Shown here: in pieces, positions 1 to 64,000 of the stretch
How positions within the stretch are numbered: the first letter of the stretch is position 1
Layout of the letters: each line of letters opens with the position of its first letter
Assembly: GCA_947561715.1 (NCBI GenBank)
Contig: OX387201.1
Span: forward strand, 13,344,001-13,408,000
DNA from: Ascidia mentula
Taxonomy: Eukaryota; Chordata; Ascidiacea; Phlebobranchia; Ascidiidae
Length of the DNA stretch: 64,000 nt
Reading direction: 5' to 3'
Notes under the pieces: model-generated
What the model saw: the letters and a program-made list of their open reading frames with translations, nothing else
Database searches by the model: none
What the model was told of the DNA's origin: nothing
Program-made: the position numbers and the translations under genes

Positions 1-2279
1 CATGTCGTCAATATGAAAATACAAGTTTGAAAACAAGACACGTGAATGCCTGGGGTAGGTTGGTTGTTAATATCACTGGTTTATGACAACTGCCTGTGAT
101 ACATTCGGTCCGTTTTCGCCAAATATATAAACCAAGCTGGCATGCCGTACAACCACAATGGTAGAGTTATAATATTCAAAATAGTGTGATATGTGCATTG
201 TTTGCAGTGGGCTTTTAAACTTACGTGATAATGTGAACCGGTCTGGTCAAGTAAAGTACATGTTGTTTTCTCATTACGTGCATATCAAGCTAATCGCAAA
301 AAAAGGAAAGCTAACATAAACAATATCGCCCGCAAAGCCAGAAATAGCGCCACATGAAGTGCCACTCCACGATTAAAACGCCACCATATTTTCGTGTGCA
401 TATAATCTCAACCACAGCAAACCACCACTCAAAAACTTGTCACGTCGGTATTATTTATGGATGCGCACGCGTTCCTAACGACCGAAAAAAGGCGGGTTTT
501 CTATAAAAGCGCCTCGAGATCAATAATGAATAAGAGATGAGGTGGTAGCGCAGGATGGGGGTAAGAAGTTTGTATTTTATGGCGTTTAACATAAAACAAT
601 TACGTCGGTATCACGTTCTTCCAATTCTTGGAGAAATGTTTTAGTCAGAGCCCAAGTAATCGGGACGAACACATAATATAATTTATATTTGTATGATGCC
701 ATAATATTGATCGTATTGCTGGCAGTTCTACTAAAGTGCGATGCATATACCAGCATTGGCTTTTTACGTGTATGCCGGCTTGGTCCGTTTCAGCTGTGCG
801 ATCCTTATACACGTTAGTAGTACATTTCTCCTCACCAATCTTGCTACGTATGTCGTTGCGTTGTTGACCGCTTACTAGTTCTTCCGAAAACCAATGGTTA
901 AACGACGTTTACATACAGACGTCATCCCAGGAAAGAAATGTTACGAAAGTGTCAATCTCAATTGTCAGTAACAGGATCACGAGTTCAGTTAAAACAACGT
1001 TTAAGATTATGTGCAGGGCAGTAATGTTTCAAGCAGTCGCACTTAGTTTATGTCCGCTTTAAAGACACATGTTGGTAACCTAACGAAACGTTTTTTACAT
1101 CTAGCAATGAAGTAGCCTGAGAAAGTTGTGTAGTCGGGGAATAATCGGAAACTGATTATTTATATGTTCGTTAAACAGTCAATTTCATTGTTTAAAGGTT
1201 TTGGTAATAAGGCCAATGACCGGAAATCGTTATCTGGCGCACAAAATTATCGTGTTAAAGGATCTTGTGAAGAACAGCTTTTCCTCGTAGTTAGCCTGCT
1301 CATGACACGTACGTCCTGTATACAATATGATTATTTCACATATAAAGGCACGAACCCCGTCGAAAATATATTTATGCGTGTTACTGGCATCTTTATTCCG
1401 ACAAAAACCCAACCGGAGCAAACGCACGAACCTCGCAAGCATTTTGTTAGTCAGTGATGGGCGGCGGTAATACTAATCTTGCTTTCTAAAGACGTGGAGT
1501 TATTTTTCTGCAAGGATAAACACAGCAGGGAGCATAAACACCAAGTCACTATGAACGTATTTAAATCGTGACAGACGTTGGTTGCTAGTGTAAAGACCAG
1601 TTAACAGATCTAGAGCGATGTGTAAATTTTGACCAACATTTTGCCCGAGGGCGTCCACGGGTGTACGACCGATTAGCTCGCAACCTTTTCCGTTGCATTG
1701 CAAGGGGAGTTATAATTAGGATGTGGTGATTTTGCGCGCAGCTGGCAACTTTTTGGTAAACTGGGGAATGTAAGATTATTATCTATCAAAGCGAACTCAA
1801 GAAACCCTCCGGTTGTTTGTATCTCCGCGGTTTGCTGAGCACAAAAATAACTCTTCCGACGTAAGATTAGACCAACATTCTACACGTTCTGTTTCTGTCA
1901 GGCGCACAATGCAGGGTTTAGGCAGTGCTACAAACCATTTATAGCACTGTAAACGCCTCTAGTGAGTCTAAATAAAGTTAAAGAAACTTTGAAAGAAAGT
2001 TATACGCCTTAGGAAGTGCTTAAAATGAGGAAAGATACAGAACAAACTGTTGATAAGCAGATTAGAAACGGGTGAGCGTGTCGCACGAAGCAGAATCTGG
2101 TATACAGAAATGTAAAGGGAATGCAAATGCCCTATCTTGGATGTACCTGTTAATATGTATGCCGGTTGCAGACAAACGAAGCAAGATTTAAACAAAATAT
2201 AATCTTTATTTATTGCAACAGCATTAGGAGATTGACAAAACTTCAAGCAAATCTTATTGACAAATAATATTGAGGAAAC
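1..2279. other. Gene-poor stretch left of the methyltransferase
   Basis: No coding exon can be supported here. Open frames are short, lack family motifs and have no convincing splice partners. A TATAAAAG string at 502-509 could be a core promoter, but nothing recognisable follows it. If the dynein gene at 3995-18527 continues leftwards, as its family predicts, this stretch lies inside one of its introns. Confidence 0.5.
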
Positions 2280-3125
2280 ATGCTCCGTTATTACGAGGAA
2301 GAATCCCTCACACAATTCTACGCCAAATACCGAGGGGTTTACCCAAAGGAAGCAGCTGATTACGTCATCAAACATGCGTTTGAAAACAAGTGGAACCATG
2401 ATAAAAACCATAAAATTGATCAAATGGTGGAAGTCGGTTGTGGAAGTGGGCAATGTACAAAGCTACTAGCTCCATACTTCAAACACGTCTCAGCAACCGA
2501 CGTCAGTCCGAACCAAATCAAAATGGCCAATCAATGCAACGCGTTTAGTCACGTGACCTACGCAGAAGGAACAGCTGAGGAGATTAAAGCGGATGATGGG
2601 AGCGTTGATCTACTGGTGGCTGCTGAGTGTGCACACTGGTTGGACTTAAAGAGATTTCTTGCAGAAGCACAACGAGTTTTGAAACCGGATGGCACATTGG
2701 CAATTATTTGCTATTACTTTCCTGACGCTTGTCCGGCAGGTGGCGCCCGAGAACCATACGAAAACTTGCATTATATGACAAGGCAAGAAGCACTTGACAA
2801 GTCAAGTTATGATCGAGAGGCCTACGCAGAGCTAGAAGCATTGTACCCTAACATTTATTCACAAATACCGACCCAACATAAGACCAGCACCGTTTTTAAG
2901 TCAACAAAAAGCGTCAGCTTGGCAGTTTACAAAGCAATGCTGAGGACGGCGGATGCCATTCAAAGCGCTGATGCTGTTGAAGAATTTATCCATTTATTAA
3001 AGAAAGCGTGGGGATTGGACGAAAATGTTGATGAAACAACATTTATCATCGATTTGCATTTTAAGTTCAGGGTGATTGTGGCGAAAGATTTGTTGCCGTT
3101 TAAACAGTTTATCGCAAATTTGTAA
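2280..3125 (+). CDS. Single-exon class I SAM-dependent methyltransferase (type 11 fold)
   Basis: This 281-residue protein is an uninterrupted reading frame. Motif I is VEVGCGSGQ (residues 50-58), which binds S-adenosylmethionine. The acidic residue of motif II is D74 in ATDVS. AHWLD (119-123) and RVLKPDGTLAI (132-142) match the later Rossmann strands of the Methyltransf_11 family. It is probably a soluble small-molecule methyltransferase like the trans-aconitate methyltransferase group; the substrate cannot be read from sequence. The start is fixed by an in-frame TGA three codons upstream (2271-2273). No signal peptide or membrane span is seen. It is intronless, unlike every other gene here, and lies downstream of and opposite to the last visible DNAH2 exon. 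AATAAA at 3555-3560 may be its poly(A) signal. Retroposition or an old single-exon gene are both possible origins. Confidence 0.85.
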   Translation: MLRYYEEESLTQFYAKYRGVYPKEAADYVIKHAFENKWNHDKNHKIDQMVEVGCGSGQCTKLLAPYFKHVSATDVSPNQIKMANQCNAFSHVTYAEGTAEEIKADDGSVDLLVAAECAHWLDLKRFLAEAQRVLKPDGTLAIICYYFPDACPAGGAREPYENLHYMTRQEALDKSSYDREAYAELEALYPNIYSQIPTQHKTSTVFKSTKSVSLAVYKAMLRTADAIQSADAVEEFIHLLKKAWGLDENVDETTFIIDLHFKFRVIVAKDLLPFKQFIANL

Positions 3126-3994
3126 GATTTCTATATTAACTGCGATGATCTGTTTCGTTTTTTAACAGGAAAAATAACATCCATTTTTCACGTACAAGTT
3201 ATTGTTTTTAAGTTGCATGATTGTCTTGTGATTAACATTTAGACTTTGATATGTGCGTTAAAGTGTTTTGAAAAGGAGTATGTCGATATTTAATGCAAAA
3301 CTCTACGCTGTAATCACAAAACTTTTGTGATCAGTGTTTGTTCCCCGTTATACTAAAACATTTTATACAGTCATGCCCAATCAACACCACACTGTTATTC
3401 GCAATAATTACACAGACTGGCTTGAACTAATTTGCATTTCAAACAAAGTGGTGTTAATTACCAGAGTATTTGAGGATTTATGTTATGGAAGCAACTCTAA
3501 CTGTAGGAGCTGGTACTGGGGATGGTATGGCAGCTGCAGTGTTAGTTACGTTCAAATAAAATTAACAAATGAGAATTCTACTAGAGGAATAAAATACTAG
3601 ACAGCTGAATAAAATTACCAAACCAAAATCTAAACACAAAATTAATACCAAAATAAAAAAATCTCCAAATCTGAAAACAACACGTATTCCTTCCACAAAA
3701 TAATAGACATAAATACTGCACAATAAAAATTCGACAACATCGAAGTTAGTGGCCCTAATTCCCCCGTGAACCATAAAGCTAACCTGAAACTACATCGTGA
3801 AAACACTTTGACGCTTGGTCCAATAAATTGAACGAAGCTGTAATATTATTTTACAACGTAGGGCCAACCTTGGTGATAACTATGACGTTACAAAGTCACT
3901 TTTAACATAATGTGATACGCAGCCACAGTAAACCAGTTAATTTGCCTTTTGAAATTCCGTTACATAATTTTTTTCTACAAAAATATTGCCTTAC
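3126..3994. other. Methyltransferase 3' flank / expected DNAH2 intron
   Basis: AT-rich, with only short chance frames. On the minus strand, where the next dynein exon (start of AAA1) would be expected just past the donor at 3994, no AAA1 sequence or Walker A motif can be found. Confidence 0.5.
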
Positions 3995-6900
3995 CTTGTC
4001 CCAATACAAGCGAAGCTGTTGCAGCCATTCAAAGGCGGTGACGTCATTGGTGCCGGTCTTAATCAACTTATCGATGACGTCACGTGCATGCACTTCAATT
4101 GTGACAAGGGCGACGACTTTGGATCTCTGGTTTTTGTTTAAATTCCCCCGAATAGCTTCAGAATATTTGTTGAGCATGGAAACCTACAATGACAAGGTAT
4201 TCATTTGAACATATATTTGAGAAATGCTTCAAAAGCAGTTTTATGTACCAGTGTCACAAATTAAAAACAACATGTTTTCGAATTCACATGCAGCGTAACA
4301 TATGTAGGACTTGACGCGAGACATTCAAGTAAGAGCAGTTTGACCAACCAAGAAATAGCTAGTTTGTAAGTAATAAGTTAGCTGTGCGTTATCACCTGCT
4401 TCTTCTTGACGCTCTTCAATGCTTTCTTATCTCCGCGTTCTTTACACGTGATCAGAGCTTTGGTGCAATCAGCAGTCCACTGGATTTGACTTGCAGTGAT
4501 TACTGGCTGCACATTTAAGAGTAAAAACAAACTTAGGAGTTTTTTCTGGTAAATCACTATTACGCGTGTAAACCAGTTGCCAACGGCAACAGTTGCATAT
4601 CGTAGCAACGTGAGTTTTTATCCGAGTAATTATTGGTAAAGAAAGCGCATATGGCGTATAAACAATACTCACCTGCCCAGGCCACTCTTTAATCCATCGA
4701 TCTCTCTTGTTCAGCATTTTCTTCAATGCGTTTCGTGTTTGTTTTAAAACCTCCTTTAGTGTCCACCTCATAGTTCGTTCCACGTCACACAACCATGCCT
4801 CCACCGGCCCTGTAATTTCCAAACAACACTTACAACAATGCCACAAATTTACCTCAAAATCAAAACCACAAACCAAGTAAATTGTACTGAGTCTTAAAAG
4901 AGGGAAAGCAAGTGGATTAAAATAAATGTTTCCATTCCTAACCTTCAAGTAAAACAGGGTTTCCGAATTCGACAAACTCTCCTTCAGAGGAATACATTCC
5001 GGATGCTTCCATCTTCTGCCCGTGTCCGATCTTCTTCATCATCAGAGTCTTAATGTTGTCGAAGCACTTCTTTAGATGTGGTTGTACCTGGAAGGAAAAA
5101 AATGTTTTCTTTAAAAGCAAAGGTCACTAAAGTTTAATTGTATTTCGTGGAGAACGTAAGGAATTCCTTTCAATAAGAAATGTTTTTCTATGAGGTAAAT
5201 TTATTAATTGAAAAATTGTGTTACTGCGCAAAATGAAATGTCAAACAAATTTTCCCAAGTTTGCCACAACTTTCTTACTACCACACAAATATCATTAATC
5301 ATCCGCATTTAAACAGTTGTAAACAAGTTCAATAATACAACGAAACTATATGAGCATCAGGATATTTACTCACAGCTTCTGGGTTTCGCGATTGACCGAG
5401 AATTTCCAGCAAGTCGTCGTTTGAAAGGAAATAAAACCTCGGGAAGATTTGACGTTTGGTTTCAAGATACATGTCAAGTGACTTCTGTATTTCCTCAAGT
5501 TTGCCGTTCATATCGTTCAGCTGCTCCAACATTCCTATAGAAAAGTAAAACATTTACCTACCATGACGAACATAACGTCCCAGCACATATTTGCAGTTTT
5601 CCGTGGATTTATTATTTGGGAAAATAGTTTACGGATATTTTTTTGACAAACCGAATTATTTCACAATTGCCGACCTGGATGGTGAGTTCCCCTCCTTGCG
5701 TTGTTATCTTTATGCAATCTCGTCATTATCATCTTCCAGTTCTGGTTGACTTCATCAAACTCTGCCGATTCCCTCGGAAGTTGTTTGCGGATATCTTCTC
5801 CCATGAAAATGTTCTAAGCAAATTGACGAAGATTTAAGAAAACATCAATATATGCGACCAAATAAGTTTTTAATTCCACAAATAGAAAAACAATATGATA
5901 AGCAAAGTGGAGCCAATAATATGAATTGTGTATAAGCTGCAGACAGATGGCCACTGTTTCGACCTAAAAGGTCTCATCCCAATGGATTGGTGCCCAACGG
6001 ATGACGGTGATTGCATAGTCACCACAAAGTGGAAGTCTTTGCTTGTCCGTTTGGTCAGCAAAGTCGTCTGTTAGTCACACCAGCTGCACTGATGAGACCT
6101 TTTAGGTCGAAACAGTGGCCATCTGTCTGCAGCTTATACACAAGAAAAACAATAGTTTCACGTAAATGCATGTGGCAATTGTATTTTTTAACAAGGCGAA
6201 TTGATTTATTTTTAGAATTTAATTGTTTGAGAACGTTCAAATCGTATTCGTTGTTTTATAAAAACGTGTAGTTTACCTCAAGGTACATCCACTGTCGTTG
6301 CACAGTCAGAATCATTTCAATGCACTCCATGATAAGTGACAGCGTCCTTTCCCATAAATCGACTTGCTTTTCGAAAGCTTTGACGAAACGAGAAGCCTTC
6401 ATTGTCGACAGCGTCACCTGGTGGTCCTCGAGTTGCTGGAATATTTCGTCCGTTCCACGAAGTCTGGGTGAAAACAAAAAAATTAACCCCTGTTATAAAT
6501 GACGTTTGGTGCGATTCAACCAAAAATTTAAGCAAAATAGCAAGCTTGGTAGATGTTCTGTTCAGAAAAATACATTTCGCATCGTCAGTATGCGCGACTT
6601 TTTTGTTGAATCGTTTATTTGTGCAGATAAGTTATAATACACTTAACAGCAACAGCTGCAGCACAGATATTTTTTGGTAATACGACCTCGATTAACATTA
6701 GCATCGCAGTATTAAACAACATATTGCTGCAACTTACTTGAAGTGTCCTTTATCCTTATACGGTGTAACGTCAAGGATTATGTCGTTCCAAACAGATTCA
6801 ATTTCAGATAAAGTCTGGAAAGAGAAATCAATGTGGATGATCAACAGACAATATTTCCCTTTCGTAACCACACATGTAGGGAAATGTTTTGCTGATATAG

Positions 6901-9900
6901 GGGAAAATTTGGCTCATATGTTAACGATTGGTTAAACATCTTGACTAAGCGCAACTTTAATAAAATATTGCGTACTTCCTCGATCGCCAACTCCTTGCTG
7001 GCTGCTCCAGATATTTCCGAAATTTGTTCAGCATGCGAATCCAAACCAAGTTCTATGATTCTCTCCAATGTAAAGGTTTCGCTTTGATGGTCAAAGGGCC
7101 GTTGAACCTTCACGTAGCAAACAAACATATAAAAGTTAAACATGCTCCTTTTTTTACACAAATACAATTGATTTTTGCACACTGTCGGTTTCTAGGTAAT
7201 GCTTAGCAAAGTACCGACGCAATGTCAGAACGACAGGAGATAAAGCAAAGTCGTCGTTCTAGAACAGGGTTTCTCAAACTGGGTACCGTGAAGTTGGTTC
7301 AATTGCGCCGCGAGAAATTTTATCTAAAATGTCATAAACTACCACTGCAATAGTCGGTTTCCTTGACGACAATAATTAAAAATAAACAACGTTCGAAACT
7401 AAAAGCAGTCCTGAATCATAGCAATTCGTTCACCTAACCAGGACCACCTGCTGTTTCATTTTAAATCTTGAGCCGACTGAAAAGTTTTGTGTGCCGCAAA
7501 CGAATTAAGAGGATCCAAGTGTGTCGCTAGCCTAATAGGTTTGAGAACCCTTGTTCTAGAAGACGCTCCAGGCTACGTTGGTGTAAGGCAAGTTCAGTAG
7601 TATCTCAGTGTCCAACATATTGACATTACTTCTGTTTTAATTTGGCTCCAATGACGTTCACGCATGGCCTGGTTTTTCAGGTCCGTGATGAGAGGCATTG
7701 TGCGTTTGAATTGCTCAATTCTATTCTTCGAGAAGTCAACAACCTCCCACTCTTTGTCCTGCAATCAAAAACACAAGGAATACAACGTTAACATTGTACC
7801 CTGCGGAAGAAACTTGCTATTTTACACTCGGTTAATCGATTTTTTTACATGACTTAATTTGAAAAATTCGAACTTTTTACCTTGACTTCACGACTGAGTT
7901 TGTTCAATTTCTTGTACAAACCCTGAGCTGTCATCTCCATGTCTGTTGTGACGAGGTCGTTAAATTGACCAACCTTCCACTCCGCCCACAACTGTTCCCA
8001 TTCCTTAGTAAGATCCCAAACCTAAATAAAAGTTTTGTTTGATTTGCGAGTGAGTGTTACTTGCGTACTACAAAAAAACAAACGGTTTAAATATGCTTCA
8101 CATCAGGTATTCCCAAAAATTTTCGCTCAGGACCTCTTTCAATTAAATAAAATGTTGTCAGACAGTAATATAATTTTTGATTGTTATTATGACAACAATG
8201 CCGACAGAGTCGTGACACTGGTAAAGGTAACAATTGTTACTTGGTCAATGTTGTCCAGGTCTTTATCCAGACTGATAAGATCTTTAGAAGGTTGTTGTTC
8301 GATCTTGAAAATACCAAGTCCTCGTCTTAATGAGACTTCTTCCAACTTCAAATCACCAACTCCTTTCCTGTAATTAACATTATAACACATCATGAAAACT
8401 TCCCTGGTGTTGATAACTCGCGCAAAAACAACTATTAATTCTAACCAAGGTTTTGGTCGTTATTCAACAAACCTTCATCGGGTGATACTTTACGAAAAAG
8501 AAAGGGTCGGAAAATGATCACCCCGATAATGGTTTGTTAAATAACGACCGAAATGTTGGTTAAAATAAATATATTTTTGTCCAAAGAGCCCTGTGTTTCT
8601 TGTCAATATGTCTGGCAGCTTCAGTAACAAATTGCCCGGCATTGTTTCTTTTTCAGCAACGAATTTGCAATTACACAATAACACCAAAACTCCATACAGC
8701 CCATTAAAAAAGAAAACAATACAACCAACTGCGTATAACTAAATACTAACTTGAAGTTTCCGATAACTCCAATCGCATCCTCCGATGTGAATGAACTTGT
8801 GAATGGACCTTGCTGAACGAAATCGGATGAGAGCGCACCTACACGCTTCCTGAACTCCTCCGCTTGACTCAGCAAACCTGTCTTGAATTTCTCTTTGTTC
8901 TTTTTCAGCATGACGTCTGCATCTATTATAGCTTGTTGGAAGGCGACCCACTCAGAACCAAGGTTGTCCAACATAGTCTGGGTCTGCGTTGTTTGCATTA
9001 AGGTAACTAATTGTATGGTTTCAAGAATTATTGTTGTACAGTATAAAATATGAAATGAAATATTTTATACCTAAAAAATATAGCATAAATATCGACATCG
9101 CCATTAAAACTATTTAAAAAAGGAAAATGGTTTAGTTCAAGTTTTTCCTCAGTTGATCAACTACGAAATTGAGTTGGAAATTACCTCTTCCCCAATGACC
9201 ACTTCATACTTGACAAGTATTCCGAACTGATCGTTGATTGGTGGGATTCGTTCCTCTGTAGCTTGTATGTCTGTGTGCAACTTCTCCCATAATTCAAGAC
9301 CTTCACCCAGTTCGTCCAACGTCTTAGGTATGTGACTTACCCTGCAACAAGCGATTGAGACGTAAATAGTTTGTCAACAGAACTTAACGTTTGGTGAAAA
9401 ACAAGAAGGTTATTAAAATAAAAACACATATTAGAAAAGGTTTGGAAATCTTGAGTTTAAAAAAAATAATATTGCACCTTTTGCAACTTGACAGGAACAT
9501 TTGCTTTGTTAGCAATGAGATTTATGTTCTGTATATGATATATTGCGGAAATTTAAATAAAGCAACACTTGTTCTGATTTAACAAAGATATATATAATTT
9601 TCTACTTCTCTGCGTTGTTCTTCAGGAATTCGGTGAGCTCGGTTAGTTTCTGGGACGCCATCTCGCGGAGGAGTGTTGTAAATTTACTCTGCCACTCGTT
9701 GCAGTGAGAGAGAAGAGCAAATTTGAGCGGGGAGCAATCCAACAACACGAACTCAATGTTAAGAACGGTTTCCTCCTTTTGAACATTGTTGCTCACTTCT
9801 GTGTATCTGTGTGTGGAAAAATATAAGATGTTGCTAGGTATATGCAACGAGACCTTTTTAATACCTAAAATAAACCTTTTTCAATGTGTATTTAGGCGCC

Positions 9901-12900
9901 TAAATTTAGCTAGAAGCTTTGACTTAAAACAACAACAAAAAAACATAGTAAAAGTGTTGTGTGATTAGCGAATACGTTAAACTTCACAAAGAAGCATATC
10001 TGTGCGTTTACAAATCGATATTTTGCCTGAAAAGTTTTATGGTTTCGTTCGCGTACCTTCCAATGTCAGCATCAAAGCTTGCAACAGGTGGATTCAATCT
10101 CTGATATCTTCGAATAAACGCGTCCTTGTTTATTTCCCAGATCTCCTTGTAGTTATCCCAGGTTGTGAGATAATTCTGAAGATGTTTTGAATTCTCAACC
10201 ATTCCATCCTGGATGCTGCGGTGAATTTTACGAGTCTCCTCGTCTTTCTCTGCGATAACAAGCATTTTCCCACAATAAGGTCGTAATGAGAATAGTCATG
10301 TGACTTTTGTTGAAGGTCTTTACAATTAAACCAGCAGTTGTTAATACAGAGGTTTGTTAGATCCTAAAACCACCCAAAAACATGACTTTAGTCTGTTACG
10401 TTACGTGAGCAAAGTTATAACAGAACGTCTGATGGTTATCAGTAGTTTTATGGAGAACATATTTGTGATGAAATAGTGAACCAGTCTCTACATATAGTCC
10501 TAAAATTGTGTTACACTGAATGGGTCGACCCCGGTTACTTTCTAAACAAAATAAATGCTTCGGAGACATATCTGTAAATGACACCATAACCCACCAATAA
10601 TAAGTGCGATGCTTTCCTTGTGTTCATAATGCATTCGTTTACTCCGTGCAAGGATCTCAGGCAGGTGTTTAAATCCAGCGATGGCGCTAGTGAGCTGTGT
10701 GCTGACGTTGCGAACGATGGTGGCAAGTTGCTGAAGAGTCGGCGAGAATTCCACCTACAAAAAAAACACATGACAGAATCATTACAAATACCAGTAAACA
10801 ATATGTTTGGCATAAATAGAGAGTATGTACATCCCGCCGTGCAGCTGCTGACCCTCAGTTAACGAAATGAGAATCTACCACAGACAATCCAGTAATGGTG
10901 ATAAAACCACAGCGATAAGAAAGAAGTGATAATAATTGAAAAAAGAGCGAGAATAAAAGAACGGACAGGGAAAGTGAATCCAAACCACACAATCCGGGAG
11001 GTGACAGTGTGGGGAAGTGATTAATGTTATCGTGCCTAAAAACGGTTCATAGCTCCCAAAAAGAACTGCTGCTAATATTATTGATTGTATTACTTGTCCA
11101 ATAACTGAAGGGGACCTTTCAAGGAGGAATACATTAGATTAATATGAGATGCCATTGTTAAGACACTTGTATCTCCATGTTTGGTGGTTAAGTGATGTTG
11201 GATACAAGCGTATATCGATGGTGCTCCCTAATTTCTGTGTGACTCAGTGAACTTGTTTTAGTTTGGTTTGACCAACATATTCGGCTCGGCATTAAAGCGA
11301 GGTCGTCACACTACATTCTCTGGCTCAATTAAGGGGTTGCGTAAAAAACATTTTTTGAATTTGTCCATATATTATGCAAATGTTTCTTTTTTGTTGTGAC
11401 TTACAACAGGTGTGTTATTTTTCCCATTCTTTAACACGACTTTCACGCGGAAGAGAGGATTTGGAGATGATTTTCCATCTCCGTTGATTGCTTTCGATAT
11501 TTCCAGCAAAGAAGATTTGACGTTGAGTCGGAAAGCATCTTCAACGTATTGATCGATTCGTTCAGTGTACCTCACCCAGTGCTGCTGGACCTATAAATAA
11601 TTAACAAAAATTATGAAGTGTAGTGTGGATTTTTGCATTATCTTCGAACACTTCATGTACCTGCGTTTGAGTATGTTCACAAATCGATTGTAATTTGACC
11701 AAAAAATAACTACACGGGTGAACAATGAACACAAGAAATAAAGTGGCATGGACACTAATCAAACCATTACGGTTATCGAGTCAGGCGCCCACGAGACTGT
11801 AATTTTCTTACGGTGCAAGATTGCAGTCATTCGTAAGTCATTGAGAAAATGCGACGCAATACTTTTATACAACTCAAAAAAACAAAGGTCTTTCCTCCGT
11901 CTAATGCAAACTAAAATATTGTAAAATCAGTTAAAAACTTACATCCATCCCATCGGTCTTAAACACCTGGTAAGTGTTTTTCATTGTCTGTAAAACTCCT
12001 TGATGGATCTCCTCCAATTTCTTCTGCACATTATTTCTGTGTCGATATTGGTCGTCCTGAAACTCGAGCTCCTGAAAAAATACGATTACTCGGGACAATA
12101 AATATTATTTCCACACACATTTTTTACCTGGTAGATTCGCTTGCCGTCAAGGTGGACAAGTAACATTTCGCTGATCTTCCGACAGTTTTGTGCAATCGTC
12201 ATGTTTGCCCGCTTGTAATCATCCACTATCGCTTGAACCTTTGCCAACATACAAAAGTTTCGGGAAACTTCGAACAAAACACGTGACGAAACACAAACAA
12301 CCCAAAGTCAGTTAAAGAAATCGGCAGCGTAATTTCGAAAGTTGATTTTGCGAATCAAAGGAAACAAATTTACTGCTGAAGGTTGCTTAAACTTTATACA
12401 CAACGATATGTTAAAACCCATTTACACTTAACTACAACCACAAAAATGTCAATCATTAAATGCAACGGAAGGGGACTACGCTTTTAATTGGTTGGTTACA
12501 AATTACCTTCTTAGAATGGAGACGACATTCACCAACAAAATACTCAGAAATTCCTTTTGATGCCCAAGTAAGTTTAGTTAGACCGGGGTGAATTTTTTTA
12601 TCCAAAGAGCGAATCCTTTCCTTGAAAAGTCCTCGCTCCTCAAACGAAAGCACGGAAATGATACGGTTGTAGTCCCTACGTAAATAAAATCAGCATTGGT
12701 TAAACGTCGTTGATGGCAGTTTTGTTAAGGATTGCACAATTTGTAACATTGGACAACACCCATTATACGCCCAACTAGGCAACCAATCATATGCTGACCT
12801 GACGACCAACAGGACGTGTTCTCGCAAACTTCGCAATTCTTCTCTTTTTGAGTAGACGTCATTGACGTAATGAGGAATTTCGAACATGAGACGCTCCCAG

Positions 12901-15900
12901 TAATGGATCTCGTTGAATAGTTTCAGAATACTCCTGCGAAGGACCCGTGTTTAAACTTCTGAGAAGGGAAATAAATCCACAAGATACAGAGAAAATATTT
13001 TTTTTGCATTTCAAGTAACAAACAATAAATTGACGAAGGAGTTTAGCAGGCGAAACGTGGGTTAATAAAGTTACGTTTTTATTGTGCCAGAAGAACAGAC
13101 TATTAAATTAAATGACTGTAAATCGTTCTGATTTTTTTTGCATTTTTTATTGCAAACTTCAATGAAGTCCCGAAGACAATGTCATACAAATGTTAACAAA
13201 CCGTTCGAAGTTCATGTTCAACATATCTTTCGTGACAGCTCCTTTCTGCATGAGCGATATTTCCAACTTCTTTACGCTGCTGTCATCCACAGTAGCAGTC
13301 CATTCGTTGAAGGTCTTTCTCACAAATTCGTCAAGAGCTGTGGCAAGTTGTTGGTAAGCTGTGCGTGTTTCCATACCGAGGCCGATCTCAGGCAGAAAAT
13401 AAGCTCGCTTCAATTCCTGGAAAAGAAATTTTTTAATATTATCTGTGGCGTATATACTATTATTATAGCGACTTGTTCAAATAATAACAAAAAAAAACAA
13501 TATGTGATACTTTTAGAGTGTTAATGCGATAAAAGGTTATAAAAATATATGTAAAAAAGTTGGAGAAATAACTAACCTCCATTGGTCGATCTATTCTACG
13601 CTTGAGTGCACGAGCCCAATGAGCAGCTCCCGCGTACTTGGGTTGGTGGGCCATCATGTTGGTGACCTTTGAACTCAACTCCTTCTTTACGTTGTTCAAT
13701 TCCTCATTGAACATGGAATAAACCTGTGGTGTGCCAAAAACAACGAGGTGAAAAAACAGAATGCATATTTCATCTAAATGTGAATATTCGAATTAAATAT
13801 CTTTTGACACAAAAGTACAAGCAATAACGAAAAAAACAATATGTGTAGTGAATAAATAAAGATAAAGTGGACTGATTCTGGTTCATTTACACAATCCCAC
13901 AATCGTGACGACATTTATATACTGCTACAAACATGCGATATCAGAAAACGAGCAATAATTGCAGCAATAATTGGTATTGACTACACTTGCAAACCATAGG
14001 GATGTTTTTGTTACAGATACATTGACTGAGTTGTTACATTTGTACCTCTACAGTCTTTTTGTCAATTGTTCTTTTAATCGACTCCCGAGCTGACAGATGT
14101 TGGAAGACGTCCAAAAGCATCACTCCCTCCTCAATAGTGTTCACAGTCTCAAATGCTGACGTAATCAAGTTTTGCGTCATTACTTCCAGATCCTTTACAC
14201 CGGCGCGGAATCTGCAACAAGCGTAGTAATGGGTTGAATTTGGAAACACATCGTACTGCATTGCAAACAAACAATTGTTTTCTACTTTTTTGTGTTATCA
14301 AGACAATTTAAAAACAGGGTGAGAATGATACTGACTTGTTGTAATCATCATGCCACGACGTGTTTTTAACATCAAGTATTCCCTTCTTTACTGTTTGTAG
14401 AATTTGCAAATGTTTTTCAAATGTTCCTTCGATTTCAAGCAAACTCCTTTCTATAAATGGACCGCGTTGACCACAGAATGATGGTAGATCCGTTTTGTTT
14501 CCGTCCTCACTGCGAATTATTACATAATATAAAAGTGTGAATAATCATTTTGTTTCGCTGGTATTTCTTCCGCAAATATGCAATAGAATAATTACCGTGA
14601 AGATATTGCTTGGGTAAATATCATGTTTACAAACTATTATATTTCGAACGACAATTAACTAACAATGGTGTTTAAACAAACGAGTCACGACTTCAGGCAA
14701 TCGAATCCTTTGTTCGTAAACCAAAGTGATCAGGTTACACAGGAAGCAAACAACTTGTTGGGCGACTATTACGTTAAAGTGGAAGATATTTAACTCCGCC
14801 AACCATTATGTGGCTTACTATTACTCTTAGTGTTATTTTTACCATTTGGTAACGTGTAGTTTCAACAGATTAATCGCTGTTATTTGGATCATTGAAATCA
14901 TGAATGTATCAACACTAACCGTCGAGCGAAATTCTTTTGACATTCGCACACTTCCATTAGATCTTTGCAACGTTGGACGAATGCGTCGACTTGAGCAAAT
15001 ATCGAGCTTTGATCCAAAACCCAACCAAATGTGGAGAACCTGAAAAGGCACGTTCGACAAATATTTTAAAACAATATCTACACGTTTTTCACAACTGAGT
15101 GAATGCATAAAGTTTTTTATTTTTCAAACTTTTTTCACACAAGTTACAAAACAAAATTAAATTTGATCCAAGAAGAATAAAATCTTATGTCGTAGCCAAA
15201 AACTAAGGTAACTTATACAGCAATACGTAACTTTAAAGCACGCCCCAATATATAGATTGCAGTTGAAAAAGTGTAAATGTGCCTCCAGTACCTGTGGTGA
15301 ATGACCGCGTTCACTCGGTATATTTCCTTCCAAGCCAAGCAGCATTCAATGCAGTTTGTGAGGACAACCATGCTACTATCAACATAACCGTCAAAAATAC
15401 GGTCTAGTGATATTTCGCGGCAACAAACACGAATCACTTCATTGCTCAGTTTGCGAAATAAAGCCGTCAATCGTTCCCTGAACAAATTTTAATGTAACAA
15501 TGACTTGCGTTGTTGAGAATTCAATGGCTGTGCTGTGTCGTGGCTTTGTGGAAATTACCTTACCTTGAATTGTAATGGGGTGCGTTAGTCCAGATGACCC
15601 TGATGGTCTTTACTATGTCAGGGAGCAACTTGTGCACATCTTTTGGTGTTGATGTAGCCAGTTTCTCACAAGGTGCTTTAAACAAGGAAAGGAAACGCAG
15701 GTTGCTCTGTGCCTGGGCAGATCCATCCTGAATCAGTTTAGAAAGCTTCTTGAACGGGACAACATATGAAGACTTTGCAATTTCCAAGATCTTTTGTATC
15801 TTTTTCACACCAGGCTTGTCAAGCTGGGAGCTGAGACCTAAATTTGATGGCAAGGAATTAATTAGGGTAGATTTTATTACAGACTTGTGAGTTTAAAGTC

Positions 15901-18527
15901 ATTGCACTGGGTTTTTGCATTAAGCAGGTCATTTGCTGAATAATTACATGAAACAAGCTTTTCATTGTATTTTTGTCATTATTTTTATGAAACTGATGAA
16001 CACCATTGCTTTTATTAACATTAGTTATGAAGATAAAATGTTTTTTTGGAATCTCTTTTTCAGCTCCAGACAACTCAACACAATTTGATCTGTTATTAGG
16101 CTTACAGAAAAACATTAGTTGTACCACTTTGATTTAAAACTAGAGCCAGAGGTCCCCAATGCTGGGTCATCTACCAGTACTGGTCTTTGAGGCATTTCAA
16201 ACCGGTCCACAGAGGAATTACAAATTATTGAACATATGAGAATGAAATACGCTTTATGCATGCAGCTATGATATCAGGTTGCGCTAGAGAGAGTTGTAAC
16301 TGGTTATTTGTTTTATTGTATTGATCTACCATCTTTGAGGGCTGGTCCTTAAAAATATTATTTGTATATACTCATGATATACTTGCATTAGATTACTGTG
16401 TAGTGCAAAACACAGGGCCCCTGAACTAGAGTATAAAATACCGGAAAGGTCGATACATCTGTTGTTCCAAAAGTTTATTTCTTCCAGAGGTCCCGCACTT
16501 TCTGCAGTTTCCAGTGCCTCTTGTGCATTAAGAACCTCTTTTATCTGACGTGTCCAGTGAATCATTGCAGCTAAACAAACATATTAAGTATATATGTATT
16601 GTGTTTTGCTAATGTAACTCATTGTAGTCCTGTTTGAAACATCCAGATTTCGCAAATTACATGTACTGAGTAGTGATGTGTTACGCCGGATATTGACCAA
16701 TTTTCAATACCCAGATTTCAATATCCTAAAAGCGGACAAACATTTCGCAAATTACTCGTTTTTGGGACCCAGTCTGTTATACTCGCCGAAGTAAGATTTT
16801 TCTGTTATTTGTTATTAAGGTTTTTCATGACGTGTTATACCACATTAATAAATGCCCACGTTTATTTGTTCCACTCATGACAGGCTAACCTTAACATTAT
16901 TTTGTTTGGCAATCAAACATTTTTGCCATAATACGCGAATCAGTGTTAAAAACCGCCAGATCCAAATTATCCGGCCGGATTTGATTATTAACTATCCGGA
17001 TCCGGCCGGGCCGGATAATTCGGGACTGGGAACATCACTAGTACTGACATATCTATTATACACACATATCAAACCCTGGGCAATTTTCTTATTATACTGC
17101 CGCAAAACCATAATTTGATAACATATAGAATGATCTGGTAGTCAGGATAGCTTATTGAAAACAGAAAAATATATTACATTCATTACAGTACAAAAAAATT
17201 TCTACTAACATGTAATACTAACTTTCTAATCTTTGCACTAATTCTTTATTCTTGGCCACGATCTGAGCAGATATCTCAAGTCCTTCTTTTGGTATGTACA
17301 AAACTGTTTTTCCCTTCATCTTGTGCTTAATGTCAGTTAAACTTGCCAGAAATCTACACAAGGAGGCAAAATATGTCACATGCCCAAATACAAATTCATT
17401 GATATCATAACAATAACAGATACAATCATGCTTTAATGCACAACACAAGCAACCTGTGTAGATGAGCACTAAAATCATTTTTGATGCTGTCTGGCCAATT
17501 CGGGTTTTTGAAGAACATGGGTGCATAAACTCCATTCATAATTCTCAACAAACTGTCAATATATCCCGATCGTAGAGTTCCCCATTGCACAAACAAACTG
17601 AAGTTTTCTTGTGTGATTCTTGTAGATGACTTCAACACTCTTTAAATTAAGGTTTATATAAATTAGTGGAATGCTCATTGTATGGTGTCCAGTCAAGTGA
17701 ACTCTAAAAAATACCAATGCAGTAGTCCCTTGGACAGCAATTAATATTCTTTCAAATGTAAATTGTTTAAATAGATAATAACAAACAATGAAATCACATA
17801 CTTAATAAAGTATACAAGTTCATCTGCATTTTGATGGTTTGGAACAGTTGGTTCAACCACTAATCCATTGACCTAAAAACACAATAATACTAAGTAAAAA
17901 CATTCTTAAACATCCCTATTGAAATTCAACTAGGTAAAAACAAAACAAAAGGTTTACACAAAAGTAAAGGTACTTTGTTCATGGCAAAGAACAAAAAACA
18001 ACAAAACATTTACAGCATCCATGTAAACAACAAGAAGTTTCATGCTATTGTCCGAGAGAAAAGCTTCTATGATCATGTTGTGATTGTCTGTCCATGATTC
18101 TGCATTGGTACCTCCTATTGTAATCCTTGATTTGATCAAGTAAGTCTAAAAAAATGTGTAAATCACCTAAATGTCTTGAAAAAATATACATAATTTGACT
18201 AATGAAAATACCATGTCACTTGGGCCATTGTCTGACCCACTGTCTCCTCCATTTACCGAACCTGTCAAGAAATAATTTTTAGCAAAAGTAAACTGTTGAC
18301 TGTACAATACAGTTATAGGAATAACAGTTTTTGTTAGAAATGCATACACGCATTGAAAGAATGGGCTAATTTAAACAGTGTCATGCAAAAATGAATGTTA
18401 GTTTCATCTTTCATTTTGTGTCAATTAACTGCCGACAGCCGAGCAACTTACCAGCTGGAGACTTGTTTGCGCTTTGTGCTCCTGCACTGGGTGCAACAAT
18501 ATCTTCTACTGGTCCTTCTTCTTCCAT
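3995..18527 (-). CDS. DNAH2: Axonemal dynein heavy chain 2, tail and linker half (36 exons; motor exons not in window)
   Basis: This is the heavy chain of an inner-arm axonemal dynein in cilia and sperm flagella. Exons on the minus strand: 18452-18527, 18212-18261, 18014-18145, 17802-17872, 17454-17639, 17223-17353, 16442-16570, 15564-15837, 15292-15477, 14920-15039, 14336-14509, 14046-14211, 13577-13723, 13202-13416, 12799-12933, 12507-12675, 12128-12238, 11943-12071, 11405-11590, 10595-10754, 10057-10249, 9606-9806, 9185-9341, 8751-8983, 8241-8367, 7881-8021, 7630-7758, 6976-7107, 6738-6814, 6277-6463, 5675-5813, 5374-5534, 4943-5087, 4673-4809, 4396-4506, 3995-4183. They sum to 5,406 nt (1,802 codons) with phase kept throughout. 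The N-terminal DHC_N1 tail includes MIHWTRQIKEVLNAQEALET; the DHC_N2 linker includes RFYFLSNDDLLEILGQSRNP and WAxxQVVITASQIQWT-like sequence. These match vertebrate DNAH2, as I recall it, almost residue by residue. Family proteins are about 4,400 aa, so only the pre-motor part is here. It ends at LRLYWDK, just before AAA1. Confidence 0.93.
5896..6142 (+). mobile_element. Hammerhead-ribozyme retroposon, copy A
   Basis: This 247-bp insertion lies in the DNAH2 intron between 5814 and 6276. It is flanked by a perfect 12-bp target duplication, AGAAAAACAATA (5884-5895 and 6143-6154), which suggests retroposition. Its right half matches the reverse complement of copy B (21728-21895). Its left half adds a second, inverted and degraded ribozyme unit at about 5925-5985. 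No coding capacity and no poly(A) tail, so it is a non-autonomous element mobilised in trans. Confidence 0.8.
6082..6134 (+). ncRNA. Type I hammerhead ribozyme (copy A)
   Basis: All parts of a hammerhead are present in order. Stem I 5' strand AGCTGCA (6082-6088); core CTGATGA (6089-6095); stem II GACCT/AGGTC closed by TTT (6096-6108); core GAAA (6109-6112); stem III ACAG/CTGT with a 7-nt loop (6112-6126); C17 at 6127, giving the cleavage triplet GTC; stem I 3' strand TGCAGCT (6128-6134). Stem I is seven perfect pairs. Predicted self-cleavage falls between 6127 and 6128, 15 nt before the element's 3' end. The identical 53 nt occur in copy B. A short stem III with an open stem I is the layout known for animal retroelement hammerheads. 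Confidence 0.88.
7265..7553. mobile_element. hAT-type MITE with perfect 8-bp TSD
   Basis: A 289-bp insertion in a DNAH2 intron. Ends are CAGGGTTTCTCAAACT on the left and the complementary GGTTTGAGAACCCTTG on the right, typical of hAT terminal inverted repeats. The 8-bp duplication TTCTAGAA is intact at 7257-7264 and 7554-7561. No transposase frame, hence non-autonomous. Confidence 0.82.
8443..8565. repeat. Foldback repeat (about 45-bp imperfect arms)
   Basis: Two arms, about 8443-8487 and 8518-8565, are near-complementary (shared segment near GGTCGTTATT ... AATAACGACC). A 30-bp spacer separates them. It sits in the DNAH2 intron between exons 24 and 25. Each arm holds a GATGA ... GAAA-like pair bracketing a short stem, recalling a worn hammerhead core, but pairing is poor. 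No target duplication was recognised. Confidence 0.55.
16671..17040. mobile_element. hAT-type MITE with 8-bp TSD (7/8)
   Basis: A 370-bp element in the DNAH2 intron between 16571 and 17222. Terminal inverted repeats TAGTGATGTG and AACATCACTA frame it. Flanking octamers GTACTGAG (16663-16670) and GTACTGAC (17041-17048) match at 7 of 8. The interior near the right end holds GC-rich repeats of CCGGCCGGAT type. A partial inverted relative lies at 29742 in the U1-70K gene. Confidence 0.78.
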
Positions 18528-19655
18528 GTTAATGGACCAGTAAACAACTTTGTGCGGGCAACTTTATTAGTTCGCTAATAATTCAAAAAGCAGCGAACTG
18601 AACTGTGTCTAAAGTCCGTCGCTATAACAACGTTCACCCACACTTGCGGCGGTAAAGAGAACGCTGTGATTCTGAGGAGAACAAAAAAGTAATAACATAA
18701 ATTTAAATGGACAACATTCGATTTGCATTTTTATAATTAGTGACAAAATTGAATTAAACCATTTAAAAACAGCTGCAACCCAATTGATGTTCCAACAGAC
18801 ACGATGAGGCAATCTCGTACGAATAAAGGCCCATTCAAACACCTTCAATTATTTTGGCTTCACAGGCACCATGGCCTTACTGATTAACATTGCCTGAACG
18901 ATTTATTTTTTGGGTTCATGAACGTCCTATTTGTCATACAAAATAAATTCAGATTAACCCGTTCATTCATACACTAACATACAAAAGTTGTTTTGTTTAT
19001 CCAGGTGCAATAAGTTGATTGCATGGGTATGGTAGTATTGTTCACAAAAGTATTATGAGTGGTTTCTTCGTTTTTGTGCCTGGTAAACACCCACTCCTAA
19101 GTTGTCTGGTTGGTTCCACACCATTGATCTAGTTGTCACGTTGCGGTTGCGTGAATGTAGTGTTGAACTGAAACGTGTTTACATAATAGCTTACTTTTTT
19201 ATTCGAATGAAGCAAGTTTCAAAACCGAAAGTTTTCATTAGTGAACATTCAATTTGAGCCTATTTTCTTCAAATGTTTTTACTCAAATTTAAATTAAATT
19301 TTTGTTTAGATGTCCAAACCCATGACGCCGTGCGTTTCGGTAAACAAAACCATTCAGCTATAATTCAACACACTAAAGCCTGAAAAATTACCAACTAAAG
19401 GGAATGCTTAGTTTTGTTTGAACACTGAACTGTTGTGCTTAGTCGTCTAGAGATCCTTTAGCAAGGTCCAAGGAGTGGTGCAGCAGAGCAAATCCATCAA
19501 GATGTTTTTCTGATGCCAGCTTCGAGCCACGAAAAAGTTAACGCACCAGTGAGCCAGTGATTCAATAGGCTTTATATAGCCTTCGTTCCGTCTTGTCAAC
19601 AAGTATTCCTTCAAGCCCGCTTTTAACAGAGACCAACTGCTGAAATTTTTCTAAG
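18528..19655. other. Divergent upstream region of DNAH2 and the SLC6 gene
   Basis: About 1.1 kb between two head-to-head starts, so it must hold both promoters. No exon, RNA gene or clear repeat recognised; a possible TATA element on the right is listed separately. Confidence 0.5.
19572..19578 (+). promoter_or_regulatory. Possible TATA box of the SLC6 gene
   Basis: TATATAG lies about 80 bp upstream of the predicted start codon at 19656, a plausible core-promoter distance given a short leader. Trans-splicing, common in tunicates, could hide the true 5' end, so this is weak. Confidence 0.3.
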
Positions 19656-22600
19656 ATGACTAACGAGGTATATTGTAAATGCTACTTGTAGTTAATTCCT
19701 TTAGTCTATGTTTGCAATGAACTACAATTAACTAAACTTGCGATTGTCATTTAGTCAACCAAAGTTTTCATCATTAGGGAGACGAAAACACCGATCGCGG
19801 CAACTGGGATCGAAAGGCAGATTACCTTCTATCGTGTATTGGTTATGCTGTCGGTTTGGGCAACGTTTGGCGCTTTCCATACCTTGCATTTGAAAATGGT
19901 GGAGGTGAGTTTTTACTTTCTACCAGAAAATCAATGCTGTAGTTTCGGCATTTTAATTTAAATAATTGAAAGTTACGCTAGCTTTTCGATTATCATTGTT
20001 TTCTGGGCCAGGTGCGTTCCTTATACCGTACGTGATCATGCTTACGTTTGCCGGACTCCCTATTTTCTTCATGGAAGTTGCCTTAGGACAATTTTCAAGT
20101 CTTGGTCCCACCGCTGTTTGGAAGTTTAGTCCCATTTTCAAAGGTATGTCTTACTAATTACACGAAGAAAACTTGACACCGCACTTCAGCTGGCAGCGCA
20201 TTGTGAGAAAAAAAGGAGTGCTTGTGCGGTGACCGTATCAAATAACTTACTAAACAATGCTTCTATTTTGTATTCTTTAAAGTAATCAGAAAGGCACTTT
20301 AATCCTATTACTCTGTAATTTACGTTATCAAAATGCGAAAACGAGGCTTTTGATAATAAATTTAAATGACACTGCTTGTAAATAATCCACCTATGTTAAA
20401 AATATCTAGGTCTAAAAGTTGTGGTAAATGGTAATATTTTGTTTTTAGGCAAATATTTGTGAATTTTACGTCTTAGGTGTTGGGATTTGCATGGTGGTTC
20501 TGAGTGCATTTGTGGGCATCTACTACAACGTGATCATCGCTTACACCGTCTTCTATTTTTTCTCGTCATTAACGTCACTGTTGCCATGGGAATCGTGCAG
20601 CAATTGGTGGAACAACCCCACGACTTGCAGCACCAGTTTCAGTACGTCAAATTAAACCCAGAATTGTTCTAAAGGTGTTTCACGCTTTTTCACATGCTGT
20701 TTGTTTCAGGCGAGTCTTGCACGGTGAACCTGACTGGAATAACAAAGAACCTAGACGCGGAAGCTTTCATTAATATGTCAAACACTTTAACAGGGACGGG
20801 AGACATATTTCGACAAGGTCCGATATTTTCGTTTCGTCGGTTAGGAAATAAATTGTCTGGAAAGTGATTGGTGTCGCAGGTTTTGAACAAATTTGTTTTA
20901 AATAAACGACTTAAAACTGTTACTTATATATTTTTAATTTGTTAATGTGGTTGTATGCTGCATTTTCACAGTTTCTAGGATTGATGCCATAGGACTGGCA
21001 GGCGCTCTTCGCAGAAATAGATCTGATATCGGGTGCGCTACCTTCACATCCTCGAGAGGTACCAGTCCAAGCGAGGAATATTGGAAGTAAGTTGGAATCT
21101 TCGGGAAAAAGCATAGGAGCGTTTATGCTAACAAAATTACCTTTTTTAAAAGTTTAAGTTAAAATATCTTAAAAATGAAAGCCACTAAAGTTGCAATTTG
21201 AAAAAACATACGAACATACTATTGGCTTTCATTTACAAGCTATTATAAATTTTATGAAATCTGATCATGCGCCTTTGTTTTTAGCAATTATGCCCTAAAT
21301 CTTGCTCCTGACATAAACCCGGAAAGCAACGGATCGGTGAATACTCATTTAGCATTAAGCCTAATGGTTGCTTGGATTGTTGTTTTCTACAGTCTTATAC
21401 GTGGAATCAAGTCTTCCGGCAAGGTGCATATTAACTTCTTGTGCTTTGCAAATATACAACAACATAAAAACGAACTTATTGTCATAAACTACTAAAAAAC
21501 TTCATTTAGTGTTTGTGGAAAACAAGTTAGAATGAAAATATACATCTAAAGTTGTTGAAATACAGGTTGTCTACTTCACCGCTTTGTTTCCATACGTGGT
21601 TTTGCTTATTCTTCTCATCAGAGGAGCGACGTTGGAAGGAGCTTACGATGGTGTCCAATATTACATTGGAAGTCAATCCAACTTGGAAAAACTTGGCGAT
21701 GCAGAGGTATACAACAAAAAATAAATCTGTGTATAAGCTGCAGACAGATGGCCACTGTTTCGACCTAAAAGGTCTCATCAGTGCAGCTGGTGTGACTATA
21801 AGACGAACTTTGCAGACTAAACGGCCAAGCAAAGACTTCCACTTTGTGGTGACTATACAGTCACAAATTCATATTATTGGCTCCACATTGCTTATCAAAA
21901 AATAAATCGTTTAAATCATTGTTTTAAAAATGGCGATAGTTTACTAGCACAAAAGTTGGAGTTATTTTACTACTCCTTACATATCGCCATGGGCATTTTC
22001 ATATCCTATTTCAAAGTTCTTTGCAGAGTAAGGACTAAAATTTTTAATTCGTAATACACGAACCAACTACAGTATAGTGAACAAAGGACCCATACCCCTC
22101 ATTATTACCCACTCATTAATTACAGGTTTGGAAAGCGGCAGCAACACAGATTTTCTTCTCGTTGAGTGCAGCGTGGGGAGGATTAATCGCTCTTTCCTCT
22201 TACAATAAATTCAACAACAACTGTTTCTACGATGCAATTATAGTTTGCTCAGTTAACTGCGCCACTTCTCTGTTTGCCGGATTCGCCATTTTCACAGTTG
22301 TGGGACATATGGCGTTTCGATTGGGAAAGCGCGTAGACGAAGTGGTTGATTCAGGTAAATGCGCCTTCCTCTTGCCTGGCGTTATATGTTATGATTCACA
22401 ATATATTATAAAGCCAAAATAGTGCCAAAATTTAATTGATTTGAAAAGCGCCTAATCCAGAGTTTATATAAATTAATTAAGTAAAACATCGGAAATGTGT
22501 AATTTACCTTATCGTTTTAGGATTTGGACTTGCGTTCGTCGCTTATCCAGAAGCGATTGCGCAACTTCCAGTCTCTCCTCTCTGGGCGGTACTCTTCTTC

Positions 22601-24322
22601 CTCATGCTCTTCACACTTGGACTCGACAGTCAGTTCACCATCCTGGAAACAGTGAGCACAGCCATAATCGACTCCTACCCGAGGCAATTGAGATCACGAA
22701 GATGGCAACTCATGTTGTTTCTCGCTGTTATTATGTTCTTGCTTGGCCTCGTCTGTGTTACAAACGTAAGTCCACCAGCTACATTAATGCTTTTTGTGTG
22801 TATCACAACGTAAGTACGAAAAATATGAGAATAAATGGTTACGTAATTAGGCAATCACGCCTGTAATCGCGATAAGGTTGCTTGTTTTGCTGTCCTTTTT
22901 GCAACATTACAGTTTATTTGACATGAAAAACGTATGTAGATTTAACTATTCGTTGTAATTATGCAAACCCTCTGACCACCACCATTTATAGCATGGTGAG
23001 AACTTCACATAGTTGAAACCCAGTATTACCTTTATTTCTAACTGCTTTTACCAAACTGCTTTAGACGGGAATTTATTGGGTGAATCTAATCGATCATTAT
23101 GCTGCTGGTTGGGGTTTGCTCCTGGTTGCCGTCTTCGAGCTTTTCGGTGTTTGTTACATCTACGGTGGAAACAGGTTTATTGAGGACATAGAAATGATGA
23201 TCGGAAAGAAAAGCTGGGCGTTCTGGTTATTCTGGAGAGCTTGCTGGTTCTTCATATCACCTTTACTTTTGACAGTAAGACCATTTTTGCTTGTGCAGAA
23301 TCACGACAACTTTAAATCACTACATGAAACCAAATTTTCTAAAACAGTCTTTGGTAAAAATGATATTATGATTTACTTGCATATTTGTTCCATAACAACA
23401 GAAACGGGAGTTAACTATATATTATTATAGGTTATCTCTTGGTTGCCAATGCCTAACAATAGTATAAACCTTGCGGATATATAACACATGATTTTGTCCT
23501 ATAGATTTTACTGAACAGGATAAGATTAGTTTTTTGTTTAACCAAATGCCAGTCCAACTATTTTTCTCGCCTTGAAGAAAGCCAGTTTGTTATCAGTCTC
23601 CTGTTTCGTTCTCAACTATTTAGAAAAAGCAGCCATGCGTGCATACGGCAAACCGCACCCCTTTCAGCAACGTATACGTCATTGCTTTGGCGCACATATT
23701 CAGTTGCATAAAAAAGGGGCTTCAGCAAGTCGGTTCCCAGTGTCTATAACATGAAAAAACATTATACTATTTGAATTCTCTCCAACATTGGTACAACTTC
23801 TAGGGCACTGAAATGATGCTTGTTTTACTATTAATTTTAGGCTGTTCTTGTTTGGTCTTTGGTGACTTTTGCCACTCCAACTTATGGTGATTACACTTAC
23901 CCACCATTTGCCAATGTTATTGGATGGCTTATTATAGCTGCGGCAGTTATCTCTATTCCGCTATTCGCTGGTATTGCAATCTACAAAAGCAAAGGCAACA
24001 TTTTCAAGGTAACATTCTCTGCTGAAATTTTGTTAATAATGGCTAACCGAGAGAGTGGATATGCAAAAAATTTATAACTTACTTATAAAGTTAAAGCCTA
24101 AACAACAACACTTTTATATTTTTCTCTCACCAGGCTGGAATGGCAACTTCGGATTGGGGTCCCTACCTGAAACAACACCGCGGCAGTCGATATGCCAACA
24201 TGGACGAACCACACGAGGCATTGGAAATTGTGAAGGAAAGAGCTGATGCCAAGAAGAAGGAAAATGGGTCTGAAAATCCGACTTACAAGGTGGATGACGA
24301 AATGGCACAAACAAAAATGTGA
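19656..24322 (+). CDS. Na+/Cl--dependent SLC6 transporter, glycine/neutral amino-acid clade
   Basis: A plasma-membrane symporter of about 12 spans. Exons: 19656-19667, 19778-19904, 20012-20143, 20477-20641, 20710-20817, 20972-21086, 21285-21423, 21566-21706, 22126-22354, 22521-22765, 23065-23274, 23841-24008, 24134-24322. They total 1,980 nt (659 aa), all in phase. The TM1 signature is [15 protein letters not shown] (from residue 26), with GGGAF starting TM2. The extracellular loop 2 motif [10 protein letters not shown] is followed by several N-glycosylation sequons. LTLGLDSQF marks TM8 and [11 protein letters not shown] the cytosolic tail. These resemble SLC6A5, SLC6A9 and SLC6A14 more than monoamine transporters; the TM1 monoamine aspartate is absent. 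The N-terminus is very short, unlike GlyT2. The paralogue and substrate cannot be settled by eye. Copy B of the hammerhead retroposon sits in intron 8. Confidence 0.93.
21728..21895 (-). mobile_element. Hammerhead-ribozyme retroposon, copy B
   Basis: A 168-bp insertion in SLC6 intron 8, just past the donor at 21707. It is bounded by a perfect 13-bp target duplication, CAAAAAATAAATC (21715-21727 and 21896-21908). Read on the minus strand, it begins ATAAGCAATGTGG and ends with the ribozyme plus an 8-nt tail. This is the simplest full-length form seen here. It has no reading frame, no tRNA-type promoter boxes that I can find, and no poly(A) tail. Confidence 0.85.
21736..21788 (-). ncRNA. Type I hammerhead ribozyme (copy B)
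   Basis: Identical over all 53 nt to the copy-A ribozyme (6082-6134), in the opposite orientation. On the minus strand: stem I arms 21788-21782 and 21742-21736, CTGATGA 21781-21775, stem II 21774-21762, GAAA 21761-21758, stem III down to 21744. Cleavage is predicted between 21743 and 21742. The gene runs on the plus strand, so the ribozyme is antisense to the SLC6 transcript and should not cut it. Confidence 0.88.
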
Positions 24323-24394
24323 AGTCAATTCAATGACATTATGACCATCGCGCTTTATCGCTTTACTAACAACAAAATGTTACTGAAACATCCT

Positions 24395-24400
24395 AATAAA
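24395..24400 (+). terminator. Poly(A) signal of the SLC6 gene
   Basis: AATAAA 73 nt past the stop codon is the first canonical hexamer downstream of the transporter. Confidence 0.5.
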
Positions 24401-25887
24401 TGTTACTGCTTTGTATATGTTACTGCATATTTCACATAATCAGTGTGCATTTGCTTGAACAAATAATGTTTTTGTCGCTTTTTACCAATTTATGCCACAT
24501 ACTACAAACAAAGCCTGTGGGAAAAATGATTATACTAAAAACGTGTGACGCTCGATGCAAAATGCATCTGTGTAAACTGGTGCTGAAGTGGAATGCGTGA
24601 CCGTTCAAAAGAAGAAAAACATTTGCAGCATTTCTTTGAGCGAACCCCCGAACTGTTCCGCTTGACGTCTCCCCCCATAGTCCCAAAACAGAGTCAGGTT
24701 ACTAACAAACAGGCCCCTTTACCGAGAGAACAAATTCCGTGGTTACTCATGCCAGAGGTATGCACGTTTCTTCATCACGAACCTTCAGTAGTCCCGCTTT
24801 TTTCTTGTTTTACGTGTGGCGCGTTACACTAACCTGCATGCCCTGTTTACCGAGCAGAACGAGAAAAAAACTCAATAGTGTTGTGTGCAACGAGAACTAC
24901 AATTTTGTTGGAGCAAAACTGGAATCTTTTTTGTCATATATAACACACAACTATACTCCAGTGGATATTGCGACGAAAAGAATATTTAACAAAAAGCGTA
25001 TTCTTTTTTTGGTGATATTGGCCACAAAAAACCTACTTAAAATAAAAAATGGGTAAGGTTTTTTTGACTTTTATTCAGCAGCAAAACAGATTTGCTGGAA
25101 GTCAAATTCAAAACCCAAGTTGAAATCGTGCTGCTACATTAGATATTCGAGAGATGCTGAAAATGCAGCAACATGGCGTATATAGGCTATACCTTTTCAG
25201 CATCCAACCAAAATAACAAACCGTCTCAAGGCCAAACTTATTATTTAGTAGCCAGATTAGAAAATCAACACAAAATTAATACCACATTATTTGTGGGCCG
25301 CTAGTAATCCTGTCCATGTGATTATTTTTTGCCATCCCTGGATCGACTATGAATGATTAATACAAAAGGAATGCCAAGCCTCAATGGAAGCATTCGGCAT
25401 TGAAGCTTTAAGGCAAAAAGTTGGATGTACAAGAATGTTAAAAAAAATAAGGTGTTTTTAATACCATATAAATATGGAAAGACAATAAAAGTAAAGGTGG
25501 CCATTTTAGCAACAATTTTCTGTCTGCTATTAGTACTGTTTCATCGAGAATGTACTTAAAGTGCATATGACACGTATAAATAAAACATGTTGATAATCAA
25601 ACTAAGAGATGTTCATAACTTTAGAACATTTTTGGCGAAAAAAGTAGCTTGATATACGGCGACTGGTTTCTGAGATACAGCTGATCAAAGTCGCACTTTT
25701 GCCGTTGCGAACGAAATCGTGCGAAAGCGAGATATTGTTGCGTAACGTCATAGAAGGCGCTTCGGTCGTGAGCGAGTGCTGGCAGCAAGCCCAGGAATGG
25801 AAAACATTATAAAACTGGTTTAGCATAATATTGCATTAAACAGGGGACAAAATGTGAACAAGTGCAATAAACGGATTTTATGTTAAT

Positions 25888-25936
25888 TTAAGCTGAAGAC
25901 AGATGGCCGCTGTTCGACCTATTATGTCTTATTTAG
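25888..25936 (-). repeat. Decayed hammerhead-retroposon fragment
   Basis: The segment resembles the ribozyme end of copies A and B (AGACAGATGGCC then a TTCGACCT block on the plus strand). The CTGATGA core and stem II are eroded, so it should be inactive. Confidence 0.5.
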
Positions 25937-26127
25937 ATGTGTGATAATAAAACAGTTACTATGGGACAGGGTGTTGGTGTTCTTGTTGTTACAGCATTAA
26001 TGATCGCTAACGTGATACATGAACTTTTGAAAACACGACAGAGACAAATAAAGAAAACCGACATCATGTATTTGCAGCGGTTTTGGCTTCTGCAAAGTGC
26101 GGTAAATTGTATAGAGTAGACTAAATC

Positions 26128-26172
26128 GCGTACCACTTGAAAAGCTCTCGCGTACCACATTTTGAGAACCAC
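26128..26172. mobile_element. hAT MITE end fragment
   Basis: GCGTACCACTTGAAAAG and ATTTTGAGAACCACTG match the right-end style of the GGTACGCG hAT family at 33073 and 56283. Only one end remains. Confidence 0.45.
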
Positions 26173-27014
26173 TGCCCTATGGTATGGTCTTCCGTTAATT
26201 AGGGACAAATAAGCCTTTGGTTTGTGACGTCACAATGACATACTTTTGTGTGATGCAAAACCCTGTGTGGACCTAATCTGTGGATTTTCCTATGTTTGAA
26301 ACTATTCGATATCTGCATTTTTTCGACGCAAGCGCCTTGTGTGATGTCCTTTTCTTCTCAGCGCAAAAGGTTTACGATTTTTGGTCGCCGCTACTTTTCG
26401 TTTTCTACATTTTTTAGTTTTCTACATTTTTTAGTTGACGTAGAACCGCAAAACTTTGGATACATGTTTGTTGTAGATGTACTGCCTTTAGTTTTACGCC
26501 AAGTTGTCATGGCCGTGTCATATGCACTTTAATTAAAAAAATATTTTTTGTTTATTTATTTTAAAGAAATGTCCTCATATTTGTGAAATTTGGGTAAAAT
26601 TCTGAATAATATGCTTCCAATTATAGACAAATCTTGCAAATAATTAATATTCTGCTTGCGCCATATTGGCAGATAAAAAGAGCGCTAAATAACTGTCGTT
26701 GATATCCAAACGTATACAATAGAAAATATTTAAAAACCACATATACTTTAAAAATGTATCTTAGATATTTAATATAATTGCGAATTTAACAACAAAAACT
26801 TTTTTTTAAAATTTAACATAACACAAAAAAGATTTAAAGTAACGTATTACTCTTTTTTTTAAAAATACTCTACAGACCTGGATTTATCGGACTTCTCCCC
26901 CAACGTTTTTGGATGTGTGGCTTGTGACTGCTTCCTGGCCTGCGTTTGAGCTTTGCTGTTTTTTTGTTGTTTGGTGTATTCTGTGAAAGTTTTGCGGTGT
27001 GCAGTACTCGCAAA

Positions 27015-30000
27015 ATGACACAGTTTTTACCTCCAAATCTCCTGGCTCTGTTCGCCCCAAGGGATCCAATTCCGTATAAACCTCCAACACATCCGGTAAG
27101 CAACCTTCTAACTTTTATTACTTTTAACAGTAAATTGTAGGCAAGATTGTAATGTTGTGTAGTAACGTTGTGAGAAATTTGCCTTAATAGAGTTATAATA
27201 GCATTTCAGTAAAAATAATGCTGCATATTTAGATTTTGGTGATGTTTTGCAGTTAACATGGGAAAAAGATCGACTCAGATCACCCTACACTGGAATTGGC
27301 CACCTTGTAAACTTATTTGAAGACCCGAAAGACACACCACCTCCAACAAGGGGTGAAAAGAAAGCAGAGAAAAAAAAGCGAAGGGTTAGTCAAATTATTT
27401 TTCGTTATTATGCTGTTTATAAAGTCATAAATTGGGCAGAAGTTGTTTTGGGTGGATGATAATTGTGTGATCTGAACAATTTTTGTGCATGTATGAGGTA
27501 TATTAAATTTTTTTACACGGATTGGATTTTTTTCCAATTCATGGTTCGACTTCAGCCAACAATGAGTCTGACTTCACAATGCTGCAGGTAAAGATTGGCA
27601 GAAAATGCATTGGTTTAGATAGGAGTTCTTCATTAAAACGTGTGTAGCACTTGGGTAAATCATTTTGTGGAAAATTTTGTTTGTTTAGGCAAAGCAGAAA
27701 TTGTCGTTTAAGTTATTATGTTTAAGCGAAGAAATAGGACTGGAATTAACTGCAACTATCATGTCTGGCAGCTGCATGGCATTAATGTGCTGGTTAACTG
27801 TCTCGTTAATGGGTAAAATAAAAAAATATGAAACAAAGGACTCAAAACAAATCATAAATAAGTTCTACTAATTCTCTAGATCACTTTCGAAAGTTCTGCA
27901 AAAGATATTAAAATTTGCACAATTTTTATAACTTAGTTGCACACACTAACACAAAACCTAACAGTTAATCTTCAGTTTCTGTCAGCAGTCAGTTTCCATA
28001 CAATCAAGACCATCGCAGTAAAAACACAAACAACAACAAAGTTGCCAGGGTCGCAAGATGCCATTATTTCAAAACGTTTTTCTTCACTTACACTTAAATT
28101 TTTGTTTTTGATGCTTGGTATATACTTACATTCTTCAACAATTTCTGCTTTGCTTAAACGTAAATTTTTTTCAACAAAGGGATTTAGGGTTGCACTACAA
28201 CCGTTTTAGTAAATAACTCTTATCTAAACCAATGCATTTTTAGCCAATATTTATCTGCAGAATTGTGATGTCAAACCAATTGTTGACACGAAGTCTGAAC
28301 CATGAATGGTTTGTAATGACTAACAAATGTTTTGTGTGCCCAAATTTCCTTTCATTTGTGTTGAAATTAGCCAAAATCAAATTGGGTTCCATTGTTGGGA
28401 AACATGTTAAAAATTACTAGCAGTTAATTGCTTCCAGTGTTACATTAAATGTATATATATTTGGAAAATACCTGACAATTGTCCTTTTCTAGCCTTTCAG
28501 CAGGCACCAAATCTTCCTCAATGAATCATCCTAAAACCAAACTGTGTTGTGTCACAACATTGCAAACTAAGATAGACATTAAAAACATTTTATTTAACAA
28601 AATTGAAATATGTTTTGTTTCATTGCTTCTGTTGCATTTTTTCCTTTGGGCATATTTGAATGAAAAACATCAAAAAATGTTTATCTTATCTGCAGACATT
28701 ATAAGTTATTTTAGAGTTTTTTGCATTTTTTTTAAATTAATTGAAGGAAATTCGTTCATAAATATCTAAATTTTAGAAAGATCACCTTAAAGTGCTTGGT
28801 GGCACAACTGTAATGAACACAAAAATATGCTTGTTTTATTTTCTTCAATGTCCAAATGCATTTCGGCAAGAAAATTATGGAGGGCGTAAAATGCTTCCTA
28901 TTGTGCACCACACAAGTACAGCTTACACATGATAATTCTCATTCTGAGAATGATTTGTTTCCATGAAAAGAGTTTTCTACATGATGTCAAGAACAAGGAG
29001 AGCATACAGCATCATCACAGTGACAATTGTTGTTCTGACCAATACATTTTTCACAAAACAGATAATTTATTTATTTGCGTTTTTCCGAATTATGTAAATA
29101 AATACACAGCTATGAAATTCCTGTTGCTGCCAGGCATATTGCAATTTAAAGTGTACTGCTCTTTTGGCATAGAATATACGTGCTGTATTTATTTGATGTT
29201 TTGTCTGCCATGCAACGAGAGATATACCTGATGAAGTCTCGCGGCATGGCAGATGAAACATCAAATAAATACAGCACATATATTTTATGTCAGAAGAGCT
29301 GTACATTTTAAATACACAACTGTTTATCTAACTACATTGTTCCTGTTTCAGTGACTTTTTGGCAGAGCAGTTTCGATTCATTCGTTGGTTTTAAGTTTGT
29401 TAAAAACGTTTTGCCTTACACTGTTTTGACCCTTGGTAAACAAAATGATGTACCATACTTTGCAATGTATGACCTTTGTAAGAGCTTCCAGAAGTTTGCA
29501 TTATTTTTCTGTCTAGTTTCACTGCTAAAGTTTTTGTTACATTTAATTTTCTTTTCTTCTTTTCAAAATTTCCCACCTCTATTAGTGGTTCTGGAATATA
29601 TTCGGAATCGCTCCCTATAGGATCAAATTCGTCTGAAGTGCATGTAAATGTTTTACTGTGTTTTGTACACTACATTAGGAGCAGTAGGTCTGTTATTACT
29701 CTTTTATGTCCAAATATCCCACTGCACTGTCCACTTTCAACTAGTGATGTTCACAGTTTCCAATTACCCGGCCAGGCCGGATCCGGAAAGTTATCAATTA
29801 AATCCAGCCGGATAATTTGGATCCGTCAGTTTGTTAACACCGATTCAAGCGTGTATTTTACCGGTAGGCAAAAATGTTCGATAGCCAAACAGAATCCTAT
29901 GTTAAGGTTAGCTATAGGGTTGCTAATTTTTTAATCTGACCACCTAGAAAAATAAAACGTAGTGGAACAAAAAAAAGCTATGTCCATGTTGTAAGAACTT

Positions 30001-33000
30001 CAAAAAAGTGTAAATCTATAAAACTGGACATAGCCCAGTTTGCTTTTAGGGGGACTGTACATATTTTCAATTGCAAATATTATTTGTTTGTTCAAGATGC
30101 GGGAAAAAGCTGAACAACGAGCTGAGGAAATAAAGGAAGAAGTAAAATCGTGGGATCCACACAATGACCCTGCTGCTCTTGGAGATGCGTTTAAAACTCT
30201 ATTTGTTGCCAGAGTTGTAAGTAAAATAACAAAACATTGCTTTTGTTTAAATGCAAAAATCAAAAATGTATTAGCATTCAAATGTTGTAAATACCCTTTG
30301 TTTAGAACTATGACACTTCAGAGTCAAAACTACGGAGAGAATTTGAAACATATGGCAAGATAAGAAAGGTGGGCCTAAATGATCTCTATTTTTGGAACTG
30401 TTTAAGTCTTGCACACTATTTTACTATAATGATCTATGTTGTTTAAAGGTGTGTATGGTCAAAAACAAAGCCACTGGAAAGCCAAGAGGATATGCATTTG
30501 TTGAGTATGAAAAAGAGCGTGACATGCACAGTGAGTTTTTGAATTATTTTTAAGATATCAGGGGCGATGTTATCATGCAACAAGTAAAATCAAATGAAAT
30601 TGCTGTAGCTTCTACCATCAAGTGTGAACACTAGTTTTAAACAAATAGTCGCCATCGTCGCTTTACAGGAAGTATGTGTTATAAGCAAGTGTAAAATGTG
30701 TACAATTAAAAGAGTGCCATTCACTGTGTTTTGCTGTTTTGCACAGCTTGCTAAATGCAACGATGGCCGCTCGAAAAATTCTTGTCCCCTACTCAAATGT
30801 TAGGTTTGTATTGGTCGACAAAAAAAGTAGAAAAACTCGGATAAAAGGGTAAGGTGGGTTTGTATAAACTTGCCTAAAAGTTGTCAGTGAGAATCTAGTT
30901 CAGACTTAATGTTAAAACGAAAAAAAAGGACGGCCTTGGTACGGGCCCATTATTGTAAATGCGGCTACGGGTAAGAGCCTTAAGTCAGTTTGGGTATGGA
31001 GCAAAGTGATTAAAAACTTCACTAGCAGCAGCAAGTAGGAGGAAAACTTCGCAGGCTTTGTAAGAATTTGTTAAAATGTTGTGGTGCAACTTATTATATA
31101 TATTCGCTATCATAATAAAAGAGTAAAATGCTGTGACAACGTACTGGTAAGGAGGGTGTGAGTGAATAACCAATATGTCTGGCAGTTTTAGTGACAAACA
31201 GTATTACATTGCTATTATAACCCCCCTTTAATTTATGTATATGTGATTTTTTGTCTTAGTGTATATATATATAGGGCACAAAATATAAACTTTTGTTTTG
31301 CAGTCTTTGTGTTGTTTTTGTAAAATTCTTTTCATTAAATAGTGTTTCTTTTCCTTTTTCATTTAAATTTTTGGATTCTGCATCTGTTAAGAAAAAAATT
31401 CATGGTCTATACTAGAATCAATTGCTTGACCAATCAATTGATAAGTGTATTCCGTCCATATAAAATGTATTTTAAGTCGTTTTGCCTAAATCACATTTGA
31501 TAATACATTCTTGTTGAAAGGTGAGTTTTTTATGGCAAAGTCTGTCGAACACCTTTTTGTAATTCCTTGTTTTCAATGTGACATGAAATGTAATCATCCT
31601 ATTTCTGCAACTGGGATCAGTTTCTGATGACCAAAAATAACACTTGTTGTTAATATTGTTAGCTGCCTACAAAAGTGCTGATGGAAAGAAGATTGATGGC
31701 AGAAGAGTTCTAGTGGATGTTGAAAGAGGACGAACTGTAAAGGGATGGAGACCAAGAAGGCTTGGTGGAGGTCTGGGATCCACAAGAGCAGCTCCTGATG
31801 AGGACAGGCCAAGCAAAGAAAGGTAAACAAAATCAAATTAATTTTTAATATTTGGTGCCATCCTGAGGGCCACCTGGGTACAGTTCGGCATGGCACAATA
31901 CAGTCCGTCACACACAGTGTTTTGAACCACTTGATTTTTTTCCTGAATGTTCGTTTTTTAGTTCATTAAGTGCAATCAATCTAGTAAAATTATACTTTTG
32001 TTGCAACTATGTGCAGAGTAGTTGATGAAATTTTGCATCTTGAAAATAAAACGAATACTGACACCGGAACAGTAAAGTACCTCGTAAATTGTGTAAACCA
32101 TCACAAGTTCATACATAACTTGCCGAACATTGATGTTTTGTTTCTTTATTTGTATGGAATTATGCTCAACTGTGCTGGAATTTGCTCTCATCGGGCAAAG
32201 CACATTCTATCCCACCATTTCCCAATAGAACAATGGATCCCAACCGGTGGCACACATAGCCTACCACTGGTGGTGCGCAGCGGCATTCCATGTGGTACGC
32301 GACCACCTTTCTGTAATTTGCGGCTATAGTTTGAATTTAACAAATTGTCAGTGATCTCAAAATGTTTCTGCAGTAGTGTAAACTTGACCATCATCAGCAT
32401 TCAGCCATGTCCCACTATGTGGCCGGTATCATGTAGTTTCGCACTGAGACCAGAAAATAAATGTGCTGTGAGTAGGTCGGGCTTGTTGAATCCAATGGCA
32501 CACATTTCTTTTTACCAATCCAGCAAGTGTCCCCCTCATTTGTGTAATGGAATGAGGAATATGCAATTGGATGATTTATTATGAATGAACCTTTTTAGTT
32601 TGTAACTGTCTCTAAACAACAAAAGTGCAACTAATTTTATGTGAGTTGATTTGGTCAGGGATGAATGCATCACCAGTACTTCAAAGCTGTGACCCACTGA
32701 CTTAAAAAATTGTGTACATTTGTACTTTGAATAAATAGATTTTTATTGCAGAGATGAGAGATCAAGAGATCGTGGGGAAAGAGAACGGGAACCCAGGGAA
32801 CCCAGGGAATCCAGGGAACCCAGAGAACGAGATCGGAGAGAAGAACGCAGAGACTCCAGAACAGCTGATAGACCCAGAGAGAGGTTGGTTACAACCCCAA
32901 CTGATAATAACTGAAGTTTAGTTACCTGACCAGGGATATATAACTAATCGGTTATATGGCTACAGTGAATTACTTTCCAGTTCAATACAAAACCAAATAC

Positions 33001-35208
33001 CAGTAATATGGTTTTGTTTCAATTTTTAAATGACAAAATTTTTAATGATTAAACTGGATTTATTGGGTAGGACAAGGTTTCCCAACCGGTGGTAAGGGTA
33101 CCATAGGTGGTGAACTCAAAATGTTTGTTACATCCCCATGGTTATTTTGTAACACTCAACTAGGTGGTACGCGTTGAAATTGTTTAACCTCCAAGTGGTA
33201 CGCAATCGCAAAAAGGGTGGGAATCACTGGGGTAGGACCTCAGAAAAAAATGATAATAAACTTTTGCAGTGGTTTAGTTTAATGTGCATGTTTTTTTTAC
33301 CACTTATGTAAAAATTTAAATGAGGTTTTAAACCACGCACTTATTCTAGGGAACGACATCGTGACCGTGATCGCGAACGTGAACGTGAAAAGCCCCGGGA
33401 TCGCGACCGTGATCGTGAAAAGCGCCGGGATCGTGACCGAGGTGATCGTGATCGTGGTGATCGTGATCGTGGCGAAAGACGGGATCGTGATAGAGATCGT
33501 GAAAAGAAGAGAGAAACCGACAGAAAGGAGAGACGAAGGGAAGAAGGTGGCGACGGTGGTAAGGTTTTATTTATTGACCCATTTTCTACACCGTGATTTA
33601 CAACACTTGTCCATCATTGCGTGCGAACGTAACTGACATTCAATATAAACTCTGCAACTATGTCCCCTCCCCCAGTAAGTAAACATGCCGATTGATGCTA
33701 ACAATGTTCTTTTCGTATATTTTTCTGTGAGCTGCAGTTCTTAGGTGGTCAAATGCTTGTGGATTTGCCTGATTTAATTTCCACAATGTATGCACGTTGT
33801 CCAGTGCACAAACTTCTTTCTTAAACAATGTGATTTGTGGTTTTAGATGCAAAGAAGGAGGAACGAAGCCGCGAATCACGTCACAGACACCGTGACAGGT
33901 CACGTGAACGAGATGGCTCCAAGTAAGTTTGGGTGTTATGTTAAAAACTTTTGTAGATTTGAAGAAATTTCTTTTAAAAGGAGACTTAAGAGATTTATTT
34001 TGTAACAATTTGAATTTTACCATTCTGATATATCATGTCTTACTTCCAGTCATTTGAATTTCTTTTTTGTAATATGAAACTTTTCATTTTTGTAAATAGA
34101 ATCTAATGTTGCTGTAAAAAAATACATGCAAAAGTAAAATGACATCACACGATCGGAAAATCAGATGTTTATGTTAGAAGTAAACTATGAAAACTATCCA
34201 ATAAGGATAGTAAAGGTGCTAGTGGAAAATATAATCATTAACTGAAGTGCCAATCCCAGTATACATGTTATATGGCAAATGCATAATAGGGCATACATTT
34301 TTGAAACAGTAGCTCGAAAAGCAGTCAAAACAGTATTGTAAATCATGTTGTTGTCATTGTAAACCGTTCAACTCTCAAAGTAGTTCCCATATTCGACGAT
34401 ATTTTAACCTGTATATTTCCACACAGACGGGAACGTCATCGAGACAAGGATCGCGAACGAAGCAACCGTGACGCCTCGAAAACTGACGCAAGCAAGTCGG
34501 AGAGTGAATACAACTCTGACATGAAACCCTCGGCAGAAGAAATAAAACAGGAAAACTTCGACAGAGAAGAAAAATTCAAAGGTATGTTGCTGTGATTCAA
34601 CTAAAAAAATTAAAAACGCAGTAGATTTTTTGAAATGCATTGTAACACAACTTCCAGCAGATATCACAGCTTCGTGATATAACTTTTATTGCATTTTATA
34701 GATGGAAGTGGATATTATGACGGGGATGAGACAAAGGAAAGGAATGATAACGGTTATTACAAAGGTCAGTACTTTTCCCAGCTAAGCTTGGGTGTAAAGT
34801 CTGTAATCGTGTATAGCAGAAAGCTAAGATTAAGATTGGGTTTTGGGTAACCCAAGATTGGGTAACGCAGCTATGTAATCGTGTATATGTTAACAGTCTA
34901 TACCAACTTCATGCTCTCAGACCATTGACCCGCAAAGTACTATAATTTCTGGCCGTGAATCAAAATGTTTGCCCACCCCTTCTGTAGACCTTGTTAAAAG
35001 TTAAATGTTTTGCTCAATAAACTGCAGCTCTCAAGTATTTATTGCCTTCAGGTGAAAGCATGGAGTATAACGAGGAAATAAAGCAAGAGGCTTCTTATGG
35101 CAACAATATGGTATGAATATAAGTTAAAATCTGTCATAACATCCAAATTACCTCTTTTATTTATAGGAAACGAAGGAGGAAGGTTACGATGAAAGTGAAG
35201 AATATTAG
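27015..35208 (+). CDS. SNRNP70: U1 small nuclear ribonucleoprotein 70 kDa
   Basis: A core subunit of U1 snRNP that binds U1 stem-loop I and defines 5' splice sites in the nucleus. Exons: 27015-27095, 27253-27384, 30097-30216, 30306-30368, 30449-30530, 31663-31822, 32752-32883, 33350-33558, 33847-33922, 34427-34581, 34702-34764, 35052-35110, 35167-35208. They total 1,374 nt (457 aa; human is 437), all in phase. The N-terminal [18 protein letters not shown] is essentially identical to the vertebrate protein. The linker carries WDPHNDP. The RRM has RNP2 LFVARV and RNP1 RGYAFVEY, followed by [17 protein letters not shown]. The tail is rich in RD, RE and RS pairs, with an acidic [10 protein letters not shown] end replacing the vertebrate terminus. 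Intron 2 is 2.7 kb and loaded with repeats, far longer than the others. Confidence 0.96.
29168..29290. repeat. Foldback hairpin element in SNRNP70 intron 2
   Basis: GTGCTGTATTTATTTGATG and its complement close a hairpin of roughly 100 nt. The inner pairing TCTGCCATGC / GCATGGCAGA surrounds a loop with CCTGATGAAG. The arms are nearly perfect, suggesting a recent foldback insertion. Confidence 0.6.
29742..29975. mobile_element. Partial hAT MITE, inverted relative of 16671-17040
   Basis: It starts TAGTGATGTTC and runs through the same CCGGATCC-rich block and GGCAAAAATGTTCGATAGCC segment as the reverse complement of the 16671 element. It then fades. No clear right terminus or duplication. Confidence 0.6.
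32231..32372. mobile_element. Partial hAT MITE (GGTACGCG family)
   Basis: The left end CAATGGATCCCAACCGGTGG, then GGTACGCGACCACC and a stretch ending near TCAAAATGTTT, parallel the left half of the 56283 copy. Beyond 32372 the sequence diverges and may be interior of a longer element. It lies in SNRNP70 intron 6. Confidence 0.55.
33073..33229. mobile_element. hAT MITE, internal-deletion form, perfect TSD
   Basis: 157 bp with ends CAAGGTTTCCCAACC and GGTGGGAATCACTG. Perfect 8-bp duplication GGGTAGGA at 33065-33072 and 33230-33237. It aligns to the outer parts of the 237-bp copy at 56283-56519 with the left-centre missing. In SNRNP70 intron 7. Confidence 0.82.
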
Positions 35209-35850
35209 GATTTTAAAAAAAATGCTGCTGCCAGTTAATTTTTTTATCGTGTTTTTGTGTAAATGTCGAATAAAAATTGAGACAGCGATACTGCAGTTAT
35301 GTTCTGTCAGCGTGAGTGTTTGTATCGACTTCTGTGAATTCCAGGATTTAGTTGATGAAATTCAAGTCATGGCTAATTGAATTGATCTAATCTAATGCAT
35401 TGGTGCTTACCTAATCGCACGGTCTTAAAAGGAAAAACCTGGTTTGCAAAAATAACTTGCAGACAAGCACGTTATATGTAGACCCGTGGAAGACTACACC
35501 CATGTAGCTTGATCACCAATTTGTTGTGGTTGTCCGGTCCCTGAGACCATCATTTTGTGGATTTTCGCTATCTTAGAAGGGTCTATACTGAAAACTGCTG
35601 ACTAATATAAACCATAAACTGGCCAGATTTCCAATACGCAGCCTTAATTTTAATATTTGCTCCAAAGTAATGTCACTTAATGTGCATAGGCTTGTTAGCC
35701 TACAAATCACTTGAAAAACATACAGACCCCAAGGCACAGCCTGCCAGGCCTATATGCTCTATTTACCGCCTTCTTTCTGAAGTGTGTCTGTGTTTTATTG
35801 GTTTGAAAACTAAGCTAACAATAATTGTTTTCTGTTGCCATTATTAAACA
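35209..35850. other. Spacer between convergent SNRNP70 and kinase copy 3
   Basis: 3' flanks of two genes facing each other; nothing further recognised. Confidence 0.5.
35269..35274 (+). terminator. Poly(A) signal of SNRNP70
   Basis: AATAAA about 60 nt after the stop codon, followed by an AT-rich stretch. Confidence 0.6.
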
Positions 35851-37990
35851 CTAATAACACATTAAAAACACAAAAAAATAAAACGAAAAGACACCAAATG
35901 CAAAAATTAAAGAAAGCAACTTCTGTTGTGTTCTTATAATGTTTTCGTCACAAACTTTAATGTAATGCTTTGCTTGTTGTTCGGAGGAATCTAGTGCAAT
36001 TTGAAAAGCATTTTTTGCTTCAATGTACAACTTAATTGCATTAATGTAGTTAAAAGTCATTTCGTAAACGTAACCAAGTTTATACAACGAAAGTCCGAAA
36101 ATTTCAAAACAATCTGCACTTTTTCCAAATCGATTCCGCATTAGGTTTATTGCTAATGTTAACGGCATCTCTTGCGACTGTTCATCGTCCAGGACAGATA
36201 AAACATTCTGAATTGATATCAAGCATTTGACCTCAGAAATACATTGAATTCCCTTGTTTACTTTTGTCAGACCTGCTACTTGAAGCCGCAATTTTTCCAG
36301 CCGAGGAATGATGTAATTCATTACAAGATGTTGCTTTGAAGAAAATGGATACCAAGTATTGTCCAGAAATATGTTATTGGTGCAAGTCCTTCTGCGCACG
36401 ATGCAATTTCTGTTGCATGACTTTCCACATTTTACTTTGTTGTGCTAAGCTCTGTTGCCAATTCATAAAATAAAAATGCTGTTGCATGTTTGTTAGAGAC
36501 ATCATTAAATTCGGCGTATTTCCATAATTCAGCAGATAACTGCTTTTCTGTATGCTGTATCAGTTTTTCTTTGGCTGAAATTGCCTTTTCAAATGAGAAA
36601 CTCTTCAAACCATCGACGTACGTTTGAACGAGAAATTTTGTCTCTTCTGTATTCTTAAAGAACTCTAAATGTGACAATGTTAATTAGCAATAAATGGTTT
36701 ATATTTCTTGTCAACAAGATATATGATTACCAGTAAAATGCGGCCTCATGTATGAATTGGCAAAAAGTAAAAAAGTGTCTTCCGATAAATATCAACAATA
36801 TTATCCCAACTCCAAAGCATATTATCGAACAGCTTTCTGTAAAGCAGAAACCTGCAAAACAAATATGGAGATTGTCATGAAAAAGTTCCAGTTACTATCA
36901 CAACATTTGTTCCTATACCCTCTTCTACTTCCTTCTTGTTAATTTTCTGCACTTTCTTCATATTTGATTTATGCTTTTTTGATTTTTTACGGCGTGTGTA
37001 TCTTAACTTGGCTCCCGCTCCCGCTACCCCTGCCGCACAAGTGCTTGAATCAATAATCGCTTGTAAATTTTAATACGGTAAAGATATATAAAACGTAATA
37101 TACATTTTAAAAGTAAGAGATTAAAATTATTGTTTAGATTCCACAACTTTAACAAATTAACCTTGCACTTTTTCCAAACAAACAACTTCGGTCGTGACTA
37201 ATTTTGTATTTGTTGCAAACCGCTTACTGGTTTATTGCAGTTGTTTTTTCACCTGTTTTAATTTGTTGTGTGTGACGTTCGTCCCGAACTACTTCCACGT
37301 GTTGCGCTTCACTGCGGGTCACATTGTTATCATCGGCAAACACACTTCTTTCCATTTTTGTTGCTGTAAATATGTTAGGTGTTAATGTAAACAAGGGGTT
37401 TTCGGTGTGTGTACACAAAAAATTGCAACCGTTTATTTCTTGCGGAATGTTGACAGTTTCATTTTCAGTTGGATTTTCTTGCCCAAGATTTCGAGTCAGG
37501 GTTGAACTCTGTGACTCTCCCACGCCTTCAGTGAAAAATACATACCGTAAACATGTTTTCACAAAAAAAGGTTATTTCACATTACCTTCAAATCTTCCGG
37601 TTTTTGTGTTAAAATGATGAAGGGAAGTCATTACATTTTGGTTGTTTGGATGGTGGATTGTTAAGTCTATCGCACTCAAAGCATCAGTAACATGGTGCCG
37701 GATTATCTCTTTATTTTGTATGCTCAGAAGTTGCATCAATTGATTTTTTACATCAAACATCTTTGGACTGAGGGTAGGATTTTGATTCCAACAAGCTTTC
37801 ATGTTTTTTTTTGGCTTTATCGAATGATATTTTGTCCGTAATGCACCAACCTTCCTTTTGTCGTTGAAGGACGTCAAGACATGGTCTGTCCCCTTTGCGT
37901 ATGGTGCACAAAATGGACTCCAGATTGCCTAGTGGATAAGGCCGTGATCCACCCATGACCACATAGACTACTATTCCGTAAAAGTGACAT
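35851..37990 (-). pseudogene. Broken third copy of the RIPK-like kinase-TM-TPR gene
   Basis: Recognisable parts in order on the minus strand: kinase C-lobe (GIVVYVVMGGSRPYPLGN, then CWNQNPTLSPKM) at about 37990-37615; linker exon near 37560-37430; membrane-span exon near 36855-36735; helical tail 36670-35851. The whole N-lobe and catalytic loop are missing. The C-lobe is split across two frames. The tail frame ends early at 36432 and resumes in another frame near 36380. The next copy to the right (38902-41700) is its closest relative, so this is a truncated tandem duplicate. Its 5' break abuts a fragment of SNRNP70 sequence (37989-38052). Confidence 0.75.
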
Positions 37991-38052
37991 GTTTTGCTCA
38001 ATAAACAAGTGTTTGGAATAAAACGAGGAAATAAAGCAAGAACCTTCTCATG
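37989..38052 (+). repeat. Displaced fragment of SNRNP70 intron 11/exon 12
   Basis: ATGTTTTGCTCAATAAAC (37989-38006) matches SNRNP70 intron 11 at 35005-35022. The following ACGAGGAAATAAAGCAAGA block matches exon 12 at 35062-35099. An internal deletion joins them, and they sit exactly at the 5' edge of kinase pseudogene copy 3. This suggests a local duplication that took part of the neighbouring gene and has since decayed. Confidence 0.65.
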
Positions 38053-38574
38053 ACATCAAATTGTTTAGTCTGGTTTACCAGGCTTAATTTTCCTGTTGTC
38101 TAGCAGCTAAAGCAATTGACCTGAAACAAGTTCTTTCTGAATGCGCGAACAAAAGGCAGATCCATTACAAAATTACCGTTGAGTGAGAATTAAGTGGGAA
38201 TTGAATAGCTGTAAATAAAGCGACTGCCCTTTCTAAGCGAGTTTTCCAAACCTTGCTTAGCTTTCCAAAAGAACATGGACAACAGTTTTCCGAGTATTGC
38301 AATCAAACAAACCCAAAGGTAGGCAACAATCATGTGTTAGGTTATACTTCGATTCAGTAAGCAGTAGCATTCAATAGCGTGTCTGATTAGAATGAGTTGG
38401 AGATACAGTCGCTCTGGAGATAGACCTGGTGATTGGTTGATTGGTTAAAACTGGTCACGCATGATCGACACCAGGAAGTATCGTAAGTAGCGTTTCAGCA
38501 GCGATATATACAGCGAAATAATACGAGGAAAACGTGGAATATATATTTAAGTCAACAGTTACTTTGTACAGGAA
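38053..38574. other. Spacer before orphan signal-peptide exon
   Basis: About 520 bp without recognised content. TATATA strings occur near 38505 and 38540, just ahead of the frame at 38575. Confidence 0.4.
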
Positions 38575-38773
38575 ATGATTGTTCTCATTAACTTGTTAAC
38601 GTACACGTCAGTGCAAGCTGGTGTGCAAATCCCATTAAGATCAAGGGGATTCGTATTGTCCATTTTCCCAGAAAGTCGCTCATGGTCGTACAACGATGTA
38701 ACCGTGAATGCCGCTAACAACACTCATGTCCGCTGCACTTCAACACGTGATACATTCTTCATACAGATGTCAG
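38575..38773 (+). CDS. Possible first exon of a secreted protein (orphan)
   Basis: An ATG opens a 66-codon frame that begins with a plausible signal peptide, MIVLINLLTYTSVQAG. A short domain start follows (RGFVLSIFPESRSW ... VTVNAANNTHVRC) with two N-x-T sequons. It ends at a good donor (CAG/gtaata at 38773). No continuing plus-strand exon is seen before the kinase at 42465. The pattern loosely recalls the start of IgGFc-binding-type domains, but that is a guess. It could be a relic left by rearrangement of this duplicated region. Confidence 0.3.
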
Positions 38774-38901
38774 GTAATACACAAAAGTTATTAAACACTA
38801 CAGTCTAGCTGTGTACATACAATTTATAACAAAACGCTTTAAGGTGACCGTCGCTTTGTCGACTATATACAGTAGGCTACATAATAATATCAGACGTTTC
38901 A

Positions 38902-41700
38902 TTATAACAACCATCTGCTTGGATCTTGCTGTAGTATTTTTTGTTGTATTCTTCCAATGCTGTTTTCACAATAATCGATGTCACTTTTGGTTTGTTGTTT
39001 AGATGAATCAAGTGTCATTCGGAAAGCCGTTTTTGCGTTAAGATACAACACAACAGCATTATTATAGTCCAAAGTCATTTCGTACACGTAACCAAGTCTA
39101 TACAGCAACGTTCCGTAACTTCTATGTGTTTCCACTTTGTCCCCAAATTGCTTCCGCATTGCTTTTATTGCTGATATTAATGGAGCCTCTTGAGACTGTT
39201 GATCGTCAAGGGCAAAGAAAAGGTCGCAAATTGATATAAGACACTGGACTTCTGAAATGCACTGAATGTCCTTGCTTACCTTCGTCAAATTGGCTATTTT
39301 AAGCCGTAGTTTTTCCAGTAAAGGTATAATGTACTTTCGTATAAGACGTTGCTTTGAAAAAGTTGGAAACCAAACTTTGTCCAGAAATAAGTTCTTGCTG
39401 CTCTTTGCAAGTCCTTCGGCACAATATCCGATTTCTTTTAATTGGTCGTCTTTAATTAAATCTTTTGTGCTAAACTCTATCGCCAATTCGTAGAATAAAA
39501 TTGCTTCTACATGTTTCTTATATGTAGCTTCGTTGTGTTCCGCAAAGTTTCGTAATTCGGCTGGTGTAGTGACAAACTGCTCTTCTATACGCTGTATCAG
39601 TTTTTCTTTGGCTTCAGTTGCCTTTTCAAATGAGAAACTTTTTATACAATCGGTGTACGTTTGAATCAGTCTTTCCGTTTCTTTTGTATTCTCAAAGAAC
39701 TCTAAATACGCCAAAAATGACAAAATTTTATGTTTCTTTATATTTCAATAAGATATGTTTACCGATAAATTGTGGTCTCATTGCAAAGTTTTCAACAAAC
39801 ATTTGTTTTCCGGCCAAGTACAACAGTATCATCACAATTCCCAAACACAATAGCAAAAAGCTTTTCTTTATGCAGGAACCTGTGATGCAGCACAAACATG
39901 AAAGAGCATAAGATTAGTGAAAATGAGTACTTATCACTGCTGTCGCCACAAATATAAAAACATTCTTACCCGATTGTTTTTTTTCTTCGTTAGTTTTTTC
40001 TTCTTCGTTCTTATTGTTTAGTTCATCTTGTTTCAATTTCCGAGGGCCTCTGTAACGTGGCGCTGTTCCGGAAGTTCCTGTAATTAAAAAGCAATTAGAG
40101 AGGAAAAAGTTTGTAAAAGTTAAGTATACCAACAACTTCAAAACAGAGGAAGGGATTGTTTGCCTAGGGCTAACTGGTAACCTAGCAGGCACACAGATTT
40201 TTTTCTGTTGCAACTTGTTTCGTATTCTTTCGAAATGCTTACTGTTGTATTAGAGTTGCCTTACCGGTTTCTTTTGGCATTGCGTGATCATTGCCCTCTT
40301 CGGTAGAAGCTTCCAAGTGCACCGTTTCATTGTGAGGATCATTTCCATCAACTGCAAAAACATTTCTTTCAGTTTTAATTTTAATGACTAGGTATATGTA
40401 AACAAAGTCTTTTTCCGGTAAAAGTATGCGTGTACTTTGTAGACCAAAATTGCAACCTTGTGTTCCTCGCGGAATGTTGACAATTTCATTATCCGTTAGA
40501 TTTACATCGTCAAGGTTGTGAGATAGCATCAAATTTTGCTCCTTTTTTACGCCTTCAGTGAAAAATACTTAAAATTATTGCGCAATATATAGGTTTGAAC
40601 TTACTTTTACCTTCAAATCTTTCAGATTTTGTGTTAAAATGATGTAGGGGGGTCATTACATTTTGACTGTTTGGGCTGTGGATTGTTAAGTCAATCGTAT
40701 TCAAAGCATCAGTAACCTGTTGTCGGATTCTTTCTTCATTTTGTTTGCCCAGAAGTTGCATCAATTGATCTTTTATTTGAAGCATGTTTGGCCTGAGGGT
40801 AGGATTTTGATTCCAACAATCTTTCATAATTTCCTCTACTTTATCAAATGATATTTGGTCTGCAATTCTCAAACCTTCCGTTTGTCGATGAAGAACTTCA
40901 AGACATGGTCGGTCCCCTCGGCGTATGGTGCACAAAATGGACTCCAGATTGCCTAGTGGATAAGGCCCTGATCGAGCCATAATAACATAAACTACTATTC
41001 CGTACCCGTATGTGTCGTGTTCTTTTTTGGGGCCCATTGACATTGCTGCCAATCTTTCTGGAGGTGTATAAAACGGTGTAATTTCTTTCTTTTTCAAGAG
41101 GGTCGTTGCGGTTGATGTTGTAATTCCACTCAAATCTGCAAGTTCGGCACTTCCAAAGTCGCCAATCTTGCATCGTAATGCAATGGAAAGTAATATATTT
41201 TCTGGCTTTATATCCAAGTGAATTAAACGCTTATCTCTAAACGAATTGTGGATAAATGAAATGGCGTTTGCTGTGTCGGTAAGCATACGAATGCGTAAAG
41301 GAACTCCTAAAGGAATATCTGGATCTAGTGCGATTTGCTTTAGATTTCCAGCAGCACAATATTCCATGACAATTCCAAGTGCATATGGCCATTTAACAAA
41401 CCCATAAACACGTACTATATTCTCGTGATTAGCCTGTAGTAGATATCCAAGTTCTTTCTCGTATCTGAAAGGCAATTACCATGCATATACTTTTATTGTG
41501 TTTTGCGGATCAAAGCAATATAGGAATTACTTTTTCTTAATGAGCTTTTTGTCCATCAAGCCTCCAGTGACTCAAAGTATTTTGATAGCCAGTGTGTTGT
41601 AAACCCCGTGTTGCCCGACGTCAACATCTCCATAACTTCCTGAACCGACTTCACATGATGTTGTATCGCACAAAATGTCTTCAGCATCAAACTCACGTAG
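38902..41700 (-). CDS. RIPK-like kinase with membrane span and TPR-like tail (one in-frame stop; possible pseudogene)
   Basis: Exons: 41531-41700, 40611-41464, 40457-40552, 40265-40351, 39970-40077, 39763-39879, 38902-39701; a short first exon was not found. Kinase marks are GSGSYGDV, AIK, HLDIKPEN and GDFG, then TPFYTPPERL and CWNQNPTLRPNM. A linker of three small exons leads to a span, SFLLLCLGIVMILLYLAG. A 266-codon helical tail follows, with TPR-like features near its end (LGYVYEMTLDYNNAVVLYLN). The first listed exon is the same length as its partner at 42536-42705. It has TGA at 41574-41572 where the partner has lysine, two codons after the N-lobe lysine. All other exons stay open over more than 2 kb, so the stop is recent, allelic or an assembly error. 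Divergent partner at 42465-45393. Confidence 0.7.
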
Positions 41701-42464
41701 CTACAAAAACAGTGTACATATGGTCATGTTTCCAAATTCATTGTGCATTTCGCAAATAATTACCTGTCATCCTTTTGTATGACCCCGACCTTGTTTCAAA
41801 ACTACGTTTCAAACAAGTTTTTCTCACACACAGTACTTTGTAACGAAGTGCCCATTGATGTGTGAAGGACACGCCTGGACGACGTCAACGAACCTTTTTG
41901 AAAGTCGAAGTTTTTTGTCACATTTGGCTATAGCGAAGAAGAACAGGCAACGGACAACGCCATTCTCTATAAAATGAAGCGTTTCATCGCTGCAAAGCTG
42001 ATATTTGGTTTGAGGTAAAATATGTTGGTCAATAATCCCTATAGCGTTGTTGAGGTCATTGAATGAAATGCTCTTTGCTTTACGCACTTTCGAACATTTA
42101 AACAACACTATGCATAATAATTTTTTTGCCGTACATAACAGCTTTAGACTGAACGTTCCATTTCCAAATGATGCCACCAGACCTGAACAAGATTTTTTCT
42201 GTTTGCGAATCGCGTTTTTTTGGCGTGACGTCAAGTCTCGCATGATTGTTTTTGAAATAACACTCCACGTTGCGCATTTATTCAACCATGCTGAGGTACA
42301 ATAAGGGGAGAGCAGAGTTTCGTTGACATAAGGGCAAACAAAACAGCTTGAGAGCTCATATATGTGACAGCTCCTAACACATAGTATTGAAGGGTGAAAA
42401 CGGTTTGGGATGTTATGTTTTAAAATGGATTTGTAATTAATCCGTGCAAGAGTTTACCAACATT
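41701..42464. other. Shared upstream region of the two divergent kinases
   Basis: About 760 bp between head-to-head genes, presumably a bidirectional promoter. It contains a 153-codon minus-strand frame (41824-42285), rich in Lys and Cys and of no recognised family. Its possible donors do not fit the phase of the exon at 41700, so it is not called a gene. Confidence 0.45.
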
Positions 42465-45393
42465 ATGCAAAGCAAGAGCAAGGTAGTGTTGTATTTTGCT
42501 GTTTTTTGAAAAACTTGTTAAAGTTGCTGTTGCAGTTACACGAGTTTGATGCCGAAGATATTCATTGTGACCTCGAAAAGAGTGAAGTTGGTTCGGGAAG
42601 TTATGGAGATGTGGTAGTTGGACAACATGATGTTTTCAATACACTTGCCATTAAAATATTCAAAATATGTGGTGGAATTAAAGACAAAAAGCTCATCAAG
42701 AAAAGGTCAATTAGAATTTGTAGATTAATAATCTACTAATAAATACTAATAAATACCAAAAACAAATTCACTTCAGATTCAATAAAGAAATAGGATACTT
42801 ACAACAGGCCAGTCATGAGAACGTTGTTCGAGTTTACGGTCACGTAAAATGGCAACACGCAATTGGAATTGTTATGGAGTATTGCCCTGCTGGGAATTTA
42901 AGGCACTTCCTTCTAGATCCCGATATTCCAAAAGGAATATCCCTCTCAATAAGAATGTTGTCCGACATTGCCACGGCAATCGCATTTATTCACAACTTGT
43001 TCGAGGACCAACGTTTGATTCATTTGGACATTAAACCAGAAAATATTTTGCTTTCTCCGGATTTAAGATGCAAAATTAGTGATTTTGGCAGTGCCGAACT
43101 TGCAGCACTGAGTGGACTTACAAGTACATTGAATAGGGGAACACCACACGGAAGGCAAGCAGCAATCACCCCCTTTTACACACCACCTGAACGCCTAAGA
43201 AATATGTCAATACTACCAAAGAAGGAGCACGACACGTATGGTTATGGAATTGTGACATACGTTGTTTTGGCTCTTGCAGCTCCTTATCCAGCTGGCGATA
43301 TGGAAACAATTATATATTCGATAACACAAGGTGCAAGGCCGAACATGGCGGTGGTACAAGAGCGAGTCCAACATTTCGATGACCAGCATGACAAAGAGAC
43401 CGTTGAGAATGCTGTTGAAATTATGAAAAGATGCTGGGATCACAATCCAGACGAACGACCAAACATGATTGATGCCAGAAATCAAATAAAGGAGCTCTTG
43501 AGTCAACAACATTTGGCTGTAATTCGACATCAAGTTACCAATGCTTTAAGTTACATTAATGTAAACGATCATTGTCCCGGGACTAACAATCGACTTGTTC
43601 CTCTTCATAATTTCTCCACACACACCAGAAGCTTTATGGGTATGTATACCAATCTAAATTACCTAAGTTTCTTTACATTTTATATTTAAGAAGTTTAGCC
43701 AGTTGACTTTGAAGCTTCAGTAACTTCATTTTGTAAACTGTTTTGGCAATAAATTGGCTATAAAAGCTTCCTAAACAAATTTCACATTCATTATTGGCGA
43801 GAAAATGTTTTTTATTTAAAAGTTGTTTTTTAATTGCAAAAAACATATTTGTTTCTTAATATTGCATTATCACCAAGAAATGAATATGAATGTGAAATTT
43901 ATTTGTTTTCGAAAACCGCAGGCGGTGCGTATCCCCAACCGGTCAACAATGACATTCGTGTACCCCAAAATCCTTTCCAGGAAGGCGATTTGGTCACAAA
44001 TCCAGGTTTGTTCTCGTTTTAAATGTAGGTAGTTATAGGTATTATTACACGTACAGTCTTTTAACACAACACTTTTAACACTGGCTTTAAATGTTGCAAT
44101 TTTCCCAAACTTTTTAGGTACAGAAGGTATATCTTTACGTCGAAGAGTGCAAACACCTTCGCGGGATGCTCAACAAATAAATAATGATGCACGGCCCATC
44201 ACTGCTCATGCAACAAACTTCGGTATGTATCGCAGTATTTGCCCGTAGATTTGGGTCCAAATAAATTGTCTGCGGTTTTGGTTTCGCAGTTTTAAACATC
44301 TCGACGCAATACCTGAGTTTAGTATAATGTCTTTTCATACAAATAACAACTGTTAAAATGGAAACTAAAACCACAAAATGCAGGAACAACATATTGGATC
44401 GTTGCTATCGTGGTGATGATAATGATTTCGTTGGCAGCAATTTTTGTGATGTTTTATCCGACATCTATGGCGCCTCTTGAAACCAATGCCAAAAGCAAAA
44501 TTTTACCAGGTGATGTTTTTAAAATATTTGTTTATCAGAATGTGTTGAAAGTCGTTGTTGATTTCAAAACTTTTTTGACAGATTATACAGTTGTCTTTGG
44601 CGGCAACAAACAAGCAACACAGCTTGTCAAAGCACACGGAAACTCTCTGAGAACTTATAGGTTTGACCAGGCTACTTCAGTATACAGACAACTGTTGCGG
44701 TTATATATTGTTCCTTCTGGCGCTTCAGCACTTCATATAAAAGAAGTAGCAAAAAAGCATCATGAAGCAAAGTTGTATTTAGAAGCGATTTTATTTTATA
44801 AAATGACCGCTGGACTTCTTTTCAATATTCCTGTAGGCCGAAAATCAGCAGAGAACCTAGAATCCTGTGTTATCGCACTTAAAGAAGTTTCCATTGAATT
44901 GTTGGGGCATAAAGAAATAAGGCCTTTGGCTGGAAAAGTGGTGATTGTTAAAAATTATGTACAACCGTACATAACTGATGTCATACAAAAATTGGACAAG
45001 GTTAAAACTGTGGATAGAACTGTTTTAATGTATTTTATACTAAACAGCCAGCTAGCATTACAACAACTAGATTTACTGCTTACCAAACATAATCATGAGA
45101 GAGCATCTTTACAACTTGAAAGTGACGTCAATTTTTCTCATGAAAAGCTAAAAGACATGCCACATGAAGCACAGAAATCTGAACAGTACAGTGAAATGTT
45201 AAAAAAGCTTGGAATCCTATGCGAACAAAATGCCCGTCTTAAAGACGCCGAACAATATTACGCGCTAGCGGTGCAAGCAATTCAAAAGGTTGAAAACATT
45301 AACCAAGAGCGAAGAAAACAACTTCAACGAACTTACGAAACAAGCTTGCGACGAGTTCAGGAACAACAATCCAACTTTGTTACAGATAAATGA
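42465..45393 (+). CDS. RIPK-like Ser/Thr kinase with central membrane span and helical/TPR-like C-terminus (intact copy)
   Basis: Exons: 42465-42482, 42536-42705, 42777-43639, 43922-44005, 44118-44222, 44384-44509, 44582-45393 (2,178 nt, 725 aa). The last intron (72 nt) is inferred from the paralogue, since reading through it also stays open. Kinase residues are complete: GSGSYGDV at 25-32, AIK lysine K46, alphaC FNKEI glutamate E67, HLDIKPEN with D147, SDFG at 164-167. The HRD arginine is leucine, which suggests activation-loop phosphorylation is not needed. CWDHNPDERPNM ends the C-lobe. N- and C-lobe style (MEYCPAGNL, FNKEI) recalls RIPK/MLKL-group kinases. A span of about 21 residues (418-438) follows a proline/asparagine-rich linker. 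The tail (456-725) is helical and holds KDAEQYYALAVQAIQ, a TPR-like helix pair. No signal peptide, so the kinase is probably cytosolic. No death or RHIM domain is seen. Confidence 0.85.
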
Positions 45394-46005
45394 TAAACAC
45401 TGATGCATTATTCAAGTTGACTGGTGTTTGTGATCAAAAACCCTCAACAAAAGCAAAAAAGTTTTTTATTTCAGTTGTTAGTGTAGCAAAACAATGCTTT
45501 CTAGTACGTTTGTTTCCTTTGTTAATACCGGATTTACTTTTTAAGGGCATGTGTATGCATTGTGATGACTATTTTTATGAAAATGTAGAGCTTTTCACAT
45601 ATGTTTTGTGTCGTGTTGCGTTTGTCAAGTTAAAAAAATGCAATTGTTTGTAATTATGAATATTATAATGTTCATTACATTGTGTTGTACTTGTACATAT
45701 TATAATCAAAAACCTGCTTTTATAGTTTTCTTGCTTGTATAATTCTGTGGATTGCGGATTGTACGCCCTGTTTTTTGTTCGGGGACATCTGCGTGTTTAT
45801 AATTTATGATTGATTCTATAATTTAAAAAAAACTGCCATGGCCAATCCAAGTCCCGGACTATTGTAATTTCGGTTTAATTGATATTGCTTGTTTTTATTC
45901 CAGTTTATATTTTGCATCTGCTGGTTTCATTGTGTAGTTTAGCATTTGCTGGTAGTGAATAAAACCGGACCCACATCAGTTTTGTTTTAGTTTAAATCAG
46001 AAAAC

Positions 46006-46880
46006 CTTCCGGTTCCAGCGTACTTTTGTCACGCCCTGTCATTTGCTTCTTGCAAAGGACGCTATGGTTTTATGTGGTGCAAAAATTCGGCGTTCTTTTT
46101 CTGGTTGTGGAAACTGCGCATTGCCGATCAGTCAGAATACAAAAAACTCACAACTAGAAGCCTAAATTACGAGTAATGCAAAGTATCGTCGTAATCAAAG
46201 ACTCGATTAGGGCATTCCCCTTCTCTGCGTTTATTTGGAACATACACTTCCATCCATGTTGGCATTGTGGGACAGTAGAATAGATCTTGCAACTGATATG
46301 CCATTCGTTCGTGAGTCGCTTTCAGTCCTTTTATCCAGAAGACCTGTATTCTGTCAGGCTCGGATGACTTCCAGTTCGACAACTTGTTTGTCATTTCTCC
46401 TGGATCCAATTAGCCCGCTGTAGTGACTCTTTCTTTTCGCCCAGATGTACCTACAAAATTTAGTCGTCTCAGCTACGTTTGGTTCTGTGTCCTCGGAATC
46501 TTTGTTTTTTTTCTGAAACTGTTAGACCAGGTTGAAGCCGGAAACGAGTGTTCCCGCACGTTCGTGTTCCAGGAATTGCGATGTGTGTGTGTGCGCTTCT
46601 CCCTTATCGTTGCTGTTGCTTTTAAGACCCTCTATCGCATTGTAACTTTAAGTTTTTATATAACAGTAAGAAGGAACATTCTATTTCTATAACTACAGTA
46701 TATTTGTTGTTTTTTGTGGTTGTGATTCTCATATTTTCGTCGCGAAGTTATGCTTTGTGTCAGTATATTTTCAGTTTGAATTAGAATCCCTTCCAGTTCA
46801 GGCGTATTGTTTTCGCGCCCTGCTATTTGCGTCTCGCTTTTTTTGTGCGGTCGTTCTGGAGGAAATTTAGACCGCGTTTC
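46006..46880 (-). repeat. Duplicated LINE-like segment
   Basis: Two minus-strand stretches, ending near 46006 and near 46780, encode parallel strings (TGRDKSTLEPEGFL and AGRENNTPELEGIL). The surrounding DNA is also alike, so part of one non-LTR element is present twice in tandem. Confidence 0.45.
46167..46409 (-). mobile_element. Non-LTR retrotransposon (LINE) reverse-transcriptase fragment
   Basis: An 80-codon frame with NWKSSEPDRIQVFWIKGLK and YCPTMPTWMEV follows the consensus of the first reverse-transcriptase blocks of R2/R4-like LINEs (W-K-x-P-G-P-D-x-I ... F-W-x-K ... P-x-W-M). The canonical PGPD is SEPD, and both catalytic YADD and endonuclease parts are absent. A short dead remnant. 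Confidence 0.6.
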
Positions 46881-47843
46881 CAAGAGGTTGTGTATAATGC
46901 ATTTCAACTGCACTATTGCGTAGCCTGCGCACCGAAGATCAGACAGAAACTGTTCTGAATTGCTTACGAGCATCTCGAACTGCCAGATTTGGAACACTTG
47001 ATCCAATGTTTAAAATTAAAGTATGTTGCACTTCCTAACCATTTGATTTGGTCGTGTTGAATAAACCATTGCATTTTATTGAGACAAACGAGGTGTTTGA
47101 CTTTGCGGGAATTACTTTTTTAGTCTTGTCAATAAATTATATTTCTCTCATTACCAATATGCCTGTCAGGCTTTTTGAAAATGAAGTTGCAGGATTGAAA
47201 AGACAACTTGGCAACTAGCCAACAACTACCTGACAGTCGTTAAGCCAGCGTTATCAATGCAAGATTGTGTGTGGGTAATTAATCAAAAAGATCGCCAAAA
47301 CAAACTAATATTTTTGCAGACTCCCAACCCAGCATACAAAAAACAACAAATCTTCTTTATCGACGAATTATTATCTAAATTTCGAAGTTTGGACACAACC
47401 ATGGTCTCTCACATCTGTTTGCACATGTCCTTGTGTCTAGCTTAGGACAACTTAGATCATAGACAAATCGGGTTGCAACTCATTCATAAGTTTGGTTTTC
47501 AAAACTGGACCACTGCACACTGATTTCAAATATGTTTATTCATATTATATTGACTTAATTTAACCAACAACTTGAACATTATAATTGTTGTTTTATTGTT
47601 GTATGGTGATGAATCAACTGTAAGTTCAGCTTTGCAGAGCCGTCGAAATATCTAAAAATAAAGCTGTTACTTAGTGATACAAAATAGTTCATTGTTTTAA
47701 TGTTAAAATAATAATGCATTTGCAAAGAAGCTTGGTAAATATGATCTGACAGGCAACAGCAAGATTTTCTGATTCTAAACTCCTAATTGCGCATTCCTGT
47801 TCAAAAAATGGGCTCAGAAAATAACTTTGGATGTTGTAATTAC

Positions 47844-50800
47844 CGACTGAACAAGTTGTTCCTACAAAGCCAGGTTGACATCGACAAACGAATCCATTTT
47901 CGTCATCGTTGACGCAACTTCCACCGTTGTGGCAAGGATGAGACTCACATCTGTCCACTGAAAAGCAAATCACTCAAAATATGTAAAACCAAGCTTAAGT
48001 ATATAGGCTATATAGGCAGCTCAGATCGATTTATTGAGAGAAAAATATATTTCGCCTAAAACGGCATCATCAGTTTCTCCATTTACCAAAACTGCCAAAA
48101 AGGAAAAACAGAAAGGAAAAAGTCAAGAATCTAACAGCCGAATATTTTTATAGTTTTTATTAATTTTTATTTATTTTTAGCTTGCGTAACCTTTTTGCGT
48201 TAGATTCTTGACTTTTTCCTTTCTGTTTTTCCTTTTTGGCAGTTTTGGTAAATGGAGAAACTGATGATGCCGTTTTAGGCGAAATATATTTTTCTCTCAA
48301 TAAATCGATCTGAGCTGTCTACAGATCGCTGTTTTGGGATTTTAATACATTATTATTGATACGGTGTGCGATCGACAGCCTGCCAGGGGCCTTTGGTTTT
48401 TTGATCCAGTTTTGATTTACTAATCACATAGGCTATATAGGTTTACAAAACGCTAATGCACCTTTTTCGCAAATTTTTCCGGTATAACCTGAAGAGCATT
48501 GACACATCGGACCACCAACGAAATTGGAACAACTCCCGTTGTTTTTACACACTTTTCTCGACCAGTTGCGTTCCTCTAGCAAAATAGAAAAATATTTCAA
48601 ATAAGCAATAGGCAACTATTTCCAGTTAGACGGCGAGGTTTTATTCTAAATATTAGGTATTTGTAGTGCAAAATCGAATTGATGTGTATATGGACAGAAA
48701 CAATTTTCCACCGCCATTTAGGATATTTATAAAAAGGTACAAGCCTAACACTGCTTACCAAACCACGCCTTCCAAATAATGAAATCTCCAACATCATCTC
48801 TACCGTAGTTATATCCAGTTTCTTCAACTTCAGCCTCAAACCCCCACGGATGTATGTTGATTGCGTTTATAGAAAATTTAAGCCATTTTTTTGATCTGTG
48901 TTTCGCAACTACTTTGACTTCGCTTGCAAGACCTCTATGACATTTTGGGTAGATCACAACATATAACTTCTTACGACTACTTCCATAAACACTCCCAAAA
49001 TGAGTAACTCCAGTTATAAGTCCTAAATATAAAAAGAAAGTTACTTCTAGATAATGAAGGTGCAAAATAACTTACTTAAGGAACAGTCAACTCCCCCATA
49101 CCCCTTTCTGCAAACACACTTGTAACCCTGCGGTGTGTTTTCACACGTCCCACCGTTCTTGCAAGTAGTTCCAGAGCAATTGAGAATTTCTACAAAAAAA
49201 AAATTAAAACGTTTGGATGTGATGAAGAACACTGGATCAAAGAGGTATGAGGGTACGATCAGGTCAAATCCACAACTACCGACTAAGCTAGTAAAAGCGA
49301 CTAAGTTAGAGTTGTCGTGGTAGTTGTGCTAGGAAAGTTGCGCCCAAATTACCACACGCTCTTTTGGATTTTTGGCAGGTAACAACAGCCACCGAATGTC
49401 GCTGCCACTGTATTTAGATCAAACAGAAAGGCCAACACAGTTGTCATACTTAAAAACTTGTTACAATCAAGGCATCATATACGATTTTTACCTTCTTGGC
49501 ATAATTGACCTTTGTACCGCGGTGTGCAGAGACAATAAAAATCATACTCGTTTACGTTGATACACATTTCACTATTTTGACATGGACTGTCGGCAAAATT
49601 TGATGTGTCTGAAAAATTTTGAAAGCAAGATAATATTTTAGTAAATCACAGTAAAAAATTGCTGCGTGTGCGGAAACTGGAGCAAATCTCCTCAAATATT
49701 TTCTTTTCGCACAACTCAGGCCTTTAAAATTTGGTGCAGTTGTAGCCTACAGTCATTATAGCTCATTTGTTCTTATGTATATATGCTGTTTTTTTATGTG
49801 TTTGTCTGCAAGCCAAATTATCATTCTTTGATGGCGAATCGGCGCATATACTTACTGAAATACACTGCGTACTTAAAGATGATCAGCTTTTTAACACTGG
49901 ACCTTTGCCACTTTTGGTGAAAGAACATTGCAAATCCGTTTCTGTACACTTGCGGTATGCTCACAGAATAATCTTTTTTGTGCTTTTTGATATTGGTAAG
50001 CCTTCCTTCTATTTTTACAGGCTTCGTGCTGTAGCAGGAATTAAATAGGAAAAGTTTTTTAATAAAAGTTGTGCGCAATTTTGGTCTGAAGCGAAAAACA
50101 CCGTGGACGACCCCTGTAAACAAAATGTAAGTTTTAAACGCGCATTTCCAAAAAATCACATTTTTACAGGTTGGAATTTCAATCTTTAGGTATTGTATGT
50201 ATATTGTTTGCCAATAATAAGTTTCATTCTCAAATTCAGTATTGCGTTGATTCAAATAGAAACAAGTGTGACTGAGGTTTTGCCATCAAATAAAAAGTAG
50301 ACTAACCGTATTCACAACGCACTCCTTCAAATCCAGATGCACAGAAACACGTAAATCCTGCATCACTTTCAGCACAAGTTCCACCGTTCAAGCAAGGTTC
50401 GTTGGCACAATAAGATAAAACTAAATAGCAAATGTTCTTTAACCACTATATTTTCGCATACAAATTTAAACAGCGGTAATTCTTGCCTGTCTCGCATTGC
50501 TGTCCAGTGACGTGTGGTGGACAAAAACATTCGGGCCCACGTAATGTGTTGGAGCAGGATCCATTATTTGCGCACGGTGTTTCAACTGAGGCCTCGGAAT
50601 CTTAATAAAAGTAGTGTTATATAGGTTTTAAGGCAAGTTTAAAACTGCAAAGTTTAGCTGCAAAATTTGGGTACAAAGAGCACAATTTCGTTTCTCCAAG
50701 GTTACCTTTTGGTTTGCTTAAAATCACTAACCGCGTTGTGGACATCTACGTTTGTTAAACGCAAAGAAGCTCAAAACATTTAGGAAATACTTCATCAGTA

Positions 50801-53800
50801 ATCAAAATAAATGAAAATCATGTTATTACCATTTAGATATTTACTTACCAAAGTACGCCTGCCATTGAAACGATACAGGTACACGATTCCAATCTATCGA
50901 TAAATTCGACAACCGTGACAGGGACACCGTAAAACCCCAGATGTGAATTCCAGCAAGTTGAATGTTAGCCACAGAAGACACCTGCCCATCTATCCACAAA
51001 CTTACATTTGACGCAAGTTTGGTTTTGCACGAATCGTAGAAAACGTCCAAACTCTGCTTGTTTGAGGTCCATGCATCACTCAATAAATTTCTCCGACCAG
51101 AAATGTAAACTGCAAACAAATCGATAAATTGTTAAAGTGGCGTGTCCAACTTTTTAATCCATGACCTTTTTTAAACCGACTTTTGCCCTAAAATCTCGGT
51201 GGTGAGCATTTTCTGGTTTTCTCTGGTTTTTCAGATTGTTCATCCATCGCAGCAATATGTTTGTATTTTAACAGTCTGTTTTTCTGGCACATTAAAACGT
51301 AACTTTTTATTCACCGACTTTTCGCCTGTTATCCAACAAGTTTGTATTGTGGGTTACACCAATATGTAATCCAAAATATTCTCAGAGACATTTTACTTTC
51401 CGTTTTGGAATTTCTTTTTTCCATAAAATCCGCGAAATGTTTTTGTTGGAGAAGTGTCTCATACCAACTATATAATGTTGTATGAAAAATGTGAGGGTAA
51501 AATCTGATAAAATTACCATTTGAGCAGTTTATTCCTGCGGTTCCTGCCGGACAAACACAACTATAACCACTATCTTCTTCTGTGCAGTTTCCAGAGTGAC
51601 ATGGATTCGGGTAGCAGTGTTTCAAGGCTGCAAAACGTATTCATTATTCAAGTTTTAAGAAACATAGTCTGTAAGAACTCAATATCTCCCGTCAAACAAG
51701 TCTATTAGACAACATATTTAGTCCAGAATCCAACGATCTTTAGTTTGGGACAAAGCAAGAAACAAGCAATTACGCTCTTACCTATTTCGCAAAACCGACC
51801 ACTGTAACTTTCATTGCATGAACACACTCTTCCGTCATCAATAACATTTGTGCATGTTTCACCATGATAACACGGATTCTTACCATAATTTATATTTTCT
51901 GAAAATATAAATCCATGTTAATTTCAATTTCTACGTTACTATAACTATGTGACAATACAATACTTCTAATATCATGGCACGAAAAACACCCAAAATTTCC
52001 CAAAGTATTCATGTTAAATACTTTAATAGCAACGGTGTATAGAAAATTTCACTCACCAAAAGTAGCGTCGTAGTCAACATAAACCTTGAAATACCTCCAT
52101 GCAATACTGGATCGATTTGAAATTAAAATTTGAACTTTAAAACCCCACGATGAAATGGATAGGACAGTCGAGTTAAATGTATGTGATTTATTATCCCAAC
52201 CCGTGTGCGAGACATCGTCCCAATACACCCAGCCTGTAACAGTTGTATTCACGTGACGTGCTGATCCGTTAAAGCATTTGTTGTATGGAATATTTACTAC
52301 GACTTCATTTTGTTTGGCAGATTGGATGCGTCCCGTGACTCTGTAGGAATCATGATGAATCGGATCTGAAAGTGTGTCGATGAGTATTCTGTGTTGATTG
52401 TTTCGAAAACAGCGCAGTTGAAATGTAATTACATATCATGAATGTTCACGTTAAGGTGAAACATCGTAATCGTATTAAAATTTTCAGGATTGCCTATCAC
52501 ATTTCCACCAAAAATTGTTTGTACACTTTTACGATAAGAATGTTTACGTTAATCAAATTAAATGCGATGCGCTAAATTCAACGAGAAAATTATATCTTTC
52601 ATTGTTATGTTTACCTTTTTGGCAGCGATATCCCAAAAAGTTATCGGTGCATTTGCATAAATACGAGTTCTGCATATCCACGCAAGAACCACCATTCATG
52701 CAAGGGTTTGATGCGCAATGTGGAATATCTAAAATATGCAAAAAAGGCACTAAATTTCGTGTGTTTTTTCCACAGGCCACTTGCTATCGAAAAGACATTA
52801 ATGTAGATTCTTGGTAATATTAAATTAAAAATCTACGCACATGTTTCACACAACCTTCCAGTGTATCTCTCAGAACAAACACAAGAATGTCCACCATATG
52901 TGTTGATACACATCCCAAAGTTCCAACATAGTTTGATGTCAGTTAATGTTGTCGCAACTACATGCAAAATACTTCATACAATCTTGTATCAAGGAATTAT
53001 AACATGGAAACATTTAGTATTGTGGGTGTTTTTTGGTGCGGCGCTGAGTTGTATACGTATATGTAACCTTTTACATTTTTTTCAATTTTAATTGTAACAA
53101 AAAATGTGTAAAATTGTACTTTGTATGTTTTATTTTGTTCTGAACATATATATTTTTTAAATTGTAGAACATTTGCACCTCGGTACGGTTTTCCTGCGAT
53201 GCAAATAACATACCGTAGTGTGCTTTCCAGTGTAGGGTCAGGTTAAAAGCAATGTTTGACGGGACAGAATGTTGAAATATGATTGCAACAAATCCCCAGT
53301 TGTAAATCACAACAGGTCCAACATCAAATGAAGCATCACGTTCATCTTCTATTGTAACGTCAACCGCATGTGGAATTTCTGCCTTGCAAGCCGGGAAAAG
53401 TGTCGTTACACTTATGTTACGTGGTGTTGCATAGTGGGGTTCAATAAGTACGTGTTCATTGCCGTCCGTGCATCCTTGAAACAATTGCCACATGTTTAAG
53501 AAACCAATAAAACAACACACACAATGTGTAGTTTAGAAACCAAACTTTGCAGAGGTAACTTACTGTGATCACATCGTTCCCCTTCATATCCATCTTGGCA
53601 AACACATTTATAACCATCCACAACTTCAACACAACTTCCACGGGCGCAGGGATTACTAAGGCAATGTACAAGACCTAAATAGTGCAATTCAAAAGGATTT
53701 AAAACTTATACCGGCTATTTTGGGTATTATTGTAAGTAGTGTACACGACACTTTATTATGTTTTTTGTATAATATAAGGGTTAGTGGTCCAATTTTTTAT

Positions 53801-56800
53801 TTTTTTTTATTCTCCAAACTCTTTTGCCCTTAGCATGAACTGACATTATTACTTCCTATTGATTTGTGGCAACAAATGGCACGGAACAAATCAATCAATG
53901 ACGTACGCATTTGACAAAATTTCCCTCCGTATTCCCGGGGACATCGACAAATTGTACTTTTGACCCTGTTTGAACATCTTGCCCCGTTTTCGCAGGGTCC
54001 TAACAACATTTCTGGAAAATCTACAATAAACAAAAATTTTCGAGCTTTGGTTTAAAAAAAAATAATTTTAGCAAATTTTTCATTTTCGTTCAAATAAAAT
54101 TGCAACTAACTTGAAATACTGTTTTGTTTTCACATTTCGTTGTACAAAAAACAACAAAGCAAACAAATGTGTAAGGTGTAAGCAAAGTGTGCACTCTGAG
54201 TACCGAAAAAAGCTGTCCACTGTAATTTCATTTTTGGCAACGATCCATCACTGGCATTATAGTCGGTCCTTTGGACTTTGACACGAAAACCCCAGGAAAG
54301 TATTTCCACGATGCTTGTGTTAAACGTGTATGGAAAGGTTTTGTCGACCACAGCAATTGCAGTTACTTCATTGGCTGTTCCGTTCCGGCATTGCGGGTAA
54401 GCAACATCAAAAACGGCTACTGGAAACCACCTCTTCCAACGTGATATGCGGAATTCTCCACTCACTTTTGCCACTGTAATAAAAACAGACGTTTAATTTG
54501 TTTTCCCCAATTGCTTGGTCAATTTTATAAGTTTGAATGTTCTTGAAATGTTTGCACTGCAGTTCAATTAAATGTGCTCACGACTATTCACGACACAGAC
54601 GATATACGCAAATACTTTCCCATGTCGCATTGCAATCCGCTTGTGCCTTTAGGACAACTGCAATTGTAGCCGTTTTCTACTTCCGTGCAGTTTCCGCTGT
54701 TGCAAGGGTGTGGATGGCAATAAGTTAAAGCTGCAATTAGCAAAGCCTGAATTTAAACTTCATTCCGTCGTTCGAACTCTGGAAACTAACCTGTTTCACA
54801 CTTATCTCCTGAGAAACCTGGTTGACAGACGCATTTTATTCCATGTTCGGGTATGTTAACACAGGTTCTTGTATGACTGCCGCATGGACTTACCTTAAAC
54901 TTTCGGGTTTCTGTTTAAACAATTAAATGAGGAATTGACACCTTTTGTAGTAACATTTGTTTCGGGACAATTCTAATATTATGTTCAGTTACCGCCGCTA
55001 AAATTTTTTTGCAGTAATATTTACTAAACTATATGCAGAAGTTGTATCTGAATTTCAGATAAAATTAACGAAAATTATCTTACAAAGGTAAAGTTTATAT
55101 TCCATTTGTTTCGTCACAACAGTTGGTCGGTATTATTTTTTTCTCCATCAAACAATAATAACAATTATATGCGTGAATAAGTTTTTATGTCCAAAACAGT
55201 GCAGGAAAATAAGAAAATTCATAGCATGTGTTATTAAACTTACCAAATGTAGCTGTGTAAAGGAGCTTTAAATCAAAAATCCATCCGACATAACTTTGCT
55301 GGATGAGAGCGCGGAAACCCCACGGATAAATACCCAAGACAGTGGTATTAAGAGACATCCAAAATCTTCTAGGTTCAGGTATTGTCAAGTTAATTGATGT
55401 TGCAATTTGGGAGTAACATCGGTCATAAGCAACATCAACCACTTTCTCCGGTACTTTGTAAATGTAAAATGAACCCACCTCTGCCACCGATTTAATACCC
55501 GGGTCTGTGAACGAAAAAACTTTTTAGAATGTTTCTAAATTAAAACCAATTATTTTCTATTGCAGTCTTGTACTACACTACTTTGATACAAAACATCAAA
55601 ATAAAAGGTAGTAAAAACCCTTACATTTTTCGCATCTGCGACCAGCAAACCGAATGGAACATTTACATTTATACGAGGAGTCGGTTGAAATGCACTTTCC
55701 CCCGTTCATGCATGGGAAAGATACACAGTGGGACAATCCTGCATCAAGAAAACTTTTGTAAACATGGATGTTGAACTATTTTCCTGACGTTCCAAATGTG
55801 TTTTTTTTGCACAGTTTTGTTATCGATTTGTAAAGCTAACTGTACAGGAAATATTGTAGGAAAATTAATGTGAAAAATTTAACATGTCGATCTGACAGTC
55901 GTAATCAGCAAATAGATCTGCGAAATGGTCAAACTATTTACAAGAAAAATACATATTATCACATGGTATAAAACCAACTATTGTGATGCACAACCCGGCT
56001 AAACGCCGGGAGCTACCAATCTTATGAGATTTACGTGTTTCGCAGAATGTTCCTGTCGCATACGGAGGACAATCACACCTCGTGCCGTTGACTTCACTGC
56101 GACAAACTCCATCGTTCTGACATGGGTTTGTGTAATTGTTGTTCAAACCTAAAATGTGTGAAAAGTTAAAATAAAGTTCGTTGGAAAGTACAGTTTTATT
56201 GCCCCTTTATATTCAGTAATGGTACAGACCATATCGGATCAGCATATCTATTGGCCAATACATACATATTGATCATTCAAAACAGTGTTTCCAAAACGAT
56301 GGTACGCGTACCACTGGTGGTACGCGACGTCATTCCAGATGGTACGCGAACACCTTTCCGTCATTACCGGATACAGTTCGAATTTAAAAAATGTAAGTGA
56401 TCTCAAAATGTTTGTTACTTCATCCCCTAGTTTACTTTGTAACACTCAACTAGGTGGTACGCGTGGAAATTGTGTAACCTTCAAGTGGTACGCAATCGCA
56501 AAAAGGGTGGGAATCACTGATTTAAAATAACGTACAACAAATTATTTACATTACATGAAACAGACTTACCAAATATCGCTTTCCAATCCATGACAGTTGA
56601 GCTATTGTTTTCTTGACTTTGTTTGTTCGAAAGTTTCCACACTTCAAACGTAAAACCCCAGACAAAAATATTCTTAACGATGACTTTGAAATTAGAGTTA
56701 CTGGGGAGAGACAAACTAACATCCAAAGGTGGCGCCTCTTTGCAAAACTGAAACTCTATTGTCATATTCGTGCTGTTTTCAGGAAGCGTCCCGAAAGTGA

Positions 56801-58301
56801 TGTTGGTTTGACCGTCCACAGCATCTGAGGAAATGATTGTTGTGAGTGTTCATTCTTTGAAAGTAAACTTCGAAGTCAAAAGGAGCGTTCTACATTTAAA
56901 CGCAGTTTGCATTGATTTCCACGTCATGTTGGTTATTAAACTCTTTTGCAAAAAGGCTCTTTTATAAATATTTTTTTGAAGTTTTCATTTAAATCCACTT
57001 ATTAACATAAGTTTTACAAAGTTTAGGTTTACTATTTGAGCAATTCTTTCCAGCTCTTCCTTTCGGGCACGAGCATTTGTATCCATCCGCTAACTCTGTG
57101 CACTTTCCAACGACGCAAGGCTTTAAAGGACAGTGTCGCAATCCTGATGCAAAAAAACAGTAATATTAATTCTGCATCTTTAACTCGCTACAACCCAATA
57201 ACATCATTTAAACATTCATCTATTTTTGAGTGTCCGATAGTAGAACTGAACGAAATAAATGCGCATTGTTATGATTATGAACAACATACCACTTACTTGA
57301 CCACATTTTGTTGTTCCTGTGTCAACTAGTGCATTATTAGTTTTGTGGTACATTGTTGGGCAATATAGATACAACATATGTGCCTACAAGAGCTCGCATT
57401 CGCCTAATGAACTACTCACGTATTTCGCAAAATTTTCCAACATACTGTTGAGGACAGTGGCAGGTTCTACCGGTATGTTCATTGTTTGTACAAGGTGCTC
57501 TTCGGCGACACGGGTTTTTGTCAAATTTTGTAACATTTTCATCTTACAAAAAGAGTAATTTTGGAATTAATTGCTGTTATCGTCAGCATGTTGTTTATAC
57601 ACACACACTTTTTACAACAAAATTATTAGGTTATAAAATTTGAGGATTCCTAATTAATTTTTACTTACCAAATACCGCCTTCCATATTATATTAACGCCA
57701 TACTGCCTCCACTTGTGATTAACTGTGTCGATTCTTTCTACTTGAACCTGGAAGCCCCATGGATGAATACTGAGCACAACGGCGTTTAATCTTTCGCGTC
57801 GCTGCAAGTCGCTACTTATTCCGACAAACACATTCTGGGCCACACCAGAATAGCAACGATCATATGCCACCTTCACTATTCGTGGCCGGTCATAATGGTT
57901 CGATCCAATGAGCTTTGAGCCTCCAACCCAGTTACTGCCTATAGACCACATTATATTTTAATAAGCATGGATCCAATAAAATGGGTTATGTGCAGATGGC
58001 CATTGTTTCGACCTATAAATAGTGCAGCTTGGTGTGACTATAGTGGACGATCTTGCAAGCCAAAAAGCAAAGACTGTACTTTGTTACTGCCTGTAGAACA
58101 CATCATATTTTATTTGTATCATAAAAGAAGCAGTTAACAGTTTTGTTTTTGTCACAGAAGATAAAACTATAAAGAAGTTACAGTTCATGACGAGAGTAAA
58201 TGTAAAAAGAAATACTTATACTCACCCACTTTAGCCGTATTCAATCCATACGAACATTTAAACAGAAAAACAAAGTAAATAGCATTTGTCAGACCTCCCA
58301 T
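47844..58301 (-). CDS. Secreted modular protein: signal peptide + 9 x (WGF/H-lectin-like domain, 5-Cys EGF, 6-Cys EGF)
   Basis: Exons: 58226-58301 (signal peptide, from MGGLTNAIYFVFLF); then nine W-E-E triplets. 57669-57938, 57420-57542, 57033-57143; 56570-56824, 56035-56148, 55625-55738; 55244-55504, 54791-54910, 54608-54730; 54204-54473, 53907-54020, 53564-53674; 53214-53474, 52841-52957, 52615-52728; 52057-52365, 51782-51898, 51517-51627; 50849-51109, 50487-50600, 50307-50420; 49856-50113, 49492-49608, 49076-49189; 48759-49022, 48462-48575, 47844-47957. Every intron is phase 1; 4,561 nt, at least 1,520 residues. Each W domain (about 85-103 aa) has VAYDRCYS-like and HPWGF-like motifs and ends WKAxFG. 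That order and the single Cys recall H-type lectin domains (inference). First EGFs lack Cys1; second EGFs have six. The final exon is unsure (perhaps 47579-47745), so a membrane anchor cannot be excluded. Probably extracellular adhesion or recognition. Confidence 0.88.
48017..48317. repeat. Perfect 119-bp inverted repeat (foldback element) with hammerhead-like core
   Basis: Arms 48017-48135 and 48199-48317 appear identical as reverse complements, with a 63-bp spacer, inside the last mapped intron of the EGF-repeat gene. The right arm reads GAGAAA, CTGATGA (48261-48267), a GCC/GGC stem, GAAA (48281-48284), then TTTCTC, which pairs with GAGAAA. This is hammerhead order, but with one extra T before stem II and almost no stem III, so activity is doubtful. 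Confidence 0.8.
56283..56519. mobile_element. hAT MITE (GGTACGCG family), full-length form
   Basis: 237 bp, ends CAGTGTTTCC and GGGAATCACTG. Flanking octamers ATTCAAAA (56275-56282) and ATTTAAAA (56520-56527) differ at one base. It sits 50 bp from the WGF exon at 56570 in the EGF-repeat gene and contains several GGTACGCG repeats. Confidence 0.8.
57984..58110 (-). repeat. Decayed hammerhead-retroposon copy
   Basis: TGCAGATGGCCATTGTTTCG followed by GACCTATAAATAGTGCAGC, then a tail matching copy B (TGTGACTATA, CAAAGACTGTACTTTG). The CTGATGA core is lost. It lies in intron 1 of the EGF-repeat gene. Confidence 0.6.
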
Positions 58302-60724
58302 CTCAACTTTTATTGGGTCGCCAACTACCGCGCAGCCGTTCTTAAACGCGTTGCACCGCACAAAAAACCTTTTTTGCGTGATTTTTGCCACGCTCTACAG
58401 TACGATGTATGTTGTACACATTCGAATTCCAGGCGCAAATTATTCGCAAATGTTAGTGCCCTAGTGCAATTTTAGCGTTGACATTTTAAGGCCATTATTG
58501 CCTTTGAAACACCACAAATTTACGAAAAAATGACAAGAATGTGTGGTACAAATAGATATAGGCTACACGGTGCACAAAACCTAGCCTGGATAAATGCTAC
58601 TACGTAACGTTTGCCGAACAACCTTGCTGCAGAACACTTGTCGTATGCGAGGCGAAATGGCAGGCCATAACCAATGCAACAATAAACAATCAACGAATGG
58701 TGTTGCCCAGGATACGATAAACACAACGTTTTCTTATTGTTTTATTTTTATTTACATTTTAATCTTTTGAACCGTTCTAATCCATCTGGTGTGGTGCCTG
58801 TAAATGTTATCTTTACACCCGCGAGCAAACCGCAGACGCAACAGCGTTTTTCGTTGCTACCGTTCAACTGCTGCTATGTTTGTGTGTTTTTCATTTTGTT
58901 TGGTACAGGATGGCGGTCTGGAGGTTTAGTGTTTACATGTTAGTCTTGATGTATGCTATTGAAGCTAATCACTACGATTACTCTTGTTGTTTTTAGAATA
59001 CTGAGGATGCCGCATAGGAGAAATATATATATTCAAAAAACCATCTTGGTTGGGTGATTAAGTAGAAATCTAGGCCAGTCCTAGTTATCACTTTTTGAAA
59101 GAATTTTAACGCTTTAATCCCAAAACCAATCCAAGTCGTCATTGGGAGAACTACGCTTTTTTATAAACGTTTTTATATAGATGTAGGCTAATACGCATTA
59201 AACTGGTTTAAGACAGAAGTAATGTAACCGTTACCTCAAGCATGGAACATAAAGTAGCAGGTTTCTAGATTCCGCCGAACAGTCAACTTGTTTCAAAAAC
59301 ACGCTGCTTTTTTAATTTTTCGGGAAAACAACCACGACCCACTTTTGCTAAGTGTACGTTTGTTTTCAGCCCCTGCTGACCTTTTATTTAACGCTTGTAT
59401 TCGATTTTAATTGACGTTTATTTGCAAAACAGGTTTGTTTATCGTACACGTAGAACCTTCTATTGCTACTGCTGAATACTTCTCTTCTGGCAAGTATTCA
59501 GCAATAAAATATGCCTGGCAGCGTCAGTAACAATCTACTTCTATTGCTACGACCCAAACTGACACCGATTTATCATTATATATTTTACACGCATATCACA
59601 CATTCCAATGATTGATTTTATTATCATGCATAGTCAGTTTTGTTATCAATCTACAACCGAAAATAAGGGCGACTGGAAAATAGCCCAAAAGTCTTGAAAT
59701 AATAATTTCAAAAACCGTTTACACACAAGAATACTTAATAAAACATAATCGATTTGGGAAAAATTACGTCACAATGAACGTAGGGTCAATTTAAAACGTC
59801 GCACAATAAATTATGTCATTATGACGTCACGAACTGAAGGTAAGTACCGAAACAATGCAGGAGGAGCCATACAAACTTGAAATTTAATTCAACCACAAGA
59901 GTGTCTGCAGTAAAAAAATCTAAGCGATTTTTTCTGAGAAATGTTAATCTTTTTTCAATTGAAGATAAAATTATGTTAATGACGTAACAATTACATTTTA
60001 CGTTCTCAACAATTTTAAGAAGTCCTTGACAATCGAGCTTATTCTCAACCGAATGTGTTTCTAGCCTCCATACTGTGGCAGCTGTAACGCGAATAACCTG
60101 ATTTATTTTCCAGATTCGTATACTTTTTGTGTGGATGTCTAAATTTTTTAGAGGTTATAGGCTGATCCTCAAACCAAGCAATATTTGCGTACTGAGTATA
60201 GGTGAATATACAAATCAATAAATCTCATGTTTTTTTCGATCAAAACAAAACGTCTGATCATATAGTCAATGATTTAAAAACTCATTATAGTCGGAAGTAT
60301 ACAAATTTTATAAATTGTGATATCAATATATTCGAGCCACTGGAGAAGTGTTAGGGTGAATTGGGAAAATAGAAGATACCTTGCCTTAAGTATGCTAACC
60401 AATAATTCATTGTGTTTGCACGTTCGTTATTAAATCGAAATTTCAAAATGTAATTGTTAAGTCACAAACGCAAGTTTATCGTTGACTGAAAGAGGGTTGA
60501 TAAAGCCGTATCGGGTTAAGTTGTTAGATAGTTGGCGTGGATACCGTTGAGGTTGATCGTGCAAAATTTCAAGCAAGTCGTTGTTTTGTTTTGTTCAATA
60601 ATCAATTGATATAGCTTAAACAAGTATTTGTTCGTTTCTGTTGTGCCTTTCGTTACCTTTCCGATGCTTGCAAGGGAAGCCTACCGCCTCTGTGCGTTAG
60701 ATGCGTTAGGTGCGTGTAGGCGAG

Positions 60725-60935
60725 AATTTAAAAAAAATTTTCCATAGTTTTGCAGCACGTGGTGAACCACAAAATATTTGCCCACCGATTCAAACCGGTT
60801 GGAAACTGATCTATTTCTGTGCAAAAGCGCCGGACCGCGTCAGTGGTGGACGGTGGGAATCGAACCCACATTCAATGTTGAACAGACATCGAGTGTACCA
60901 TGAGGAAGTAACCACTTGACTAAGCCAGCGCCGAC
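60725..60935 (-). mobile_element. tRNA-derived SINE
   Basis: On the minus strand a tRNA-like head starts near 60935. It has a good A box (TGGCTTAGTCAAGTGG, 60927-60912) and B box (GGTTCGATTCC, 60866-60856) in a paired T arm. An unrelated body and an A/T-rich end near 60725 follow. The acceptor ends do not pair properly, so it is not a working tRNA gene. Confidence 0.6.
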
Positions 60936-61290
60936 ACGTCAACGTACAAAACAAGCTTATATCCATGTGTGTTGGGCTAACAGACTGATTTTGCGACATA
61001 TGAATTAGACGCTGTTTCGACCTTGCAGATTTATAATACAGGGAGATCAATAATGTGATTTAAATGTTGAAATAACAAGGTCATTTAATTATCTGCAGTA
61101 GCCTAAGCCTCAATATATGTATGTTTAAAATATGTATGTTTGTTACCGAGTGGCTTTGTGAAAACTAAATTTACCAAAGTTTCAGCATTGACCTAAAACA
61201 CTTACAGAGTCAGTTAAAGAAAACTATATTTTAGGCAGCAATATTAGTATTACATCAAGTAGTTATTTTCCGTTGTTTTGTACACTTTGC

Positions 61291-61345
61291 AGAAACTGAT
61301 GATGCCCTTTTCAGGGCGAAATATATTTTTCTTAAAAAAATAAAA
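61291..61345 (+). repeat. Hammerhead-like repeat, second family
   Basis: AGAAA, CTGATGA (61296-61302), GCCC/GGGC stem, GAAA (61318-61321), TATATT, then TTTCT, which pairs with AGAAA. The stem differs from the 48261 copy (GCC/GGC) yet stays paired. A weaker relative starts near 58996. Confidence 0.5.
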
Positions 61346-62374
61346 ACATCTTTCAAAGAGCTGTCTAACAGATTGATTTAAAAAGGCTTTACTCAGCTAT
61401 TATATCAAGTATATAGGTTTGCCAACACCCTAACTCAACAACCTTTATCGACCTTTGGGATGATTGAATATCAGTAACCAAATGTTGGAAGACATTAAAT
61501 CTTCTCCGAGTTAGCTACTGTCACGTGATGTGTTCCAGTTGTGTTGTTGTTTTTGTTTGCTAAAATTGCCTGCCTGCCTCTGCGCGTGCCTTGTGCAACT
61601 CATTCCGAATTAGCACTGATCGTGAACGCAGCAGTTGTGTTGGAACGTCTGCTCAAAGGGAGCATATAGTAGCTTGGGCTGAATTCATATTCAGATTAAT
61701 TACCTCTTTTTTTGCACCTAAAACCTTCTATCATGTCAATTTCTTGACATTCATTCGAAAATATCGTGTCCAAGGTCACTTGTAGTATCACAGCCAATCA
61801 GATCCGGCAGCAAACCTATTTTAAACATTATCAAAATCATTGTGAGTGGGGAAAACATACTCTTTTGATTATTGGCAACAATTATGTGCGTTAAATCTGA
61901 TGTATAGACACATAAAATCTTGATAACCGCCTGTAATAAAAGTCTTCCTTTACACAACTCATCACTTTTCCCTGAAATCATTCCAATTCTTAATAAACTC
62001 CAAACATCTCTTCCACCTCTATGTACGATCGATCTTAACACCATTTCAGATGGTTCGGTAAGCGCATTTCCTGTTAAAATTTTGCATAAGACCGCATTTA
62101 TATGGCTACGACTATTGTGACGTCATAACAAAAATTGGGTTCAAATGTTCCGTAAATTATGTTCTTTTGCAAAAGTATTGTACAATTTTTTGCATTTAAA
62201 AAAAAACTCCTTTTCAAACCAATGCAGTTCCAGCCAATCTGCAGCATTGTGACGTGCACCCGGCATTGGTGACGCGTATACGGTCTGGAACCATGAATTT
62301 ATTGATGCAAAACAAAGCAATACTCCAACACAATTTATCCAATCAATGGATTTGGAGAACACATAATACTGAAA

Positions 62375-64000
<1,626 letters not shown>

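Follow-up and report, generated by a model that had tools for sequence, protein, structure and literature searches.

A nine-unit gene of Ascidia mentula that alternates predicted lectin-fold domains with EGF domains, and the large gene family to which it belongs

The 64,000-nucleotide stretch of Ascidia mentula DNA analyzed here (the window) carries on its minus strand a gene that comprises a signal-peptide-like exon followed by 27 domain exons. Nine times over, an exon encoding a WGF repeat domain (W) is followed by two EGF exons (Ea and then Eb), and these domain exons span positions 57938 to 47844. Exons were called by a script that collects open exons of phase 1-1 flanked by AG and GT, and the set was then fixed by reading, which also defined the edges of five exons (E3a, E3b, W4, E7a, and E7b). 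All 27 introns are in phase 1, with lengths of 53 to 504 bases, and 26 of the 27 donors are GT; the one at E7a is GC. The 28 exons join to give a single open frame, phase 1 throughout, that predicts a protein of 1571 aa. The features are as follows.

58226..58301, minus strand: start codon and signal-peptide-like exon (MGGLTNAIYFVFLFKCSYGLNTAKV) with phase-1 donor gtgagt; hydrophobic N-terminus, read from the sequence by eye
57669..57938, minus strand: W1, H-type-lectin-fold domain (by model) with one Cys; from sequence and predicted structure
57420..57542, minus strand: E1a, five-Cys EGF without Cys1; from exon reading and Cys pattern
57033..57143, minus strand: E1b, six-Cys EGF; from exon reading and Cys pattern
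55625..56824, minus strand: unit 2, with W2 56824-56570, E2a 56148-56035 (5 Cys), and E2b 55738-55625 (6 Cys)
54608..55504, minus strand: unit 3, with W3 55504-55244, E3a 54910-54791 (5 Cys), and E3b 54730-54608 (6 Cys)
53564..54473, minus strand: unit 4, with W4 54473-54204, E4a 54020-53907 (5 Cys), and E4b 53674-53564 (6 Cys)
52615..53474, minus strand: unit 5, with W5 53474-53214 (two Cys, one N-terminal), E5a 52957-52841 (5 Cys), and E5b 52728-52615 (6 Cys)
51517..52365, minus strand: unit 6, with W6 52365-52057, E6a 51898-51782 (5 Cys), and E6b 51627-51517 (6 Cys)
50307..51109, minus strand: unit 7, with W7 51109-50849, E7a 50600-50487 (5 Cys, GC donor), and E7b 50420-50307 (6 Cys)
49076..50113, minus strand: unit 8, with W8 50113-49856 (NGF replaces WGF; modeled), E8a 49608-49492 (5 Cys), and E8b 49189-49076 (6 Cys)
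47689..49022, minus strand: unit 9, with W9 49022-48759, E9a 48575-48462 (5 Cys), and E9b from 47957 (6 Cys), drawn as read-through to TGA 47691-47689, with an alternative splice at 47844
47592..47597, minus strand: AATAAA, candidate poly(A) signal

When profiles derived from the nine W and 18 EGF exons were run back over the whole window, they gave exactly 27 matches on one strand in strict W-E-E order, and no further W or EGF match elsewhere. The initial annotation had described one domain per exon, introns exclusively in phase 1, and nine W-E-E repeats without a slip, and all of this was recovered exon by exon. Because the nine units are in register and all nine W domains share an invariant Cys, Gly, and Phe, we set aside a chance origin of the pattern; the proposed origin by duplication of a three-exon unit is supported, as is the extracellular kind of protein envisaged. 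Pfam identifies 17 EGF stretches in the predicted protein, and the six families that match it at E ≤ 1 are all EGF models.

The gene had been placed at positions 47844 to 58301, which agrees with the start exon at 58301 to 58226, but its end possibly lies beyond 47844. This position borders a weak donor (gtaatt) of the last EGF exon, E9b. Reading through the donor yields ...CSVGNYN...LKQ, then the TGA at 47691-47689 and the AATAAA at 47597-47592, and judging from the sequence the gene may extend past 47844 either by read-through to this TGA or by splicing onward. The read-through tail ends hydrophobic (19-residue mean of 2.11), which would be compatible with a membrane or GPI end of the window protein. 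Three paralog ends were read by eye. One (L053) is ...KCSVG-stop, with gttagt as a possible alternative donor, another (L038) is ...CYYRN-stop with AATAAA behind it, and the last (L041) is consistent with splicing to a short tail of hydrophilic residues. No membrane segment was seen by eye in these three ends, and on this basis the W-EGF family looks secreted.

Two EGFs per unit had been annotated, and their EGF identity stands given the 17 Pfam stretches, but the two are not equivalent. In the window, all nine Ea domains have five Cys residues, lack Cys1, and depart from the six-Cys EGF spacing, whereas all nine Eb domains have six Cys residues in EGF spacing. When domains were scanned alone, PF00008 was over cut-off in five of five Eb and, despite the five Cys residues, in three of four Ea. 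Each window W carries one conserved Cys, with a second, N-terminal Cys in W5. We scored this pattern by script over the window and 15 loci fetched from the same genome, for a total of 148 EGF matches and 70 W matches. Cys1 is missing in 59 of 60 EGFs that directly follow a W and present in 81 of 82 that follow another EGF; two further matches have no readable pattern and four have no upstream neighbor in the locus. Both exceptions were resolved by reading: at L040, the odd EGF comes directly after a W that has diverged (YRICFRN...HGF), and at L047, a five-Cys EGF had been missed between the W and the six-Cys EGF. Note that only these two rule-breakers were re-read, and the other 140 EGFs stand as scored by script. 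At L043, where the layout is (W-E)x3 plus four more EGFs, Cys1 is missing only in the three EGFs after W. All 69 aligned W domains contain the conserved Cys. A Fisher test of the rule gives P of about 7e-38, and the two classes comprise 56 and 77 distinct sequences; because the units share a common descent and some copies differ very little, these counts reflect long conservation rather than independent events.

The disulfide pattern of EGF domains pairs Cys1 with Cys3. Ea is therefore left with an orphan Cys3 and W with an orphan Cys, and a W-Ea disulfide is the simplest reading of the two. We consider it likely, from the Cys pattern, that the W Cys is bonded to an Ea Cys, and the unit may then be written as [W=Ea]-Eb. 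The model of W1 places Cys28 in the loop that joins strands 2 and 3; provided that successive strands alternate in direction, this loop would be at the same pole of W as the C-terminus, where Ea begins.

The W domain had been annotated as a WGF domain, and structural models now suggest relatives for its fold. The AlphaFold model of W1 has six strands, and the models predicted for W1 and W8, which were built from the same nine alignment rows, both display the six-stranded antiparallel β-sandwich of the H-type fold. The best structural matches of W1, by using Foldseek and VIA, are H-type lectins and other proteins of related fold (snail agglutinin, discoidin, coral SLL-2, and pyocin and tailspike tips). 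The top VIA result is a Z of 10.5 with an rmsd of 2.0 over 83 for W1 against the group of R-type pyocin fiber tip and phage tailspike, and VIA scores of W models are near the level that the tool rates as common. The W8 model gave no Foldseek match at E ≤ 0.001.

No credible Pfam match, PF09458 included, was obtained for nine window W and 10 paralog W domains at a maximum E-value of 10, and none was found among PDB sequences, where the best match (E of 0.007 to an AI-designed TIM barrel) was taken as chance. A PF09458 search of the genome returned six matches, none over cut-off. The locus of one of them (L010, the one of six translated) appears by eye to encode Ig-like repeats with the match on the opposite strand, and this candidate was dropped. 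Alignment of the W profile with an H-type lectin profile by hhalign gave a weak result (probability of 4.5%, P of 0.009); the score was 16.2, whereas 60 column shuffles reached at most 13.2, and the GF and the strand-6 Trp coincide in this alignment. Residues that contact GalNAc/Gal in snail agglutinin are by eye not obviously kept in W, in an alignment too weak for their placement. For the H-type profile, no relatives were found in bacterial genomes (SLL-2 segment and a two-row alignment) or in phages (SLL-2 segment). W is thus predicted to be a divergent H-type-lectin-fold domain that sequence models miss, and we regard the architecture and fold of the nine-unit protein as highly probable. 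The loop motif RTD..GW.Q is common in the family (R in 69%, D in 53%, and W in 69% of filled rows among 69 W domains) and, as read from the alignment, has disappeared from most window units. This loss suggests that the window protein may be more structural than its relatives. Glycan binding by the W units is a possibility that we entertain with some reserve.

The window gene is one of many paralogs in the genome. One W query produced 116 matches at E ≤ 10, of which 87 are at E ≤ 0.001, mostly in tandem clusters, and a second W query added further matches. Combined, the two identify 134 distinct sites (weak ones included) in 34 runs on contig C69, mostly at 14.7-15.6 and 18.18-18.19 Mb and with clusters in both orientations; further sites are on C71, and one weak site is on C73. 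Because the two queries recover only six of the nine window W domains, the family counts are lower bounds. Most fetched clusters keep the W-E-E order. At two loci (L047 and L048), the fetched stretch contains a single W with a single five-Cys EGF and another twelve EGFs, three loci (L042, L049, and L050) have a lone W match each, and L051 has four W matches and no EGF match. By eye, L051 also contains a C-type-lectin-like stretch and a threonine-rich tract. Separately, GH6, which tunicate cellulose synthase carries, has two matches over cut-off in the genome, on contigs of 20 and 23 Mb and one of them with an internal stop, consistent with a tunicate.

We are evenly divided on whether W=Ea constitutes a new extracellular module in which a lectin-fold domain donates the missing Cys1 of its neighboring EGF. 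Such a module would be kept in all fetched loci that have an EGF after W. Shuffling would have given it at least three layouts, namely [W=Ea]-Eb repeats, three copies of [W=Ea] with additional EGFs, and one W=Ea with twelve or more EGFs, and its expansion would account for more than 100 exons in one genome.

Selection on young copies was assessed with Nei-Gojobori counts, uncorrected for multiple hits and pooled per set of copies. Pooled dN/dS values are 0.18, 0.07, and 0.14 in three sets (five, five, and four loci), and in the pools of these sets non-exon divergence is 3 to 5 times exon divergence; one of ten pairs in the first set is reversed, its exons differing more than its non-exon sequence. 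The fourth set, of three copies, has a dN/dS of 1.41 on 12 changes summed over pairs. By these measures, young copies look mostly used and constrained, with purifying selection in three of the four sets, which speaks for a secreted product required in large amounts or in stable variants rather than for a receptor that diversifies fast.

A comparison of unit trees had been proposed as a guide to the order of duplication, and it proved informative in that unit order is partly kept between genes, suggesting that this order predates gene copying. In a tree of 69 W domains, which has few columns and a bootstrap that had not settled, window W8 (98/98) and W2 (95/85) group with W domains of other genes with starred support, and W5 (91/92), W7 (96/72), and W9 (97/74) do so with lower support; the other four are poorly resolved. 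A second nine-W gene, located at C69:15.095-15.107 Mb, also has a signal-peptide-like exon. Its best window matches are, in order, W1, W2, W1/W3, W4, W5, W9/W6, W7, W8, and W4/W9, such that the same unit number ranks first in six of nine cases and a close second in three. The genes at L038 have the order W1-W2-W3-W4, and L037 resembles two such blocks. Given the nearly identical unit order in the second nine-unit gene, unit duplication looks older than gene duplication; it seems that units were duplicated first and that four-unit blocks and whole genes were copied afterward.

H-type lectins (Helix pomatia agglutinin 2ccv, the discoidin I/II C-terminal domain, and octocoral SLL-2; PF09458) provide the best Foldseek matches and resemble the W model as six-stranded β-sandwiches of about 90 residues. 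However, W has no PF09458 match, its invariant Cys is predicted to pair with an EGF, and nine such domains are present per chain together with EGFs. According to published descriptions, molluscs and brachiopods show no expansion of their H-type lectin genes, and gastropods have a combination with Ig (PMC8878817); five H-type lectins are listed for Aplysia (PMC9334734), and discoidin II is given as a trimer and HPA as a hexamer (PMC5712786). The lectin-like domains of the R-type pyocin fiber tip and of phage tailspikes (6cxb, 4ru4, 4ru5, and 4y9v) have the same fold as the W1 model, but they derive from phage or bacteriocin fibers, have 7-14% identity to W1, and lack EGFs; the nearest folds listed by the pyocin authors likewise include HPA, discoidin II, and SLL-2 (PMC6116203). 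Among ascidian egg-coat proteins, HrVC70/HrVC120 and HaVC80 are secreted and built on long EGF arrays, as is predicted for the window protein, but they have 12-13 EGFs, HrVC120 has a ZP domain, and the accessible part of the source mentions no W domain (PMC9265791). The 1571-aa window prediction has no ZP match at E ≤ 1, and thus does not show the VC70-type combination of EGF array and ZP. Atypical EGFs such as Jagged-1 EGF2 (PF21795) are approached by E6a, which is just over cut-off (27.6 versus 27), but the absence of Cys1 in the W-EGF family is systematic and, in the fetched loci, confined to EGFs beside W. In agreement with the initial annotation, which knew of no described protein with the W-E-E layout, we found no W-EGF-EGF protein, no Cys hand-over between domains, and no expansion on such a scale in searches of an open-access library, which omits most subscription papers. 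H-type lectins, EGF arrays, and duplication of phase-1 modules are each familiar on their own; it is their combination, together with the Cys hand-over and the scale of expansion, that did not turn up in those searches.

The account that we favor, with moderate confidence, is a secreted multivalent protein of about 1570 residues that consists of a signal peptide and nine [W=Ea]-Eb units and has a coat or matrix role, with glycans as the likely ligand. Ea and Eb together would form a rod in which Eb is an ordinary six-Cys spacer. Each W Cys would substitute for EGF Cys1 by bonding the orphan Cys3 of Ea, and the stapled W would be held as a side head on the rod with its outer loops free. With nine heads per chain, binding to repeated ligands would gain in avidity; these ligands would most likely be glycans, either from microbes or from an extracellular coat (tunic, egg coat, or mucus). 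The family is a large tandem set maintained at least partly by purifying selection. In this account, the exon structure and order, the Cys rule, the family, and the selection on some young copies are read from the genomic sequence and the fold is predicted, whereas the disulfide, secretion, geometry, glycan binding, and site of action of the nine-unit protein are inferred. Three intramolecular trimers formed from the nine heads are an unattractive arrangement, since genes with four units and runs with eight exist.

Alternatively, W could be a β-sandwich spacer derived from an H-type lectin whose sugar binding has been lost, and the family would then supply a structural, non-lectin matrix protein in bulk for tunic, egg coat, or mucus. 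Near-identical copies under purifying selection in three of four sets look like dosage, and both the decay of loop motifs in the window gene and the lack of a Pfam H_lectin match are in keeping with such a role. A spacer, however, need not keep the loop motif, which is fairly conserved over the 69 family W domains, and we find this reading doubtful. It is also conceivable that the W Cys and the Ea Cys3 bond other molecules and thereby assemble chains. The Cys of snail agglutinin in the corresponding stretch (SPYCRPP versus YDRCYSG, aligned by eye) forms an inter-chain bond. Such a bond would not need both odd Cys residues to reside in neighboring exons of one unit, as they do in the fetched loci, which leaves inter-chain assembly unlikely.

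A family of immune or allorecognition receptors, with diversification from one individual to another, would be compatible with the extensive tandem clustering of lectin-fold genes in either orientation, and the ascidian egg-coat EGF-repeat protein HrVC70 is described as polymorphic and a candidate for self/nonself recognition (PMC9265791). We rate this reading as quite unlikely, and lowered it because of the purifying selection in three of four sets, where dN/dS between young copies is 0.07-0.18 (the fourth has few changes); the three paralog ends without a membrane segment by eye also speak against it. Finally, the nine units might belong to several genes rather than one, given that introns are short here and the gene was joined from genomic sequence alone. 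The 28 exons nevertheless form one open frame with phase 1 throughout, and another run of nine units, which begins with a separate signal-peptide-like exon, repeats nearly the same order, making a division into several genes highly improbable.

The findings give the so far unnamed WGF repeat a concrete identity as a structural family with a predicted lectin fold, repeated more than 100 times, mostly on one chromosome-sized contig. The W-Ea Cys rule would represent a staple between domains, by which one domain completes the Cys set of the next, and because unit identity is kept between genes, the order of unit and gene duplication becomes readable. The family supplies candidate coat or mucus proteins in an animal group that has a cellulose tunic.

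Several other genes accompany the W gene, which encodes repeated W-Ea-Eb units (W, a predicted H-type-lectin-fold domain; Ea and Eb, five- and six-Cys EGFs). Both strands of the stretch from 35854 to 46000 carry protein kinase genes that are related to one another.

Neighboring features in the window
2274-3122, plus strand, methyltransferase gene
4472-9064, minus strand, exons similar to dynein heavy chain
23065-23427, plus strand, SLC6-type transporter exon
40558-41475, minus strand, Pkinase match (Pfam)
42724-43686, plus strand, Pkinase match (Pfam)

The long frame adjoining each of these kinase genes has no match in Pfam, and one kinase-gene copy at ~36-38 kb looks degenerate by eye. Within the W gene itself, the intron separating the two EGF exons of unit 9 holds a MITE-like element (48013-48430), an inverted repeat with arms of ~123 bases, similar copies of which are found by the dozen at other sites in the genome.

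Among the paralogous loci, L051 (C71:7.87 Mb) has four W matches with two cysteines apiece within the aligned stretch and no adjoining EGF match; by eye, the nearby sequence includes a stretch that resembles a C-type lectin and a long tract rich in threonine. The three W units at locus L046 (C69:15.158-15.168 Mb) match the window gene's final units. Plus-strand W runs resembling L046, the only one of them read, occur at 15.13, 15.20, and 15.23 Mb of C69, where runs on the two strands take turns: those on the plus strand have two W matches at similar spacing, those on the minus strand four to eight. Judged with L046 alone read, this alternation resembles a segmental tandem array that includes incomplete copies.

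Two further loci, L047 (C69:13.62 Mb) and L048 (C69:13.30 Mb), flank the window gene, one on each side. These are related genes, each with one W, one five-Cys EGF and, in the fetched stretch, twelve more EGFs, and it is plausible that their layout is an older one of the W family.
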